A stretch of DNA of 64,000 nucleotides from a virus. The position numbers and the translations under genes were made by a program. The notes under the pieces were generated by a model. The model searched no databases and was not told where the DNA came from. It worked only from the letters and a program-made list of their open reading frames with translations. The stretch spans positions 81,344-145,343 of IMG/VR virus record IMGVR_UViG_3300032213_002070, one strand, 5' to 3'. Shown here in pieces: positions 1 to 64,000 of this stretch (position 1 is its first letter; each line of letters begins with the position of its first letter).

Positions 1-29
1 GAGATCTTGTTGTGCGTTATAGCTCATGG

Positions 30-224
30 TTACTCTTCTTCTTCATCGTCGTTAAATGAAAATCCTGTAAAAGATCTGTCTTTCTTTATCTTATCTGAAC
101 TGTTAATATTGCAATTAAATTCAATTCCGTCTGAGAATACAAACTTGCCAGATGCTTTAGAAAACGTTGGGACCAGGTCATCATTGGTATCAGACTCAGA
201 ATTGTCAGTAATATTCTCTGCCAT
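30..224 (-). CDS. Hypothetical acidic 64-residue protein
   Basis: A short, highly acidic protein rich in Asp, Ser and Glu that ends in a run of Asp/Glu. An AGGA Shine-Dalgarno lies about ten bases before the ATG. It is the last complete gene seen on the minus-strand late transcript, after two other small genes. No family is recognised and no membrane segment is visible. Confidence 0.6.
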   Translation of the reverse strand: MAENITDNSESDTNDDLVPTFSKASGKFVFSDGIEFNCNINSSDKIKKDRSFTGFSFNDDEEEE

Positions 225-230
225 AAGTTA

Positions 231-467
231 TTATCCTAATAGTTTTAAAGATGCTATTTGATTAAATAATGATTGAAAACTAGCAGTTGTTGTTGGTGAA
301 AGCGATGTGCTAATCGAAGATAATGAAATAAGCTCATCAACGTTTGAAGCTCCAAGAGCACTTTCTGGATCTACTGACAATAAATACGATAATGTATATA
401 TTGATTTTTCCAAATAATTTGCAGCTTTGTTTTTCATTACTTCTTTTTGTGAATCATTCACAGCCAT
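231..467 (-). CDS. Hypothetical 78-residue protein
   Basis: The start ATG follows a good AGGGAG Shine-Dalgarno. The sequence is Ser/Leu-rich and predicted mostly helical, with no signal peptide or metal motif. It sits 6 bases from the gene downstream and 12 from the gene upstream, so it is one of three co-transcribed small genes at the end of the late arm. Function unknown. Confidence 0.6.
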   Translation of the reverse strand: MAVNDSQKEVMKNKAANYLEKSIYTLSYLLSVDPESALGASNVDELISLSSISTSLSPTTTASFQSLFNQIASLKLLG

Positions 468-479
468 TTTTTTACTCCC

Positions 480-734
480 TTAGGATAATTCTGCTATTTT
501 TTCAGTTATAAGAGCTAAGCGCCCTATTGCATTTGTAATACTACGCTTGATCATGTAGTCAGCATCGTCTTCTGGCGAAGTTGCTGTTGGATCAAAATTC
601 CAAGTAGATAGATCGTAAGTGTCAGGATTATGTCCTAATTTTGCGATATTCTTATAAGTTTCTGCTTGGAATTCTGCTTTAGCAGCTTTTAAGGTTCTTA
701 ATTTTTCTTCTTGTGTAACTAACGAAAATGACAT
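480..734 (-). CDS. Hypothetical 84-residue helical protein
   Basis: A GAGG Shine-Dalgarno precedes the ATG. Two helical stretches, around residues 8-35 and 60-84, flank an acidic Pro/Asp-containing middle. No family is recognised. Position and spacing suggest co-transcription with the two small genes downstream. Confidence 0.6.
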   Translation of the reverse strand: MSFSLVTQEEKLRTLKAAKAEFQAETYKNIAKLGHNPDTYDLSTWNFDPTATSPEDDADYMIKRSITNAIGRLALITEKIAELS

Positions 735-775
735 TGTGCCTCACTTCTCGGTAAAATTGTATGTTGATATAGTAA

Positions 776-1480
776 CTAGATATTTGGATTGTTTAACTTT
801 AAAAGCCCACTATTTGCAGGGCCAATCTTTTCGCCTTTTTCATCTAATCCAGTTTTAATACCCTTCATCCACGTCCATGGTTCTTCTTGATTTTTCTTCA
901 TTTTAGCATCTCCGTAAGCTTGGCGAGCTACCATTAAAGATGGTTTGTCCCAAAGATTATCTACTTTAAACTCAACTGATTCAAGAAGACTGCTTTTAAA
1001 TATATTAAAAAACATAAATGGAGTTCCAGCTTCAAACGTAACTGGTTCACCAATTTTAGTAATCATCCAATTCATTTGGAACTCATCTGGCCACCAGCTA
1101 CTCGGTATAATTGCACTAAGGGGAGATGCTCCATCAATCATATAATTTGGCGATCCACCTATCCAAGTCTCATAACCTTCTTCGGTACCAAATGCCCAAC
1201 CAACAGAAAAAGAAACCATACCTATAATTCCACCATAGGCAAATGTTCTACCCATATACTCTGCGCCGCTAAGGATTTTTACATTATTATTTCCACCCTC
1301 CCACTCAACTACTACATCTTGTGGAAGTATTAATTCCCACCCATGTACATTTGCTGTAGTCATTGGAAGACACTGGTATGCGTGCTTCTTATATGTATTA
1401 TCCATCCAATCTCTTTTAACTCTAGACTGAATTATCTGCGGTGGGTTTTGGTGGGTTTTGGTTAACGTAACTTGTGTCAT
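776..1480 (-). CDS. DUF6065-like phage protein
   Basis: A 234-residue protein with the pattern I associate with the DUF6065 family of marine and freshwater phages: an N-terminal CLPMTTAN block, HGWELILPQ, then VVVEWEGG, and a central GGSPNYMIDG segment followed by TFEAGTPFMF. The family role is unestablished; it often lies beside oxygenase genes, as here. The family call is from memory of motif order and needs a profile search. It ends 4 bases after the thioredoxin-fold gene upstream of it begins its own stop. Confidence 0.55.
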   Translation of the reverse strand: MTQVTLTKTHQNPPQIIQSRVKRDWMDNTYKKHAYQCLPMTTANVHGWELILPQDVVVEWEGGNNNVKILSGAEYMGRTFAYGGIIGMVSFSVGWAFGTEEGYETWIGGSPNYMIDGASPLSAIIPSSWWPDEFQMNWMITKIGEPVTFEAGTPFMFFNIFKSSLLESVEFKVDNLWDKPSLMVARQAYGDAKMKKNQEEPWTWMKGIKTGLDEKGEKIGPANSGLLKLNNPNI

Positions 1481-1483
1481 AGG

Positions 1484-2083
1484 TTAGATTGTATCATCCA
1501 ATAAGACTTCTATTGCAGCCTTGATGTTTGTTAGAGCTTGTTCTGGATCTGTTTTTCTTTCTCCGGCATTGAATGCTAAATCTAACAAATCAGAGTTGCA
1601 AAAGCGGAACATTTTTTTTCCATCTCTGCCTATAATTATTTTTTCAAAATTACCTTGAATTGGGTCTTTATCTTCTTGAATTAATTTAAAGAAAGGGTGC
1701 TGTTCTATACCAGCTTTTGGCTCTGGAGCAATTCCAACTAATTCACTAAAAGGAAGATCAGTCTTATATAATTCTTTCATGTGATCTCGCATATGTACTG
1801 GGCTTGCATTAGATTCTTTAAACGCACCGTATGCATCGTCGCAGAAATCTGTACTCGGTACAGCTAATACCTCAAAGCCTAAATCCTTGTATTCTTTATA
1901 TAGATCTTCGATAATTGGATATTGAGCGGAATTAGCACATTCTCCAGTTACGTTGACAATCATTGTTACTTTGCCTTTATTCTTAGCAAGGATGTTTTCC
2001 TCGCCATCTAATGATGATAATGGAATGTCATATATTGATGATTCAAAACGTTCTAGACTTGGTAACTCTTTTTTATCAAACAT
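1484..2083 (-). CDS. Glutathione peroxidase-like (thioredoxin-fold) protein
   Basis: About 199 residues with the glutathione peroxidase pattern: a GKVTMIVNV strand leading to a TGEC active-site turn with the catalytic Cys around residue 49, the helix with YPIIEDLYKEY, the GFEVLAVPS strand, and a late FEKIIIGRDGK strand-turn. The usual catalytic Gln and Trp are not obvious, so it may be a divergent thiol peroxidase. It would act on peroxides in the cytoplasm. It lies between the DUF6065-like gene and a 2OG oxygenase, so the cluster has a redox or modification theme. Confidence 0.6.
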   Translation of the reverse strand: MFDKKELPSLERFESSIYDIPLSSLDGEENILAKNKGKVTMIVNVTGECANSAQYPIIEDLYKEYKDLGFEVLAVPSTDFCDDAYGAFKESNASPVHMRDHMKELYKTDLPFSELVGIAPEPKAGIEQHPFFKLIQEDKDPIQGNFEKIIIGRDGKKMFRFCNSDLLDLAFNAGERKTDPEQALTNIKAAIEVLLDDTI

Positions 2084-2092
2084 GTTTTCTCC

Positions 2093-2827
2093 TTATGCTG
2101 GTTGAGGGTACGCTAGGGGTTGATTGGATCCTTTTGTTATGCCTTTTGTTTGATCTGCTTTAGAACCATCTGAGCCATAACCAATCCCATACTTGTGATT
2201 ATTATCGTTATAATCAAACATAGTAACTGCAGAATATTTGATACCACTAGTCACCTTTAATGATGCGTGTGCATATATAAAAGTTGATGGAAATAATACA
2301 ATATCTCCAGCTTGAGGCTTAAATTTGATATCTAGATATGGAAACCATAATTCCCCACCCTCGTAATCGTCATTAAGGTAAATGACAGAAGAAACCGTAC
2401 AAGTATAAGAGAAACCATGATCTGCGTGTACTGCAAAATGTTGACCTGGGTTATACCTAACAAAATTAATTGCTTCCATATAATCCATTTTAAAGTTATA
2501 CAAAGATTCGTAGTGAGTCAAACACTTTTTTAAATTTGTCTCTACGTCTTCATAGCATTTTTTAACTTCTTCAAATTCTGGAGTTAGATACTGCCAATGT
2601 GCTGGACTCATCTTTAGATCAACACAATCTCTATATTCTGGCATTTTTTCATTATACCCGACCATTGCTTCTGACCACTTAAATAATTCATGGGAGCTAT
2701 TGCCGATAGCAGATTCTAATCTTTCTGGAATATTAAGCTCTCTTGGTACTGCATTTCTATACAAGAATATGCCAAATTTTCTATTGTCCTCTACGCTGTC
2801 ACAAGAACCTACATGAAAAAATTCCAT
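2093..2827 (-). CDS. 2OG-Fe(II) oxygenase (prolyl 4-hydroxylase-like)
   Basis: A 244-residue protein with the double-stranded beta-helix iron site. The proximal HxD is in FAVHADHG (about residue 141), the YEGGELWFP segment follows, and the distal His is in YAHASLKV with the 2-oxoglutarate-binding lysine/arginine expected just after, in SGIKYS. Such enzymes hydroxylate protein side chains or other substrates. It is paralogous to the two neighbouring oxygenases. The substrate is unknown; virion proteins are one possibility given the late position. Confidence 0.85.
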   Translation of the reverse strand: MEFFHVGSCDSVEDNRKFGIFLYRNAVPRELNIPERLESAIGNSSHELFKWSEAMVGYNEKMPEYRDCVDLKMSPAHWQYLTPEFEEVKKCYEDVETNLKKCLTHYESLYNFKMDYMEAINFVRYNPGQHFAVHADHGFSYTCTVSSVIYLNDDYEGGELWFPYLDIKFKPQAGDIVLFPSTFIYAHASLKVTSGIKYSAVTMFDYNDNNHKYGIGYGSDGSKADQTKGITKGSNQPLAYPQPA

Positions 2828-2902
2828 TTTTTACCTTCTCTCAATTAGCTATTTTGTTTAGTGCTATACTATACCACACGTATATCTACCAAGGAGTGTT
2901 GT

Positions 2903-3538
2903 ATGGATTTTGATACTGATACTAAATCGTTAATCGAACCTGGATACTTTGGAGATTCTTCTGATAATATCATTATATTAGAAAATTTTGTTGAATTACA
3001 GGATTTAAAAATTATACAAGATTTTTTACCTAATATCAACGAATGGATGGATGCCGGAGAAAATACTTATTCTGAAGATGGTACCTGCACCTATGATGCG
3101 TCCTACTGGGCTAATAGGCAATGTAGTTTTGATATTCTTTCTAGAATTAACTTAGACGTATACAACCTAGTCGATAAGTATATTTTAAAAATGAAGTATG
3201 CTTTAGAAGATAACTTTAAGGTTAAGTTAGTGGTTAGACCACCAGTAATCATTAGATGGTTTCCGGGCTTAGAGCAGCAGCCACATGCCGACAAGCAGTT
3301 GAACGATGGATCTCCAAATCCTTTTCCTACATATGATCTAAATTCGTTAATTTATTATAATGATGATTTTGAGGGTGGGGAATTATACTACCCTCAACAT
3401 GATATTGTGGTTAAGCCAAAGCCTGGTTTAGCGGTTGCCCACCCTGGGGATATTAATTATCTTCATGGCGTCAAAAAGGTTATTAGTGGAGAAAGATTTA
3501 CCACACCATCTTTTTATACTATTACAGAATTATTGTAA
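2903..3538 (+). CDS. 2OG-Fe(II) oxygenase (plus strand in late arm)
   Basis: Start chosen at 2903 because AAGGAG lies 7 bases upstream; an in-frame upstream ATG lacks this. The 211-residue product has the iron site HAD (in QPHADKQ), the FEGGELYYP segment, and the distal His in YLHGVKKVISGERF with Arg as the likely 2OG anchor. It is the only plus-strand gene seen in the first 45 kb and meets the minus-strand oxygenase tail to tail at 3538/3539. The intergenic stretch 2828-2902 must hold its promoter. Confidence 0.85.
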   Translation: MDFDTDTKSLIEPGYFGDSSDNIIILENFVELQDLKIIQDFLPNINEWMDAGENTYSEDGTCTYDASYWANRQCSFDILSRINLDVYNLVDKYILKMKYALEDNFKVKLVVRPPVIIRWFPGLEQQPHADKQLNDGSPNPFPTYDLNSLIYYNDDFEGGELYYPQHDIVVKPKPGLAVAHPGDINYLHGVKKVISGERFTTPSFYTITELL

Positions 3539-4234
3539 CTAGTTAAATATAAAACCTTCACCCTCGACCCAATCATTGTCGTTGTTGTATATTTTTGGAA
3601 TTCCCTGACGCGAGGGTTTGATTTTTGGATGGAACTTGCTGCTATAGTCCCAAAAAGTTGCTGCTGCATATCTAAAACCTGATTTAACTATATTAACTTT
3701 ATGAGCGTGCATAAATGATGATGGAAACAATACTATATCTCCAGCTTCTGGCTTAAATTCAAAATCCAATAATGGAAATCCCAATTCTCCACCTTCATAA
3801 TCATCGTTTAAATATGCAAGTGCCGATACCACTGAAGAATAACTAGATCCAGCATCTACGTGAGTCACGAAATGATGACCTTCACCATATTTCATAAAAT
3901 TTAATCCTTGTTGAAATGGAAGTTTTAAATTATACAAATCTTTATAATGAGTGATCGCACTCAGAAAACCTCGATCAATCTCTTCATAACAGTTTTTTAT
4001 TTCTTCAAATTCTGGAGTTAAAAACTGCCAATAATCTGAATGCATTTTGAGGTCAAAACATCTTCTGTAGCTGGATAGATCCTTGCCCATTAGATTGGTA
4101 GAATCTGTCCATCTAAATAACTCATCAGAACTATTATCTAATACCGATTCTAATCTGTTAATTATATCCGCCCCATTGGGGATAGCATTTGTGTATATGT
4201 GCACTCCGTGCACTGGATTAGTTACTTCCATCAT
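3539..4234 (-). CDS. 2OG-Fe(II) oxygenase
   Basis: A 231-residue paralogue of the 2093-2827 product. It has the iron site in FVTHVDAG, YEGGELGFP, and the distal His in MHAHKVNIVKSGFRY. The start ATG overlaps the stop of the upstream membrane-protein gene as ATGA, indicating translational coupling. The protein ends in a short extension after the fold. Substrate unknown. Confidence 0.85.
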   Translation of the reverse strand: MMEVTNPVHGVHIYTNAIPNGADIINRLESVLDNSSDELFRWTDSTNLMGKDLSSYRRCFDLKMHSDYWQFLTPEFEEIKNCYEEIDRGFLSAITHYKDLYNLKLPFQQGLNFMKYGEGHHFVTHVDAGSSYSSVVSALAYLNDDYEGGELGFPLLDFEFKPEAGDIVLFPSSFMHAHKVNIVKSGFRYAAATFWDYSSKFHPKIKPSRQGIPKIYNNDNDWVEGEGFIFN

Positions 4235-4947
4235 TCGTCACTTTTTGGTTTTTGTACAAAACTTTCTTTTCTTTTAAGAATAAATTTAATTGACACATAA
4301 TTCGTATAAAGCATCGGTGCAATCGGTATCCAGTATAGGATAAACCATTTTGTAACTTCAGATGGATAAAATACCCATTGAGCTATTGAATAAATAACAA
4401 AAAGAGGAAAAGGTATAATGTAGCTTAAGATAGCATACGGTCTTAAATACTCTATCTTATAATACGTTTTTAATGTATTATAAACCATATAAGGAACACA
4501 CATGCTAATCATAAATAGCATTACAATCAGCAATTGGGCTGGTTTATTACTATTAAAGTTTACAGCTAAAGATAGGGTACCAAAAAAAATTACTCCACAA
4601 TGGTGATAAATAGTATCTTTTCTAAGATAGTATTTAGAAGCTTTAATTATACTTAAGAGTTCTACTGCTACAAGATTCATAGACAGTGATCTCATGGGTA
4701 TATCCGGATAATTACCATGTCTAATATCAGTTATGTAATAGTAGGTTAATCCTATTAAAGCTGTAATGCATTGTAGGGTCTTAACTAAATTGGAGCAAGC
4801 GCCTATTTCTCCAAAATGTTTTTTACCATCTGGTCTAAGTATAGATAAAAACTTTTCATTGCTATACAAACTATTCGAAATTAGATAAGTAAGTGCAAAG
4901 CACAGTACTGGAATAATATTATCTAATACGAAAGGATTTGTAAACAC
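4231..4947 (-). CDS. Multi-pass membrane protein
   Basis: 238 residues with about six or seven hydrophobic segments spread across the length and a Lys-rich C-terminus. A YHHCGVIFFG motif near the middle resembles the paired His of TLC-type or lipid-modifying membrane proteins, but I would not assign the family from this alone. It is coupled by ATGA overlap to the oxygenase gene downstream. Confidence 0.5.
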   Translation of the reverse strand: MFTNPFVLDNIIPVLCFALTYLISNSLYSNEKFLSILRPDGKKHFGEIGACSNLVKTLQCITALIGLTYYYITDIRHGNYPDIPMRSLSMNLVAVELLSIIKASKYYLRKDTIYHHCGVIFFGTLSLAVNFNSNKPAQLLIVMLFMISMCVPYMVYNTLKTYYKIEYLRPYAILSYIIPFPLFVIYSIAQWVFYPSEVTKWFILYWIPIAPMLYTNYVSIKFILKRKESFVQKPKSDE

Positions 4948-4959
4948 TTTTAACAGTCT

Positions 4960-5674
4960 TTATTTATTTTCGTTTTTTTTCAATTCCTTGACCTGAGATG
5001 ATAATTCCTGGATAGCCTTAACCATTACTGGAATCAACCTATGGTATGCAGCGTATATTGTTTCTTCATCTCTACGATCAGTCAAGCCGAATACTTCATG
5101 TGCGTTAAACATGTCTTCTACTTTGGCTAATTCTTGAGCTATGAATCCAATATCTTTTTTGCCCTGATTGTTTCCGTCTCTTTCGTTCCATTCAAAAGCA
5201 ACAGGACGAAGTTCTTCGACTACATTAAGTCCAAATCCAAGATCTTCTATTTCAATCTTATCTCTTACGTCAGACTTAAATGCTGGAGGAAAGAATGGTG
5301 GGAAGAATGGTGGAAAGAATGGTGGAAAGAACGGTGGAAAGAACGGAGGAAAGAATGGTGGGAACCATGGTGGAAACCATGGTGGGAAGTACGGTGGAAA
5401 ATACGGTGGGAAATAAGGTGGAAAATATGGTGGGAAAAAAGGCGCATTTCTTTCATAAGAAATAGCTGTACCCAAAGGAGTAACAGCAGCGTCAGTTAAA
5501 GCAGTTTTAACCTTATTTAAATCTGCCGAAACAGCCGTTGCAGTATCGGTTGGAGTTCCGACAGTAAAGCCTGCAGCTGTTATAGTTGCATTAGCTGCAG
5601 AGTCTGCAGTTCCGTGCAGCTACTGTAGGCTTAGGAGCTTTTCTATTTTGCTTCTTACCAACATTATCGGCCAT
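4960..5674 (-). CDS. FPP-repeat tail protein 1 with S74 chaperone, +1 shift at CGGA
   Basis: The gene starts at the ATG 1 base after the stop of the 676-residue fibre gene, with GGAGAT as Shine-Dalgarno inside that gene's end. The standard frame stops after 27 codons. An in-phase CGGA at residue 21 followed by a +1 shift gives a 237-residue protein. Its parts are a short basic head (KAPKPTVAA), an Ala/Thr linker, then about thirteen aromatic-Phe-Pro-Pro tetrads (residues about 70-125), then an intramolecular-chaperone domain of the peptidase S74 type (SDVRDKIEIE, DIGFIAQEL) and a coiled coil. S74 domains trimerise fibres and can self-cleave; here the Ser-Asp is visible. It is paralogous to the gene at 14752-15341, which breaks at the same spot. 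Confidence 0.75.
5611..5614 (-). other. Recoding site CGGA (GCA|CGGA|ACT)
   Basis: In-phase CGG of residue 21 followed by A. The zero frame reaches a stop seven codons later, and the +1 frame carries a TAG just upstream, so the shift must fall in a short window containing this site. A small inverted repeat (CTGCA / TGCAG) encloses the site here and at 15274. Confidence 0.7.
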
Positions 5675-5675
5675 A

Positions 5676-7706
5676 TTATGCTACCATATCTCCTAAAGCA
5701 ACCCATGTATCAGTTGCACGTTTAATAAGTGTAGCAGATGACCAGGTTGTACGCAACTTAAGTCCAGGAGTACCGTTTACTGTAACTCCAGCACCGGCTG
5801 TTATTGTACACTGGCCAGCTCCGGTTTGAAGAACGGTGAGGGTAGAACCAACAGGAAATGCTACTGAAGAGTTAGGTGGAACTGTTAAAGTATTAGCTGA
5901 AGCATTGCTTATCTCGACTAATTTATTTTTGTCAGTTAATACAAGTGTATAAGAAGCTGTTTGAGCATTTAGTACAGTATCAGCTATCTTACCCTGATCA
6001 ATTGCAGCAGATGCCGATATGTCAGCATTGACGATTGTTCCATCAAGTATCATTGCGCTTGTAACAGTTCCTGTTGGAAGGGTTACCGTGCCAGTAAATG
6101 TTGGACTAGCCAAAGGTGCTTTTAGTGCAATGCTTGTTGTAAGCGTTGTAGAAAGGTTCGCATCATTTCCAAGCGCTGTTGCAATCTCACCAAGGGTATC
6201 TAATGTCGCACCAGCAGAGCCAACAAGTGCTGCGACTTCTGCACGAACGAACTCCGTAGTAGCAACTTGAGTTGTATTGGTTGCTGCTGCTGCGGTTGGA
6301 GCTGTAGGAGTTCCAGTTAATGCTGGGCTTGCTAGTGGAGCAAAACCAGAGATTGATGCTCCAGCAGGGATTGTCACCGTACCTGTAAATGTTGGTGAAG
6401 CCAAAGGTGCTTTTGCTGCAAGCAGTGCTGAGTCATTAACCCAAGCGGTTCCATTCCATTTAAGGATGTTATCAGAAGCCGCACTCGTAATTGTTACGTC
6501 ACCGATATCATCAAGGTTGTTAATGGTTGGGATAGCACCCCATTCCATACCAGATGTGAGTGAAGAATTAGCCTTTAGATAATAACCATTTGTGCCAAGA
6601 GCTAAACGACCAACTGTGTTATCTGCTGTTCCGACAATGAGGTCACCCTTAGCATCAACTAATGATTTCAATACTGCGTTGTTGCCGGCATCAGAAACAG
6701 CTATTGTTGCAGCGTTTTGCACGAATGCTGTAGTTGCCAATTGAGTAGTGCTAGTTGCATTAGCTGCAGTTGGTGCAGTAGGGACTCCTGTTAAAGCTGG
6801 ACTTGCCAAAGTTGCATAACCAGCAAATGACACGCTAGATGTTTCTTTACCAGAAATTCTACCATAAGAGTCTACAGTAAAACTGCTAACAAAAGTAGTT
6901 GTACTTGAACCTGAAGTATTTGTCTGGCTAACTGTTGCTAAATCAATACTGTCTGCATTGATCACAATTCTTGAAGAAGAAGCAGTTGCGACATCAAGCA
7001 CATTGCCGGTGCTCGTCAAGCCAGCACCAGCTGTGAATGTTGCAGTTCCAGTGAACTGTGCAAAGGCTAGTGAGTCAGTGCCAAAGATAATTGCACCGTT
7101 TGTACCAGTTCCAGTAGTGGTCAACGTAAATCCTTGGCCACCATTATTAGTTCCACTTACTACATAAACTGAATCACCAGTAGAAACTTGACCAGCAACG
7201 CTATTATCAGAATCAGTACGACGTGTTAATACGAATGGAGTTGATACGCTACCTTGTGCTGTGATTGTGTATATTCCGTTTTGTGTTGCGGTTGCTTGAT
7301 CTTTTACTAAGATGCTTTTACCAGTAGTCTGGGCAGATCCATCAACAGTTAATCTTCCGTTAGCATTTCCTGTTAATGTAGCACCTACGCCCAATGTACC
7401 ATTATCATATGTGCAGGCTGATAAAGCTGCAGCTGTAGCAAACGCTACTGAATCGTGCCAGTTTAAACCAGCAGCTACCGTGTCAACATAACCCCTTGTG
7501 GCAAGCGATGTTGATGTAGTGCCTGCGTTTGAGGTAACAACAGAAAGAACATTCAATGTACCGTCTACTGCTATATTACCAACGACTGTACCAGACGAGT
7601 TTTTAAATTCTGCTAATGGAGCACTTGCTCCAGCCGCTGCCTTGATTACGAAAGACTCATCGTATACTGTAATCTCTGGTGCGGTTTCAATTCTTAAGCG
7701 GGCCAT
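5676..7706 (-). CDS. Tail fibre protein (676 residues)
   Basis: A low-complexity beta-rich fibre with the APLASPTFTGTVT / APLASPALTGTPT modules and TAPTAAAATNTTQ repeats, plus NNLDDIGDVTIT blocks, common in phage fibres that build triple-beta helices. The C-terminal LTVLQTGAGQCTITAG and LKLRTTWSSATLIKRATDTWVALGD region recurs in the 1114-residue fibre. It lacks its own S74 domain; the next gene, 1 base away, supplies one. It probably forms a receptor-contacting fibre with that partner. Confidence 0.8.
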   Translation of the reverse strand: MARLRIETAPEITVYDESFVIKAAAGASAPLAEFKNSSGTVVGNIAVDGTLNVLSVVTSNAGTTSTSLATRGYVDTVAAGLNWHDSVAFATAAALSACTYDNGTLGVGATLTGNANGRLTVDGSAQTTGKSILVKDQATATQNGIYTITAQGSVSTPFVLTRRTDSDNSVAGQVSTGDSVYVVSGTNNGGQGFTLTTTGTGTNGAIIFGTDSLAFAQFTGTATFTAGAGLTSTGNVLDVATASSSRIVINADSIDLATVSQTNTSGSSTTTFVSSFTVDSYGRISGKETSSVSFAGYATLASPALTGVPTAPTAANATSTTQLATTAFVQNAATIAVSDAGNNAVLKSLVDAKGDLIVGTADNTVGRLALGTNGYYLKANSSLTSGMEWGAIPTINNLDDIGDVTITSAASDNILKWNGTAWVNDSALLAAKAPLASPTFTGTVTIPAGASISGFAPLASPALTGTPTAPTAAAATNTTQVATTEFVRAEVAALVGSAGATLDTLGEIATALGNDANLSTTLTTSIALKAPLASPTFTGTVTLPTGTVTSAMILDGTIVNADISASAAIDQGKIADTVLNAQTASYTLVLTDKNKLVEISNASANTLTVPPNSSVAFPVGSTLTVLQTGAGQCTITAGAGVTVNGTPGLKLRTTWSSATLIKRATDTWVALGDMVA

Positions 7707-7765
7707 ATCACTCCTAGTGTGGGTTTTAAAACAACTAGGGATATAGTAATGGGTTAATTAAAAAG

Positions 7766-8572
7766 TTATTGTGTTATTCTCTTTAAATAATCTAACATTT
7801 TACCAGTATATTTTATGCGACCAAAATGAGTTAAATTAATAGTTGGATCTACCCAAATCTTTCCACCCATCTTCTGCCAATATCGACAGAAGCCATAGTC
7901 TTCGGATAAAAATCTTCCGTCATCATCAACATATGAATTAAATAAAGCGTATGCATTTTCTGTTTCATTACCAGATAAAGCACCTGTGTCGTCTTTATAT
8001 TTTAATTTTTTATACTTCTTAAACATTTTTTCAAACACTTGGCGCTTAATAACCATAAAACCAGTTCCGGCTTCATAGCATTCGATTGCTCCGTTATCAA
8101 TATTTAATTGATTCTCACCTGGTTTTGTCATATGCACTACATATCTAGTGGAAAATTCCATTAGATCAGAAGGTGCCATATCTGCTTGAGCACCTTCTTT
8201 TACTTTGTCCCAATTAATTTCCTTGATTGGATAAGAAGCAGTCATGACATCTTTATCATGCCACAAGAGTTTTAATATAGCTTCTTTATCAAATTGAAGA
8301 TCAACGTCTATAAAAACCATATGAGTAAAATCTTCATTACCCATAAACTTAGCTACAAGATTATTTCTTGCGCGGTTTATTAGAGAATCAGATATTGTAC
8401 AAACCGAATACTTTAAACCTATTTCTTTAAAATATAGAAGAGCTTGCAAAAAGCTCATCATAAAAGGTTCTGTTACATGTGAGTCGTAACAGGGAAGTGC
8501 AAAGAAAACATTCCATTCTTGGAGCTTTTCTTTAGGTATTGTTATGTTTATTTGTTGTTCGTCTACAGGCAT
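7766..8572 (-). CDS. Glycosyltransferase, GT-A fold
   Basis: 268 residues. It has an N-terminal FALPCYDSHV strand-loop typical of GT-A enzymes, a nucleotide-sugar region with a DVD metal motif in VFIDVDLQFD (about residue 93), and later acceptor-site acidic residues in SEDYGFCRYW. The final part has LTHFGRIKYTG. Phages use such enzymes to decorate virion proteins or host surfaces. It sits between fibre genes, which suggests fibre glycosylation, but this is inference. Confidence 0.75.
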   Translation of the reverse strand: MPVDEQQINITIPKEKLQEWNVFFALPCYDSHVTEPFMMSFLQALLYFKEIGLKYSVCTISDSLINRARNNLVAKFMGNEDFTHMVFIDVDLQFDKEAILKLLWHDKDVMTASYPIKEINWDKVKEGAQADMAPSDLMEFSTRYVVHMTKPGENQLNIDNGAIECYEAGTGFMVIKRQVFEKMFKKYKKLKYKDDTGALSGNETENAYALFNSYVDDDGRFLSEDYGFCRYWQKMGGKIWVDPTINLTHFGRIKYTGKMLDYLKRITQ

Positions 8573-8593
8573 GCTGACTATTGTATCAATTTA

Positions 8594-9625
8594 TTACCAA
8601 GTTGTCAAAGCGGATCTCTTCCAAGTGTCAGTGGCTATGCATATGTATATGAAGGATTCATCCCAAGCCATATCTCCAATATTCCCAGGGCTAGAAGGTG
8701 TGGGTGGAACATCTACTGAAATATCATCAAATGATGGAATGTTTATTATCCCACCTAAACCAGCGTAAACTGTAATATATCTTGAATTATTTGCAGGAGC
8801 AGATGAATAATATAGTTTTACATTGTTTTCATCTATCAACTCATATCTTACTTTAGGAAAATCAAATAAGCCGCTAGTATCCCTCGAGATAATTCCTATA
8901 TCTAATGTATTCAATTTATGATTTATGGTAAAAGTTTTACTACTGTTATTACCAATCATTTCTCCATAAGAATAACCATTTAATGGCAAAAATACACAAG
9001 CTACTAAAGAATTTGTTTGAGGAGCTTTAGAGAAATCTAGAATTATCCTTTGAGTAGAGTAGGCTTGAATTGCTACTTCTACAACTTCATAAGGAGAGTT
9101 GGCATTATAAACAACTACAACGGCTTCTCTGGATCCTAAGTTATGGTTTAATTCTATAGAAGAACTAACACCATCACCAATTATTTCTGAATAATGAACT
9201 TCTGAACCAGAAGAAAAAATTAAAACTTTTCTAGAATTACTTATTGGTGCTTTTTCAAACTCTAAAGAAATAGAATTATCAGTAGTAGCTTCCCATCTAA
9301 CCTCTATATTGGAGGCCGGAATTAATTGAGGAGTTGCGCTATCATCGTATTCATTACCTGTAGATGAGACTAAAACAACAACATCTTTTGTGCCTAGATT
9401 GTGCGTTATGGTAAATGTACTATTAGATCCATTACCAATAATCTGTGAATAAGAAGATATATTTGATGGCAGTGCGTCTGCTATATTTGTAGCAGAAATT
9501 TTACTGCCATTATATGTTAATACTTGACCGGTAGTGATTCCAGCCAGATCTAGCTCAATACCGTTGATTGTTACGGTAGAGCCAACAATAAGACTATTTT
9601 TTACTACAAAATCTTTATTTGCCAC
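8594..9625 (-). CDS. Tail fibre / tip protein (343 residues)
   Basis: Starts with MANKDFVVKNSLIVG, a fibre N-terminus common in phages, then three repeats of an approximately 75-residue module built around IGNGSNSTFTITHNLG or IGDGVSSSIELNHNLG, each with R(E/D)VVVVV and S/NS-R segments. The C-terminal part has a short GNIGDMAWDESFIYICIATD carbohydrate-tip-like motif. It is probably a host-range fibre tip. The same FTITHNLGT module occurs once each in the 1165- and 1114-residue fibres. Confidence 0.75.
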   Translation of the reverse strand: MANKDFVVKNSLIVGSTVTINGIELDLAGITTGQVLTYNGSKISATNIADALPSNISSYSQIIGNGSNSTFTITHNLGTKDVVVLVSSTGNEYDDSATPQLIPASNIEVRWEATTDNSISLEFEKAPISNSRKVLIFSSGSEVHYSEIIGDGVSSSIELNHNLGSREAVVVVYNANSPYEVVEVAIQAYSTQRIILDFSKAPQTNSLVACVFLPLNGYSYGEMIGNNSSKTFTINHKLNTLDIGIISRDTSGLFDFPKVRYELIDENNVKLYYSSAPANNSRYITVYAGLGGIINIPSFDDISVDVPPTPSSPGNIGDMAWDESFIYICIATDTWKRSALTTW

Positions 9626-9677
9626 TAAAGTTCACTGTCCCTCTAGTTTTATGATTTAAAACTTAACTATTATTATA

Positions 9678-12600
9678 TCACACTGCTATAAGTGTTCTTG
9701 CTACCTTGACTGTTGCATTTGTTGTTGCGGCATCTGTAATGGTAACTCTTAATAATACGTTTCCTGAAGAAATTGAAGTTGAAACTGTTAAAGGAATAAC
9801 TGTTCCACCAAGTTCAATTACTGCATATTCTGACAAGTAAGATGTTGTTCCGTCATGGGCCAACAAAACTTCAGAAGTCGTATACTTTGAACCTTGGGTT
9901 ACTTGTACAAGATACTTAGCTGTTCTGTAAACTGTCTTGTCAAAGCTATCAACAGTTGTGACCGTGTTCACGGTAACTACTTGAGTTGAAGTGTTAAGTT
10001 CACCAGTTCCTGAATCTAATGTTATGGCACCTGTAGCTATGCTGCCAAAGGTAACTGCTGCGTTAGTTGCAACATCCTGGCCAATTGAAAGGCTAATTGT
10101 ATTAGCTGTATCATCATAGTTCTTAGTTACACCCGTACCTGCAGTTATCGCGCTTCCTAGAGCATCCTGAGCTGCCTCAGCAAAGTCTGAGACCTGGCTG
10201 GCAGTGATCGAGATAGACGAGTTACCAGCTGCCGTGAGGCGTCCCTGGGCATCTACAGTGAATGTTCCTACGGAAGACGAGCTACCATAGCTACCAGCTG
10301 AGACTGCAGTTGAGGCCAAGTTAAGGGTAACTGCACCCGAAGTGCCGCCACCTGTTAAACCAGTGCCAGCCGTTACTGACTCAATGTCACCTGCATCATT
10401 TGTGAAGCTGATCACACCAGTTGAACTATTGTAAGCTAGATCTCCTGCAACACTTATTTGGGCTCTTGTGTTGGCAGTGAAATCTGAAATCTTTGCTGCT
10501 GTCAAAGTAGTGAAAGTAAGATCTCCTGCACCATTGGTCATTAAGACCGCACCATTAGCTCCATCAGCACCAACTGCTGAGATAATCGAAGCTTCTGTTG
10601 TGCCGATGATTGTAGTGAAGTCTAATACTCCAGAACCATTAGTCGTAAGTGCTTGACCATTAGTCCCGTCACCACCAGCTGCTGCTATAAGAGCTGCTGC
10701 AGTTACGTCTCCAAGGTTGGCATAGTTAGTTCCATCATTTGTGAATGTCCACTTGTCTGTAGTTTCGTTCCAAAGAATAGATACATCTGTTGATGTTCCT
10801 CTGTTAACTTCTATACCGCTATTTAATGTTGGAGCACCTGTAACACCAGAGTTTAATGTAATAATATTATCTTCAACATCTAACTGTTCTGTGTTAACAG
10901 TTGTTACGTTACCACTAACTGTCAAATTACCAGTAACAACAAGGTTATTACTAATTGTTACGTTAGCTGGAAGACTAAGGGTTACTGCGCCAACACCAGA
11001 GTTGGAAACTGTAATTTCGCCAGCGGTTCCAGTTAATCCAGTAACAAGGTTTGTACCCTTGTCACTGATCTGTGATGCAGTGATTGAAATTGCAGTGTTA
11101 GTTGCGGCGGTTAAACGGCCCTGAGCATCAACTGTGTAGTTTGGAACTGTTGATGCATTACCGTATGATCCAGCTGTAACAGCTGTTGATGCTAGGTTAA
11201 GAGTGACTGAACCAGAAGATCCACCACCTGTTAAACCAGTTCCTGCTGTAACTGAAGAAATGTCGCCAACTTCAATTGGAGTATTAATCCAAGCTGTACC
11301 ATTCCACTTGAGGAAGTCTCCGTTTGTAGCAGTTGTAATTGTCACATCACCAATATCATCAAGGTTATTGATCGTTGGGATTGAAGCCCACTCAATACCA
11401 GCAGTTGCTGAAGAGTTAGCTTTTAAGAAGTAACCATTAGTTCCAACAGTAAGAATTGCTGGGGTGTTATCAGCAGTTGCTGTAACTAAATCACCCTTAG
11501 CGTTGACAAATGTTTTTAGAACTGCATTATTGCCGGAATCAGAAACTGCTTGTGATGCAGCTGATGTAACAAAAGCAGTCGTTGCAATTTGCGTTGTGTT
11601 AGTATTTGATGCTGCGGTTGGAGCTGTTGGTGTTCCAGTCAATGCTGGGCTAGCCAAAGGAGCCTTGGTGCCAACAAGTGTTGTTAGCGTAGCTACCGTT
11701 CCTTCATCTGCTACAAGTAAATCTTGTAGTTCTTTTAAGGTATCATAAGCTGGGCCTGCACCATTTAACAATTCACTAATTTCACCCTGTACGTATGCAG
11801 TTGTTGCAATTTGCGTTGTGTTAGTATTTGATGCTGCGGTTGGAGCTGTTGGTGTTCCAGTCAATGCTGGGCTAGCAAGATTAGCTTTAAGGTCAAGTGC
11901 AGTTTGTGTAGCTGTAGAAACTGGCTTATTTGCATCCGAAGTATTATCTACGTTTCCAAGACCAACACTTGATTTTGCTAGATCAGTAACTTGTGATGCA
12001 GTGATTGCAATAGCTGAGTTAGCAGCTGCGGTCAAACGACCTTGAGCATCAACTGTGAAAGTTCCAACTGAAGATGAGCTACCGTAATTACCAGCAGAAA
12101 CTGCTGTATTATCAAGGTTAAGTGTAACTGTGTCTGTGTTTGAAGTTACAGATGTTAAACCTGTTCCACCTAAAATACTAAGTGTATCTGAACCAGAAGT
12201 AATTGTCTTGCTTGTTCCTGAATCGCCAGCAACTTCAAATGAAGTGGCTACGTTTGCAACTAAGTTTGTAGCAAAAGTTTGTGCTGCGCTTTGAGCACTG
12301 GATGCTGCACCATAGGCATCATACGTGCCAGATGTAACTGCTATTGTTGGACTAGAACCTTCACCAGAATTATTAGAAAGAGTAATTCCTGTGCCAGCAA
12401 CTAAACTAGAAACATAATCTCCAATAGTATCTGTTGAAAGATTTACTGCGTCGTTAATCCAAACAGAACCATTGTAACGAAGGAAATCTCCATTAGTAGC
12501 TGAAGTTAAAGTAACATCACTCTGACCTGCTAGAGTTGTAGTAATTGTACTTCCTGCTACTGCTGCATAAACGCCAACTCTAACCGAGTTAGAAGAAGGA

Positions 12601-13176
12601 GCTGCTGAAAAATCTAAAGTAACTGTTCCAGTTGTTGTGGCTTCCCAACGGACATCAATAACTTCATATGGACTTGCTGCGTTGCGCGCAACAACGACAA
12701 CATCACGTGTTCCAAGGTTGTGAGTAATTGTAAAGCTAGTGGCAGTTCCGTCACCAATTGTCGAAACACTTACCGTTCCAGCTAAACCAGTGTCTGTGCC
12801 CGGAGCGAACTTAGTACCATCAAACTTTAAAACTTGATTAGTTGTAGCGCCAGAAGGATCAATCTGTATGCCACCAACTGATAGAGATGTTGCAATCTCA
12901 ACAGAGGAAGGAAGAGAAAGAGTATATACACCTGATGTGGCATTTGCCGATACAGCTATTTGACTTGTTGTGCCAACAACGTTAGATATTAAATTAACTC
13001 CGTATTATAGCATTGGCTGTTTTGTTTTTATAAAACAATTTACCATCAACAACGTTAATTGCCAATTCACCTTCGGACAATGAAGAAGGGGTATTCCCCG
13101 TTTCATCTGACCTCTTAATTAAAAGGGTATTGTTTGTTGCAAACTTAGATCCACTATATCCGCTTGGAGCCACCAC
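9678..13176 (-). CDS. Long tail fibre (1165 residues), +1 shift at CGGA
   Basis: In the standard reading the first 60 codons end at 12994. The following 970 bases are open in the +1 frame but contain no ATG, GTG or TTG, so they cannot be a separate gene. The two frames overlap for only three codons, ATA CGG AGT. Reading CGGA as one unit at residue 59 joins them into 1165 residues. The N-terminus (LLIKRSDETGNTPSSL) matches the head of other fibres here. The body has repeated AGTGLTGGG, YTVDAQGRLTAA and PLASPALTGTPTAPT modules and ends in a beta-sandwich-like domain. Confidence 0.8.
12999..13002 (-). other. Recoding site CGGA (ATA|CGGA|GTT)
   Basis: This is the most tightly bounded break. Stops in the +1 frame (13005-13007) and zero frame (12994-12996) leave only nine bases in which the frame change can occur, and the in-phase CGG is the middle codon. 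Confidence 0.75.
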
Positions 13177-13262
13177 AGAGCACCTCTTCCTATTCTAAAC
13201 TAGTTCTTTCAATATAGTAATCATATCAGAATTATTAAGTAGTCTAAAATGTAAAAAATTAT

Positions 13263-14246
13263 TTAATTAGAATGGATAGAATCATCATTAATGTAACTAA
13301 TTTGATTTTCTTCTATTAAATCAGTATACGCATAGCCCATAGCTTTAATGTAGGCATCGTACTGTTCTTTATCTTTAGCCGCAAAAGGACCAAACTCTTT
13401 CCCTAAAAGGATATTCTTATAACAAAATTGATAATAATAAGGTAACGAAGCATTATTTGTTTTTGAAGTATTATTGATCCAGTCATTTAAACCTAAATTA
13501 TCCCTATAACCACTTGCCTTGTTTAAGTGGAATAATATTGGTTCCTTAATACAATACATCCTATGACCATGAGTCCAAGCTCTAAGTGGAGTAGTATGCT
13601 CTTCTCCAAACATGAATATTCTTGGATCTGGTGTAACATTTTTAAAATAATCTATTGTAGAAAATTGAAACGCCCCACTTACAAAGTGTGTTTCTATATA
13701 TTCCTTATCTTCCCAAACATTCTCAGTGAATTCTTCTTCATATACTATTGAACTATTTTTTGAATGAATATTTGCTGTTAATTCTCTTTTTAAAGCAAAT
13801 GGATCATTATGTATCGAATCGTAATATGTTTCATTTCCATCTTTATCTTTTTCAAAATATAATGGTCTAGAGCTAATGATCACGCCATAGCAGATATCTT
13901 TTGATATTAAATTATGATAATATTTTAAAGTTTTATCCCAATTTTTTTTAAACCTCATATGTCCGTCTATTCTCATGACATAGTATTCTTCTTGCAAAAG
14001 CCAAGAAGACAAAAGGTAACCCATACCAAGGCCAAATGGAAATGGAGTAGTTAAATTAGCCGTTCGTACATTGGGGTATTCTGAAAAATCTTCAAAATTA
14101 TCGTCTAGTCTTTGATTGCATATTCCTATATAAACATTTTCTGGTACTTCAGCATTGTCGTATATGCTTTTAACAGTGTTTAAAAGATCTTCTTCTTGAA
14201 AAGCTGGAATAGCTATAAATATTTTTTCATTTACCACAATTACCAT
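13263..14246 (-). CDS. Glycosyltransferase, GlcNAc-transferase-like
   Basis: 327 residues. The N-terminal IFIAIPAFQEEDL strand, ICNQR, the RIDGHMRFKKNWD metal/sugar motif (about residue 115) and a later FMFGEEHTTPLRAWTHG segment fit the glycosyltransferase family that includes Skp1-type GlcNAc transferases (PF11397); this assignment is by motif recall. It overlaps the downstream zinc-protein gene start-to-stop by a few bases, so the two are co-translated. Likely substrate: virion or fibre protein, by context. Confidence 0.65.
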   Translation of the reverse strand: MVIVVNEKIFIAIPAFQEEDLLNTVKSIYDNAEVPENVYIGICNQRLDDNFEDFSEYPNVRTANLTTPFPFGLGMGYLLSSWLLQEEYYVMRIDGHMRFKKNWDKTLKYYHNLISKDICYGVIISSRPLYFEKDKDGNETYYDSIHNDPFALKRELTANIHSKNSSIVYEEEFTENVWEDKEYIETHFVSGAFQFSTIDYFKNVTPDPRIFMFGEEHTTPLRAWTHGHRMYCIKEPILFHLNKASGYRDNLGLNDWINNTSKTNNASLPYYYQFCYKNILLGKEFGPFAAKDKEQYDAYIKAMGYAYTDLIEENQISYINDDSIHSN

Positions 14247-14467
14247 TTACCTAATGGGCAAGTAGCTCTTTTAAGCTTTACCTTTAGCGACATGATGCAT
14301 CCGCATTCTTTACATTGTTTAGTAGCTGATATTAATCTATCGCAATCAAGACAAACATCATATCGAGATTTAGCTTCTTCTTCAAGAACTTTTTCCTCAT
14401 TTGGATTTAATAAATCCCAAGGTCGAGTTACTCCTAGTTTTTCTTTATATTCTTTCCAAGCGCTCAT
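14240..14467 (-). CDS. Small zinc-binding protein (DUF6171-like)
   Basis: 75 residues with two Cys pairs and a conserved tail: CLDCDRL, CKECGC, then LKRATCPLGKW. This arrangement matches small zinc proteins frequent next to phage glycosyltransferases and fibres (DUF6171-like, from memory). Four to five Cys suggest one zinc site. The start overlaps the end of the glycosyltransferase gene. Confidence 0.65.
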   Translation of the reverse strand: MSAWKEYKEKLGVTRPWDLLNPNEEKVLEEEAKSRYDVCLDCDRLISATKQCKECGCIMSLKVKLKRATCPLGKW

Positions 14468-14475
14468 AAAATCGT

Positions 14476-14703
14476 TTATGCCGTTGGTTGGATAAAATCT
14501 GTCCCATCATATACCCAACCAAGTGCAACTTCATTAACTTGCTCTTGAGTCATCTCTACAATCGTTGGATTAGATTTCATCCCAGCCATTACTGGGCCTC
14601 CGCTTCCTGCAATACCAACTTTGCCAGTATATTCTCCGTCAACAAGAACAGCAAAAAAAGTAAAATCATTATAGTCAGTAATCTCTGGTATCTCAATTGC
14701 CAT
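14476..14703 (-). CDS. Hypothetical 75-residue protein
   Basis: I chose the ATG at 14703, because the Shine-Dalgarno AAGGAG is 8 bases from it but only 2 from an ATG two codons upstream. The product (MAIEIPEITDYND...) has a short beta-rich domain and a GWVYDGTDF end resembling small fibre-assembly or tail accessory proteins. Function unknown. Confidence 0.6.
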   Translation of the reverse strand: MAIEIPEITDYNDFTFFAVLVDGEYTGKVGIAGSGGPVMAGMKSNPTIVEMTQEQVNEVALGWVYDGTDFIQPTA

Positions 14704-14751
14704 TAGCATTTCTCCTTTTTGAAAAATTTATATATTTTTATTGTACCACAT

Positions 14752-15341
14752 TTAACATGCAGCTCCGTACTGATACGATCCCCAATAGACAACTGCTGGA
14801 CAATTGCAACCAGTGCATGCTCCGCTACACCCAGTCCCAGAACTACCAGATCCACCGCAGCTGCCATCATAAGATGTTCCATATCTCCATCTCCAACCGC
14901 CTGGTAAACACATTTCTTCATATACGGAAACTCCAATACAGCATACGCATCCCGGGAGGGAAGGGAAAGAAGGTGGGAAATATGGTGGGAAATATGGGGG
15001 GAAATAAGGAGGAAAGTAAGGAGGAAAATATGGTGGAAAATATGGTGGGAAATAAGGTGGAAAATATGGTGGGAAGAACGGTGCGTTTCTTTCGTAGGAA
15101 ATAGTTTGGCCCAGTGGTGTAATAGCGGCATCTGTTAAAGCTGTTTTAACAGTATTAAGGGATGCAGGAGCTGCAGAACCACCACTAAGTCCTTCAGTTA
15201 TAGAAGTATCAGTTGGAGTACCAACAACAAAGCCGGCAGCAGTTATAGTTGCATTAGCTGTAGAATCTGCAGTTCCGTGCAGCTATAGTAGGTTTAGGAG
15301 CTTTTCTTGAACCGGCCTGAACTGCCTATTGGAACTGTCAT
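14752..15341 (-). CDS. FPP-repeat tail protein 2, Cys-rich tail, two recoding sites
   Basis: It starts 2 bases after the stop of the 1114-residue fibre gene, the same arrangement as its paralogue at 4960-5674. The standard frame stops after 15 codons. CGGT at residue 10 and CGGA at residue 22, each with a +1 shift, give a 195-residue product with the same KAPKPT head, ADS(T/A)ANATITAAGF linker and LTDAAITPLG block. Eight or nine YFPP tetrads follow. The C-terminus is not S74; it is a Gly/Ser/Cys-rich domain with about ten Cys (CVCC, CSGACTGCNC) that could form disulphides or bind metal. Confidence 0.7.
15274..15277 (-). other. Recoding site CGGA (GCA|CGGA|ACT)
   Basis: The same ten-base context as the site at 5611-5614 in the paralogous gene, in the same place in the protein, although surrounding codons differ. 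The enclosing CTGCA/TGCAG inverted repeat is kept. Confidence 0.7.
15311..15314 (-). other. Recoding site CGGT (GGC|CGGT|TCA)
   Basis: In-phase CGG at codon 10 followed by T. A shift here enters the frame of the RKAPKP head shared with the paralogue. The break window is bounded by a TAG in the +1 frame upstream and the zero-frame TAA six codons on. Confidence 0.55.
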
Positions 15342-15343
15342 GA

Positions 15344-18300
15344 TTAAGCCTTTAGATCACCCATTACCACCCAAGTATTGGCGGCTAACTTAACTAGTGT
15401 AGCACCTGACCATTGAGAACGCAACTTAAGACCAGGAGTACCGTATACCGTAACTCCAGATCCTGCAGTTATAGTTACTTCACCAGTAAGATGTTTTCTT
15501 AAGACATCTATTCTATCTCCATCGGATAAAATATTAGGTACGGTAACTACTGTATTAGAAGCGGAATCAATTGTTACCAATTTAGCTAAATCTGTAGCTT
15601 GTAAAGTATAGCTTGCAGTTTGTGCGTTTAGGGTAGAATTAAAGCCACCTCTAGCAGCACCGGATGCTAAGTCGGTTGTGGTAATACTATTAGATAAATT
15701 TAATTTAGAATAACTAATTGCGGCTGAAGAACTAATATCAATATCAGCAATTGTTCCATCCATAATCATTGAAGATGTGATTGTATTTGCAGGAAGGGTT
15801 ACTGTTCCCGTAAATGTTGGAGAAGCCAAAGTTGCAAAACCTGAAATAGATGCACCAGCTGGAATTGTTACAGTGCCTGTAAAAGTTGGTGATGCAAGAG
15901 GGGCCTTAAGGGCAATGCTGTTCGTAAGAGTTGTAGATAAAGATGCGTCATTTCCGAGTGCGGTGGCAATCTCACCAAGAGTATCTAAGGTTGCACTAGC
16001 AGTGCCAACAAGGTTTGCAACTTCTGCACGAACAAAAGCAGTAGTTGCAATTTGAGTTGTATTAGTTGCTGCTGCTGCAGTTGGGGCAGTAGGAGTTCCA
16101 GTCAAAGCCGGGCTTGCTAGATTTGCCTTAAGATCTAAAGCAGTTTGTTGAGCTGTAGAAACTGGCTTGGCAGTATCTGCTGTGTTATCTACATCTCCAA
16201 GACCAACCATTGTCTTGGTAATGCCAGAAACATTTCCGGTAAAGGTTGGGCTAGCAATAGGCGCGTAAGTAGTTGCGGCACTTGAAGAAGCAAGTTTGTC
16301 ATTAAGCTGTGTTTGAATAGCAGATGTAACACCATCTAAGTATGCAATTTCTGTGTCAGAAATACCAGAAACTCTTGCTTGAATAACAGTTGTATCAACA
16401 GTGACTGTTGGAGTTGCACCTTCGCCAGAATTATTTGCTAAGGTTATACCAGTACCAGCAACAAGAGATGTAACATATCCACCAACCGTATCTGTTCCAA
16501 GATTAATAGGATCATTTACCCAAGCGCTACCATTATATTTTAAGAAATCACCATCTGTACCGGAGGTAATAGTGACATCACCAACATCATCTAATGTATT
16601 TATTGTTGGTATGTTTGCGTTAACCCAATTGGAACCATTCCATTTTAGAAATTGACCAGTAGTTACAGTATTCAATTGTACATCGGATGCATCATCTAGT
16701 AATAATGTTTTATTGTACCACTTTGTACCATTCCAAGTAATATATTGTCCTGCGGTAATTCCGTTGCCGGCGACAACAAAGTCATCTAAGCTACTTAAAG
16801 CCGTAACATTTAATATAGCGCTAGAAACATTAGAAAATATTGTTACTGAAATTGATTCATTTGCTGGTACTGTAGAAAATGTAAATGTAGCATTATCAAG
16901 ATCGGTTGCTGCCCACCTTACTTCCACTACCTCATATGGTGAATCTGTCGTTCTACATGTAACGTAAATATCTCGTGTACCAAGTCCATGGGTTATTGTA
17001 AATGTATGGTTTGTACCATCTCCTAATGTACTCTTATAGGCTAATCCAACAGGCAGTGACCAATCAACTACACCATTAACCCACTGCGATGTATTTGCAT
17101 CGTATTTTAATATTTGTTGGGGTCCAACAGTGCTAGGGTTAATTGTAACATCTGACAATTTATCTAGGTTAAATGCTTGATTAATCCAGGCAGAACCATT
17201 GTACGCTAATAAGTTATTTGAAACTGGACTTGTAATCACTACTTCTGCAAAATCATTTAACGTTCTATTGTTAACATAAGATACAGCATTCGAATAAGCT
17301 GTATTACCCACGGTATCAGCATAAGCACTAACGCTTGATGCTGAGTTAGCTATATTGGAAACCATATTTGTAGTATAGGAATCTGCTACTTTAACAACTG
17401 GAGTCATTCCTTCACCAGTATTGTCGGTAATGGTTATTCCGGTTCCAGCAACTAAGTTGGCAACAAAATCACCAGTTGTATCAGTACCAAGTGTAACTGC
17501 ATTAGCAACTACAGTTGCAGTTAGAGTTACGTCAGCATCGCCTTTGATTAATACGTTTCCGCTTAAATCTCCGGCGAGTGTAATTCTTCTAGAAGTAACC
17601 CATGAGTTTGAATTACTTGCCGTTCCAATGACATCACCAGTTAAATTTCCAGTTACATTGCCAGTTACGTTTCCGGTTAGATTACCCGTGACATTTCCTG
17701 TGACATTACCAGTTAAATTTCCAGCTACGTTACCGGTGACAGCGCCTACTAAGGTGGCTGTTACTTGATTAAATGCAACATTAGCATTTGTTGCAACTGA
17801 TTGACCAATCGAAACAGTTGGAATTGAAGCTTCACCAGAGTTGTTGGTAATAGTTATACCAGTACCCGCACTAAGATGATCTACATAATCCCCAATTGTA
17901 TCTGTAGATAAATTGATAGCATCATTAATCCAAACAGATCCGTTATATCTAAAGAAATCACCATTAGCTGGAGTAGTTAAAGTAACATCTGTTAAATCAT
18001 CTATTGCCGCATTCAATGTTATTGTTGGAGTAGCAGTTTCTCCTGAATTATTAGATAAAGAAATTCCAGTTCCAGCAACAAGTGAGGAAACATAATTACC
18101 AGTTGTATCTGTCCCCAATGCTACTGAGTTAGCAGCTACAGTTGCCGTGAGTGTTACATTTGCAGAACCATCTATTGATACGTTACCAGTTAAATCTCCA
18201 GCTAGAGTAATCGTTCTAGCATTTGTCCATTTTGCTGCTGAACCAGAATATGCGTTTGCTGATAATACTTCTACACCATTGATTTTATAAACTTTTCCAG

Positions 18301-18688
18301 AAGCTAAATCAATATTTTCAGAAGATGTCCATGAAGATGTAGAATTTGACCAATTAAAAGTTTTATTAGTTGTTCCCTTAAGAGTGATTCCACCACCATC
18401 TGCCAACGTGTTTGTAGGTGATGTTACATTACCAAGTTCAATATTTTTATCTTCGACAGTAAGCACTTCGGTTTTAATGATGGTAGTATCACCATTAACT
18501 GTTAAATCTCCGCTGATAACAACATTGCCAGCAATCTGTATGCTATCTTCTGTTGTAACTAAAGTATTTGATGTTTGTAATAAATTCAATGAAGAGCTTA
18601 CTAATGCTCCACTACCGTTTCTAAAAAAGAATACTCCAGAGACAGGATCTATCGCTATTTGACCTGAAGTTATACTTGGTAAAGCCAT
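15344..18688 (-). CDS. Long tail fibre (1114 residues)
   Basis: Built from the same modules as its neighbours: ITLAGDLTGNVSIDG, AGTGI(T/S)L(S/T)NNSGE, LDDVGDVTIT, one HNLGTRDIYV module, and near the C-terminus the APLASPTFTGTVT blocks and LKLRSQWSGATLVKLAANTWVVMGD ending shared with the 676-residue fibre. A run of about eight GN(V/L)TGN units lies near residue 340. It is followed 2 bases later by FPP-repeat protein 2, so fibre plus FPP protein is a duplicated module. Confidence 0.8.
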   Translation of the reverse strand: MALPSITSGQIAIDPVSGVFFFRNGSGALVSSSLNLLQTSNTLVTTEDSIQIAGNVVISGDLTVNGDTTIIKTEVLTVEDKNIELGNVTSPTNTLADGGGITLKGTTNKTFNWSNSTSSWTSSENIDLASGKVYKINGVEVLSANAYSGSAAKWTNARTITLAGDLTGNVSIDGSANVTLTATVAANSVALGTDTTGNYVSSLVAGTGISLSNNSGETATPTITLNAAIDDLTDVTLTTPANGDFFRYNGSVWINDAINLSTDTIGDYVDHLSAGTGITITNNSGEASIPTVSIGQSVATNANVAFNQVTATLVGAVTGNVAGNLTGNVTGNVTGNLTGNVTGNVTGNLTGDVIGTASNSNSWVTSRRITLAGDLSGNVLIKGDADVTLTATVVANAVTLGTDTTGDFVANLVAGTGITITDNTGEGMTPVVKVADSYTTNMVSNIANSASSVSAYADTVGNTAYSNAVSYVNNRTLNDFAEVVITSPVSNNLLAYNGSAWINQAFNLDKLSDVTINPSTVGPQQILKYDANTSQWVNGVVDWSLPVGLAYKSTLGDGTNHTFTITHGLGTRDIYVTCRTTDSPYEVVEVRWAATDLDNATFTFSTVPANESISVTIFSNVSSAILNVTALSSLDDFVVAGNGITAGQYITWNGTKWYNKTLLLDDASDVQLNTVTTGQFLKWNGSNWVNANIPTINTLDDVGDVTITSGTDGDFLKYNGSAWVNDPINLGTDTVGGYVTSLVAGTGITLANNSGEGATPTVTVDTTVIQARVSGISDTEIAYLDGVTSAIQTQLNDKLASSSAATTYAPIASPTFTGNVSGITKTMVGLGDVDNTADTAKPVSTAQQTALDLKANLASPALTGTPTAPTAAAATNTTQIATTAFVRAEVANLVGTASATLDTLGEIATALGNDASLSTTLTNSIALKAPLASPTFTGTVTIPAGASISGFATLASPTFTGTVTLPANTITSSMIMDGTIADIDISSSAAISYSKLNLSNSITTTDLASGAARGGFNSTLNAQTASYTLQATDLAKLVTIDSASNTVVTVPNILSDGDRIDVLRKHLTGEVTITAGSGVTVYGTPGLKLRSQWSGATLVKLAANTWVVMGDLKA
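17629..17743. repeat. Tandem GN(V/L)TGN-coding repeat
   Basis: On the minus strand these bases encode about eight copies of a five- to six-residue Gly-Asn-Thr unit. The copies differ mostly at third positions, so the repeat is maintained at protein level. Likely a rigid beta-helical stretch of the fibre. Confidence 0.7.
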
Positions 18689-18710
18689 TGTAAAACCTTT
18701 CCTGTTTTAA

Positions 18711-20222
18711 TTAAAAGGTTCCACCATCAATATTAATACCATCGAATGTTGTTAAGTTGGTGATAGAGCCGCCAGTGATAGAAACGTTACTTGCATCTTG
18801 AATTGCAATTGTTCCAAGTCCTAACGTAGTTCTTCCTGCGGAAGCGTCTACATCATCGACTAAGCTTCTACCAAAAGAAGTGAATGTTGCTAATGCTGCT
18901 GTTCCAGAACCCGTGAAATATGGAAGTCTGTCTGCAGCAGATGTTAGTCCAGCTAATGCTGAAAGTTCACCATCATAAGCTTGTACGTCTGTACCAATTA
19001 CTAATCCAAGATTAGTTCTTGCTCCTGAAGCAGTTGTTGCTCCAGTTCCTCCATATGATAAACCTACTGTGGTGCCATTCCAAGTACCTACAGTAATTGT
19101 ACCCAGTGATGTTAAACTAGAAGTGACGACACTAGAAGCAAGTGTTGTATTAGAAAGTACTTCTGAAGTTCCAATTTTAAATACTTTACCAGCAGCAAGG
19201 TCTAAATGTTCAGATGAAGTCCAAGAATCTGTAGAATCAGCCCAATTAAATGTTTTATTTGTTCCACCAAGTATGGTGATACCCGCTCCATCAGCACTTG
19301 AGTCAGTTGGTGAAGCTGTATTAGCCAATACAATGTTTTTATCTTCAACAACTACCGTTGCAGTATTAAGGGTTGTTACGTTACCCTGAACGGTTAAGTC
19401 ACCAGTTACAACAAGATTATTAGAAATAGTTACATTTGATGGGAGACTTAATGTTACCGAACCATTTGATGCAGAAACTGCTATTTCATTAGCCGTTCCA
19501 GTTAAACTAATAACACCACTGTTGGTGATTGTCAATGTATTAGATCCATCGTTATACGATTTAGATATACCGGTTCCAGCTGTTATTGCAGAATCAACTG
19601 CATCTTGCGCTGCTTCGTTAAAATCTGAAACTTGACTTGCTGTTATTCCTATAGTCGTATTTCCAGCTAGAGTCAAACGACCCTGAGCATCAACTGTAAA
19701 TGTTCCAATACTATTAGCACTGCCATACGATCCAGCAGACACTGCTGTATTATCCAAGTTTAATGTAACGGTATCAGTAGCTCCTACCACAGAAGACAAT
19801 CCAGTACCACCGGAAATTGTTAATGTATCAGTACCTGAAGTGATTGTTTGATTAGTTCCAGAATCACCTGAAACTGTAAAAGATGTAGCAACGTTTGAAA
19901 CAATATTGCTAATATTAGAAACTTGTTGATCAACATAAAGTTTTGTTGATGCATGTGTATTTGCAGTTGGCGTTGGAACAATAATTACACCAGAAAATGT
20001 TTTATTTCCTGTAATAGTTTGATTTGTTCCTAATGATGTATATGCTCCAAAACCAGCAATTGCCTCAACAGTTGTTGCGGCTCCGCCAACTCCGCCGGTA
20101 CCCTTACCATAGTATAGAACGTCATCAGCTTCATTATATGCTAATTCTGCGTTCTGCAGGGTACCAGGAGCGCCTGTTGCGCCTGAACTGGACCTTCTTT
20201 TAATTCTCAGGGTATTAGACAT
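18711..20222 (-). CDS. Tail fibre (503 residues)
   Basis: The N-terminus MSNTLRIKRRSSS followed by LQNAELAYNEADDVLYYGKG is a fibre-attachment head seen in many marine phage fibres. The body has AGTGISKSY, FTVDAQGRLTLAG and LVVTGDLTVQG modules. It ends in INIDGGTF, like the VDGGNF end of the next gene upstream. Probably anchors to the baseplate through its N-terminus. Confidence 0.8.
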   Translation of the reverse strand: MSNTLRIKRRSSSGATGAPGTLQNAELAYNEADDVLYYGKGTGGVGGAATTVEAIAGFGAYTSLGTNQTITGNKTFSGVIIVPTPTANTHASTKLYVDQQVSNISNIVSNVATSFTVSGDSGTNQTITSGTDTLTISGGTGLSSVVGATDTVTLNLDNTAVSAGSYGSANSIGTFTVDAQGRLTLAGNTTIGITASQVSDFNEAAQDAVDSAITAGTGISKSYNDGSNTLTITNSGVISLTGTANEIAVSASNGSVTLSLPSNVTISNNLVVTGDLTVQGNVTTLNTATVVVEDKNIVLANTASPTDSSADGAGITILGGTNKTFNWADSTDSWTSSEHLDLAAGKVFKIGTSEVLSNTTLASSVVTSSLTSLGTITVGTWNGTTVGLSYGGTGATTASGARTNLGLVIGTDVQAYDGELSALAGLTSAADRLPYFTGSGTAALATFTSFGRSLVDDVDASAGRTTLGLGTIAIQDASNVSITGGSITNLTTFDGINIDGGTF

Positions 20223-20224
20223 TT

Positions 20225-20563
20225 TTAAAAATTCCCTCCATCGACTAGATTAGATTCCGCGTAATTAATCCACTGTGAGCCATTGTAACGTAGAACCTGA
20301 CCACTGGTAACTGAGTTTATAGTAACATCTGTCAACCCATTTAAAACTGATTGGGTTGAAATATTTGTTTCAGCAGCAATTATTCTATCTTTTACCGTTA
20401 AGTGCGATCCATGTGGATTAATACCCAAAGTTGTCTGTAGTGCTTCTACTGCATCGTTTAAGTTTGCATGTTGTGTTGCATGGGGTACTGTGTTAGAGTT
20501 TAAAGTGTCATTAGCCGTAGGGTTAATGAGATTATCTAAAGCTGCTGGATATTGAATAGCCAT
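20225..20563 (-). CDS. Short fibre / tail accessory protein (112 residues)
   Basis: An N-terminal phage structural motif (MAIQYPAALDNL, HATQHANLNDAVEALQ) and a C-terminal VTSGQVLRYNGSQWIN fibre module ending in VDGGNF. It is separated by 2 bases from the 503-residue fibre gene. The shared C-terminal DGG(T/N)F suggests a common assembly contact. Role inferred from context. Confidence 0.65.
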   Translation of the reverse strand: MAIQYPAALDNLINPTANDTLNSNTVPHATQHANLNDAVEALQTTLGINPHGSHLTVKDRIIAAETNISTQSVLNGLTDVTINSVTSGQVLRYNGSQWINYAESNLVDGGNF

Positions 20564-20571
20564 TTTTCTCC

Positions 20572-20982
20572 TTATAAACTAATAATTTTAGTTGCAGTAT
20601 TATCCCAACTTAAAGTTAATGTTGTAGCATCTGCAGTGCCACTAAATGGTAGTCCGGGTGAATCATCTATAAATGATATTAATCTAGAATTTGCATCCGT
20701 AGTTCCAACTTGATATAAGACTATTGCTTGAAAAGGTTGACCATCATATACTTCCGTTAAATCGTTAGCATCGAGTGTCCCTAAAACATTTGTTAAATTT
20801 GACAGCGTTGAACTTCTATAAACGATAGCTGATGATGGTATTGCTGATAGAAATTCATCAGTATTTTGATTAGGTGTATACAATGTAGTTTTTATAAAAG
20901 CTGTTTTAAAAGATTTTGTTGTTATATCAATCCCACCTTTAAAAAGTGCTTCTTTACTTTTTTTATATATAAAATTAGCCAT
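20572..20982 (-). CDS. Tail structural protein (136 residues)
   Basis: I place the start at 20982 (MANFIYKKSKEALFKGG), which overlaps the upstream stop, rather than five codons earlier. The ITTKSFKTAFIKTTLYTPN block and the strand-rich remainder resemble small baseplate or tail-tip proteins found next to fibres. No enzymatic motif. Confidence 0.55.
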   Translation of the reverse strand: MANFIYKKSKEALFKGGIDITTKSFKTAFIKTTLYTPNQNTDEFLSAIPSSAIVYRSSTLSNLTNVLGTLDANDLTEVYDGQPFQAIVLYQVGTTDANSRLISFIDDSPGLPFSGTADATTLTLSWDNTATKIISL

Positions 20983-20983
20983 C

Positions 20984-21763
20984 TTATATACCAACATCTT
21001 TAGAAACAGTTATTTTATATTTATAACCTTTTTCAAAATATTCTTTGTTATCAGTAAAATAACTTGGAGTTGCGTCTATCAATGATGGAAAATCTACGTA
21101 GACTTCTGGTCTCCATGAGTGCATTTGCACTAGAGTAGATACGCTTTCCCATCGGCTAGGAGCTTTCTGTATCTTTTTCCTTTGTGCTTTAAAATATCTA
21201 TTATCTAAAAAGTTAGATGCTGGACGATCACTAAAGGTTATGATTACTCTTCCGTTATTATAATCATTACCTATATAGAAATCACCATTTTTAGGTTCAA
21301 CTGATTCTATGTAGAAATCTGGATTTTTTGCTATGATCTGATATGTGGTATAAGCTTCTTGCATTATAGAATTATCTTCTATAAGAAGTTCTTCCATCTT
21401 AGGAGCTATAACTGTTAGGTAATCGGATGGTGTGGCGGATTCTACTGTGGTAAACGCAATTTTTTCTTCTGTTACAACTTCATTAGCCGAATCCAATAAT
21501 CCAACTACTCTAATATAATATTGTTTTTGTGATGTTAAAACGTTATTATTTGACCAATATAAGGTTAATGTTCTTGCTATTGTATTGTAATCAGTTAGTG
21601 TATTAATTGTCTTAAATGGGTTGGTAACAGCTGTTGGCGTTGCATCTGCAGACTGAACTACAAATCTAGCGTTTGTTAATGAACTAATTTTTATAGTTCT
21701 ACCAAACTTAATTTTAACTTTATCTATACCTACTGAAGCGTAGTCAATCAGATTAAGCGCCAC
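20984..21763 (-). CDS. Tail/baseplate protein (259 residues)
   Basis: The N-terminal half looks like an Ig- or fibronectin-like beta-sandwich (KIKFGRTIKISSLTNARFVV, ITLYWSNN-type strands, QKQYYIRVVGLLDS). The C-terminal half has GNDYNNGRVIITFSDRPAS. It lies between the capsid genes and the fibres. Probably structural; no family named. Confidence 0.55.
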   Translation of the reverse strand: MALNLIDYASVGIDKVKIKFGRTIKISSLTNARFVVQSADATPTAVTNPFKTINTLTDYNTIARTLTLYWSNNNVLTSQKQYYIRVVGLLDSANEVVTEEKIAFTTVESATPSDYLTVIAPKMEELLIEDNSIMQEAYTTYQIIAKNPDFYIESVEPKNGDFYIGNDYNNGRVIITFSDRPASNFLDNRYFKAQRKKIQKAPSRWESVSTLVQMHSWRPEVYVDFPSLIDATPSYFTDNKEYFEKGYKYKITVSKDVGI

Positions 21764-21812
21764 TATGCGTCTCCTTAAAATATTCTCTATCTAACTAGTA
21801 ACGACTGTTGTA

Positions 21813-21843
21813 CAAAAAAATAAGGGGCAGCTTTCGCTGCCCC
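21813..21843 (-). terminator. Intrinsic terminator after major capsid gene
   Basis: An eight-base-pair GC-rich hairpin (GGGGCAGC / GCTGCCCC, loop GAAA on the minus strand) at 21824-21843, followed on the minus strand by TTATTTTTTT. It lies 46 bases after the capsid stop and probably caps a highly expressed capsid transcript before the tail genes. Confidence 0.85.
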
Positions 21844-21889
21844 CTACTTTCTAAGACTGTGTCGTAACTATAACAGTCCTAAGGTTCTA

Positions 21890-22945
21890 TTACATTTCGT
21901 TAGTAACAAGTACCTCGTAGTTACGGGCAAGTCTAACGTTCTTAGCAACAGTGATACCTTCACCGTCACCCAACATGATGATGTCATAACGCTCTTTCAT
22001 CTTCATGGAACGGATGTCACGCGATGGATCATCAAACTGATCCGTACTCATGTCATCCTTTACAAGAAGCGTTCCGACCTCATTACGGTCGATCAAGAAC
22101 ACGTCCGACATTGCTGGCGTTGCGCCATTCTTAGCTGTGAAGCTTACGAATGGTGATACCAACACATTCAGACCCATTGGGGCTGTTGCGTTAAGAGCGC
22201 CATCCTTCGACTGTGGGCGGTAGCCCCAGCTGGTATTAACAGCTGATGCAGCGCCACCCATGTGGAAGATCGAGTCCTTGAGGAAGACCGACCACATCAG
22301 TGGGTGAAGAATGAAGTCTGTTGGTATATGGTTTTCTGCCATAAGAACAGCAGCCATGTCGACAACATCATCCCATGTCATTGAGAGGTTATAAGCCCCA
22401 TCAATTCCACGACCTGTTGTATCGTCATAACCAGCGTCTGCGTTGTCGTAGACAATTGTAGCTGCGTCTTTAAAGCGACTCAGTGCAATTTGTTCCTTTA
22501 AGCGGGCCATTGCACGGCCAGCAGCACGTACATGGAGTCCTACGATGTCCCAAAGAGAATCGGCGATAACTTCCTCAGTGAAAGCCAGCTTCACGCCCTT
22601 CTTCGACACCTTACCCTCGATTTGCTTAGCAAATGCGAGAGCTTGTTCTGGGTATTCTTGTCCTTCTGGGATCTCAGCAGCTTGAATTGCGTTTACCGCT
22701 GGAAATTCCAAAGAACGACCCTTACCAAGGCGTACTGTAGAAAGAAGCGGAGTTACCAAAAGCTGTGGCTCGGCTGCCTCGCGCAGAGTACGAGAAATAA
22801 CCTTAGGGAAGAGTGCTGCGGCATCAGATGACGCAAACGCTTCCTTAATAGTAATTCTGTTGTCTGTGTCGATGTAACCGTCCTCAGCAAATGCGGCTTC
22901 CCAAGCTGGGAGACCCGAGAGGAGTTCTTGGATTGTCTTACTCAT
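21890..22945 (-). CDS. Major capsid protein, HK97 fold
   Basis: 351 residues. The N-terminal helical arm, the E-loop-like GKGRSLEFPAVNA, a long spine-helix region (LWDIVGLHVRAAGRAMARLKEQ) and the A-domain HPLMWSVFLKD and LLVKDDMSTDQ strands fit HK97-fold capsids of myo- and siphophages. AGGAGG lies well placed before the ATG. It lies downstream of the maturation protease and decoration gene and has its own terminator, as expected for the most expressed gene. Confidence 0.85.
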   Translation of the reverse strand: MSKTIQELLSGLPAWEAAFAEDGYIDTDNRITIKEAFASSDAAALFPKVISRTLREAAEPQLLVTPLLSTVRLGKGRSLEFPAVNAIQAAEIPEGQEYPEQALAFAKQIEGKVSKKGVKLAFTEEVIADSLWDIVGLHVRAAGRAMARLKEQIALSRFKDAATIVYDNADAGYDDTTGRGIDGAYNLSMTWDDVVDMAAVLMAENHIPTDFILHPLMWSVFLKDSIFHMGGAASAVNTSWGYRPQSKDGALNATAPMGLNVLVSPFVSFTAKNGATPAMSDVFLIDRNEVGTLLVKDDMSTDQFDDPSRDIRSMKMKERYDIIMLGDGEGITVAKNVRLARNYEVLVTNEM

Positions 22946-22991
22946 CTTAGGATATTTCCTCCTGTTTAATTATTTCTTCTTGTTTTTTCTA

Positions 22992-23759
22992 TTAGAGTGT
23001 TAAATTGACGCGGAAAGCACCAATAACATTCGTAACATCTAGGTTTGCACGGATACCCAGTTTACCTGAGTATGTGCCTGTCTTTGTGAGCTCATAAACT
23101 GTCTTGAGCGCACCTGGATCTGATGGAAGTTGCATGTAGGAAAGTAGTCCGTCATCAAAGTTTGTAGCAAACTTCTCAACTTCAATTACCTTACCAACTT
23201 GCACCCATGGAGTGTGTGATGCTCCTGTTGAGTTTGACGAAGCTGCAAGCTTAACTGGACGACCCATTCCGTCTGAACAAACTAGGTCACCTGCTAATAG
23301 ATCAGCGTTGATTCCACTAACCATTGGATATTCAACATATCCTCTAGTGATGAAGCCTGCGCCTTGCGATGTACCCTTATCAAATGGACGATAGAGGTCA
23401 TACTGTGCACAGCCAACTGGAACTGAATAAGCAGCAACTGCTTGTGTATCGCCTGAGCGCGAAGAGTTAGGTGTTGCACCCGAAGTTGGGTCCCAACCTA
23501 CTGTTGTGTCGCCCCAAGTTACAGTTGAACCTGTACCGTTAGCTGGAACAAAACGTGAATCACCATTTGCATCTGTTACAACCGAAAGGATAGTTCCCTT
23601 TGGAATAACAATTTCAAAACGGTTATCTTCTGAATCTGTATACCAAGTTGGAAGGGCAACCGATGGCAAGATGTAAGCCGAAGGTGCAATACCCTCTGAA
23701 ACTACAAAGCGACCAGCACCCGTTTTGGTACCTACTTTACGAAATTTTGCTAATGACAT
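22992..23759 (-). CDS. Head decoration or stabilisation protein
   Basis: 255 residues, strand-rich, with a conserved-looking N-terminus (SLAKFRKVGTKTGAGRFVV) and repeated Gly/Thr turns. It lies between protease and major capsid, where phages commonly keep decoration or minor head proteins. No specific family could be named. Confidence 0.55.
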   Translation of the reverse strand: MSLAKFRKVGTKTGAGRFVVSEGIAPSAYILPSVALPTWYTDSEDNRFEIVIPKGTILSVVTDANGDSRFVPANGTGSTVTWGDTTVGWDPTSGATPNSSRSGDTQAVAAYSVPVGCAQYDLYRPFDKGTSQGAGFITRGYVEYPMVSGINADLLAGDLVCSDGMGRPVKLAASSNSTGASHTPWVQVGKVIEVEKFATNFDDGLLSYMQLPSDPGALKTVYELTKTGTYSGKLGIRANLDVTNVIGAFRVNLTL

Positions 23760-23789
23760 TTATTTTCTCCTTGTATGTATAGTTTGTTT

Positions 23790-25806
23790 TTAAAGTTTGC
23801 GACGGCCCATAAAGGCATCTACGAACAGCTCTTCAACTGTGTCGACTCTAGCTTGTGGTGCTGTTTCTACTTCTTCATCTTCTAGTATAACATTGTCTTC
23901 CTTTTCTAGAAGAATGTCATTCTCGATGATGGATTCATTAAGTTTTTGAATATTCTTTTTTGCTACTGGAAGTTTAGCTAAATCTCTTAACGAATCTGCT
24001 AATGATCCTGCGGACCTCTTAGTGTGATCGATAATCAATTCTTCTCTACTTTCAACAGACTCTGTACCTAATGAAATTTTTGTATCAACAACTCTTTCGG
24101 CTAATGTACGGTGTAGTGCTTCTTTGAGTTTAGCATTTTCTTCTTGGAGAGCTTGAAGTTTATTTACTTCATCATTGGTATCTTGCTCATCAGCCTTTAC
24201 TTCATCTGTGAGCTCCACCTTTGACTCTTCTTGCTCTTCCATTTCTGCGGGGATTTCAGCATTTGCAGAATCAACCACTTCTTGTTCAACTTGTTCTTCT
24301 GTTGTCACTGTTATCTCCTTAGACTCTGTATTATCAATTGTTTCTGATTCGTTTGCTGGCTCCATAGGCTCTTCCTTTAAAGAAGACCTTAATTGCCATG
24401 CCCACTTCTTATGCTTATCGTCGCGCTCTGCAAGGAAGTTTGCAATTCCCTGTTCGTTAGCTGCGTTTGCCACAGCAAATGCAGCCATCACGCTTGCGTT
24501 CACCATATTGTTTTTTTCGAGAATACCTTGTGCTAAACCAAGAGCCTCTGTTATTGTCATATCATCTTTGAATGACGAATTCATAACTGATTCAGTAAGA
24601 GTTGCAGGGAAAGCTTGAAGTTTTCTCATGTTTTCTGCAATTTGATCAACCGACCCAATGGCATCTTCATATATATTTGAGAATAGCTCATGGTACTCAC
24701 TAAAATCTTCACCTTCAATATTCCAGTGCGCTCTATGAGCTGCAAAGTAAAATACTATTGTGTCATTCAAGACTCTTTGAAGACTTGCTGCTAAGCCTGT
24801 GGCGTCAGCTTCTCCAACTTGTACGGCTTCTTCAAGCTCTACGGTTTCTTCGGTCTCTACAGAAGAGGCAGCTATAGTGGAAAGATCTTGGCTTAAATTT
24901 TCGACAGCGGCCAAGACGTCTTCACCCTGAATGGTTTCGTCCATACTAAGATTCTCCTCATTATCAATAATCATCTTTCTAGATAGTAACGAGGTATCAT
25001 CAGCCTTAGCAGTTTCGCTTTCCTGAAAAGCAAGTGCGGTAAGGAAAGATCCCTTAAGGTGCAAATATAGCGGCCTTGATTCCTTCTTTTTAAGATTCTT
25101 AAAGATAGACTCATTTTCTTCAACGGTAGTGATATCTTCTTTGTCCATATGGAGAATAAATGCTGTGCTCTTAGCGGTCCAGGTATCTGAATCATTGATT
25201 GGTGTTGAACCGTCAATAATCTTCGATGATCTTACGCTAGATCTTTGATCAGCTGGTTGATTAACAAAAGAATATTCTTTAAAAGAGATATCTTGCATGT
25301 CTGCAAAAGCTAGCTTACCCTTGTAAACTTGGCCTCTCTTATACTTAACTGGCTTTGGTCTTCCGTCAGCTGTTTCTGCGGCTAGATCTTCTCCGGATAT
25401 AGAACAAATTGCTCTTCCCGCTCTGCCGCCAACTGAGCCGGTTAGGTACCTTTGATCTGAGATCTTCTGAGCAGCCTGTGGATCTGTTACAGCTATCTGC
25501 AAACGAATGTATGGTGAGCCATCGGCTTCTTTGTCCATCTTAGCTGCGATTACTCTACCAATTGGCTCTGAGTTCAAATCATGATTTAAAATAATAGGCT
25601 TTGGGTATGGCTCAACCCAAGACTGGAGTGACTTCTCTAAAGCATCTGCCGAGTAGTTATTGTAGTTAGCTGTTAATCCGTTCGTGGATTGCAGCAACTT
25701 CTATAATAAGGCCTTGCTTGCCGTTTGATGATTCGGCAAAATCGCTTTCCAAATTCGAGAGGTCAGGAAGTTGGAGAGTGAAATTTTCTACGAAATCAAA
25801 TGCCAT
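23790..25806 (-). CDS. Maturation protease with embedded Dps-like domain, +1 shift at CGGA
   Basis: The start at 25806 gives MAFDFVENF and the strand GLIIEVAAIHE, then a zero-frame stop. A +1 shift at CGGA (residue 43) continues into LTANYNNYSADALEKS and a typical prohead protease core (KPIILNHDLNSEPIGRV, QRYLTGSVGGRAG), total 671 residues. The His of NHD and the Ser of TGSVGG are the likely catalytic pair. Around residues 345-470 there is a ferritin-like Dps segment (FYFAAHRAHWNIEGEDF, IYEDAIGSVDQIAENMRKL). A long acidic coiled tail follows, resembling a scaffold. Start choice is strongly supported by the continuity of the protease N-terminal strand. Confidence 0.8.
25677..25680 (-). other. 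Recoding site CGGA (GAA|CGGA|TTA)
   Basis: The zero frame stops four codons later; the +1 frame has a TAG upstream. The restored protein reads HE-x-LTANY. In my recollection of related proteases the residue at x is usually Gly, which hints that the unit may be decoded as Gly rather than Arg. Confidence 0.75.
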
Positions 25807-25895
25807 TATGTTTACTCCATTTAAATATTAATATGCTCTTATAGTAAATTGTCTTTTATAAGATTAAACAATCTTATATAAATATATCATACTTT

Positions 25896-26669
25896 CTATG
25901 CAACTGTAAAGAAAGCGTTTCCTCTATCATCTCCATTGACTAAAAAGTTATCCAACATTGCTTTATGCATTATATGTGGAGCGTAGATATATGAAGCGGA
26001 ATATAGGTTATATCCAAGTTTTGCTGCATTCCCAGACCAACCTAAATCTTCACCTTGTGAATGCAATGAATAATTTACGTTGCTATAAACATCTTTAGAC
26101 ATCATCTTTGCTGCCATAATAATATCAGATTTAAAGTACTCACCTAGTGGATAGGTTGGCTTCCTGTACCCGCGCTTACCTGGTTCATTTTCCCAGTTCA
26201 TTACACTTGGATACATTTTATCCATAGGAGTCATAAACATCAGTGGACTTACTGCATCTGCGCCTGATTGAATATGCGATATTAAAAGTTGAATTGTATT
26301 AGGATTAGTTAAAAGGATATCCGAATCTAGGCTAAAGAAATAATTTGGATTTAATTCTCTGACCTTATTCAACATGGTATTACGCAGATTAACCATGTTT
26401 TCGTATTTAGACATACTCCAAGTTCTAGTTCCTTCTTCATGAATAAAGTGTGGAACGTCTGGTTTTATATCAATAATAAATTCTGGAATATCTGGTCGAG
26501 CATTCCTATAACGTATTAACATCTCTATAGTTTGTTCATCATCAGGAGATGCTTCAAAAACAAAACCTATTTTAGAAAAATCAATATTTTGATTTTCTAT
26601 ACAAGATATCCAGTAGGGAAATATCCAATCTCTTTTATAGATTGGACAACCAATCACCAATTCAAGCAT
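25896..26669 (-). CDS. Glycosyltransferase, GT-A fold
   Basis: 257 residues. The N-terminal LVIGCPIYKRDW strand-loop and the FFSLDSDILL metal motif (about residue 112) identify a GT-A enzyme; the C-terminal LHSQGEDLGWSGNA segment supplies the usual catalytic acidic residues. It is distinct from the other two glycosyltransferases. Its place between protease and portal suggests capsid-associated sugar transfer, which is inference. Confidence 0.7.
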   Translation of the reverse strand: MLELVIGCPIYKRDWIFPYWISCIENQNIDFSKIGFVFEASPDDEQTIEMLIRYRNARPDIPEFIIDIKPDVPHFIHEEGTRTWSMSKYENMVNLRNTMLNKVRELNPNYFFSLDSDILLTNPNTIQLLISHIQSGADAVSPLMFMTPMDKMYPSVMNWENEPGKRGYRKPTYPLGEYFKSDIIMAAKMMSKDVYSNVNYSLHSQGEDLGWSGNAAKLGYNLYSASYIYAPHIMHKAMLDNFLVNGDDRGNAFFTVA

Positions 26670-26672
26670 GTT

Positions 26673-26981
26673 TTATGCAGTAGCTTCAACTACTGTTTCT
26701 TTTGCCTTTTTCTTTGGCGCTTCAACTGCTGGTTCTTCTTTTTTTGTTTCAACTAAAGGAATATCTTCTTTTACTGTTTGTTTTGGAACAACCACAGAAG
26801 CTTGCACCGCTTCTGGTTCTTCATCAATAATGATATCAAGAATTGCATCAATAACGTCTACTAAAGCCTCAAGAGCTAAACGTGTTTGTCCATTGTTAAC
26901 TGCTCTTTTAAATACTTGAAGAATATCTTCTTCTGGATTTTGGCTACCATTCAATTTTTCATTTATATCAAACATTGTCAT
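26673..26981 (-). CDS. Small acidic head-region protein (102 residues)
   Basis: An N-terminal helical part (LQVFKRAVNNGQTRLALEALVDVIDAIL) and a C-terminal Lys/Glu/Pro/Ala-rich tail like a disordered linker. It overlaps the portal stop codon and precedes the glycosyltransferase by 3 bases. Function unknown. Confidence 0.55.
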   Translation of the reverse strand: MTMFDINEKLNGSQNPEEDILQVFKRAVNNGQTRLALEALVDVIDAILDIIIDEEPEAVQASVVVPKQTVKEDIPLVETKKEEPAVEAPKKKAKETVVEATA

Positions 26982-28605
26982 CTTCCTTTGTTACATCGGA
27001 CTCCACAACAGTATACTCGTTATCTAGTAAAGATTCAATTACTGATAAGAAATTATTATCAAATCTCTTAATATCAGGTGATGTTTTTCTACCGTTTTGA
27101 TTCATCGGGCGCATTGCATTGCCTACACCTTTTTTCTTAGAAGGTAAGTTTCTTTGCCCAGCTGGAGCTGATTTCTGTCCGTCTGAAGTTTTTGGATCTG
27201 GTGGTGTATTTGCAGCTTGTGCTTTTGCTGTTCCGGTAGCAACATCAATCTGTATATCACCCTGGATGGACGCGTACGTGCTCTTAGCGTCGACTTCTGG
27301 GTCATACCCCAGTGCAACACGCGCCTCATCAACTGTAATCAAATTGTTGATAAATTTTTGTATAATATGATTTTCTTTTTTAACCTGTGTATCAACATCA
27401 ATTTCTTTAAACTTGAAATAGCATCTATCCGAAACGCCAGTTTCTAGTGGGTTAGTGATTGGATCAAAGCCGCCCTCAAATAACAATTCGTTAAATACAT
27501 TTAATCTAATCATCTCAGAAAAGAGTTTCTGATATTGCTTAATTCTGTCGTATAAAGCTACGTCTAATCTTTCTGTTACTGATCTATTTCCACCGTTTAA
27601 AGACATGCCCAAGTGATGTGGAGCAACTCCTAAACCAATAGCTACACGTTCTTTAAAGTGGTTTAAATACTGACTTGCATCTAACGATGCGCCTTGTGAA
27701 CCAATTACTTCTACGTCATGTCTAAACGGAAGTATTAATCCACCTTCAGCTCTTAAGTTTTCTATTTCTATTGCTGCTTGTTGGATTTCTTCTGGCTCTG
27801 CTGGTTGCTCTGCTGTACCAATTTTGTATTTGTAAAGTGGAAACAATTCTCTGTGAACAAGATTTTGAATATCTTCTTCAATTTGGCGCAAAGCAATTAC
27901 GTCGTCTAGTACGTTAATCAAAAATGGAGTACCAAAAGCTCTACCAGTTTTTCTATCTAAATGCAAGTGTATTACTTTATCCGCAGTCCAAACTGGATTA
28001 CCTTCAAGTGGCATGTAGGTAAGAGGATCTGTCTGTTGACGATAAGACTTTGGCTTGTTGTGCTTATCTCTGAAAATTCGTACCTGCTCAGTTGGTATTA
28101 AATAATAACCAACAACTGGCATGTCACCAGTCATAGGAGAAAGTTTATCAGGAAAGTAATCGCTAAGATCTCCTCTTGCCTTAACTATAAAAGCATTTGC
28201 GTACTTAAAAAGTTGATCGGAAACCTCCATTAAGAAATCAACGAATGGTCTCTTCATGGCTATTTCCATAAAGTCTATTCTTTGGGCTAGGTATGAAACT
28301 GCTTCAGGATTCTCTGAAGTTATTTCCCAACCTTCTTTCCAAAAAAGATCTTTATATTTAGACATAGCTGATTTAACATAAGAGTCTGTATCAATTGCTT
28401 GCATTAATCTTTCAAAATCGTAGGTTGGTCTTTCAAAGATAGCTCTAGTATTAAAATAATAGTTAGTGCCTTGAAAACCTAACGCCAACGAGGCGACTTT
28501 CATCGCCTTTGATAAACCTTTTACTTGCTCTGGGTCTAACGCCTTTGCAGAAAAATTATTGTCGTTGTCTACTCGTTGAAAAGGTAAATAGTCTCTTATG
28601 GGCAT
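26968..28605 (-). CDS. Portal protein
   Basis: 545 residues with portal features: a helical N-terminal clip region, YVKSAMSKYKDLFWKEGW early, a central wing with VIHLHLDRKTGRAFGTPFL and ALRQIEEDIQNL, the GVAPHHLGMS stretch, and a disordered Pro/Gly/Lys-rich C-terminus. It sits between terminase and protease as usual. It forms the dodecameric DNA entry ring. Confidence 0.8.
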   Translation of the reverse strand: MPIRDYLPFQRVDNDNNFSAKALDPEQVKGLSKAMKVASLALGFQGTNYYFNTRAIFERPTYDFERLMQAIDTDSYVKSAMSKYKDLFWKEGWEITSENPEAVSYLAQRIDFMEIAMKRPFVDFLMEVSDQLFKYANAFIVKARGDLSDYFPDKLSPMTGDMPVVGYYLIPTEQVRIFRDKHNKPKSYRQQTDPLTYMPLEGNPVWTADKVIHLHLDRKTGRAFGTPFLINVLDDVIALRQIEEDIQNLVHRELFPLYKYKIGTAEQPAEPEEIQQAAIEIENLRAEGGLILPFRHDVEVIGSQGASLDASQYLNHFKERVAIGLGVAPHHLGMSLNGGNRSVTERLDVALYDRIKQYQKLFSEMIRLNVFNELLFEGGFDPITNPLETGVSDRCYFKFKEIDVDTQVKKENHIIQKFINNLITVDEARVALGYDPEVDAKSTYASIQGDIQIDVATGTAKAQAANTPPDPKTSDGQKSAPAGQRNLPSKKKGVGNAMRPMNQNGRKTSPDIKRFDNNFLSVIESLLDNEYTVVESDVTKEDDNV

Positions 28606-28664
28606 AGTACATCCTTAATTGTGCCTGTATCTAAATAGTAGACACATTTTGTCTAGGCTGTAAT

Positions 28665-28847
28665 TTATTGTTTTTCTAGCATTCCTGCTGCTTCAAAGGT
28701 CTTCTTAATAATAAGATCCTTTACAGCCTCAAGCCAGAAAACTGTTTCAGCTTCTGTAAAATCACTCTTGTAAGAAAGATTCTTATCGCTAATCTTAATT
28801 TCAACTACAAATTCTGTCTTTACTTCTACTTCTGGTGTATCACTCAT
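28665..28847 (-). CDS. Hypothetical 60-residue protein
   Basis: A short acidic N-terminus followed by an amphipathic helix (TVFWLEAVKDLIIKK). An AAAAGGAC Shine-Dalgarno lies before the ATG. It sits between the portal and a second small gene, 1 base apart from the latter. Unknown role. Confidence 0.5.
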   Translation of the reverse strand: MSDTPEVEVKTEFVVEIKISDKNLSYKSDFTEAETVFWLEAVKDLIIKKTFEAAGMLEKQ

Positions 28848-28848
28848 T

Positions 28849-29055
28849 TTATATTTGTCCTTTTAGTCTTTTGATAATAATCGATTGTTGTTTAATTGTT
28901 GCTTCTTTTATAACTAAATCAGTCATTAAGCTGCTAAGTTTTTCCTGAAAAACAGCTATAACTAAATTAACATCTAAATTAGAATCATTAATATCTGATT
29001 GAGAAGTTTCCATTATACCAGTTTCTTGTTCCTCTTGCTTGCTTATTCTAGACAT
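28849..29055 (-). CDS. Hypothetical coiled-coil 68-residue protein
   Basis: The N-terminal third is Glu/Gln/Ser-rich; the rest is a predicted helix with heptad-like Leu/Ile spacing (VIAVFQEKLSSLMTDLVIK). It may be a small scaffold or adaptor. No family recognised. Confidence 0.5.
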   Translation of the reverse strand: MSRISKQEEQETGIMETSQSDINDSNLDVNLVIAVFQEKLSSLMTDLVIKEATIKQQSIIIKRLKGQI

Positions 29056-29070
29056 TTTGTTATTATACCA

Positions 29071-31003
29071 CTAACTAAGCTTAGACTCAAGTTCTTCTAC
29101 TTTAGCTGACAGCTCTTGAACAGATTTAATTAAGATTCCAATAAATTCATCTAAATTTATAGCTTGCTGAGAATCGGGATCTTCTTTATCGGCAATTGCC
29201 CAACCACTATATTCATCTGTTGGAAATCCAGATTGCTCAAATGCTTCTTTTACTTCCTGCGCTACCAAACCAAAATGTTTTCTTTTTCCGGGCCCTACTG
29301 GCTCATATTCCGACTGGTTAGTTTCTTGGTCAACTGAAACCACTTTACTATCACCAGAAGAATTTTTCATCAGATAAACTCTTGGTTTTAAAGCATTAAT
29401 TAAACCTAAAACACTTGGAGTATCTTCTATAGAATCTTTTATTCGACGATCTGATATCTTTACTAAACTACCACTATAATTAACGTTATTCCAATAATAA
29501 CTTGCCGTTCCACAATTTCTACTACCAGCACTAAAGGGATAAAAGTTAGTGTCCCAACCTGAACTTGATGGATTAACAAATCCAATACCATTAACTCTTG
29601 AGTAACCAGATTCACCAAAAGAACAATAACCGAGTATCATAATACCCATCTATAGCAAGTGATCCACCAGTAATTGTTGGAGAATTAATAGAAATAGATG
29701 CTGTAATTGTTCCACCAGAAATTGTTTCAGCGGCTAAAGAACCAGTTGCAATTTTTCCACCACTAATAGTTGTTACACTATCGCCTATTCTTGCTTCTAA
29801 CTCACCAGGTCTTATTCTTGTTGAAGCCTCATAAGCAGCATCCTCTGCGGTACCTTGGGCTAGCACAGCTATCTCTCCAGCACTAATTGCAGTACTAAGT
29901 GCTGTAGATGCATTTGATTCCGCGTTATTAATAAGCGTAAGAGTGTTACCACCTGTAATGTTAATATTTCCACTTACTGTAAGACTGCTACCATCCCAAG
30001 TTAATTTATTACCTAAAGAAAATTGACTGGCACTATCAACATAAAATGGTGTATTAGTATTATTATAAACTCCATTACCAAGATAGATTTTAGAATTATC
30101 CGTTTGGGATAAAACCGTATTTCCAGTAAGGGTTAAAGTTTTTGCAGTAACTTCTCCAGTATTAGTTACCCTAAATGGTGCTATTGCAAAACTTGTGCTA
30201 TTTGCACCGCTCCACATGTTTCCGTTTGAATCAACATGGAATGATGTTGCATCAGATGTTCCTTGATCTTCACCAATATCTAAACTGGATCTAATGCTTG
30301 CATCATTAAAAACTGCTTTTCCATCACCACTTATTTTCCAACCAGTTCCACCAAATGTAGTATTTGCTGCTTGGTAATTACTGGATTTTAATATTGAATT
30401 AACTCCAGCCATTGTAATGGTATGTGCACCAATTGTTCCAGCTGTAATTTTTGATGCCGTGAGATCTATGATGTGAGCTGAATCAATTAATGTTGTAGCT
30501 GTTGATGCAACTATTGGAGTCCATTCAGAAGTGTTACCGGTTGTGTCAACAGATTGTACTCTTCCAAAATAAAGCTTTTCAGTCGTTACAACTGCTGAGA
30601 CTCCAGTGTTAGAATTAACAGTTGTATTACTAGTTGAGTTTTGTGGAACATCTACTGTAATAACGTTAGAAGCAGATACTCCCGATAGGTATGGAGTTGC
30701 TCCTGAATTGATAACGTAAGTTGACCCAGATTGACTAATGCTTTCGGGTAAGTAAACTTGATAATTATATGCTTTTAAGTCAGCTTCATTTGAAGGATTA
30801 AAACTAATCATTATAGATTTATAGTTACCAACTATAACTAGATTGCCTAGATCAGCTGGTTGAGTCACATCTAATGGAATCTCAAATCTAACAGCTGCAG
30901 TAGGATCTAAGGTTGCATTAATGTCTGCATCTTTGGGTTTAACGGTTAATAAATACTGTTTGCCAGGCTTAAGGTTTTGTATCGTTTTTTTGATAGTTGC
31001 CAT
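29071..31003 (-). CDS. Tail fibre with S74 chaperone, +1 shift at CGGT
   Basis: The zero frame from the ATG at 31003 encodes two fibronectin-like segments, then TITGGSLAIDGYYDT and stops. A +1 shift at CGGT (residue 458 of 643) continues into YCSFGESGYSRVNGIGF and a peptidase-S74 intramolecular chaperone (SDRRIKDSIEDT, HFGLVAQEV, IKSVQELSAKV). A fibre missing its chaperone, next to a chaperone with no proper start, is implausible. The start overlaps the stop of the upstream gene. Confidence 0.8.
29629..29632 (-). other. Recoding site CGGT (ACT|CGGT|TAT)
   Basis: In-phase CGG followed by T. The zero frame ends five codons further on; the +1 frame has a TAG eight codons upstream. With the site at 15311 this shows the fourth base is not always A. 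Confidence 0.7.
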
Positions 31004-31990
31004 TATTTTATTCCACCTATAGACTTAAATGATAAATCAGGATTAATAATTTGATTACCTAATGAAAAATTAAAATTAGTTAAAAAAGAAATTTTATTAA
31101 CTCTTACAGAAGAACTAGTTGAAAGTACATTTTTATCTTGCAAAGTTTCTATTTCTATATTATATTCTAAATATTCTAAATTTGTTTTTTCAAAAATAAT
31201 TGTTTCTTTTTCGGTTAATGAAAAACAATCTACCTCAAACCAATCTAGTATTACATTTTCAGTATCAGATGTTTGAACTTGTTTTGTGCTTATTCGTATC
31301 TTAAATTTTCCATAACCAGGACCTACTGAACCATGTACTCTTACTTTTGGCCCGCTAAAAGATGAAACTACTTTAGCTCCAGCTACTTGAGATAATCCAT
31401 TTATCCAGTCAGTACCTTCATTAAAATATGCTAATTTATAGTAACCATTAGAAGATCTAATAATTTCTTTTTCATAAAGATTTATACTTGAAGGCGTTGC
31501 GCTATACAAAGGGGAGTAGCCAGGAGATGCTTCAATTGTAGATATATAAGTTTTTGGATATTTAATATATTCTATAGCGGTTGAAGTACCAGTGGTCACT
31601 GGCGTTGCGTGGATGTACTTTATATAATCTGAACCGTAATATACAGAGTATTCTCCTGAGGTAAGTTGTCCAGGCAAGTGATCTTTTACGGATTTAAAGT
31701 ATAAGATACCATCAACTATCTTTGATACAGTTGGACTTGCAGCTTCTGTTGAGTTAGTAGATTCATAAACAACAATGTATGAATGATCTTGTAAGACTTT
31801 GTTTAAATTTTTATCATATAATATATTTAATTCTTCATCTGCAATATCTACAAATAACCAGTTGTTTTTACCAATATAGTCTTTAAATTCTGGAGGAGTT
31901 ACTCCGTCTTTTTAAAGGCGGCTTTATATAGACCTTACTCGTTGGAGAGGCAAGAGAACTTGTATTGTCTAAATAGTTAAACCATGTCAT
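31003..31990 (-). CDS. Tail structural protein, +1 shift at CGGA
   Basis: It starts at the ATG 1 base after the 536-residue gene's stop. The zero frame gives 35 codons (MTWFNYLDNTSS..., KPPLKR) and stops. CGGA at residue 29 shifts into VTPPEFKDYIGKNNW, then about 290 residues of beta-rich structural protein ending LSFKSIGGIK; total 328. No start codon with a Shine-Dalgarno explains the second part alone. Confidence 0.7.
31903..31906 (-). other. Recoding site CGGA (AGA|CGGA|GTA)
   Basis: The window between the +1-frame TAA upstream and the zero-frame TAA is about nine codons. An A5 run one codon before the site gives a competing explanation (an inserted A) for this particular break. Confidence 0.6.
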
Positions 31991-31991
31991 G

Positions 31992-33602
31992 TTATATCTC
32001 TATGTATAGGATTTCAAAATCGTATTTGTCTTTAATATCATCTGGAATATCTATACTGATGTTGACATCGGCTATGGGTACTCCACCTTGTAGTATATCA
32101 GGTGTGTAGGAATCAACAGTGATACTTATTTCCTTTGAGGCAGATATTACTTGATTTAATGTTATATCTCTTCTAACTGAATCGTAGTCAATATCTATTG
32201 ATCTAATTCTTTCTGATCCATCTATTCCGCTATGCATATGCTTTGTTATGTTAACACCGCCTATTTTAGCTTCGTTTTCTAGTAAGATATCTCCTGTAAT
32301 AGCTCCGCCTGATTTCATTAAGTATTGAGGATGGCTATCATCTCCAAGATCGTCTAATAAACCATGGCTTGAATTTAATGAATTAATATGAGAAGTATTA
32401 ACATAAATGCTAGATAATAATGCTGCGTAAGAATCACTTGTTTTAACAGCGGTTATTCTTTCTTTAGTTAAAGCTTTGTTGGAAAGTTGAAAAATATAGT
32501 TAGCGTACTTTCTTCTTTGTATTAGACTTTGAAGAATTACATCTATTTTTTGACTTGCGTTATTTTTTCTTTCCAGAAGATCAGTTAATATAGATTTAAA
32601 ATTTCCCTCAACTGATAATAACGCTATAGTTACTTCTTCTGCTAGTGTGGGCATTTCTGATTTCATTTGAGTTGTTTGGAAATCTAAAGAAAAATCTGAT
32701 ATAACTTTAGTTTTAAATCTTAAAGCTGGAGTTAAATATCTAGTGTAAAATACATTACAATTTGTTACAAGATCTTTATGAAGAGAATCTAATTGATTAT
32801 CTATAGAAACAGTTAATGAGTTTACTCTGATCGAAAAAAATGCTTGAAATTGAGCGGCTTGTTTTTTAGTTGCTTTATCCAATTCGGATTCTGATATACC
32901 GGTTGGCGACGTCGTGATTGCTTTGGCAAAGAGTTCCTTATAGTGGACTGCCATTTTTGCCCAGTATAAGAAGTATGTTGAAACTTGTTGTTGTGATTCA
33001 TCTTCATATTTATCTCCAAAATTCATACTAAGACAATTTTTGATGTTTTCAATTTCGTTTATTAAATATTTAATTATTTCTCTAAAATCATAAATATGTC
33101 CAAACGTAGAATTTGATATTAAATTATCATACTCTTTAACAAACTTTCGATGACCTCTAGTCACACAATCTTCTGCGTAAAGATATTGGTCAAAGCATAT
33201 GAATGGTGGTTTTGGATATTTTAGATCTCCAGGATATCCTTCTATTTCTATTGCTGGAAATGAAGATTGATTCTTATTTATTTCATCCCAAATATATGTA
33301 TGCGATTCTTCTAAGTTTGGGTTATTGAATGGATTTAAGTTTACTTGTCTTAATATATCTTCCAAATCTTTTAGAAAAACTGACAATGCATCTGATGCTT
33401 TATTAACTTCTTTTTTAACCTGATCTATAGGCATTGAGTATGTCTGGTCACTTCCGTAAGAAGTGCTTATGTTACTATACGCAGGAATTCCACTAGAGGC
33501 ATTTGCTGGATTTTCCAAAGCTGATAAAGCTGATGATTCACCTATCGAATAGTCATCAAAGATGCTTCCAGAAGAACTTGAACTAGTATTAATAATACTC
33601 AT
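31992..33602 (-). CDS. Neck/tail structural protein (536 residues)
   Basis: A Ser-rich N-terminus, a long helical middle, and a C-terminal fibre-like segment with DDLGDDSHPQYL, AITGDILLENEAK and a HMHSGIDGSERI stretch. The GDDSHPQYL block occurs in many fibre and tail-tip proteins. It lies directly after terminase. Probably a tail-associated connector; not certain. Confidence 0.6.
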   Translation of the reverse strand: MSIINTSSSSSGSIFDDYSIGESSALSALENPANASSGIPAYSNISTSYGSDQTYSMPIDQVKKEVNKASDALSVFLKDLEDILRQVNLNPFNNPNLEESHTYIWDEINKNQSSFPAIEIEGYPGDLKYPKPPFICFDQYLYAEDCVTRGHRKFVKEYDNLISNSTFGHIYDFREIIKYLINEIENIKNCLSMNFGDKYEDESQQQVSTYFLYWAKMAVHYKELFAKAITTSPTGISESELDKATKKQAAQFQAFFSIRVNSLTVSIDNQLDSLHKDLVTNCNVFYTRYLTPALRFKTKVISDFSLDFQTTQMKSEMPTLAEEVTIALLSVEGNFKSILTDLLERKNNASQKIDVILQSLIQRRKYANYIFQLSNKALTKERITAVKTSDSYAALLSSIYVNTSHINSLNSSHGLLDDLGDDSHPQYLMKSGGAITGDILLENEAKIGGVNITKHMHSGIDGSERIRSIDIDYDSVRRDITLNQVISASKEISITVDSYTPDILQGGVPIADVNISIDIPDDIKDKYDFEILYIEI

Positions 33603-33609
33603 TGATTAC

Positions 33610-35472
33610 CTAAAACATTTTTCTAGAAACCCTTTTTGCGGGTCTCCCTTTTTTGAGACCTGGCATCAAGTCTGAGTTTCTCTTAGTGGTTACCATAATA
33701 CCACTTGCTGGTTTACTCTTGTCATCGTCGTCATCTATTTTGGTACCATTGGTCTTCGGCATGAAAAAAGTATTAGAAAAACTTTCTGTATTTCTAGCTA
33801 CTTTTAATTTACTAAAATCACCATAGTTTTGAGTAATAGCTAATAGCGCCAACATTAAAGCGTCATGCGCGTGGTCAACTGCTGAACCGCCGGCTTCAAA
33901 AACTGGTCTACCAGATTGAGTAGTTCTTACTACAACGTAAGATATTAATTGTAAATACATTTCTTCATCTGAAGCTGGAAATAGCAATTGTTCTTTTTCT
34001 AAGAATTGAGTAAGGTTATCAACCATATATGGCTTAATTTCCTTTTTAACTGGAAGCTTAGTATATGGATCACGAATTTCTATAGATTCTCCAAAACCAA
34101 TTCCTTTAACCCTATCACGCAAACTGGATCTAGGATTTTCTGTTCCGTATTTTCTAAGAAGCTCTACCTGTACTTCTCCATAACCACGGTCAACATAAAT
34201 ATGTTTAGGGCTAAAAGACTCATTTAATTCCACTATTCTATTTACAGCATTAGTGAGGGTATACTCAGACTTGGCTATTTCTTCTCGATATACAAGTCTT
34301 ACTTTACCTCTAAATCTTTCGTCTTCATACGTATCATTACAAGCTTCTAGTACAACGATATTTGTTCCTGCGCCGTATTTATCCCAGTCAACTCCTATTG
34401 TATAGAATGATCTAGCTGATTGTACTTCGGGTATATACGCCCAAGAAGGATCTATAAAAGCTTTATCTACATACTTTCTAGGGTATACACCTTCTGAGTC
34501 TTCTCCCCAGTCTGCTTCTATTTCATGTCGATATCCAGATTCTGAATATTGCTCTCTAAACTCATCTTCTTGATCTTTAGAAAAGAATGGGTTACAGTAT
34601 GATGGATACCAATACTCTGTAAATCTTTCTGACTTACACCATTCCCAAAATCTTTCTCTTCTTCCAGTCGGAGTAGATGCTCCAATTAAAACTTTGTCTG
34701 GTTGATCTTCGGCAGTTTTTTGCAACATCGCATACAAAGCGTCTAGGTCGTCTGCGTGCATGTAGTCCATTTCGTCTAACACGATGATGTGAGCTTCCTG
34801 ACCACGAGCAACGTCTGACTTGCCACCTGATCTCATACCAGAAGTAAAAAATCGAATAGTAGAGCCATTAGAAAATTCAATCATGAATTGAGGGCTTGTT
34901 ACTTTTCTAGTTACTGATCCAGATACAATTCCATTTTTAGCAGCTAAACGATTAATTTCCTGATATATAAGTTCTACTTGAGTTTTCATAGGCGCAATAA
35001 CTAAACATCTACCGTCTCTATGTGTGTAACTATAATGTAGTAAGTAGATTGCCATTGTATATGTTTTACCTAAACGACGACCAGCTCTTAATACTTTTCG
35101 TAAAGAAGGATCTCTAAGAATTATAGTTTGATAAACTCTTGTTTCAGCTCCAAGAAAATGCTTAGCCCATCTACAAGGATCTTTAGCTATATGTATTTGT
35201 CTTTGTTGTTCTGCTGAAATGCCGGCATTTAATAAATCATTATTTACCTCAAATGGTTCGTCAACCAATAATGCTAATTCTCTATTGGTAAAATTTCTAC
35301 CAATGATAGGAGATCCATCAGCCCAATTTAAATGTTTTAGTTTATTCTTAAATACCCATTCAATTCTATTTATTTGTTTAGTATATTCTGGATCTTGGGC
35401 GTTAATGATCTCAAGTAAATCTTCTCTAGAAAGAGCTTCTAATTGTTTTCTAAATTCTTTAGTATTATCCAT
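33610..35472 (-). CDS. Terminase large subunit
   Basis: 620 residues. The ATPase domain has Walker A in RAGRRLGKTYT (about residue 133), a Walker B in HIIVLDEMDYM, and the coupling motif around LIGASTPTG. The C-terminal RNase H-like nuclease has a catalytic Asp in YTIGVDWDKYG, further acids in IYVDRGYG, and AVDHAHDALMLAL. It packages DNA through the portal encoded downstream. Confidence 0.92.
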   Translation of the reverse strand: MDNTKEFRKQLEALSREDLLEIINAQDPEYTKQINRIEWVFKNKLKHLNWADGSPIIGRNFTNRELALLVDEPFEVNNDLLNAGISAEQQRQIHIAKDPCRWAKHFLGAETRVYQTIILRDPSLRKVLRAGRRLGKTYTMAIYLLHYSYTHRDGRCLVIAPMKTQVELIYQEINRLAAKNGIVSGSVTRKVTSPQFMIEFSNGSTIRFFTSGMRSGGKSDVARGQEAHIIVLDEMDYMHADDLDALYAMLQKTAEDQPDKVLIGASTPTGRRERFWEWCKSERFTEYWYPSYCNPFFSKDQEDEFREQYSESGYRHEIEADWGEDSEGVYPRKYVDKAFIDPSWAYIPEVQSARSFYTIGVDWDKYGAGTNIVVLEACNDTYEDERFRGKVRLVYREEIAKSEYTLTNAVNRIVELNESFSPKHIYVDRGYGEVQVELLRKYGTENPRSSLRDRVKGIGFGESIEIRDPYTKLPVKKEIKPYMVDNLTQFLEKEQLLFPASDEEMYLQLISYVVVRTTQSGRPVFEAGGSAVDHAHDALMLALLAITQNYGDFSKLKVARNTESFSNTFFMPKTNGTKIDDDDDKSKPASGIMVTTKRNSDLMPGLKKGRPAKRVSRKMF

Positions 35473-37130
35473 AGTGTGCTGCCATCATAGCACCTTCGCT
35501 ACCTAATAATGATCTAGCGTTTAATCTACTGTTTTGAATAGCCATAACTCCTCTAGCTCTTGATGTTGCAGCTGTTTCGTTATCTTTGAATGTTCCAAAC
35601 ATTCCGCCTCTCATATTACCCTGCATGGATTTCATAGCATCTTTTCCTAGATTAATAGCACCTTTTATAGCATGCCCGCCAAGTTTTCCTAATTGATAAG
35701 CCATGTCTGCTGCAAATATTAAGTTAACACCAGGTATTGCCGCCAATGCCGCTTCTCCAGCTACCGCTAAACCAACTCGAGATCCACCTTTAACGGCTGC
35801 AGTCATGGCTCCTTTTGCTCCAAGTGTTTTTATTATACCCTTTTCAACAGTTTCCACTGCTAATGACTCGTAACCTGAAATAGCACTCATTCTTAATCCT
35901 GCACTTGCCGCTTTTGTGCGTAAAGCTCCACTTTTTTCAAATGCACTAGTTAATGGATTTGCAATCTTAAAAAATGAATCTGTCATTTGCATTGTTTCCA
36001 TACCAAATGTTCTCATTCCTGCGGTCCCCATAGCAGTGCGCATTTCTGCTCCGCCACCAGATGTTAGTATTCCACGAGCAAATGATCTACTGTACTTACC
36101 TGCTATACCTTCAACTGTTGCGTACCTTCTCATTCCAGCAGTAACAGCTGCTGCACCTTCTTCTCCGGCTAGAGATCTGTAAGCTCCTGTTGCTCCAGTT
36201 TTACCAGCTGCTCTACCAGCTGCTAATCTTTCAGCTGGTGTAGTGCCGCCCATTCCAACTAACATTCCTGTATCAGCTCCGTAAGGCAGCATCTGACATA
36301 GCGGCTAATGGATTATTCATTCTTAAAACTCTGGCGTTAACCGTGTCTGCGCGGGCTAATGCTCGTCCTGACATTCTTCCAGTTTCCATTTTTCTAATTG
36401 CACCAAGTCTACCAATAACACCACCACTTAAATAAGACACATGTTGCGCTTCTTGCTTACCAATTGCTTTGGCGCCAAAATTCATCAATTGGTTTGACAT
36501 GCCGCCAATAAACCCAGCTCCACCATGTGGTGCATAAAATCCTGCTTCATGTGGACCAAATACTGAAGCGCTGTGAAATCTACCAAAGGCACTTGTATTT
36601 GCTGTAATGTTATTTTTTCTAAAACCTTTAAACATTCCAACTTTATATGTATTGTGTGCTTTTACTGCTTCTCCACCAAATGCAAGACTTCTTTCCGCTG
36701 CGCTTGCAGCATGAGCTCCTTCTTGATATCTACCAAGTTTAAAAGTTTTTTGTATTTTGTTAGCAACTCTACCTTGCCCCGATGCAGCTTTTGCTTCGGC
36801 CATTTTAGTGCCTCTACGAGTAGTTTTACCAAGAATATTGGTACCGCCAACAAATTGTCTGCCATCACCCATTGCTTCTGGAACCATTGACCCACGACGG
36901 AATGGTCTAAATTTAGCTGCGCCACGTGTCATTACTCTTCTGTCGTCTAAAAAACCACCACGCAAAAAAGTATTTTGATATCTATAATTATTCCAACCAG
37001 CTACTAAGGGAATTTTTCCAACTGTTTCTGTAACAGCCTGGGTCATACCCATAGTTGTCCCAAGTGCTCCCGATGATTGACCAATATCTTGGCCAAGAAC
37101 ACCATATTGACCAGTATTCATTACAGCCAT
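35465..37130 (-). CDS. Gly/Ala-rich virion-type protein, +1 shift at CGGA
   Basis: The ATG at 37130 overlaps the stop of the upstream gene (TAATG). The zero frame ends after 285 codons; CGGA at residue 284 shifts into ADTGMLVGMGGTTPAERL and another 270 residues, total 554. The composition is basic and Gly/Ala/Met/Arg-rich throughout both halves, supporting one protein. Hydrophobic Gly-zipper segments lie late (GEAALAAIPGVNLIFAAD). The last codons overlap the terminase start. Confidence 0.7.
36278..36281 (-). other. Recoding site CGGA (TTA|CGGA|GCT)
   Basis: The zero frame stops two codons later. The ATG 14 bases upstream in the other frame has no Shine-Dalgarno and would yield a protein starting in mid-domain. 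Confidence 0.7.
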
Positions 37131-37702
37131 TAGCCACGTCTCCTATTATGCATTCCGAGAACTACATCTCCAGATGCGCTTAACTGATTTGCTGTTTGAG
37201 TTGAAGTATTTCTTTGGTCTGTCCATGGGATATATTCCATAGTTTTTCTATCTAATCTCCTATTACCAGAATAAGGAGAAGACATCATAAAATCTTTATT
37301 TCTATTAATATAACCTTTTCCTGCAGCGGCTGGTAATCCAATACCTCCAGCTATACCACCAATCATTGCACCCCTAATACCATGACCAAACATGCCACCT
37401 ATTCCACCACCAATTGCTGCACCGGCTAGTGCGCCAACTCCACCAAGTGCCATTGTTGCTGTTCCAGATTTGCCACCTGGAATCATTGCATCTGCTACTA
37501 CACCTGGGCTTAATTTTCTACCAGTAAAATACTTGTCGGCATCAGGGTCGCCAAAAGCTACGTCCATTGCCGCATCTCGAGCTGCGGGAGCTGCATGTTT
37601 AGCCATGCCGGCCATAAAAGCGCCACCAATTATAAGGCTTGCACCAGTTCTACTAGTTGCACCTTTATAAATTGATTTACCTAATCCGCTCATTAAACTC
37701 AT
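37130..37702 (-). CDS. Gly/Ala-rich membrane-like protein (190 residues)
   Basis: A hydrophobic Gly-zipper region near the middle (GVGALAGAAIGGGIGGMFGHG) like those of membrane-inserting or ejected virion proteins. Basic ends. It belongs by composition to the group of Gly/Ala-rich proteins in this arm and overlaps the next gene by TAATG. Confidence 0.6.
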   Translation of the reverse strand: MSLMSGLGKSIYKGATSRTGASLIIGGAFMAGMAKHAAPAARDAAMDVAFGDPDADKYFTGRKLSPGVVADAMIPGGKSGTATMALGGVGALAGAAIGGGIGGMFGHGIRGAMIGGIAGGIGLPAAAGKGYINRNKDFMMSSPYSGNRRLDRKTMEYIPWTDQRNTSTQTANQLSASGDVVLGMHNRRRG

Positions 37703-37712
37703 TTTTTAACTC

Positions 37713-40700
37713 CTATAAAAGGTGATAAGCTGCCGTTTTAAACAAGTTTCCATGTTTATTCGGACCCATCTTTGTATGTCCAACTTTATTTCTATCTAAA
37801 TTACCAACAACCCCTGCGGTTGCCATTGGATTTCGTGTAGAACTTTTTCTGCCATTCATCATTGCTTCCTGTATCCCATATGGTCTTTGACCTTGTTCAA
37901 CAGGTTGTGCTTCTATAGTACTTTCATAAAGGTCATTTTCGTTTTTTTTCTTTGCCATTTTATAACCAACGCCTGCTGCGGCTGCGGCTGCTAATGTAAA
38001 ATAAGCTGTTTTTTTATTTTTTCTAAGAAAATTTGCACCTTGTTCAATAAATTTAGTTGATACATTTTCAGCTTCTTTTCCAACGTTTTTGCCTACTTGC
38101 TGTTGAACTCTCGGTAAATTCTTAACATCTCCAGCCAATGAATGAAACCCTTCCATTGCCCTTAGTTCTTCTTCGTGCAACTTTAAGTGAATGGATTCTA
38201 CACTTTCACCAACATATTTTGCTTCTAAAACTGAGTCATTGTAAGTTGGACCATATTGAGCTCCTATAACCGATTCATCATCTTTCATTACTCCAGTCAT
38301 TCTAGAAAAGTTGCTTTGTGATTGAGTATCTATTTCTTTATTTCCAATTAAAAATTCTTCATTATTATCAAGAATTTGATTAGTGTTACCTATTGTTGTA
38401 CCTGATTCTGTAAGAATATCTTTATGGGCAAAAGCTGATATTCCACCTTGCTCTATAGATTCAGCTATATGCTGTACTTGTCTATCATATTTTGCAACAT
38501 AAAATTCTTCATGCAGATTATTTTCTTTAGCTAAATTTTTTAAATAATTTCTTTTTTCTTCTCTACTCTCTATTCTAGCTAATTCATATAATTTATCTTT
38601 AGCTCCAATAGAGTCATACGATGGAGCCTTTTCACCTTTTGATGGATTAAATATAGAATTTGCTAATTCCTGAATTTCAGATCTAGATTTAGGAGCAACG
38701 TATCCTTTTTCTGCTCCTTCAGCCAATCTCATTCGTTGTGATTGGAGTTCAAGTACCTGTTCTGCTAAATCTGTATATTGTGTTTTTCCTAATCCAGTTG
38801 GAGTCCAATATTTATTAATGATAGAAAAATTTGAATCTTTTACTGGAGAATCTATGAATCTATTAAATTGACTTTTTATAAATTCTTCTCCACCAAATTG
38901 AACTGCTTCACCACCAGCAGTTGGTATTTTCAACTTCATAATGTCTGCGGCGTTCATAATAATTCTTTCAGAACTAGCCGTCATGTCAGCAACTGGTGTT
39001 CTAAAATAAGAATTTTTTGATAGTTTTACGGCATCACTTCTTCCAGCTGGAATTATCGATGCTCCAAATATATCTTCTCTACCTTGAGCAACGGCGTGAC
39101 TGATCCCTAACTCACTAAGTGTAGATAAAACATTTTCACTTGCTAATGCTGAATGAGCTGTTCTTACTCCAGCTTCAGTACCAGTTGCCCTTGATGATGT
39201 TTCGTATATAATTTTTCCAATATCACTAGTTGCCCTAGCTTGATTAACTGCAGCTAATCTCATTCTTGGATCTAAATCTGCAAATGGTAGACCTCTGTTA
39301 AATACAGTTTCAGAAAAAGCTGTAGTTTCTTCTACTCCACCTAATTTTGTTCCCACTAAAGGAACTCTAAATGATCCATTTTCTTGACCATAATATCCAC
39401 TTGATGTGGATAGCGTATCTGCTAATTCTTCTGCTTTAGTACTAATTGAAGGTGCAGGCATTGATCCTTGTACTCTTTGAGCTTCTTTCATTCTATCTAT
39501 AGAGGTAGCTTCAATTTGCAAAAGCTTTGGTGGTCTTACTGCTTCGTAATAAGGATTAACTGCAAGATTAATACCTTTAGCTTCTTCTCCTACTGGAATT
39601 ACATCTTTTAATGCATCGTCTATTTCTTGACCTTTTCTAGCGTGATCTAAAACATGTTGTATTATTTCTTTAGCTCTACCTTGCTCAAGTTCTATTTTTT
39701 CACCAAATGCCCTATCTTGAAAAACAAAACTATTTTTAGATTTAGAATATCTAATTCCTGCACCGGGTTTGAAATCTGGTTTATATCCTGAAGGTAATTT
39801 AGCTCCTTCAAAAACATCAAGACCAGCAGTATTTAACCTACCAACTAACCCTTCATCTAAGGCAATTGATACTCTCTTATTTCCAGCTTCAGTATCTTTT
39901 AAGAATCCAAATACATTTTCAGATACCCTACTAATATCACTAATGTTTGTTACGGGAGTTGCAGCGCTACTTCGTGCAATTCTTCTTCTAATAGCTGATT
40001 CAAATGCTGACATTTTATTATCACTTCGAAAAAACCCTGCTGTTTTTAATTCTTCTTCTAATTGTACACGTTTATCAAACCATTCAGCTGCCGCTTCAGC
40101 ACTCATTCTTCCAGGTGGTTTACCGGGCGTTGGCATTCTTTGCATTTGAAGTTTTCCAGTTTGCATATATTGACTTATATATGTGTTTAGTGCGGCATCA
40201 ACATCAGCTGTGTGTGCGCCTTTTGTGCTTAATGCTTCTATGATAAATTTATTTTCTTCAGGATTATCACTAATTGTATCTTCTAAGAGTTGAATAAAAT
40301 TAGTATTTAAAAATAAATTTTCTAATGATTCTGGACCTTTTGCTCCTTCAAATATTTCTGGAGCAATAGAAAATACACCTAAAGATTCATTGATTGTAGA
40401 TTCACTTAGTCCTTGCTTTTTTAATATTCCTGCTAACTTTTCTCTTTGTGCAGTCATGTAAATGTTAGCACTATTTAACGTATCGGTCATAAATGCTTCT
40501 TCGTTACCAAATACTTTTACGGAATCTGCGTTTTGCCTTCTATTTAATACTTCAGTAAACATTGAGTTTGCTTCTGAATCTTTTCCATAAGCTTTAAGTC
40601 TAGTCATTGTTTGGGTAATCATGTCTAAGTCGAAAGCTTCAAGGTTGTGACCTTGTAATCGATGATAAACATATTTACCATCAGAACCTTTCTTTAAAAT

Positions 40701-41808
40701 TGTCGCATTTAACAAATCTTTAAATTCATTCAATGCTGCTTGTCCATCATTTTCCAAAAAATCTTTTATTCCCTCTAAACGAGGATCACTCGGATCAGTT
40801 ATTCCCATTTCACTCATTATTGTAGACATAGATAATGGAGATGAACCATCTTTATCTAAAGAACCAGCCATATTCATTAATCTTGAATTAAATCTTCTTG
40901 AAGCTACTGGAGTTACTCCAGAAAATTTCATAATGCCTTCTGGAGTAACTTCCACTGTTTGTTCCACAAAAGATAAATCTCTAATTTCAGCTTGGGCAGT
41001 TAGGCCAGTAGATTCACTGTCTGCTGTTAAAATTTTATAAGTTCTGCCTCTATCAAATGCCAAGTGATTAAGACCAGAATCATTTATGTCCCTAATGGAA
41101 CCATCAGGATTAAATGAAAAATATTTTTTACTTCTTTCGTACAATCTAGCATCTGAAAATTCATTTGAGGATCTATTTTTGCCAACACTTATATCTTTTA
41201 ATCCTCTTGCTGTATTTGAAATATTATAACTAGTTTGAGCTATCCTCATTAAAGCGGGATGTATTCCGCTCTCCTTCTTTAAGTCCAGCTGTAAGATCTA
41301 CTCTATATCTCATCTGTGAGCGAAATGGATTATCCGATGGAAATAATAAACTTGGCATTCCTATCTGTTCTATTATGCTTTCTTTTCTCAAAAGCAGATC
41401 TTCCACTTCTTTAAAAATTTCTTTAGATTTATGACGAGGAAGTAAACTAAAATCTATATTTTGCCTATGGATAACATGTTGAATTAAGTTTTCAAAATTA
41501 CCTTGAGATACAGCGTTTTTAAATAATTCACTTTCACGAATTGAACTTAATGCCGGATCTTGTATTCCGGAAAATAATTCCGTACGGTATTTATTTTGGA
41601 TATACTGAAGAGCGCTAATATATGCTTCTGGTGATCCAACTTCCGTTGTTGTACCTTCTATAAAGCTACCGGGAATAGTGCTTCTATATAAACCAGAAGT
41701 TATTGGTGTACTTTGTACTTTTGCGGTAGTTTGATTTTCAAAAAAAATATTTGAAAATTTATCAATTATCTCTCTATATGATTGTTTATTCTTTGCCATT
41801 ATTTGCAT
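37713..41808 (-). CDS. 1364-residue virion-type protein, +1 shift at CGGA
   Basis: The first 192 codons (from MQIMAKNKQSYREIID) end just after the start of a 1178-codon frame. CGGA at residue 181 joins them as LKEGE-x-IHPALMRIAQTSYN, without a separate start needed. The fused protein is long, mostly helical and Ser/Glu-rich, with one hydrophobic segment near the C-terminus (YFTLAAAAAAGVGYKMA). It could be an internal head or injected protein; no enzymatic motif was recognised. It overlaps the upstream gene by 23 bases. Confidence 0.65.
41265..41268 (-). other. Recoding site CGGA (GAG|CGGA|ATA)
   Basis: Here the zero frame continues for 12 codons before its stop, so two separate overlapping genes (ATGAGGATAG overlap) are a real alternative. 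The in-phase CGGA and the rule seen elsewhere favour fusion, or a mixture of both products. Confidence 0.6.
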
Positions 41809-42523
41809 CTTCTGAAGCCTCAGAAGCTTCTATATAATCATCTACTTGATACGTACCAAGTTTTTTCCTTACAAGTTTTGCATTTTGTATTTCAATATTT
41901 TGAACTTTATGAATAATTTCAGATATAGCTTGTGCGGTATCAAGTTGAGTTTGCCCAGTCTTAGCCCTAGCTTCTCTAGTAGCCAACAACTGATTGCGTA
42001 AATCTTTTCTTCTTTTGTGTAATCTATCTTCAAGTTCTACAGCAAGGTGTAATTCTTTTTTGAGAATTGGTTCACCATCTTTATCAATTCCTATAATGTT
42101 TTCTTGAATAAAATGTTCTTTAGCAAGTAGTTTTGTTTTGCGTAAATATTGAACTTCTTGATCTACTAAATCTCTTACCATAGAGACTTCTACTAAATTA
42201 TCAGGACTTACGTCTAATTGTTCCATGTATTCACCAGTAAATTGAGATACCATTGCCATCTCTATGGGACAAGCTTTTCCCTTAGGGGCAAGATTCTGTT
42301 GATACAATGGGCATGTCTCAGCAAAAATGCATCGGGATGCTTCGCATCTCATTGGTATAGATGAAAACATTGAAGTTCTTGTTTTTTGAGGTTTAACTAA
42401 TTCAACAGCTTTGGCTCTTTGATCATCAGTCCATTCTTCTGGAAAAAATAAATCAGGGCGCAGCGATTCAAATTTATCCATAAATGAATTCTTATCTTCA
42501 AATCTTTCTACGTTACCTTCCAT
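41786..42523 (-). CDS. Cys-cluster phage protein, possibly terminase-associated
   Basis: 245 residues with a compact Cys cluster near residues 60-85 (RCEASRCIFAETCPLY, then KACPIE), followed by helices and an LLATREARAKTG stretch. I recall similar proteins beside terminase genes in other phages; metal binding is likely. The end is acidic. Exact role not established. Confidence 0.6.
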   Translation of the reverse strand: MEGNVERFEDKNSFMDKFESLRPDLFFPEEWTDDQRAKAVELVKPQKTRTSMFSSIPMRCEASRCIFAETCPLYQQNLAPKGKACPIEMAMVSQFTGEYMEQLDVSPDNLVEVSMVRDLVDQEVQYLRKTKLLAKEHFIQENIIGIDKDGEPILKKELHLAVELEDRLHKRRKDLRNQLLATREARAKTGQTQLDTAQAISEIIHKVQNIEIQNAKLVRKKLGTYQVDDYIEASEASEDANNGKE

Positions 42524-42690
42524 TAAAATCTATCCATTCTGATTTAACTAAACCGTCTTGAGCATAAGAATTAATTACACAGCTTTTACATCCGGGGACA
42601 ATAATATTCCTGAATATGGATTACTTCCTGTTGTTGTACTACTTCTTCATAAACAAAATTTAGATCGTGATTACATCTGTCGCATTTCAT
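42513..42690 (-). CDS. Zinc-ribbon protein (58 residues), +1 shift at CGGA
   Basis: The first 34 codons carry a CDRC pair, then YYCP and a stop. CGGA at residue 33 shifts into CKSCVINSYAQDG, creating the second zinc-ribbon knuckle CP-x-C plus CKSC. Without the shift the protein has only half its metal site, so this is one of the best-supported sites. It overlaps the start of the next gene by 11 bases. Confidence 0.8.
42591..42594 (-). other. Recoding site CGGA (CCC|CGGA|TGT)
   Basis: The zero frame stops one codon after the next codon. The shift places Cys directly after the four-base unit, completing CPxC. Confidence 0.8.
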
Positions 42691-42693
42691 TGT

Positions 42694-43116
42694 TTATATT
42701 TCCGATAATGCTTTCATTAAACTTTTTTGCAGTTTTTCAGCAATCTCTACACTTTGTGCTGCATTAATAAATGTACTTATTTCGCTCATTTGATCAGGAG
42801 TTAATGTTGAACTAATAATAAATCTTGCGCCTTTACAAACGTCACAGTATACATCTTTATTATCTTGTTTAGACATTATGCAAGAACATTGTTCAATGAT
42901 TCCAAAAAATTCTAAAGCTTGAGCTAAATCAAACCATTTATTCTTAAATAGTTTTTTTGTTTGTTCTTTATAAGCTCTTAGTTTATATGGATCATCTGAA
43001 AGTAACGTCCCCATATCTAAAGCTTGTTTCATTAAATCATTTATTGTTTTATATAAAAAATTTGGCAGTTCAAAATCACCATTTACATTTATAAAACTTT
43101 TCCAATCACTCATCAC
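42694..43116 (-). CDS. Hypothetical 140-residue protein with Cys pairs
   Basis: Helical N-terminus, then CSC and, 14 residues on, CDVC, a likely zinc site, and a C-terminal amphipathic helix (FINAAQSVEIAEKLQKSLM). Co-transcribed with the zinc ribbon, 3 bases downstream. Function unknown. Confidence 0.6.
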   Translation of the reverse strand: MMSDWKSFINVNGDFELPNFLYKTINDLMKQALDMGTLLSDDPYKLRAYKEQTKKLFKNKWFDLAQALEFFGIIEQCSCIMSKQDNKDVYCDVCKGARFIISSTLTPDQMSEISTFINAAQSVEIAEKLQKSLMKALSEI

Positions 43117-43159
43117 ATCTCCTAAAGTTAAACCAAAACATTAATTATATCACATTATT

Positions 43160-43354
43160 TTACATATTCATCATTCCGGTAGGACCAGCCATACCACCAG
43201 TTGACCTTGGGTTAAGACCATTGGAACCAGAAGATCTACCCCTTATTTTATTTGCAGCATACATTGCGCCCATGCCAACACTTGCACCCAGTGCAAATTT
43301 ACCTCTTCTAGTTGCCGGCATTTTAGCTAATCCTGATATGTTGGGCATGCGCAT
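43160..43354 (-). CDS. Small Gly/Ala-rich basic protein (64 residues)
   Basis: Basic and Gly/Ala/Met-rich with a short hydrophobic stretch (FALGASVGMGAMYAANKI). One of a set of neighbours with similar composition. Could associate with membrane or DNA; unknown. Confidence 0.55.
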   Translation of the reverse strand: MRMPNISGLAKMPATRRGKFALGASVGMGAMYAANKIRGRSSGSNGLNPRSTGGMAGPTGMMNM

Positions 43355-43386
43355 TTTATAATCCTTTTTACATTAAAACAATAATT

Positions 43387-43626
43387 TTACATTATTGGTC
43401 TATTTTGACTTCCTTTATGATGACGATAAGCTCCATATCCTAATGCTGCTCCTGCGCCCATTGCCATACCAGGGTGTCTAGCCATGGCACCTATACTTTT
43501 ACCTACTAAGCCACCACCGCGCCCGGCAGCGTAACTTTCCATGCCTGTTCGAACTAATCCACCAGTACTTCTAGCTTTACCTGCAACGCTTTTAGTTGCG
43601 CCTAGTGATCTTCCAATAATCCCCAT
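43387..43626 (-). CDS. Small Gly/Ala-rich paralogue (79 residues)
   Basis: MARHPGMAMGAGAALGYGAY followed by HHKGSQNRPIM. The C-terminal KGSQN-x-P pattern is shared with the two genes upstream, so these are paralogues. A single hydrophobic Gly-rich segment may span a membrane. Confidence 0.6.
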   Translation of the reverse strand: MGIIGRSLGATKSVAGKARSTGGLVRTGMESYAAGRGGGLVGKSIGAMARHPGMAMGAGAALGYGAYRHHKGSQNRPIM

Positions 43627-43635
43627 AAATTACTC

Positions 43636-43938
43636 CTAATACATTGGGTAGTTTTTACTACCCTTCTTACGCATGTGTCTAATGCCCATTGCTCCAGCAA
43701 CACCGGCAGCCGCTGCTCCAGTTCTTCTTGGATAATTAGCCATTATTTGCATTGCTGTTCCAGCTCTTTGTCTTATGGTTCCGCTTTTAGTAACACCAGA
43801 CATTGCCCCAATTATTGGCCCTTCTCCTCCATGAATTCTACGTGCTGCCTTACCTAAGCCGCCAGATATACTTTTAGCTATTGAACCTTCCCTAGCAAAA
43901 GCTTTTGCGCCACTAGATATTCCCGATGTTATTCCCAT
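43636..43938 (-). CDS. Small Gly/Ala-rich paralogue (100 residues)
   Basis: Ends GAMGIRHMRKKGSKNYPMY, nearly identical to the end of the 43949-44231 product. The N-terminal half is basic and Gly/Ser-rich. Paralogous tandem copies in one operon suggest dosage or slightly different partners. Unknown function. Confidence 0.6.
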   Translation of the reverse strand: MGITSGISSGAKAFAREGSIAKSISGGLGKAARRIHGGEGPIIGAMSGVTKSGTIRQRAGTAMQIMANYPRRTGAAAAGVAGAMGIRHMRKKGSKNYPMY

Positions 43939-43948
43939 ATATTAACCT

Positions 43949-44231
43949 TTAGTACATTGGGTAGTTTTGACTACCCCTCTTACGCATGTGATTTATACCC
44001 ATTGCTCCAGCTGCACCGGTGACAGCACCGCCTGTAGCTCTTGGATGTCTTGCCATCATTCTTCCAGCTTTACCAGCTGCATTCATAATGCTCTTTGGTC
44101 CACCCATTGATCTACCACGTGCAGCTCCGTCTAGTTACGCCTTTAGCTACCCTTCCACCAATACCTTCCATGGCTCCTGCACCCATTGAACGAGCAGATT
44201 TAAAATAAGCACCAAAATTTCCTGCTGGCAT
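43949..44231 (-). CDS. Small Gly/Ala-rich paralogue (93 residues), +1 shift at CGGA
   Basis: The zero frame from the ATG at 44231 gives MPAGNFGAYFKSARSMGAG and stops at codon 40. CGGA at residue 35 shifts into AARGRSMGGPKSI and on to GAMGINHMRKRGSQNYPMY, the end conserved in its neighbour. Homology to the 43636-43938 product across the whole restored C-terminus makes the shift convincing. Confidence 0.78.
44126..44129 (-). other. Recoding site CGGA (AGA|CGGA|GCT)
   Basis: The +1 frame has a TAA two codons upstream and the zero frame a TAG five codons downstream, so the shift is confined to about seven codons with CGG the natural pivot. Confidence 0.75.
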
Positions 44232-44274
44232 GAAAATCTCCTTAAAATCTTTATATGATTATATAGTAATTAGA

Positions 44275-45682
44275 TTAACTGGCGTTTGCTGCTTTTGAAG
44301 GTTTCTTTAAAGTGAATACAAAATCATCTTTATAGGATATCTCAAATATAGTTCCACGTGGAGGAACTGATTTTATCAAAATGTCAGCTAATTGGTCTTC
44401 CATTTTCTCTCTACGAATTTGAGCTAGACCTCTTGCTCCCTTTACGGTATCAACACCCTTATCTAACAAAGCAGATATTACGGAATCTGTATAGTTAATA
44501 CTATAACCTTTTTTAGAAAGTTTATCCATAATGATTGACATTTCTAACTCTGCAATTTTTTCTAAATCAGATCTTTCTAAGTGATTAAAGACAACTGTTT
44601 TATCTAGTCTATTAATAAACTCTGGTCTAAAGTGTTTACGAATAGCATCAAGCGTGTTCTTTTCTACCATTTCTTTTGCCGGCATTTGTGTAGTTCCAGA
44701 TTTAGAATTTGTACTTTTATTGAAACCAGTTCCACCGGAAAGTAAATAGTCAACAGTTTTGTCGTTACCTAAGTTGGTAGTCATAATAATAACCGTATTA
44801 AGAAAGCTAACTTCTTCACCTTTACCATCTGTTAGAACACCATCTTCAAAAACTCTTAAAAAAGTGTTCCACATATCAGCATGTGCTTTTTCTACTTCAT
44901 CTAATAGGACTACTGTATGTGGGTACTTCTTAACAAGATTAACTAGTTGTCCACCTTCATCATGGCCAACGTAGCCAGGAGGAGATCCTATTAATTTTTG
45001 ATTCTCATGCTTATGTTGAAACTCTCCACAATCTATTCTTACCATTGGATAGTCTTCACTGAATAGATATTTATGCAACGTGTTTGCTAAGTGAGTTTTG
45101 CCAACTCCAGATGATCCAGCAAAAAGGAAAATGCCCAAAGGTCTATTCTTATCATTCAATCCTACTTGAGAACGCTTTAAAGCTGAGACAACGGAGCTAA
45201 CAGCTTCTGTTTGTCCTATAACATTGCTATCTAGATATTGTTGCAAGCCAAGAAACTTTTGTCTACTTATCTTTTTAATCTTACCTTTATTACTAGGATC
45301 TAATCGCTTACCTTGTTTACCTTGAATTCTTCTAGCAATTTCTGATTCAATTGCTGAAAAATCAGTAGTATCTTTATCTATTAAATTTTTAGCATAAGCA
45401 AGCTCTATCCAAAGATCTATATCTAATCCGTGGATTTAGCATAACACAACCGTTGTACATTGCGTCAACGCAACGTTCTGCTGCTTCACGAGACATTAAT
45501 CGTAAAGAGTCTGTAATATCTGATTTTACGTTATAGACAACATGTTCTAATACTGCTAATTTAAAATCTTTAGGAGACTTAGTATCAAGGTCGTCAATGA
45601 GTGAATCAATATTTTCAGGATCAAGAACCTTATATTTTATATAAGTTGCTAATTCAGGAACATAGATTTGGTATATTTTCAT
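44275..45682 (-). CDS. Clp-type AAA+ ATPase, +1 shift at CGGA
   Basis: Start chosen at 45682 (MKIYQIYVPELATY) behind an AGGGGGTGG Shine-Dalgarno. The zero frame stops after 97 codons. CGGA at residue 85 shifts into LDIDLWIELAYAKNLI and on into the ATPase; total 468. The ATPase has Walker A GSSGVGKT, Walker B VVLLDEVEKAH, sensor 1 TTNLGND, the Arg finger in RPEFINRLDK, and the ClpA/B-type small domain (GARGLAQIRREKMEDQ). Without the shift the ATPase would lack a credible start. Confidence 0.8.
45427..45430 (-). other. Recoding site CGGA (CCA|CGGA|TTA)
   Basis: The first late-arm site in transcription order. The +1 frame has a TAA two codons before; the zero frame stops 12 codons later. Confidence 0.72.
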
Positions 45683-45777
45683 CACCACCCCCTTTGCACT
45701 ATTGATACGAAGATGGCTATATAGTAACCTACTAACGACCATAGTGGTAGGTAATCTGTGTATTGAGTAATTAGAAA

Positions 45778-45834
45778 ATAATGTTCTCTAGTTGCTGTTC
45801 TCCCCTTAAGAACATTATACACACACCTGTCAAA
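45778..45834 (-). promoter_or_regulatory. Late-arm promoter region with inverted repeat
   Basis: ATAATGTTCT at 45778 and AGAACATTAT at 45809 form a ten-base inverted repeat spaced by 21 bases. On the minus strand a perfect TATAAT (45814-45819) lies 8 bases after a TTGACA, too close for a standard pair, but the TGTG before it fits an extended -10. Likely promoter and operator for the AAA+ gene and the arm beyond. Confidence 0.45.
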
Positions 45835-45852
45835 AAAAATCAAGAAATTTTT

Positions 45853-46008
45853 CTACTTTCTTTTTATTTTTTCCAGTGAAGGACAGTTTTCAGAACAAGG
45901 ACCTGCATATGACCATAGTTGGACTAGATCAACAGCTGTGTTAATTTTGTTCTTCAACAACAAAACAGCCCTTCTGTAATCGTTGTCTAAATCAATATTT
46001 CTACTCAT
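45853..46008 (-). CDS. Hypothetical 51-residue protein
   Basis: Starts MSRNIDLDNDYRRAV behind a GAGG Shine-Dalgarno and has a helical middle and CSENC near the end. It lies in the divergent region between the two arms. Too short for family assignment, but composition and ribosome site support it. Confidence 0.5.
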   Translation of the reverse strand: MSRNIDLDNDYRRAVLLLKNKINTAVDLVQLWSYAGPCSENCPSLEKIKRK

Positions 46009-46073
46009 GATGCCTCACTTAATTTTTTGTTTTGTGTATACTGTACTCTCCAATTATATCAGCAAAGGGATAT

Positions 46074-46265
46074 ATGCACGCAAAACTCACCAATCAATTA
46101 TTGCTAGTTAAATTATCAACTACTTTAGAAAAAGTTAAGCAAGCTCAACTTGGATTGGATAATGAATCTAGAATTGAGTATAGACAATTGGAATCAGCTT
46201 TGAAAGATAAAATTAGAGAAGTTAAAAAAATAATGCATGTAACTACAAGAGAAAATATGGTATAA
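46074..46265 (+). CDS. Hypothetical helical 63-residue protein
   Basis: Start chosen at 46074 behind AAAGGGA. The product is one long charged helix (LSTTLEKVKQAQLGLD..., KIREVKKI), a likely coiled coil. First plus-strand gene of the early arm, ending 8 bases before recA. Confidence 0.6.
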   Translation: MHAKLTNQLLLVKLSTTLEKVKQAQLGLDNESRIEYRQLESALKDKIREVKKIMHVTTRENMV

Positions 46266-46266
46266 T
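46261..46266 (+). promoter_or_regulatory. Possible -10 box for leaderless recA
   Basis: A perfect TATAAT ends 7 bases before the recA ATG, which has no Shine-Dalgarno. Transcription from this box would begin at or next to the ATG. No good -35 is visible, so the call is tentative. Confidence 0.35.
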
Positions 46267-46273
46267 ATCAAAC

Positions 46274-47266
46274 ATGGACGAATCTAAAACGATAGATTTA
46301 GCTATTGCTAAATTAGATAAGCAGTTCGGAATTGGAACTGTAATGAAGTTAGGAAATTCTATAGCCCAACAGTGGCCATCAATCTCCACAGGCGCACCAA
46401 CTCTTGATAAGATTTTAGGTATTGGCGGCCTTCCTAAAGGAAGAATTGTAGAAATATTTGGTCCAGAATCTTCTGGTAAGTCTACAATATCTTTATCATT
46501 AGTTGCTCAAGCCCAAAAAATGGGAGTACGTTGTGCATATATTGATGCAGAACATGCACTAGATCCTAGCTATATGATGGATTTGGGTATTAACTTAGAT
46601 GATTTGCTATTAGCTCAACCCCATTATGGTGAAGAAGCATTAGAAATTGTTGATACTTTAGTAAGAACTGGTGAAGTTGGCTTAATTATTGTTGACTCTG
46701 TGGCATCACTTGTGCCAAAAGCAGAACTTGATGGTGAGATGGAAGCTAATCAGATGGGTTTACAAGCTCGTATGATGGCTAAAGCCCTTCGTAAGATCAC
46801 TGCATTGGCAAATGACAACGGTACTTTGATTGTATTTATTAATCAAATACGTATGAAGATCGGAATTATGTTTGGTAATCCGGAAACCACACCAGGTGGA
46901 CGCGCTTTACCTTATGCTGCATCAGTAAGAATTGATTTACGCAAGAGAGAAGACATCAAAAATAAAGAAGGTGACTCTGTTGGTATAAGAGTTAAAGCCA
47001 AAGTTATTAAAAATAAAATGGCAGCTCCGTTAAAGGTAGCAGAATTCGATATTTATTATGGAAAAGGTGTTGATCAATACGGATCAGTTCTAGATTTAGG
47101 TTTTGATAATGGAGTTTTTAATCAAAAAGGTGCATGGATCTTTCTCGATGGTGAAAATTTTGCCCAAGGTAGAGAAAATGCTATCAATAAGATTAAAGAT
47201 GACCCAAAGTTATTTGAACAAATTAAATTAAAGGTAGAAAATGCCGGCAAGACTCCCCAAGATTGA
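46274..47266 (+). CDS. recA: RecA recombinase
   Basis: 330 residues, full length for phage and bacterial RecA. Walker A GPESSGKST (about residue 61), the catalytic EHALD region, Walker B LIIVDSVASLVP, loop L1 with EMEANQMGLQARMM, and the ATP-sensing FINQIRMKIGIMFGNPETTPGG. Catalyses strand exchange in recombination-dependent replication and repair. The end overlaps a small zinc-protein gene. Confidence 0.97.
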   Translation: MDESKTIDLAIAKLDKQFGIGTVMKLGNSIAQQWPSISTGAPTLDKILGIGGLPKGRIVEIFGPESSGKSTISLSLVAQAQKMGVRCAYIDAEHALDPSYMMDLGINLDDLLLAQPHYGEEALEIVDTLVRTGEVGLIIVDSVASLVPKAELDGEMEANQMGLQARMMAKALRKITALANDNGTLIVFINQIRMKIGIMFGNPETTPGGRALPYAASVRIDLRKREDIKNKEGDSVGIRVKAKVIKNKMAAPLKVAEFDIYYGKGVDQYGSVLDLGFDNGVFNQKGAWIFLDGENFAQGRENAINKIKDDPKLFEQIKLKVENAGKTPQD

Positions 47267-47408
47267 ACCTTGTATAGAATGTCCATATCCAACTAACTAT
47301 ACAGTGAATACATTGTCTGTAAATGGCGCAAAAGAAAAGTTTGCAGTCCATTGTAGAGAATGTGGAGATAGCTGGATAGAGGAAGTTAATATAAACAATG
47401 AGTATTAG
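47241..47408 (+). CDS. Small zinc-ribbon protein (55 residues)
   Basis: Starts MPARLPKIEP inside the last codons of recA in another frame, behind AAGGTAG. Two Cys pairs, CIEC and CREC, about 30 residues apart form a zinc ribbon. Its stop overlaps the next start (ATGAGTATTAG). Probably translated by coupling to recA. Role unknown. Confidence 0.6.
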   Translation: MPARLPKIEPCIECPYPTNYTVNTLSVNGAKEKFAVHCRECGDSWIEEVNINNEY

Positions 47409-47586
47409 TTCAACAGAATTGTTCCATTATTATAACGGTAACGATTGGCGTTTGTTTGACCCTAATAATTTCAATACTGTAACCCTTTTAGAGTCTAAAG
47501 TAAATGATTATGAAGATTACAACGGACATCGCCTTAATCAATTAAATCATTATGGCCATATTCATGCTGATAAACTCAGTAAATAA
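47398..47586 (+). CDS. Hypothetical 62-residue protein
   Basis: His/Asn/Asp-rich (FHYYNGNDWRLFDPNN, RLNQLNHYGHIHADK). It overlaps the zinc-ribbon gene by 11 bases and ends the recA operon. No family recognised. Confidence 0.55.
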   Translation: MSISSTELFHYYNGNDWRLFDPNNFNTVTLLESKVNDYEDYNGHRLNQLNHYGHIHADKLSK

Positions 47587-47636
47587 CCTTGACCCGTTCG
47601 CCGCAAAAATTATTTTTTATTTTTTAACAAAATAGC

Positions 47637-47921
47637 TTAAAGTATAGGTGGTTTTCTAAAACCCATTGGTCCAGCCATCATTGCTGCTGCTCCACCACCC
47701 ATCATTCCCACTCCCATTGTGCCACCAAGGCCTCTTGGATTACCAGAAGCTTTAGCGTGTCTATAAGTTGCTATACCAGCGGCTATACCAAGCGCTCCAA
47801 CCGCAGCTGCTTTTCCACCATAAGACTTAGGAATTAATCCACGTGCTCCTGAAGATATGCGCGATGTAGCTGAAGTACCAGCTTTATAAGCTGATCCTGC
47901 TCTTGGGCCAGATATAAACAC
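47637..47921 (-). CDS. Gly/Ala-rich membrane-like protein (94 residues)
   Basis: A minus-strand gene in the early arm. The composition (GKAAAVGALGIAAGIATYRHAK, GGTMGVGMMGGGAAAMMAGP) matches the late-arm Gly/Ala-rich family, so it is probably a late gene displaced from its relatives. No in-phase CGG present. Confidence 0.6.
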   Translation of the reverse strand: MFISGPRAGSAYKAGTSATSRISSGARGLIPKSYGGKAAAVGALGIAAGIATYRHAKASGNPRGLGGTMGVGMMGGGAAAMMAGPMGFRKPPIL

Positions 47922-48007
47922 AGTTGCTCCTAGTATTTCAGTTAAATGATATACTTATAGTAATAATAAGTTACTATAATTGTTAGTTAAAGGATTTGGA
48001 GAGTCTT

Positions 48008-48328
48008 ATGAACTTTTGGGAAATGATTCAGAAAATCCTAAAAGGTGACGAACCGGAACCTGGTGCTATGGATAGTCTTGTAGAATACGATCCAGAACTC
48101 CTAGACGTATATAATTACGTTATAACAGCTCATGCTGCTGATGATGATAGTAAATTAACTATTAGTTTCTTTAAACCAGAACAATGGGAGATGGTTCTCT
48201 CTACAGCCGAGATGACTGGCTCGACTGCAGAAGAGATTGTCCGTGGTTTAGGAGTTGATGACGTACATCAGATGATTATAGCTTCTGATGACTGGAACCC
48301 TGATGAAGGATTAGAATACTTCTTCTAA
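48008..48328 (+). CDS. Hypothetical acidic protein (106 residues)
   Basis: The ATG at 48008 follows GGAGAG at good spacing. Strongly acidic, Asp/Glu-rich, with a predicted alternating helix-strand fold. It converges tail to tail with the next minus-strand gene. Possibly a DNA-mimic or inhibitor by charge only; no homology seen. Confidence 0.6.
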   Translation: MNFWEMIQKILKGDEPEPGAMDSLVEYDPELLDVYNYVITAHAADDDSKLTISFFKPEQWEMVLSTAEMTGSTAEEIVRGLGVDDVHQMIIASDDWNPDEGLEYFF

Positions 48329-48945
48329 GCTTCACTAAAGTGTGTCTGTTGAATCATTCTATATTGACTAGGTGAATGTTGCAGACATAATTGATTGTAT
48401 ACCTCATAGGTTAATACGCCGGCTGTTTCTTGAGCAAAGCGCTTAGACATAGTTGGTGAGAAGATCCTAGTAGGGATGTATTGATTAGTGTGGGCTAAGT
48501 CTTCATCTTTAAAGGTCTTATCATCACTATAGAAATTATATATCTTAGTGTGCTTCTTGATGCCATTGATAATAGACTTGCCAGTGCTAATTGAATCAAA
48601 GTTGAAATCAATTAAAACCGCCGCATCAAAGATGATTCCAAAGTCCGTATATAGATCAAACAGATATAAAGAATCTTGTCCATAACTTACAAACACTCTA
48701 GAGGTATAATTAACTTCCCAGTGTAGGGATAATTGATTATAGTATTCTTTTTTCTTTAAGCGTAGTTCTTCAGGGGTAAGAGATGATCTATCATGGTGAT
48801 CCATCAGTATGATAAAATGCTCATCTTTAAACTCCTCAGCAAAGTTGTTACGTATTGGAGTTAAGAATAGCTTTTCTGATCCTATTAATAACTTAGAGTT
48901 GGGTATTGTTAGTGGCTTGTATTCTGTTTCTTCATTACTTTTCAT
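48325..48945 (-). CDS. Hypothetical 206-residue protein
   Basis: Start chosen at 48945 behind AAAAGGA; longer in-frame starts overlap the neighbouring gene. It contains HFIILMDHHDRSS and LYTDFGIIFDAAVLIDFNFDS strands, suggesting an alpha/beta fold with acidic and His residues, but I cannot name it. Confidence 0.55.
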   Translation of the reverse strand: MKSNEETEYKPLTIPNSKLLIGSEKLFLTPIRNNFAEEFKDEHFIILMDHHDRSSLTPEELRLKKKEYYNQLSLHWEVNYTSRVFVSYGQDSLYLFDLYTDFGIIFDAAVLIDFNFDSISTGKSIINGIKKHTKIYNFYSDDKTFKDEDLAHTNQYIPTRIFSPTMSKRFAQETAGVLTYEVYNQLCLQHSPSQYRMIQQTHFSEA

Positions 48946-48994
48946 AATTAATCCTTTTCTATGTTTGGCATTGTTAGGTTGTAAAGAAATACTC

Positions 48995-49165
48995 TTAGTA
49001 AGCTTCATAGGCATAGTTGTCTGAATCAAACTCTATAGCGTCGTAGTCTGCATCCTTAGCTCCGTAAGAGCTGAAAGCTGATAGATAGATGTCTTGGAGA
49101 TCTAGCGTGTTGTAGGACTCCTGTGTGTCTATTGTTTTTGCGGGGGTTAACTTTGTCTTTGTCAT
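48995..49165 (-). CDS. Hypothetical acidic 56-residue protein
   Basis: MTKTKLTPAKTIDTQES then a Tyr/Asp/Ser-rich acidic tail. An AAGGAG Shine-Dalgarno precedes the ATG. It lies 49 bases upstream of the 206-residue gene on the same strand. Confidence 0.55.
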   Translation of the reverse strand: MTKTKLTPAKTIDTQESYNTLDLQDIYLSAFSSYGAKDADYDAIEFDSDNYAYEAY

Positions 49166-49406
49166 GTTATTACTCCTTATGTGTATGTGACAAACAGAAA
49201 CCTATCAGAGTGTTTCTACGTATTGCAACCTGTAGGGGAATATTTCTTGGATTTCTTTTGTAACCTCTATAAAGGTGTATATTCTTATACATGTTTTTTT
49301 AGGGGGAAAAATTTTTAGACTTGAAGGGTGAGTCAAGATATATAAGGGTATATAAAACTCATTAACTTAAAATATAGGGAAAAAATATAAGGGGGTAATA
49401 GTTTAT
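49166..49406. other. Non-coding AT-rich divergent region
   Basis: No gene is seen. This stretch holds the promoters for the minus-strand pair to its left, with poly-purine tracts and several TATA-like runs. No strong hairpin until 49407. Confidence 0.4.
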
Positions 49407-49449
49407 TATACCCCTGGGTAGTTATCTTTAACTAGCCCACCGGGGTATA
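49407..49449 (+). terminator. Strong hairpin before the cassette array
   Basis: TATACCCC and GGGGTATA enclose an inner stem GGG-TAGTTA / TAACTA-CCC with one bulge and a TCTT loop. No long T-run follows. It separates the upstream region from the first cassette promoter. Confidence 0.5.
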
Positions 49450-49455
49450 CCTATA

Positions 49456-49502
49456 TATAAATTATACGTGCCATATTCCCTACACGAACTGGAGGTTCGC
49501 AC
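49456..49502 (+). promoter_or_regulatory. Cassette 1 promoter box and SD-hairpin leader
   Basis: TATAAATTATAC box, then a leader with stem CGAAC/GTTCG around the loop TGGAG that holds the Shine-Dalgarno, 3 bases before the ATG. The box plus TGCCATATTCCCTAC is repeated before later cassettes. Confidence 0.6.
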
Positions 49503-49688
49503 ATGGCAACAACACCAAAGCCCTCTTATGAGGAGCGTAAGCAAGCGATTGCAGACAAGATGTTCAAGGTCGGTCGGAAGCACCGAGCCGCTGAGAACAT
49601 CGCTGCAACTGCTGTTAAGCAAACTGTCGGACTCGGCGTTACTGGTGTAACCAGTTACGTCCGTGGACAGATTGCCTCTGCTGAGTAA
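49503..49688 (+). CDS. Small early protein (61 residues), cassette 1
   Basis: Basic N-terminal half and a Gly/Val-rich hydrophobic C-terminal half (TVGLGVTGVTSYVRGQ). Codon 25 is CGG followed by A (position 49575), read as a normal Arg triplet; the frame continues to a natural stop before the terminator. The VTSY(V/I)(R/K)G motif recurs in the 26-residue protein at 58276. Confidence 0.65.
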   Translation: MATTPKPSYEERKQAIADKMFKVGRKHRAAENIAATAVKQTVGLGVTGVTSYVRGQIASAE

Positions 49689-49710
49689 CTAACCGTTACT
49701 CTCACACATA

Positions 49711-49738
49711 GCTTGGGTCCCCTTCGGGGGACCTAAGC
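49711..49738 (+). terminator. Cassette 1 terminator (UUCG)
   Basis: A twelve-base-pair stem with a TTCG tetraloop, one G-T pair, and no T-run. 22 bases after the stop. Confidence 0.75.
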
Positions 49739-49786
49739 GAACTACCATTATACATATATATTACTATATATCTTTGTATATACTCT

Positions 49787-49836
49787 TATAAATTTATCTT
49801 GCCATATTCCCTACACAACCTTAAGGAGGTTACATC
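49787..49836 (+). promoter_or_regulatory. Cassette 2 promoter box and SD-hairpin leader
   Basis: TATAAATTTAT followed by CTTGCCATATTCCCTACAC; the leader stem AACC/GGTT encloses a seven-base loop with AAGGA. Same layout as cassette 1 with different stem bases. Confidence 0.6.
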
Positions 49837-50103
49837 ATGGCACTCACACTCAAGCACGTTGATGACATCATCAACATTGCTGCACGCGAAGGACGTGTCT
49901 ACCATTACAATGGTGGACAGATCTACATTCGCCTCAGCATGCAAGGCACTGCTGTCATGGTCATTGACCATACACGTGGTGACGACGTGGAAGTATCCGT
50001 CTTTGACGGGTTTACTTACCTTGTTGAGTACGCTGGTAACAACGTGCATTACAGCAATCGTTTGCTTGCTGAGCCATCACACTTGGCTCTGTTGTACGTT
50101 TAA
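49837..50103 (+). CDS. Early protein (88 residues), cassette 2
   Basis: An alpha/beta small protein (TLKHVDDIINIAAREG, GGQIYIRLSMQGTAVMVI, GNNVHYSNRLL). No family recognised. GC content and C-rich third positions are higher than in flanking genes, as for other cassette genes, which suggests strong expression. Confidence 0.65.
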   Translation: MALTLKHVDDIINIAAREGRVYHYNGGQIYIRLSMQGTAVMVIDHTRGDDVEVSVFDGFTYLVEYAGNNVHYSNRLLAEPSHLALLYV

Positions 50104-50109
50104 GTCTGT

Positions 50110-50139
50110 GGTAACCACCTAGCCCCCTGGGTGGTTACC
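50110..50139 (+). terminator. Cassette 2 terminator
   Basis: A ten-base-pair perfect stem GGTAACCACC / GGTGGTTACC with a C-rich loop, 7 bases after the stop. Confidence 0.75.
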
Positions 50140-50158
50140 CTGACTATTATTATATGTA

Positions 50159-50200
50159 TATAAATTATACTTGCCATCCCTACCATGAAAGGAGACTACC
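50159..50200 (+). promoter_or_regulatory. Cassette 3 promoter box and leader
   Basis: TATAAATTATAC, then TTGCCATCCCTACC and AAAGGAG before the ATG at 50201. Only a weak CATG/CATG pairing surrounds the Shine-Dalgarno here. A CATG start 16 bases earlier would be upstream of the ribosome site and is rejected. Confidence 0.55.
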
Positions 50201-50317
50201 ATGTCTTACTGGCAGGCTTACAAGAAGGTCTTATCGACCAACTTGAAAGTTACCGGTGTGCTTGCGTTGATTGTGGCCGCTGCTATTGCAGTGGACTACA
50301 CTCGCAAGACCCGCTAG
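50201..50317 (+). CDS. Small membrane protein (38 residues), cassette 3
   Basis: MSYWQAYKKVLSTN then one transmembrane segment (VTGVLALIVAAAIAV) and a basic end RKTR, positive inside rule satisfied at both sides. Start set by GGAG 8 bases upstream. Followed 3 bases later by a terminator. Possibly a holin-like or membrane-modifying early peptide; unproven. Confidence 0.6.
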   Translation: MSYWQAYKKVLSTNLKVTGVLALIVAAAIAVDYTRKTR

Positions 50318-50320
50318 TTC

Positions 50321-50348
50321 AGTGCCCCCCTCTCCCCGGGGGGGTACT
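50321..50348 (+). terminator. Cassette 3 terminator
   Basis: AGTGCCCCCC pairs with GGGGGGTACT around an eight-base loop. No clear T-run. Confidence 0.7.
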
Positions 50349-50361
50349 GCTAGTTACATTA

Positions 50362-50405
50362 TATAAATTTATCTTGCCATATTTTATTTACGACTGGAGG
50401 TCGTC
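50362..50405 (+). promoter_or_regulatory. Cassette 4 promoter box and SD-hairpin leader
   Basis: TATAAATTTAT with CTTGCCATATTT after it; stem ACGAC/GTCGT around the loop TGGAG holding the Shine-Dalgarno, ATG 2 bases after the stem. Confidence 0.6.
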
Positions 50406-50543
50406 ATGTGTGTTTATTTGGAAGAAGTTGGAGATTGGGTTTCTTGTGAACCTCAGTTCCATTATGTCAATGGTGATATGCAGGATTATTATGAAACTAC
50501 TGGTTTCATTCCTGATGAAGAAGATGAGATTGAGCCCTTTTAG
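50406..50543 (+). CDS. Acidic early protein (45 residues), cassette 4
   Basis: MCVYLEEVGDWV and an acidic end DEEDEIEPF. It reads through a strong hairpin at its own stop. Below usual gene-caller length but fully framed by promoter box, hairpin Shine-Dalgarno and terminator. Confidence 0.6.
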   Translation: MCVYLEEVGDWVSCEPQFHYVNGDMQDYYETTGFIPDEEDEIEPF

Positions 50544-50549
50544 GGTTCA
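50531..50549 (+). terminator. Cassette 4 terminator overlapping stop
   Basis: TGAGCCC / GGGTTCA with the stop codon TAG spanning the loop and the first base of the right arm. Confidence 0.55.
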
Positions 50550-50571
50550 GTCTTATCTACCATTATATCTT

Positions 50572-50618
50572 TATAAATTATACTTGCTCCATTCCTACAC
50601 AACTCAAGGAGGGTTGAC
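50572..50618 (+). promoter_or_regulatory. Cassette 5 promoter box and SD-hairpin leader
   Basis: TATAAATTATAC, CTTGCTCCATTCCTACA, then stem CAACTC/GGGTTG (one T-G pair) around the loop AAGGA, ATG 2 bases later. Confidence 0.6.
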
Positions 50619-50810
50619 ATGAAGCATCAAGTATTGCACGACCGTGCGTACAACGCAGGCACTACTACACGTTTGGCTATCAAGCGTGTGGGACTGAAGT
50701 CTACTGTCATCGCAAAGCGTGTGGCATTAAAGACTGCAGATGCCGGCTTGGCTGGAATCACAGTTGTAACTTCGTTTACATCTGCGGTTACGCCAAGGCG
50801 CAAGCGTTAA
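50619..50810 (+). CDS. Basic early protein (63 residues), cassette 5
   Basis: Very basic with repeated Ala/Val/Lys (AIKRVGLKSTVIAKRVALK) and ends in PRRKR. Likely nucleic-acid or membrane binding by charge. No family. Confidence 0.6.
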   Translation: MKHQVLHDRAYNAGTTTRLAIKRVGLKSTVIAKRVALKTADAGLAGITVVTSFTSAVTPRRKR

Positions 50811-50826
50811 TTGAGACTAGTCTCTC

Positions 50827-50862
50827 ATCACATCTACCCACTTCGGTGGGTAGCTCTGTGAT
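50827..50862 (+). terminator. Cassette 5 terminator (UUCG)
   Basis: Inner stem CTACCCAC-TTCG-GTGGGTAG (e.g. cUUCGg tetraloop), extended by an outer ATCACA/TGTGAT pair with a small internal loop. Confidence 0.8.
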
Positions 50863-50876
50863 TATTATATATATCT

Positions 50877-50971
50877 TATAAATTTATTTATGGACTGTAT
50901 TACCGTACAGTTTCTCGATGGTGTCGCGCATCCAATCACTATCTACTGCTCACCTTGTGTGGGTAGTAGAT
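50877..50971 (+). ncRNA. Cassette 6: promoter box, small RNA and terminator
   Basis: The same TATAAATTTAT box starts this cassette, but no leader Shine-Dalgarno follows. Instead the transcript would hold ACTGTA/TACAGT around TTACCG, a short single-stranded part with an 18-codon frame that has no ribosome site, and at 50941-50971 a thirteen-pair terminator hairpin. Predicted length is about 80 bases. Probably a small RNA; a very short peptide is less likely. Confidence 0.55.
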
Positions 50972-50988
50972 TAATTACATTTATATCT

Positions 50989-51048
50989 TATAAATTATAT
51001 TTGACAGACAATTCCGTTTGTCTTTGAGTCTCGTGAAAGGAGACTGTT
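50989..51048 (+). promoter_or_regulatory. Cassette 7 promoter box and SD-hairpin leader
   Basis: TATAAATTATAT then TTGACAGACA; a leader hairpin AGACAA/TTGTCT, and a second, AGTCTC/GAGACT, around a seven-base loop with AAAGG. Shares both hairpins with cassette 9. Confidence 0.6.
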
Positions 51049-51294
51049 ATGTTTGATGAAGATGATTACTCTACTGTTTTGGAAAAGGTCAAAGAACTTG
51101 CTTCTTTGGGTATTGGGTCTTCTGACCTCAATCTTTCCTATGAACAGATGCTTCAGCAATCAGCTATTCAGGATTTGATTATCAGCAAGTCTACCTCTTT
51201 GGGTCTTCACATTCGTGATGCTTGTTTGATTGCAAATTTTGCTACGCATCTTTGTGCTCAAGTTTGGTTAATGCCTGCTCCCTTTGGGGAGTAG
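51049..51294 (+). CDS. Early protein (81 residues), cassette 7
   Basis: Helical, acidic N-terminus (MFDEDDYSTVLEKVKELA) and a mixed C-terminus. Its last codons form the left arm of its own terminator. Family unknown. Confidence 0.6.
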   Translation: MFDEDDYSTVLEKVKELASLGIGSSDLNLSYEQMLQQSAIQDLIISKSTSLGLHIRDACLIANFATHLCAQVWLMPAPFGE

Positions 51295-51295
51295 G
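51274..51295 (+). terminator. Cassette 7 terminator overlapping stop
   Basis: CCTGCTCCC-TTTG-GGGAGTAGG, nine pairs; the stop codon lies in the right arm. Confidence 0.65.
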
Positions 51296-51314
51296 TGTTA
51301 CCTATTTTATATTA

Positions 51315-51366
51315 TATAAATTATATTTGACCTTATTCACACTACAACTCCTGGAAGGAGGTGAAC
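51315..51366 (+). promoter_or_regulatory. Cassette 8 promoter box and leader
   Basis: TATAAATTATAT, TTGACCTTATTCACAC, then CTCCT-GGA-AGGAG directly before the ATG. Here the Shine-Dalgarno is itself paired with CTCCT, so it may be masked rather than displayed, unlike the other leaders. Confidence 0.5.
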
Positions 51367-51504
51367 ATGACCGAGCAAGAGCTCAACGAATGGTACATTC
51401 GTATGGCCGAAGCTCATACAGAAGCTGCCCCTGACGAAGCTATCGACGGTTGCGGTTGCAATCGTTGCTTCGAGGCGCAGAAGATGTATGACGGCATCAG
51501 CTGA
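51367..51504 (+). CDS. Small zinc-finger-like protein (45 residues), cassette 8
   Basis: MTEQELNEWYIRMAEAH and a compact CGCNRC motif around residues 29-34, which could bind metal with a partner. The start is set by the GGAG 3 bases away from ATG by spacing of six. Confidence 0.55.
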   Translation: MTEQELNEWYIRMAEAHTEAAPDEAIDGCGCNRCFEAQKMYDGIS

Positions 51505-51555
51505 CTTAGTCTCGGGGGAGTAACGCACCCTGGCAACAGAACAAGCGTCAACTTT

Positions 51556-51579
51556 ACTGCTCACCTTTGGGTGAGTAGT
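51556..51579 (+). terminator. Cassette 8 terminator
   Basis: Ten-pair stem ACTGCTCACC-TTTG-GGTGAGTAGT, 51 bases after the stop. It is close in sequence to the cassette 6 terminator, suggesting cassette duplication. Confidence 0.7.
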
Positions 51580-51599
51580 TTAGTTAGCTTTATATATTA

Positions 51600-51659
51600 T
51601 ATAAATTTATATTGACAGACAATCCTGTTTGCTCTTAAGTCTCGTGAAAGGAGACAATC
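51600..51659 (+). promoter_or_regulatory. Cassette 9 promoter box and SD-hairpin leader
   Basis: TATAAATTTAT then ATTGACAGAC; stem GTCTC/GAGAC around GTGAAAG. The leader is a near copy of cassette 7 while the encoded proteins are unrelated. Confidence 0.6.
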
Positions 51660-51938
51660 ATGTCAACTTCTATTGTTGCATTATTAAAGAAACAGCGTGT
51701 TCTTATTGAAGGCATTTCTGAGTGTAAGTACAAGATTGATGCACTTGATGCAGCTATCTTTGATCTTCGCACTAAGAAGTCTCTTCAGGAAGACGAGCGT
51801 AAAGCACTTTCTTTGTCTCTTCAGGAGACTGACTTTGCTTTGCTTGCTTTAATTTGTCCTACTGAAATGGACCGTGCACGTTTTGCCGGTTCACTTCACA
51901 TGTACTGTTTGAAGCTAAAGAAAGAGTCTGCCTCTTAG
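51660..51938 (+). CDS. Early coiled-coil-like protein (92 residues), cassette 9
   Basis: Two long charged helices (IVALLKKQRVLIEGISECK, RTKKSLQEDERKALSLS) typical of a small coiled coil. Stop codon lies in the loop of its terminator. Confidence 0.62.
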   Translation: MSTSIVALLKKQRVLIEGISECKYKIDALDAAIFDLRTKKSLQEDERKALSLSLQETDFALLALICPTEMDRARFAGSLHMYCLKLKKESAS

Positions 51939-51952
51939 GAGGTAGGCTTTTT
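51926..51952 (+). terminator. Cassette 9 terminator with T-run
   Basis: Nine-pair stem GTCTGCCTC-TTAG-GAGGTAGGC followed by TTTTT. The only cassette terminator with a good T-run; the TAG stop is in the loop. Confidence 0.8.
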
Positions 51953-51966
51953 CATTATTATATATT

Positions 51967-52010
51967 TATAAATTTATATTGACTTATTTCCTATCACGAC
52001 TGGAGGTCGT
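51967..52010 (+). promoter_or_regulatory. Cassette 10 promoter box and SD-hairpin leader
   Basis: TATAAATTTAT then ATTGACTTATTTCC; stem ACGAC/GTCGT around TGGAG, and the ATG follows directly. Confidence 0.6.
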
Positions 52011-52199
52011 ATGAGACTCAATGACACAGCAAGCTTTTGTTGCAAGTGTCATGCACAACTTCGTGCAATGGAAGGCCGCATCCTTTGGGATGAAGGGTTC
52101 TTCCGCACGTTCTGCAAACCCCATGCAGAAGAGTTGTTGCATGCGCGCAAGCAACGCAAGCGTAACAAGAAGAACGCAGGCATTACGCCTATGTTCTAG
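52011..52199 (+). CDS. Zinc-finger-like early protein (62 residues), cassette 10
   Basis: CCKCH and later CKPH form a probable Cys/His zinc site; the end is very basic (ARKQRKRNKKN). Possibly DNA or RNA binding. Homologous family not recognised. Confidence 0.65.
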   Translation: MRLNDTASFCCKCHAQLRAMEGRILWDEGFFRTFCKPHAEELLHARKQRKRNKKNAGITPMF

Positions 52200-52230
52200 T
52201 TAAGTAGCCACCTTCGGGTGGTTATTTAAC
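52199..52230 (+). terminator. Cassette 10 terminator (UUCG)
   Basis: Fourteen-pair stem with two G-T pairs and a TTCG loop; the left arm starts in the last base of the stop codon. Confidence 0.8.
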
Positions 52231-52257
52231 ACTGATTATATTGATATATTTTATATA

Positions 52258-52319
52258 TATAAATTATTTTGCGAAGGTTTTGTGGACACCTCCAAGTTCC
52301 ACAGAAAAGAGCAATCCCT
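52258..52319 (+). promoter_or_regulatory. Cassette 11 promoter box and anti-SD-like leader
   Basis: TATAAATTATT box. The leader hairpin TGTGGA/TCCACA (52281-52303) has the loop CACCTCCAAGT, which contains the anti-Shine-Dalgarno CACCTCC. The gene's own ribosome site is a weak AAAGAG. Confidence 0.5.
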
Positions 52320-52661
52320 ATGAGCAAGTTCCAGGTAAACTGGATTTCTCCAGAGCCAAGTAAGTTAGGTACGCACCAGATGTTGCTGAACCCATTAGGT
52401 TCGGTGACTGTGGACCGCGATACCTCAGTCAAGCCTGTATGGCAGGTTTGGCTTCCAGCTGCGGCACTCGCTGAGTACATTGAACGTTTCGAACAGGCTA
52501 AGGCCGCTTCGATGAAGTTCGTTGTTGAAGCTGAAGTCGCAAACATTGCTGTAAAGCCTGTGTTTACCCGTAAGGACGGGTCCAAGCAACAGGATCTTGT
52601 GATTAAGTTCACAGGCAAGGTGTCCAAGCTGGTGGAGGCTGACAGCTCCGTTGAGTGGTAG
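52320..52661 (+). CDS. Early protein (113 residues), cassette 11
   Basis: I chose ATG 52320; an in-frame TTG upstream would read through the leader hairpin. Beta-rich (KFQVNWISPEPSK, WQVWLPAAALAEYIERF, KFTGKVSKLV), resembling a small OB-like or ssDNA-binding fold, and related in style to the 140-residue cassette 13 product. Not assignable with certainty. Confidence 0.62.
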   Translation: MSKFQVNWISPEPSKLGTHQMLLNPLGSVTVDRDTSVKPVWQVWLPAAALAEYIERFEQAKAASMKFVVEAEVANIAVKPVFTRKDGSKQQDLVIKFTGKVSKLVEADSSVEW

Positions 52662-52680
52662 GACACACTCAAGTCACCTA

Positions 52681-52707
52681 GACCACGCCCCCTTCGGGGG
52701 GCTGGTC
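52681..52707 (+). terminator. Cassette 11 terminator (UUCG)
   Basis: GACCA and GCCCCC pair with GGGGGC and TGGTC around TTCG, one bulged C. Confidence 0.75.
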
Positions 52708-52734
52708 GAAGTAACATTATATTTATATATATTA

Positions 52735-52781
52735 TATAAATTCATCTTGTCATATTCCCTATGCGAACTGGAGGTTCGTTC
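52735..52781 (+). promoter_or_regulatory. Cassette 12 promoter box and SD-hairpin leader
   Basis: TATAAATTCAT, CTTGTCATATTCCCTA, then CGAAC-TGGAG-GTTCG, the same stem-loop as cassette 1. An ATG inside the left side of the hairpin is rejected as the start because it precedes the Shine-Dalgarno. Confidence 0.6.
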
Positions 52782-53033
52782 ATGGCAACATTTAATTTCC
52801 CGTTGTTCAATGGTGTAACTCATTACCCTGTTGACGACATCTACGAAGCAGATTGTTATTTCATCTGCGAGTTTGAGAAGCCACTGGATCATCCCGATGG
52901 ATTCTCTCATGCTCATCGATTTACTCTACCTACTGTAGAGTCTACTTACCCCAACTGTGTTGGATGCCTTCAGGCTGCAGTAGGTGAACTTTCAGAAGAG
53001 TTACAATTGTGGGCTCCGCCTAAGAGCATTTGA
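52782..53033 (+). CDS. Early protein (83 residues), cassette 12
   Basis: MATFNFPLFNGV, central DCYFICEFEKP, CVGC near the end. Aromatic and acidic mixed composition; one Cys pair. Unknown family. Confidence 0.62.
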   Translation: MATFNFPLFNGVTHYPVDDIYEADCYFICEFEKPLDHPDGFSHAHRFTLPTVESTYPNCVGCLQAAVGELSEELQLWAPPKSI

Positions 53034-53044
53034 TCTAGTTGTTT

Positions 53045-53068
53045 GTGCCACTCTTTATTGAGTGGTAC
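53045..53068 (+). terminator. Cassette 12 terminator
   Basis: Nine-pair stem GTGCCACTC / GAGTGGTAC with a six-base T-rich loop. Confidence 0.7.
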
Positions 53069-53120
53069 TTACAATTAACATTATATATATTTAATTATAT
53101 TATATTTATTTAGTTTTATA

Positions 53121-53186
53121 TATATTCTAAATTAAATCTTGGCGACTCTAGCCAAATCATCCAAACTATGCCCTCAGGAGGCAATC
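53121..53186 (+). promoter_or_regulatory. Cassette 13 leader with SD hairpin
   Basis: A diverged box (TATTCTAAATTAAAT), a TTGGC/GCCAA hairpin, then TGCC/GGCA around CTCAGGA, 3 bases before the ATG. The TTG used by some longer reading lies in the first hairpin and is rejected. Confidence 0.5.
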
Positions 53187-53609
53187 ATGTCAAGAATCCG
53201 TATTCAAGCAATCACAGACCAACACGCAATGGACGAGAGTGGCAACATTCTTCGTACTAAGGCATTGGTCTGGCCAACTCAAATTGACGAGTCTGTTATT
53301 GTTCCACCTTTTGTCGAAAAGGCAAATGGAGCATATGCCATCTGGATCGAAGCGCAAGCTAAAGCCGATGGAACAGGTGAAGTCATCAACCCAGCACAAA
53401 TCATCAAGCAACGCTTGGCAAATGCAAATGCATCAGGTAAGCAACTTATGCTTATTTGTGAAATTGCTGGGGTCAATCAGAGCCAGCCAGTAAATGGCGA
53501 CGCTAGCAAAGGCAATGGTGCAAAGGTCTACCAGACCATCACCTTCAACATCAACCGTAACGCAAAGCGTCAATTGGTTGAAGTAGAGCCAGCAGGCTGG
53601 GTTCTGTAA
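53187..53609 (+). CDS. Early protein (140 residues), cassette 13
   Basis: Strand-rich with SRIRIQAITDQ, LRTKALVWPTQ, KQLMLICEIAG, YQTITFNINRN. It resembles small single-strand-DNA-binding or beta-barrel proteins, but no family was recognised. It ends the cassette series and is followed by a 15-pair terminator hairpin. Confidence 0.62.
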   Translation: MSRIRIQAITDQHAMDESGNILRTKALVWPTQIDESVIVPPFVEKANGAYAIWIEAQAKADGTGEVINPAQIIKQRLANANASGKQLMLICEIAGVNQSQPVNGDASKGNGAKVYQTITFNINRNAKRQLVEVEPAGWVL

Positions 53610-53633
53610 TCAAGTCTCAGTAGGGATGAGCGC

Positions 53634-53670
53634 AATAGGTAGTAGAGATTAGTTTCTCTGCTATCTATTT
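53634..53670 (+). terminator. Terminator after cassette 13
   Basis: AATAGGTAGTAGAGA pairs with TCTCTGCTATCTATT around TTAGTT: fifteen pairs with G-T at two. It closes the cassette array. Confidence 0.75.
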
Positions 53671-54028
53671 GCTCTCTATATCTATGTAATCTCAAGATGT
53701 CTTGATCGGTTGGGCGCCGGCCAAGCAAAACATAATAGCAGATCCATATCAGGACTAGTAACTAAGTTACAGATAGTCATTGTGCATAGGCACTGCTTAC
53801 CTTGCGTTTTTATCCGTTTCGCACAGAAAAACGGACTCTTCTCTATACAAGTATATACACATATACTTTATAAAATAATAATTATTTGTTAGACAAACGA
53901 CTATATCAGGCTCTTGCAGGGGGGTACCCATACACCGAAGCTTATTTCAGGTTATGGTATCCCCTCGTTAGGTCTATTCAGTAATCTATTAATGCCAAAT
54001 ATATATCCGACTAATCAAAGGACTAATT
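53671..54028. other. Non-coding region after the cassette array
   Basis: No gene seen. It contains a CCGTTT/AAACGG hairpin near 53812-53832, a GGTTGG-GCGC-CGGCC-like stem near 53707, and a GGGGGGTACC run near 53918. It probably holds the promoter for the following operon of small genes. Confidence 0.4.
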
Positions 54029-54223
54029 ATGTTTACAGAACCAATCAATCTAGAGCAAATAGTCCACAACTTGGACTGGTTAGCTCACGAGATAGGCGTA
54101 CTCAATCTTGAGCACGGACTATATGAAGAAACTGACCTTAGAAGGTTTCAATCTCAACTACTTAGACTAGCTACTAAGCTAGATAAAATACACAATCATA
54201 TACCTCTATCTACAAAGGAGTGA
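54029..54223 (+). CDS. Hypothetical helical early protein (64 residues)
   Basis: The start ATG follows AAAGGA. All-helical, with HNLDWLAHEIGVLNLEHG and RRFQSQLLRLATKLDKI heptad patterns. Start of a tight operon of five overlapping genes. Function unknown. Confidence 0.6.
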   Translation: MFTEPINLEQIVHNLDWLAHEIGVLNLEHGLYEETDLRRFQSQLLRLATKLDKIHNHIPLSTKE

Positions 54224-54225
54224 CT

Positions 54226-54501
54226 ATGTCACAACGTACTTCAATCATCTATACAGCAGATGGCACTATGCACGATATCTATGAGATGAATCTTCCTCAA
54301 GCAATTGAGGAGTTCGCTCTTAGGACTCTTGCACTCACCGAGGCTGCACTGTCTGCCAATACATTGGCTATTAGTCAAGCAGACAAGATCATTAAGCTAG
54401 AAGATCGCATAGACGCTTTAGAGCAGGCTATGGACAAGGTCTTCGATTACCTTAATGACGACTCTATTGACAAGCTTATCCTAGATAGGCTTAGCAAATG
54501 A
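54226..54501 (+). CDS. Hypothetical early protein (91 residues)
   Basis: The ATG at 54226 lies 5 bases after AAAGGAG. Strand then long helix with coiled-coil spacing (AISQADKIIKLEDRIDALEQ). It overlaps the next start as ATGATG. Confidence 0.6.
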   Translation: MSQRTSIIYTADGTMHDIYEMNLPQAIEEFALRTLALTEAALSANTLAISQADKIIKLEDRIDALEQAMDKVFDYLNDDSIDKLILDRLSK

Positions 54502-54692
54502 TGACCTCTATCTATGAAGCTACATTCCTTGTAGATTTAGATAATGATCTCATTATTAATTGGGGCGGGCATCACCAGATGTCTAGCCTATTGATTCAGT
54601 CACATGGTGGTCTCACCCTCTGTGACTTTAATCAACTATCTACCAATATGTTACAATCAATCGAATTCTACACAGGAGGAAAAGCACTATGA
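54498..54692 (+). CDS. Hypothetical early protein (64 residues)
   Basis: Begins MMTSIYEATFLVDLDND. Acidic strand-rich; ends overlapping the next ATG. Unknown. Confidence 0.55.
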   Translation: MMTSIYEATFLVDLDNDLIINWGGHHQMSSLLIQSHGGLTLCDFNQLSTNMLQSIEFYTGGKAL

Positions 54693-54919
54693 TCAAAGAT
54701 CATGTTAAAGCATACACTGGTTTAGCATCAGCCTGTCTATTATGGACAGCAGCTACACTTGTAAAACCTGTATACATATCTTCTAGATTTGTATTGCGGG
54801 CCATTGGTAAAGCCAATGACAAAGTTCAGGCTAAAGCAGACTCTGGATATGATCCCCGTCACGGAGATCTATCCTGGACTTATGACCCTGAGTATATTCA
54901 GTGGTTAGAGTCCAAATGA
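54689..54919 (+). CDS. Small membrane-associated early protein (76 residues)
   Basis: One hydrophobic segment (GLASACLLWTAATLV) and a basic/aromatic remainder. Codon 37 is CGG followed by G (54797), a normal Arg triplet. AGGAGG precedes the start. Confidence 0.58.
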   Translation: MIKDHVKAYTGLASACLLWTAATLVKPVYISSRFVLRAIGKANDKVQAKADSGYDPRHGDLSWTYDPEYIQWLESK

Positions 54920-55137
54920 GTAACTACGAATTCTGGGATGAGACTGGCACAGAACTTATGACTCTGTGTCAGTTTCATACCAAACAATATATATATGATT
55001 TAACGGGCGACTCTCAGTTCGACCCACAATCTAACAAAGACTTAGACTCTATATCTGGCACACAGACAGTCAAGTCTTGTACATATTGTCAAGAGCTCTT
55101 TAAATATAAAGACTCATCTAACACAAAATCTGTGTAA
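54916..55137 (+). CDS. Hypothetical early protein with Cys pair (73 residues)
   Basis: Start ATG 54916 overlaps the upstream stop (ATGA). An acidic middle and a CTYC pair near the end; one further Cys in LCQFH could complete a metal site. Confidence 0.55.
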   Translation: MSNYEFWDETGTELMTLCQFHTKQYIYDLTGDSQFDPQSNKDLDSISGTQTVKSCTYCQELFKYKDSSNTKSV

Positions 55138-55434
55138 ATAATCATTGGACACATATAAAAGCCAATGTACTGGTATACCCTACAGCCAATGGACTATGTC
55201 CATCGGATCCAATGGATGTCGAAATGTAGGATAGGTAGTCATCACCTAAATATACTAACGGTCGTCCTACCGTAGTGAAGCTGACAATGGATAGACGAGC
55301 TATAGCGTCTCTAAACATTTAGGATAGCCTAGGCCACTGGTACAAGGGCGACATTATCGTACTCTCTGGTATATGGAGGAATAGCGTTGTATCAATATAC
55401 CACTTACACATCAATCTACTCAGGAGATTAAACT
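55138..55434 (+). other. Non-coding region, possibly structured RNA
   Basis: About 300 bases without a gene. Local hairpins include ATGGAC/GTCCAT (near 55190), AGGT/ACCT (near 55232), and AGACG/CGTCT (near 55294). A GGTATACC palindrome lies near 55173. No promoter was recognised. Could be an RNA gene or a long leader. Confidence 0.35.
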
Positions 55435-55653
55435 ATGGAAATTATTCTAGCATTATTAATAATGATATTTATGTCTGTTGCGTTTTCATTTTATGTAGCT
55501 CATAAAGCATTAAAGCGTAATGTTAATAACATTATCTTTATAGCAGAAAACTCATCAGCAGACTTTGTAAAACAATGGCGTAAACAACAGTACCCATATG
55601 ATTGGGATACTGAAGAACGTTTCGAATCTATTGTAAAGGATTTCAATAAATGA
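55435..55653 (+). CDS. Small membrane protein (72 residues)
   Basis: One N-terminal transmembrane helix (LALLIMIFMSVAFSFYVAHKA) and a soluble remainder. The leader has the stem AATCT/AGATT around ACTCAGG, an SD-hairpin like the cassettes. Coupled to the next gene by overlap. Confidence 0.62.
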   Translation: MEIILALLIMIFMSVAFSFYVAHKALKRNVNNIIFIAENSSADFVKQWRKQQYPYDWDTEERFESIVKDFNK

Positions 55654-56072
55654 GCAATACTTCTTATAAACTTATACCTAAAGATCTATCTGCAACTAAA
55701 CTATGGTGTTGTCAAGGTTGTGGCCAGCAACGACTTATTGAGTCGTGTGGCAACGGCCTACACAATGGTTTAGTATTATCTGGCTTTGGCGGATACTACG
55801 GTGGCTTTAACGATTCTATGTTTGATGTAGATACTACACAACAATGGGATGAAGTTAATTCAGCCAACCTTTGTCACCACTGTGTAGTAAAACTATTGGA
55901 GGCTTTACCTACATTAGCTTACTCACTGGGCTTAACTAGTGGCGCTCATCCATCTGACCATAACAATACACCGTGTTGTCAATGGGCGTGGTCACTAGAT
56001 GATAATAAAGTAACTCATTACGCTAAACTCAATGTATTCGGTAACTTGGTCTGGGAACCTAGGGAAACCTAG
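55650..56072 (+). CDS. Cys-rich early protein (140 residues)
   Basis: Cys pairs CCQGC and CHHC, plus one CC near residue 110, suggest one or two zinc sites; the middle is Gly/Asn/His-rich. No family recognised. A hairpin GGAACT/AGTTCC follows at 56072. Confidence 0.6.
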   Translation: MSNTSYKLIPKDLSATKLWCCQGCGQQRLIESCGNGLHNGLVLSGFGGYYGGFNDSMFDVDTTQQWDEVNSANLCHHCVVKLLEALPTLAYSLGLTSGAHPSDHNNTPCCQWAWSLDDNKVTHYAKLNVFGNLVWEPRET

Positions 56073-56090
56073 GAACTCAGTCCTAGTTCC
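56071..56090 (+). terminator. Hairpin after the Cys-rich gene
   Basis: GGAACT-CAGTCCT-AGTTCC overlapping the stop, no T-run. Weak terminator candidate. Confidence 0.4.
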
Positions 56091-56166
56091 ACCACTATAT
56101 AAACCTAAAAATCAAAAAATCGCGGACCGCAAATTGGCCTATTAAGGTCGAAGGGAGTTTGTTTGT

Positions 56167-56307
56167 ATGTTTATCCTATACATATTCCCAACATTACTTG
56201 TAGTGTCTTGGGTAATAAGACTCTTAGCCTATGGACTAAGTAACTTAAACCCCAAGCCCTTCTTGAAGGGAACTATTGTAGAGCGCAAGCTCGGAAAGTA
56301 TCTATAA
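56167..56307 (+). CDS. Small membrane protein (46 residues)
   Basis: One transmembrane stretch (YIFPTLLVVSWVIRLLAYG) and a basic C-terminus (VERKLGKYL). GGGAG Shine-Dalgarno. The stop overlaps the next start as TAATG. Confidence 0.55.
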   Translation: MFILYIFPTLLVVSWVIRLLAYGLSNLNPKPFLKGTIVERKLGKYL

Positions 56308-56504
56308 TGTTAACACCTTGTTTAATATGTGAAAAAGCTGTGATCTATTACGCGCCTTTAACAAAGACGCTTAATTCAGCTTCATCTATAACTATAGATT
56401 CTAAATACGGCTCGAACTTTGAGAGCCATCAATATACAGGTATCATCTGTGATGACTGCCTGGATCACTTAATTCAATCAAATAAAGTCCTATCTAACCC
56501 TTGA
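56307..56504 (+). CDS. Hypothetical protein with Cys pairs (65 residues)
   Basis: CLIC and CDDC are about 45 residues apart, a probable zinc ribbon. Translationally coupled to the gene before. The stop codon lies in the SD-hairpin loop of the next gene. Confidence 0.58.
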   Translation: MLTPCLICEKAVIYYAPLTKTLNSASSITIDSKYGSNFESHQYTGIICDDCLDHLIQSNKVLSNP

Positions 56505-56519
56505 AAGGGGTAAATCAAT

Positions 56520-56768
56520 ATGTTATTTAAAAACAAATATCAACAAACAGCAAATCCAATTATCGGTATGATTATTTTCTGTCTTGACTTAGTTGTCCTT
56601 ATTGGTATTCCAGTTTATACCTTTACTCAATATGGAATCGGTTCAGCCATTGTTATGGTTCCCGTTTCATTATTCATAATTAGCCCTATTGTCACATTTT
56701 TAAGTGCATCAATAGGTGCTATTCTTATGATTGTTTTAGGTATCTTTACTAAAAGACACAGTATCTAA
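56520..56768 (+). CDS. Two-helix membrane protein (82 residues)
   Basis: Two hydrophobic segments (MIIFCLDLVVLIGIPVYTF and VPVSLFIISPIVTFL...) with short loops, typical of small phage membrane proteins. Its leader stem ACCC/GGGT encloses TTGAAAG. Confidence 0.65.
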   Translation: MLFKNKYQQTANPIIGMIIFCLDLVVLIGIPVYTFTQYGIGSAIVMVPVSLFIISPIVTFLSASIGAILMIVLGIFTKRHSI

Positions 56769-56776
56769 GGAAACCT

Positions 56777-57100
56777 ATGTCTAAACTAGACCATCCAGCG
56801 TATGGGGCTCATTCACTTGAGCCTCATACAAAGACAAACATTACCTATCATGCTGCTTGCCAGCTATTACAAAACTCTCATCTAACCATCTTGAAGGATT
56901 TAGCCTTTGGCGATTCCGAATATCAATGGTACGATGACGATAATAAACATATAGCCGAAGGCTATTTAGGGAGTAACTTAATCGATATATACTTTATGGA
57001 CTATATCGTAGATGCTTATTGTTCATTAAACGAAAAGCTTTATATGTTCACCCTATCTAAAACTAAATCCACTCACCGTAACGATTCTCAAGGAGAATAA
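56777..57100 (+). CDS. Hypothetical early protein (107 residues)
   Basis: MSKLDHPAYGAHSLEPHTK, then a strand-rich part (DSEYQWYDDDNKHIAEGYLG). Acidic aromatic composition; unknown family. It ends 2 bases before the next ATG region. Confidence 0.58.
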   Translation: MSKLDHPAYGAHSLEPHTKTNITYHAACQLLQNSHLTILKDLAFGDSEYQWYDDDNKHIAEGYLGSNLIDIYFMDYIVDAYCSLNEKLYMFTLSKTKSTHRNDSQGE

Positions 57101-57102
57101 CT

Positions 57103-57402
57103 ATGCAAATAGAAAAGTTCAATGAGCAATATTCAGACTCTAAAGTCTATGGCTTTATGGTCTATAACCGCAGTGGCAATTCACTACCTAAGGGTATGAT
57201 TAGCTCTTATAAGGTTATGGCATATAGCCCTACACAAATCCATATTCAATGGAGTGTTCAAAGCGGAAGTCAGGGAGCTGATTCGTCAGATCACTATAAC
57301 TTCAGCATGCCTGTAGATACATTCGAGCGTGGCAAAGTTATGGTCGATATGTACTCAACAATGGTTCATAATTACATTTACGAACAGGACAATGTTCTAT
57401 GA
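57103..57402 (+). CDS. Hypothetical early protein (99 residues)
   Basis: Beta-rich (KVYGFMVYNRSGN, SYKVMAYSPTQIHIQWSV). The leader ATTCTC-AAG-GAGAAT places the Shine-Dalgarno in the stem. Overlaps the following small gene. Confidence 0.58.
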   Translation: MQIEKFNEQYSDSKVYGFMVYNRSGNSLPKGMISSYKVMAYSPTQIHIQWSVQSGSQGADSSDHYNFSMPVDTFERGKVMVDMYSTMVHNYIYEQDNVL

Positions 57403-57500
57403 ACAAAACCATAAAAGTATCTATGATTGTAACAACCGTAGCATTCGTAGCCCTTGGCTTGTACAGGGGCACGAAAGCTTGGTTATCATACAAAAAATAA
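57399..57500 (+). CDS. Small membrane protein (33 residues)
   Basis: MNKTIKV then one transmembrane segment (MIVTTVAFVALGLY) and basic end. The ATG overlaps the previous stop (ATGA). Reasonable only because of coupling. Confidence 0.45.
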   Translation: MNKTIKVSMIVTTVAFVALGLYRGTKAWLSYKK

Positions 57501-57570
57501 GATATAAACAACATAAGCCCATTATAAGTTAATATCCACCCTATAATATCTTCCTGAAAGGAAGTACATT

Positions 57571-57852
57571 ATGTATCCAATCGTATTAGCAGTATTGCTA
57601 AGCGTAGCAATTGCCTCAGTATATGAGCATATTACATCTGAGTTTGTCCGTTTCGGCAAGCTCAAGTTCATCAGCAACCCACCTCTGATTATCGGAATTC
57701 TTTCCGTTGCAGTGGCTTGGTATGGTGATGTATCTATCCTTGGAGCGTACGGTTTTACCGGCGCTCAGTGGATTGATGTTCTTGGCTCAGGTATGGTAAT
57801 TGCTACTGCAGCACCTGTCCTTGAAGGTTTCTTGGACAGACTGCCTAAGTAA
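57571..57852 (+). CDS. Membrane protein (93 residues)
   Basis: Several hydrophobic stretches (VLAVLLSVAIASV, LIIGILSVAVAWYG, GSGMVIATAAPVLEG). SD hairpin CTTCC-TGAAA-GGAAG precedes the ATG. Possibly a small phage membrane protein. Confidence 0.6.
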   Translation: MYPIVLAVLLSVAIASVYEHITSEFVRFGKLKFISNPPLIIGILSVAVAWYGDVSILGAYGFTGAQWIDVLGSGMVIATAAPVLEGFLDRLPK

Positions 57853-57955
57853 TTCATTTAATAAAATAATATACATCTGGCATATGTGTATATTCTAAAT
57901 ATATCTAGATATGCCATTTAAACTAATCACTTCAATCTCTTGAAAGGGGATTATC

Positions 57956-58279
57956 ATGAGTAAGACGAAATATCGTCTCAAGAATGTGGCTGAAACAGCC
58001 ACTTATTACACGGGCAAACTTGCTATTGCTCCAGTCGTAGCTGTAGTTGATACTACAGTAGCTGCTGGTCAAGCAACTGTTGCCCTCACTAAGGGACTTG
58101 GACAAGCTGCATTGCATATTGTCAAAGCCCCATTCTCTGGTATGGCACGTGGCAATGAGTTCTACACAGAACGCTTTGCTATTCGTCATCAGATGACAGT
58201 AGAACGTAACCGTAAGCTTGCTTCTGGTGAGTACACTGAAATCGTAGTTCCAGTTAGCGAAGAAGCAGAAATCGTATGA
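57956..58279 (+). CDS. Early protein (107 residues)
   Basis: Hydrophobic, Ala/Val-rich amphipathic segments (LAIAPVVAVVDTTVAAGQATVAL) and a basic middle. The leader AATCTC/GGGATT encloses TTGAAAG. The short gene after it is coupled (ATGA). Confidence 0.6.
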   Translation: MSKTKYRLKNVAETATYYTGKLAIAPVVAVVDTTVAAGQATVALTKGLGQAALHIVKAPFSGMARGNEFYTERFAIRHQMTVERNRKLASGEYTEIVVPVSEEAEIV

Positions 58280-58356
58280 TCCGTAAAGTTCGAGAGTTTT
58301 TCGGACTTTCATATGTAGCTGTTACCAGTTACATTAAGGGTTATCGAGCAAAATAA
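58276..58356 (+). CDS. Very small early protein (26 residues)
   Basis: MIRKVREFFG then SYVAVTSYIKGYRAK, coupled by ATGA to the gene before. The VTSY(V/I)(R/K)G motif also ends the cassette 1 protein, which supports it being real. Confidence 0.45.
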   Translation: MIRKVREFFGLSYVAVTSYIKGYRAK

Positions 58357-58360
58357 TCGT

Positions 58361-58389
58361 ATAGCCAGGGGTTAATAGCCCCTGGTTAT
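58361..58389 (+). terminator. Terminator hairpin
   Basis: ATAGCCAGGGG pairs with CCCCTGGTTAT (one G-T) around seven bases, directly after the 26-residue gene. Confidence 0.7.
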
Positions 58390-58480
58390 ATACAAAAGAG
58401 ATGAGATCAACCATCTCTATTAAACATCATAATATAATAAGTCCATATACTTATACCTACCACTATAAACAGGAGTAATC

Positions 58481-59575
58481 ATGTCACAACTTGACAATGT
58501 ATTCGATCTCTTTGCCGCTGGCGAAGACTTTAGTATTCTAGCCACTGATCCCGGCAGTCTCAATAGCGCAGGCCGTACAACCACTTTGGTTAAAGGTCGG
58601 CGCGTCCCATTCAACGCAAGCATTGCAGGCGTTGAGTTCCCAGGCTATGTGACTCTTGAGTCCGCACGCCTACACCGTGTATCGGTTATCGATCACGAAT
58701 CACGCAAGCAGGGTACAACTTCCAAGCTCGTTACTGGCATCTTTAAGCCAGTTAAGATGAACGTGGAAATCGTTGTTGATGGCGAAGTCCTTACCCTTCC
58801 AAACTTGCTCCGCAAGATTGCTATGCGTAATGTAGCTACAGACAAGCAAGTTTCTGAGGAGCAGTTTATTGCTACTCTTGAACAGCTTGGTATGCGCTTT
58901 GCTTCTGGTATGAACTTGTTCTGGCAACAATTTGGTGCCAACCAGGAAAGCATTGCTCAGCTTGTAGATACATTTAAAGCAGCTGGTGCTGTAGATGCTA
59001 TGGGTTCTATGACGAATCCAGGTCGCATCAAGCAGTGTTACCAGATGCCTCGTGTAAACGATGCTGATATCGATGGCCCAGAAGTTGTAAGCTTCGAGCT
59101 TGGTCGTTCAGACCGTGCTCAATCAATGACAGGTCAAGGATATCTTGACTTGGTTGATGCTTCAACGGAAAACTTTAAGCGTATCTATATACTGCGTAAG
59201 CAGGCTGCAATTATGAAACAGCAGATTCGTGAGAAGTCTGTATCCGAAAACTGGAGCCAAGAGCGTACAGCACAAGCAAATAAGGAAGCCAATGAGTTGG
59301 TTCGCCTTAGCCAGCAGTGGGCGACCGTTTGGTCAGGTGCTCAACAGCGTACACTGGTAGATCCTAAAGATCCATCAGTCAAGACCCCGCAAGATATCTA
59401 TGATCCTACATCCGCACCATGCGGTAGGTTCAAGCTTATCGTTAAGGGTGATGAAGTCGCTATTGACCTTTGGACAAATAGTGCTCGTGCTAATACTTCA
59501 GATAACTCGGTTAAGGTTAACGCACCAGCGTCAGCCGATTCCGCAGTTGATGAATCAATCCTTAGCTGGAACTAG
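58481..59575 (+). CDS. Early protein (364 residues)
   Basis: A soluble alpha/beta protein, acidic N-terminus (SQLDNVFDLFAAGEDFS), a basic beta region (VKGRRVPFNASIAGV) and helical middle. CGG at 58598 is a normal Arg triplet (followed by C). Codon use looks highly expressed. Strong terminator downstream. No known family. Confidence 0.6.
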   Translation: MSQLDNVFDLFAAGEDFSILATDPGSLNSAGRTTTLVKGRRVPFNASIAGVEFPGYVTLESARLHRVSVIDHESRKQGTTSKLVTGIFKPVKMNVEIVVDGEVLTLPNLLRKIAMRNVATDKQVSEEQFIATLEQLGMRFASGMNLFWQQFGANQESIAQLVDTFKAAGAVDAMGSMTNPGRIKQCYQMPRVNDADIDGPEVVSFELGRSDRAQSMTGQGYLDLVDASTENFKRIYILRKQAAIMKQQIREKSVSENWSQERTAQANKEANELVRLSQQWATVWSGAQQRTLVDPKDPSVKTPQDIYDPTSAPCGRFKLIVKGDEVAIDLWTNSARANTSDNSVKVNAPASADSAVDESILSWN

Positions 59576-59593
59576 TAATTAGTTCTAGCTAAC

Positions 59594-59652
59594 AAGGCTT
59601 GGGTTGGGGGTGTCTGTTCCTGAGACAGATGCCTCTAACCCACCTAAGCCTT
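59594..59652 (+). terminator. Long terminator hairpin
   Basis: A long imperfect stem, AAGGCTT/AAGCCTT at the base and GTCTGT/ACAGAT inside; followed by an AT-rich tail. Confidence 0.7.
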
Positions 59653-59713
59653 ATACTTATATATATAAATATTTTTTTATTCATACAAAGACTAGCAATG
59701 ATTGGGGTAACAC

Positions 59714-60202
59714 ATGTTCATTCAAATGATGATTATGCTGGCAGTGGCTTCAACTCTAGTAGAGTTAATGTTCGCTGCTAGATTTAAATTCTGGCGTCTA
59801 AATGCGCATAAATATAAATGGGTTAACATGACCATTTCTATTTTATTGTCATTTATTCTAGGTGAAGCGTTCGGTGCTGTTGGCCTAATTGCATTAGGTG
59901 CAGCAGTACTTTCAACTATAATGTCAGTTCCAGGTTATGCATTCTTACACTGGAACCATGACTCAGCAGTTGCTATTACACAAGGTGGAAATCGCACCAT
60001 TTATTACTGGAAAAATTTCCATACCCATTGGGCTAAATGGCGCGTAGCTTTAGCTGATTTTGGTCAGTTAATTTATTCCTTTATAAGAATAATCACATTC
60101 CCTATTTGGGCAATGCGATATCTATTTATTAAAGCAAGACCATATATAGTTAAATATAACGCATATACAGCTCGTAGGCGTGCCAAATTATCACATTCAT
60201 AA
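59714..60202 (+). CDS. Multi-pass membrane protein (162 residues)
   Basis: Three or four hydrophobic segments (MLAVASTLVELMFA, LSFILGEAFGAVGLIALGAAVL) then a basic C-terminus (YTARRRAKLS). No family recognised. Precedes the 833-residue gene by 31 bases. Confidence 0.6.
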   Translation: MFIQMMIMLAVASTLVELMFAARFKFWRLNAHKYKWVNMTISILLSFILGEAFGAVGLIALGAAVLSTIMSVPGYAFLHWNHDSAVAITQGGNRTIYYWKNFHTHWAKWRVALADFGQLIYSFIRIITFPIWAMRYLFIKARPYIVKYNAYTARRRAKLSHS

Positions 60203-60233
60203 TTTAAACTAATCGGAAACTCAGGAGGGTTAA

Positions 60234-62735
60234 ATGACAAATTTCGCACCAAAGATGAGGGCTATTGGTTACGCCAATGGCCCTCTTCGAAGTGTTAATG
60301 AATATCAATATGGATTCTATGAGATTGGTGCTATGCGCCAAGCTTTAGAATTCTCTGGTGAAGACTTCTTTCGTGTTGGAGCAATCCCATTGCCCACTAA
60401 CGAATACGAGTTTACACAAGTACAAGAAATCATCAATCACCCAAGCATTCAATATGCTTTGGTAGATAAGAATAAGATTGTTATCACTCAAATTGGCGAC
60501 AATACAGAGTGGTTATCAGTCTTTACAGATATGGGCTTTAAGGTAAAAGGTGGAGGCAAAACCGCTAAACGGTTGAAAGCTTTCCACCGACCTACTTTAA
60601 TCAATGCCCATTTCGATCTTGGTGATTTGTTTGTTCAGTATGCCGATGCATCTGACTTTAGTCGCTATGAATTTCTCAGTGATTTCACTGAGGAAGAAGT
60701 AGACCGTCTATTAGATGGTGGTTTCATTGTTCACCCTCGGGTTATTCAAGCCGGGGTAGACAATCTACCATCGTTCGAAGCAAGTTCTACTAATGATCCT
60801 AATGAGTATTATTATAATCCTCATATGCGTCAATTAGCTATTAATGAACTGCTTAATACGCCTGGCTTTAACGCTAGGCTCATCGGCCCTGATGGTTATC
60901 TTAAAGGTAATTGCTTTAAATCAGATAAGCTTCCCGAAGGTGTCGATGTCTTAAGTTGGCACGGCAATCTTAAGTCTGAAATCGTATATGAAAATGGTTG
61001 GCGCTTTCAAGCAGAACCGCAAGGTGCCAAGTCCCGTGTTCATACCGATGATCAAACTATGGTCAATATGCCACAGCTTTTTACTAAAAGCGAAATGGAA
61101 TATTGGCTTTCCGAAGAGTACGAAAAGATGTTCCAAGAAGCATTAGCTGACAAGCTATTAAGCAATTGGAAAAACATCTATCAACGTACTTGGAAGGATA
61201 AGGTTAATCCTGAAGACGAAGAGGCGCAAGCCCGTATGCAGTATGTAGGTTATCGTTGGAGAGCTATGGGGATGAAGGTAACTGATTCTCCTTGGCTCTT
61301 TGAAACGCTAGCCGTTAGTCACGCTAAACCATTGCGGACTAGAATCCCTGTACCTTGTGCAGTTTATGAGCAGATCATCTCAGAGTCTTTGGCTCGGATG
61401 GCTGGTTATGACATTGAGGTAGAACAGGGTACCATTCAACGCTTGAAACCTTTAGGAGTTCATGTGGTGAATGATCTAGACTGGATTGAGATGTATGCAT
61501 CTCATGGTGGTTGTGACCAAGATGATTTCTTTAAGCTATTTTATCGCGAGTTCACTGATGGTGAACAAGCTGGCGAAAAGGTTATCATTGCAGTCCGATC
61601 ACCTAATGGTATTGGAGAATATTCAATCTTTAAATATGTAGAAAACGCCTGGCATCCGCATTGGCTTACTTCTACAGGTGAGAAGATTACATTCCCCAAG
61701 ATTAGTGGTCGTGGTTGGGTACAGCGTTTATCTGAAGCTTTGGCTGAAGAGAATGTTACTTATGTCGGTTTGCCTAGTCAGGTAAACCCACCACCTAAGC
61801 GTACAAGCGAAGTCTATACTCGTGAGGATGTCTTTACTGATATCCGTACTTCTATGACTACTGGTAGCGTTGGCAAGTTTGTCAATGCTTCTATGTTATA
61901 TTCGTCAGTTATTGGTGCTCATCGTTCTGTTCAGATGTGCAGCTTGGAAGATGCCATTGATGGCTTTATCCAAACTGCTATTAGTGCAGACCGTGAAGCT
62001 ATTGACGAAGACGCAACCCAAATGGTTCGAGAAGTAATCGAATCTGGGTTACCAGTAGATCGTGCTCTGTGGGATAGTCGTCGTTTTGACAACTATCTTA
62101 AGAAAGGCGAATGGGTCGAAAAGTATGAGGGAGTTATCACTCAGCTTAACGAACTATGTAAGAAATACTATAACGAGTATGTTAAGCGCGTACAACTTTG
62201 GTCGCAAGAGAATGCTCGTCCATCTGAATTTATAGATAGGATTGGTTATCGTATGAGCTTTCATGCGTTGCCAATCTTGCGTAAATTCCGTATGGAAATT
62301 TATAATGTTAATAGTCAGATGACTAACGAACACGGTGGTCATGTTGACCGCTCTGGTTGGGACAATCTCTATCAAGGCATTGTAGATAAGATTAATTCTT
62401 ATGAGCGTGACACTGATCGTCACGATCTTGTACTAGGTCTGTATTCTGCTTCATTGAAGCATAAAACTTCTAGTGGTAAGATCACCGATCAGTTGGTAAT
62501 GAACCGTTTAGTATTCCCGTATTTGGAGCGTGCGCTTCAATTCTATGGTATTGCTACACGCATTGCTATTGCGTCTAATTCAGACGGCTCAACTTCAATT
62601 AACCAAATTCGTACTACGAACTGGGAAATTGTTGATGAAGCCGGCACTATTCATAACTTTGATGATCCTTTGGAATATCAAAGGTATTGTGGTAGGCTTA
62701 GTACGGTTACATTTAGCGCATCTAAAGCGGTATAA
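60234..62735 (+). CDS. Large early protein (833 residues), unknown
   Basis: The largest gene of the early arm. A central GGCDQDDFFKLFYRE block (about residue 425), later RSPNGIGEYSIFKY and GSVGKFVNASMLYSSVIG. These recall catalytic and following segments of double-psi-barrel RNA polymerases, but the order is not convincing and the essential pattern is not exact. CGG is read four times as an Arg triplet, at 60570, 60738, 61335 and 61395. The leader has stem AACTC/GGGTT around AGGA. Confidence 0.6.
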   Translation: MTNFAPKMRAIGYANGPLRSVNEYQYGFYEIGAMRQALEFSGEDFFRVGAIPLPTNEYEFTQVQEIINHPSIQYALVDKNKIVITQIGDNTEWLSVFTDMGFKVKGGGKTAKRLKAFHRPTLINAHFDLGDLFVQYADASDFSRYEFLSDFTEEEVDRLLDGGFIVHPRVIQAGVDNLPSFEASSTNDPNEYYYNPHMRQLAINELLNTPGFNARLIGPDGYLKGNCFKSDKLPEGVDVLSWHGNLKSEIVYENGWRFQAEPQGAKSRVHTDDQTMVNMPQLFTKSEMEYWLSEEYEKMFQEALADKLLSNWKNIYQRTWKDKVNPEDEEAQARMQYVGYRWRAMGMKVTDSPWLFETLAVSHAKPLRTRIPVPCAVYEQIISESLARMAGYDIEVEQGTIQRLKPLGVHVVNDLDWIEMYASHGGCDQDDFFKLFYREFTDGEQAGEKVIIAVRSPNGIGEYSIFKYVENAWHPHWLTSTGEKITFPKISGRGWVQRLSEALAEENVTYVGLPSQVNPPPKRTSEVYTREDVFTDIRTSMTTGSVGKFVNASMLYSSVIGAHRSVQMCSLEDAIDGFIQTAISADREAIDEDATQMVREVIESGLPVDRALWDSRRFDNYLKKGEWVEKYEGVITQLNELCKKYYNEYVKRVQLWSQENARPSEFIDRIGYRMSFHALPILRKFRMEIYNVNSQMTNEHGGHVDRSGWDNLYQGIVDKINSYERDTDRHDLVLGLYSASLKHKTSSGKITDQLVMNRLVFPYLERALQFYGIATRIAIASNSDGSTSINQIRTTNWEIVDEAGTIHNFDDPLEYQRYCGRLSTVTFSASKAV

Positions 62736-62739
62736 TCCT

Positions 62740-62788
62740 ATGGGGGTCTGGTGTCACTTCGGTGATACTGGGCCCCCATATTTTTTTT
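62740..62788 (+). terminator. Rho-independent terminator with T9
   Basis: A long GC-rich hairpin with TTCG at the tip (ATGGGGG... /...CCCCCAT, inner TGTCAC/GTGATA) and nine T. Confidence 0.9.
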
Positions 62789-63010
62789 TGTTACTTTAAG
62801 TATAAAGTATTAGAATCGTTTGCCTTAGGGACTGAAGCAGAAAACATTCAGTGAACAGTATGAGGAGATTACGAACGAGTGTCCTGCTGAACGCTTAAAA
62901 TTATGGCTATATGGCCACGACCAGAATGATTTGGGCTGTGCACAAAAAGCATAGTCTTTGCTGGTCTTTAATTTTATACTTTATATCATAAAAACTTTCC
63001 GGATTTCAAT
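62789..63010. other. Non-coding region
   Basis: No gene. A GACCAG/CTGGTC pair (near 62919 and 62962) enclosing a long loop precedes a T-rich stretch and may be a second terminator. Nothing else clear. Confidence 0.35.
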
Positions 63011-63028
63011 ATGTTCCACGTGGAACAT
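63011..63028. promoter_or_regulatory. Perfect 18-base palindrome, parS-like
   Basis: ATGTTCCACGTGGAACAT is a perfect palindrome. Its core TGTTCCACGTGGAACA fits the known bacterial ParB site pattern TGTT-N-CACGTG-N-AACA. It abuts the -35 of the promoter downstream, so it could also be an operator. Confidence 0.6.
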
Positions 63029-63057
63029 TTGACATACCGCCATTTATTGTGTAAACT
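63029..63057 (+). promoter_or_regulatory. Sigma70-like promoter
   Basis: TTGACA, a 17-base spacer, then TAAACT. It is placed directly after the palindrome and before the structured leader. Predicted start near 63064. Confidence 0.65.
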
Positions 63058-63065
63058 TTAACTAC

Positions 63066-63250
63066 ATATAAAACACCGAGATCACTAAATGCTTAGTGGT
63101 TTAGGTGTCTCTAGAGTATATTACAGTGAGTCCATAGTCCCTCCGACAAACTCATTTAATGTCAATTAGATTACCCCCCGATTGACATTAACGCTTTCCG
63201 ATTAGCGTAACAACTCTTATTCTAGAGACATCTAAACTGCTAAGCGTTTT
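63066..63250 (+). ncRNA. Structured leader or small RNA with alternative folds
   Basis: A 5' hairpin (ACACC/GGTGT around CACTAA-ATGC-TTAGTG, 63073-63108) competes with a long-range stem between 63091-63115 and 63221-63245 that pairs at about 22 of 25 positions. Inside the long stem are three hairpins: TGAGT/ACTCA, AATGTCAAT/ATTGACATT and ACGCT/AGCGT, with C-rich loops including CCCTCC and CCCCCC. Either a riboswitch-like leader of the next gene or an independent RNA. Confidence 0.55.
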
Positions 63251-63257
63251 GCATTAT

Positions 63258-63563
63258 ATGAAAGGAATATCATTGGATAGTCCGCTTGATCCTTCCAACT
63301 TTAATTTAACAACTGAAGATGGTAGAACTAAATTTTACATGACAGCCCAAGCTGAACTTTTTAATTGTATGTCTAATCTCGAAGGAGCAATTCCAGATAT
63401 TACTACAATAATTCATTCTATAGATTTAGAACTTTCCGCCAATGAACAACTTTTAAGTATTGATAAAATTCTTCACAAGTATATTTTATCTTGGCAGGCT
63501 CTTCATTTATTTTTTCAAGAGTTGTTAAAAATTAGACAACTTGAAGTTGAAAAATATTATTAA
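63258..63563 (+). CDS. Hypothetical early protein (about 100 residues)
   Basis: The start is ambiguous. ATG at 63258 has no ribosome site, whereas TTG at 63273 follows GAAAGGA. Helical, acidic protein (SNLEGAIPDITTIIHSIDLELSANE). Lies behind the structured leader. No family. Confidence 0.5.
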   Translation: MKGISLDSPLDPSNFNLTTEDGRTKFYMTAQAELFNCMSNLEGAIPDITTIIHSIDLELSANEQLLSIDKILHKYILSWQALHLFFQELLKIRQLEVEKYY

Positions 63564-63796
63564 AACATTTTGAACTTATTCTAATTCAGGTTCTAATCTC
63601 ATGCAAAAATGTTAGATGCCCAAATTTATATACCTTTTAGAAAAATATGTCTATATTGTATATATGATTTGTAATAGGTATGTTATAATAACTAACGATT
63701 TAAATCGAAAGTTATAAAAAAGCTCTTCTATTTATATCACTTTATATATGTTAAATAACCAATACCAATGCCAAATCGGCAAGGAGAACATCAATA

Positions 63797-64000
63797 ATGA
63801 GAACACCTAATAAGTCATTATTAATTGAGAAGTATATTAACGATAGAGTAGGCCAAGAAATTAAGCCTATGGACATCGCTAATACATTGAGTTGCACAGT
63901 GCAAACTGTGTACCTTTTTATCCGCAATAACCAGAATCGTTTTAGTTCTGTTAACCGTGGTGTATTTAAGATTATAGCTGCTGAAAATCAGTTATTTTTA
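63797..64000 (+). CDS. DNA-binding-like protein, partial
   Basis: Starts behind AAGGAG and runs off the window. The segment PMDIANTLSCTVQTVYLFIRNN looks like a helix-turn-helix with recognition helix, and VFKIIAAENQ fits a following winged part. Possibly a regulator or replication protein; truncated so uncertain. Confidence 0.5.
   Translation, partial: MRTPNKSLLIEKYINDRVGQEIKPMDIANTLSCTVQTVYLFIRNNQNRFSSVNRGVFKIIAAENQLFL

Follow-up and report, generated by a model that had tools for sequence, protein, structure and literature searches.

Organization of the cassette array and its leaders

The window, a 64,000-nucleotide stretch of viral DNA, carries between 49 and 60 kb a series of small genes whose leaders can fold into short hairpins around the Shine-Dalgarno (SD) sequence. 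At its start the genes are arranged as one-gene cassettes, each made up of a promoter-like element, a leader, a small open reading frame, and a terminator-like hairpin. The promoter-like element (TATAAATTATAC in the first cassette and TATAAATAT in relatives) occurs once per unit, 42 to 60 nt 5' of the ATG of each coding cassette. Since searches for sigma-70 region 4 returned only subthreshold matches, we assign no phage sigma factor to this TATAAAT element. An earlier note on this DNA had listed a set of leader stems with changing bases and retained pairing and had read them as selection for an SD-presenting hairpin; all of these stems are present where it placed them (Table 1). Five leaders within the same range (those of genes 50201, 54029, 54689, 56777, and 58481) are free of hairpins.

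Table 1. Promoter-like elements and leader hairpins (genes are named by start position; hairpins are written as 5' arm-loop-3' arm)
Feature	Gene	Position	Strand	Remark
Promoter-like element TATAAATTATAC	cassette 1	49456..49467	+	presumed promoter role
Promoter-like elements of the same kind	other cassettes	49787, 50159, 50362, 50572, 50877, 50989, 51315, 51600, 51967, 52258, 52735		
SD hairpin CGAAC-TGGAG-GTTCG	49503	49485..49499	+	-3.5 kcal/mol
SD hairpin AACC-TTAAGGA-GGTT	49837	49817..49831	+	
SD hairpin ACGAC-TGGAG-GTCGT	50407	50390..50404	+	
SD hairpin CAACTC-AAGGA-GGGTTG	50619	50600..50616	+	relatives CAACC..GGTTG
Hairpin AGTCTC-GTGAAAG-GAGACT	51049	51027..51045	+	SD straddles loop and 3' arm
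Hairpin CTCC-TGGAA-GGAG	51367	51348..51360	+	exception: SD GGAG within stem
Hairpin GTCTC-GTGAAAG-GAGAC	51660	51639..51655	+	listed as AGTCTC/GAGACT
SD hairpin ACGAC-TGGAG-GTCGT	52011	51996..52010	+	two of five pairs show compensatory change
SD hairpin GCGAAC-TGGAG-GTTCGT	52782	52763..52779	+	-5.6 kcal/mol
SD hairpin TGCC-CTCAGGA-GGCA	53187	53169..53183	+	
Weak hairpin AATCT..AGATT	55435	55413..55429	+	-0.8 kcal/mol
Hairpin ACCC-TTGAAAG-GGGT	56520	56497..56511	+	overlaps end of upstream gene
Hairpin ATTCTC-AAG-GAGAAT	57103	57084..57098	+	operon-internal
Hairpin CTTCC-TGAAA-GGAAG	57571	57550..57564	+	
Hairpin AATCTC-TTGAAAG-GGGATT	57956	57934..57952	+	
Weak hairpin AACTC-AGGA-GGGTT	60234	60218..60231	+	-0.8 kcal/mol

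Pairing between the arms is selected

Because the leaders are diverse in both stem sequence and loop size, swapping arms is a better-powered test than a covariance model. In this test the 5' arm of one leader is joined to the SD and 3' arm of another, which preserves both composition and the SD. Among the 23 leaders at 49 to 60 kb, swapped arms lose the pairing that leaders retain with their own arms (z = -4.92, P = 0.0002), and the signal is found in the cassettes alone (z = -3.6, n = 11) as well as in the leaders at 54 to 60 kb (z = -2.7, n = 12). The comparison with shuffled leaders proposed by the earlier note points the same way: the real sequences pair better than those in which the dinucleotides of the 5' part were shuffled (z = -3.3, P = 0.004, n = 23). 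The note had also suggested a search of related phages, where 429 nonredundant leaders gave an arm-swap z of -12.4. A column-by-column covariation map of all early leaders, which yielded a single column pair above z > 3 in either set, was too smeared to be of use because loop size varies.

Comparison of orthologues revealed compensatory change directly in the leader of gene 52011, where the orthologues L022, L227, and L228 have ACGAT..ATCGT and L232 has ACAAC..GTTGT. Two of the five pairs are thus changed on both sides while 100% of the alignment cells remain paired; every slid control scored lower, and 27 of 500 shuffles equaled the alignment, which comprises only four distinct sequences. Other orthologues exchange whole stems, as that of gene 57571 in L021, which carries ATTATC..GATAAT. 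The orthologue of gene 57956 in L023 has AATCTC..GAGATT. The hairpin of gene 57103 is missing in the L021 and L022 orthologues. Across the family, the 83 hairpins recovered carry 72 distinct stems, indicating that the fold is kept and not the sequence; a reading as a DNA-level operator is ruled out, as the stems have no common sequence. That stem letters vary between genes and phages with pairing kept indicates that the hairpin itself is selected.

The possibility that pyrimidine-rich leaders simply pair readily with a purine-rich SD draws on the swapped leaders that still fold at or below -2 kcal/mol (24% in the window and 9% in the family). It is refuted, to the point of deserving almost no further weight, by the loss of pairing in both sets with composition and SD held constant and by two null controls: no signal is seen in the phages' own structural genes (n = 410, z = +1.2) or in viral contigs unrelated to them (n = 335, z = +0.4). 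Together, the arm-swap tests, the compensatory changes, and these controls bear out the earlier note's proposal of selection for an SD-bearing hairpin, and the observation is confirmed and extends beyond this genome.

Gene class, position, and geometry

The promoter-proximal non-structural leaders of this uncultured freshwater phage family are under selection for a weak SD hairpin. The signal is restricted to leaders preceded by more than 45 nt of intergenic DNA and is lacking in operon-internal genes (n = 73, z = 0.04); structural genes lack it at any gap, including those that start after long gaps (n = 182, z = +1.6). This restriction, which was not part of the earlier note, narrows the choice among the purposes suggested there (stability, nuclease control, or a binding protein). 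The hairpins further concentrate on strong SDs, being found with 37 of 68 AGGAGG, 12 of 18 TGGAGG, and 19 of 173 other GGAG sequences.

The stems are 4 to 6 bp long, with about -3 to -6 kcal/mol; those of genes 55435 and 60234 are weaker. GGA (or GGAG) lies inside the loop or on the 3' edge of it, the 3' arm occupies the SD-to-AUG spacer, and the stem leaves out the start codon. Typically the stem starts directly after GGA, leaving GGA in the loop and the second GG of AGGAGG paired: +3 is the first position of the 3' arm in 27 leaders (2.5 expected), with closing pairs -2/+3 in 23 (4.0 expected) and -3/+4 in 21 (5.4 expected). The 3' arm mostly ends 0 to 7 nt 5' of the start codon, which it overlaps in 8 of 83. 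The unpaired fraction of GGA is 0.61 with its own arm versus 0.33 with swapped arms (P = 1.7e-8), a difference that is in part a consequence of the way the hairpins were chosen; for the 13 hairpins of the window alone, the gain in accessibility is not significant (P = 0.22). Loops of 3, 4, 5, and 7 nt are all more enriched than hexaloops, which are the least enriched among sizes 3 to 7 (7 observed, 4.6 expected). The earlier note's wording, "in a loop or at its edge," is apt, as in many leaders the loop contains just part of the SD.

A proposed self-contained ribosome-binding site and its rivals

The selected hairpin probably assists or controls translation initiation. Our best reading, to which we give a probability of about 0.48, is that it constitutes a self-contained weak ribosome-binding site on promoter-proximal non-structural mRNAs, one that exposes the SD core and leaves the start codon unpaired. 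By this mechanism, a short binding site would fold by itself, independently of the varied coding sequence behind it; the hairpin would prevent neighboring sequence from capturing the SD core and would present that core to the 30S subunit so that pairing with the anti-SD can nucleate there, while the stem would be weak enough for the ribosome to open. Such a self-folding site would suit an array of interchangeable one-gene cassettes. Operon-internal genes can receive ribosomes from the preceding gene, and we count their lack of hairpins in favor of this explanation. Some observations sit less well with it. A pure display device would free the whole AGGAGG, yet its second GG usually forms part of the stem; this pairing may be forced by the short SD-to-AUG distance. 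The SD is largely paired in the leader of gene 51367 and in the UGAAAGG-type hairpins of genes 57571, 57956, and 56520, which counts against display, and the absence of hairpins from structural genes after long gaps counts against a generic aid to translation.

The main rival is that the hairpin is the target of a class-specific regulator or RNase. This would be an RNA-binding protein or endoribonuclease of phage or host origin that reads the loop GGA along with the stem-bound G after it and turns off (or spares) non-structural mRNAs, in the manner of T4 RegB on early mRNAs or CsrA on its targets. The confinement of the hairpins to non-structural leaders speaks for this possibility, as do their constant 3' edge, with GGA free and the following G paired, which is the geometry of S1-less RegB cutting (PMC3014915), and the preference of CsrA for GGA in the loops of short hairpins (PMC7652899). 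We nevertheless consider it doubtful, since the hairpin is missing from operon-internal genes in that region, several hairpins in the window hide GGA rather than show it, CsrA-type hexaloops are the least enriched, and 15 phage records gave no match to RegB (PF10715; 0 of 15 at E <= 1) or, over the cutoff, to CsrA (PF02599). A more specific and somewhat less likely version is that the GGA-loop hairpins serve as the address of a family-wide posttranscriptional switch in phages of freshwater actinobacteria, in which a regulator or nuclease unrelated to RegB or CsrA would act on the SD loops of non-structural mRNAs near their promoters. It is improbable that the hairpin instead shields short promoter-proximal mRNAs against decay at the 5' end or close to it. 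The hairpins do occur only on leaders that are probably at transcript 5' ends, but classical 5' protection requires a stem very near the end, whereas here about 15 unpaired nt would precede it if transcription starts 14 to 16 nt downstream of the first base of the TATAAAT element, and the position of the stem tracks GGA, not the 5' end.

To our knowledge, covariation has rarely been used to seek selection on the structure of ribosome-binding sites, because leaders are usually studied one at a time. Here dozens of nonhomologous leaders in one phage family serve as natural replicates and the structural genes as an internal control, so that deliberate folding of ribosome-binding sites by phages becomes directly testable. 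The leaders yield a compact design rule, by which GGA and AUG are left free and the stem is placed in the SD-AUG spacer, and the hairpins point to a difference in control between the non-structural and structural mRNAs of abundant uncultured phages.

Relationship to known systems

Structured ribosome-binding sites with the SD in or beside a weak hairpin, a subject of the literature on standby and 30S unfolding (e.g., PMC3936740 and PMC3858243), likewise have a local hairpin that overlaps the SD and must be opened by the 30S subunit; the leaders studied here differ from those systems in having one architecture on many unrelated small genes of one class throughout a phage family, with changing stems. 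The start-associated sequences (SAS) of cluster K mycobacteriophages, a conserved 13-bp element (GGGATAGGAGCCC), are similarly repeated SD-containing elements at the starts of some non-structural actinophage genes (PMC3203893), and their GGG/CCC could close a loop around AGGAG. The SD hairpins share with SAS the restriction to non-structural genes, but SAS have a fixed sequence, whereas here the sequence varies and pairing is kept. Identity with the SAS of TM4 is ruled out, with a negative arm-swap test there and mostly uncompensated departures in the arms. CsrA/RsmE sites also place a loop GGA on a short stem over the SD (PMC7652899), although their hexaloop ANGGAN is not preferred here. The sites of T4 RegB lie in the GGAG of early translation starts, with GGA unpaired and the fourth G constrained in the S1-independent substrate (PMC3014915). 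The present hairpins have that geometry, in the 3' arm at +3 and the pairs -2/+3 and -3/+4, but depart from the A-rich GGAGRAYARAA consensus in that GGAG is followed by a G and a variable stem arm. The T4 early region itself gave a weak arm-swap signal (z = -1.9).

Searches of Rfam with the window at 46 to 62 kb gave no match up to an E value of 1, a DNA search found no such cassette array in named phages, the proteins of genes 58481 and 60234 had no relatives among named phages, and a scan of the terminase against bacterial genomes for a host returned no match. We do not claim an outer helix between the 5' end of the transcript (GCCAU) and the start codon (AUGGC), which was found after the fact and is absent family-wide, although the window (P = 0.004) and its near relatives (P = 0.016) show it. 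A strong arm-swap signal also came from hairpins located 24 nt upstream of the SD, which are probably terminators and were left out of account.

Genomic setting of the hairpin-bearing leaders

The virus record comprises 145,343 bases in full, the window being its last 64 kb. The tail fibre, portal, and terminase genes of the window are on the minus strand, and its plus strand carries an array of small one-gene units at 49.4 to 53.1 kb, followed by further small genes at 54 to 60 kb. Most array units consist of a TATAAATT element, a leader of ~30 to 45 nt, a small ORF without a match among the Pfam families tested, and then a G+C-rich hairpin. No close relatives were found among 50,697 named phages; the same array is present in metagenomic relatives, there with TATAAATAT, and the terminase is common to a wider phage family beyond these. 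The hosts of this family are likely to be actinobacterial, because the actinobacterial regulator WhiB is encoded by 8 of the 15 relatives examined; the window's own record had no WhiB match.

In place of the array's TATAAAT element, two relatives (Table) have TAAATATCGGC-N3/4-GCCGAT, which is palindromic and lies at the presumed start site; it may represent another type of operator or repressor. In the window's cassettes, the presumed 5' end of the transcript (GCCAU) is predicted to pair with the start codon (AUGGC) in an outer helix (P = 0.004), which was not seen family-wide.

Shine-Dalgarno hairpins in promoter-proximal leaders

The earlier note had claimed that Shine-Dalgarno (SD) sequences are displayed in hairpin loops whose stem bases change while pairing is kept, suggesting selection. 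Genes were called with a purpose-made simple caller, leaders were aligned at the first GG of the SD, and the best helix spanning that point was scored (loop of 3 to 10 nt, Turner stacks). As a control, chimeras were made from the 5' part of one leader and the SD plus 3' part of another, preserving base composition, SD, and start codon. Leaders at 49 to 60.3 kb of the window (n = 23) averaged -2.54 kcal/mol versus -1.14 kcal/mol in such arm swaps (z = -4.9); with dinucleotide shuffling, real leaders likewise paired better (z = -3.3). Across the family, nonredundant leaders (merged if within 3 mismatches of 24) gave a z of -12.4, their number (n = 429) overstating the independent events because leaders share ancestry. 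There was no signal in the minus-strand structural genes of the window (n = 57, z = +1.2), structural genes pooled across phages (n = 410, z = +1.2), unrelated viral contigs (n = 335, z = +0.4), TM4 (z = +0.7), or Bacillus phage KLEB27-3 at 60 to 100 kb, mostly structural genes (z = +0.3); T4 at 30 to 78 kb gave a z of -1.9. These tests and the orthologue changes described below support selection for the SD-bearing hairpin, whose presence is confirmed and extended to the family.

The signal is strong in leaders with upstream gaps of 46 to 100 nt (z = -7.2) or >100 nt (z = -10.1) and absent from genes ≤15 nt after the preceding gene (n = 73, z = 0.04) and from structural genes, even with gaps of >45 nt (n = 182, z = +1.6). 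Hence, the hairpin is a property of promoter-proximal leaders of nonstructural genes, with a few operon-internal exceptions in the window (genes starting at 56520 and 57103). The contrast tested is nonstructural versus structural; "early" as a label for genes is only inferential.

The sharpest enrichment is for a 3' arm starting directly after GGA (27 observed versus 2.5 expected), and it is gone from +5 onward. The top closing pairs in a register scan were -2/+3 (23 versus 4.0), -3/+4 (21 versus 5.4), and -2/+4 (13 versus 3.6). Loop size varies freely from 3 to 7 nt, with 6 least enriched, the 3' arm usually ends 0 to 7 nt ahead of the start codon, and 72 of 83 stems are distinct. Strong SDs are preferred: hairpins accompany 54% of AGGAGG, 67% of TGGAGG, and 11% of other GGAG sites in nonstructural leaders, and just 12 to 13% of AGGAGG and TGGAGG sites in structural genes.

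Orthologues of gene 52011 have ACGAC-TGGAG-GTCGT in the window and L021, ACGAT-TGGAG-ATCGT in L022, L227, and L228, and ACAAC-TGGAG-GTTGT in L232, the hairpin being lost in L231. Two of the five pairs are altered on both sides, every cell is paired, and all slid versions are worse; with four distinct sequences and 27 of 500 shuffles as good, this covariation is modest on its own. In other orthologues, whole stems are exchanged and the hairpin is kept (Table).

The leader of a gene at ~52320 is without a strong SD; the loop of its hairpin (GTGGA..TCCAC) displays an anti-SD-like CACCUCC. In relatives the hairpin is kept (GTGAC..GTCAC) and CACCUCC is not.

Possible function and known parallels

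In predicted folds, GGA is unpaired in 61% with its own 5' arm versus 33% with a swapped arm, mostly because it sits in the loop. Given the weak stem and free start codon, the loop could serve as a docking site for a 30S subunit, which could then melt the stem; we suggest that the hairpin may be a self-folding ribosome-binding site that would insulate the varied small genes. Recognition by a protein or RNase would also fit its restriction to one gene class and the fixed position of its 3' edge, and RegB on its own cleaves where GGA is unpaired and the following G constrained (PMC3014915); however, neither RegB nor CsrA was found in the 15 phage records searched, and the loop sizes are unsuited to CsrA. 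The hairpin might instead protect the mRNA from decay, but it is GGA, rather than the 5' end, that determines where the stem lies.

Among known elements, the SAS at starts of nonstructural genes in cluster K mycobacteriophages (PMC3203893) are comparable in that pairing of GGG with CCC within GGGATAGGAGCCC could enclose AGGAG. They may work similarly but are not the same thing, because in TM4 the arm sequence is constant and most deviations from it are uncompensated. We found no description of covarying SD hairpins across one phage's genes in the open-licence papers searched.

Neighboring noncoding stretches

A long conserved stretch with predicted structure has five pairs altered on both sides among three phages and no Rfam match; it is a candidate new structured RNA. 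One ORF-less array unit, with a promoter-like element and terminator-like hairpin, is conserved in L021, folds better than shuffles (z = -3.5), and is probably a small RNA of ~90 nt. A second, near-identical in two relatives and missing from the window, is another candidate small RNA. The stretch GGTTGGGCGCC ... CTTGCAGGGGGGTACCCAT ahead of the next gene block is conserved and has no Rfam match. Directly before the array is a conserved block with inverted repeats (GGGTAATAGTTTATTATACCC, TACCCCTGGG...CCCACCGGGGTA). Finally, GACTTAGTCTCGGGGGAGTAACGCACCCTGGCAACAGAACAAGCG, a nearly identical 45-nt stretch in the window and L021, lies around and after the stop of gene 51367, and its conservation exceeds that expected of spacer.

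Table. Positions and stem exchanges of features in the window and related phage sequences (L numbers)
Feature	Window	Relatives	Stem exchange
TAAATATCGGC-N3/4-GCCGAT sites		L231 8604-8630, 9965-9985; L232 9252-9275, 9955-9975, 10556-10575	
Outer-helix cassettes	49456-52790		
Leader with CACCUCC loop	52258-52320		
First genes		L021, L022	CGAAC/GTTCG to CAACC/GGTTG
Second genes		L021, L022	AACC/GGTT to GAAC/GTTC
Gene 57571	57571		CTTCC/GGAAG to ATTATC/GATAAT
Gene 57956	57956		3' arm GGGATT to GAGATT
Candidate structured RNA	55130-55415	L021 7550-7810; L022 5346-5640; core, L023 ~6505-6570	
ORF-less unit	50877-50976	L021 2831-2930	
Second ORF-less unit		L021 2941-3119; L022 1209-1390	
GGTTGGGCGCC ... 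CTTGCAGGGGGGTACCCAT	53690-53990	L022 ~4140-4450; L232 ~11340-11640	
Block before array	49300-49450	present	
GACTTAGTCTCGGGGGAGTAACGCACCCTGGCAACAGAACAAGCG	51505-51550	L021 ~3988-4033
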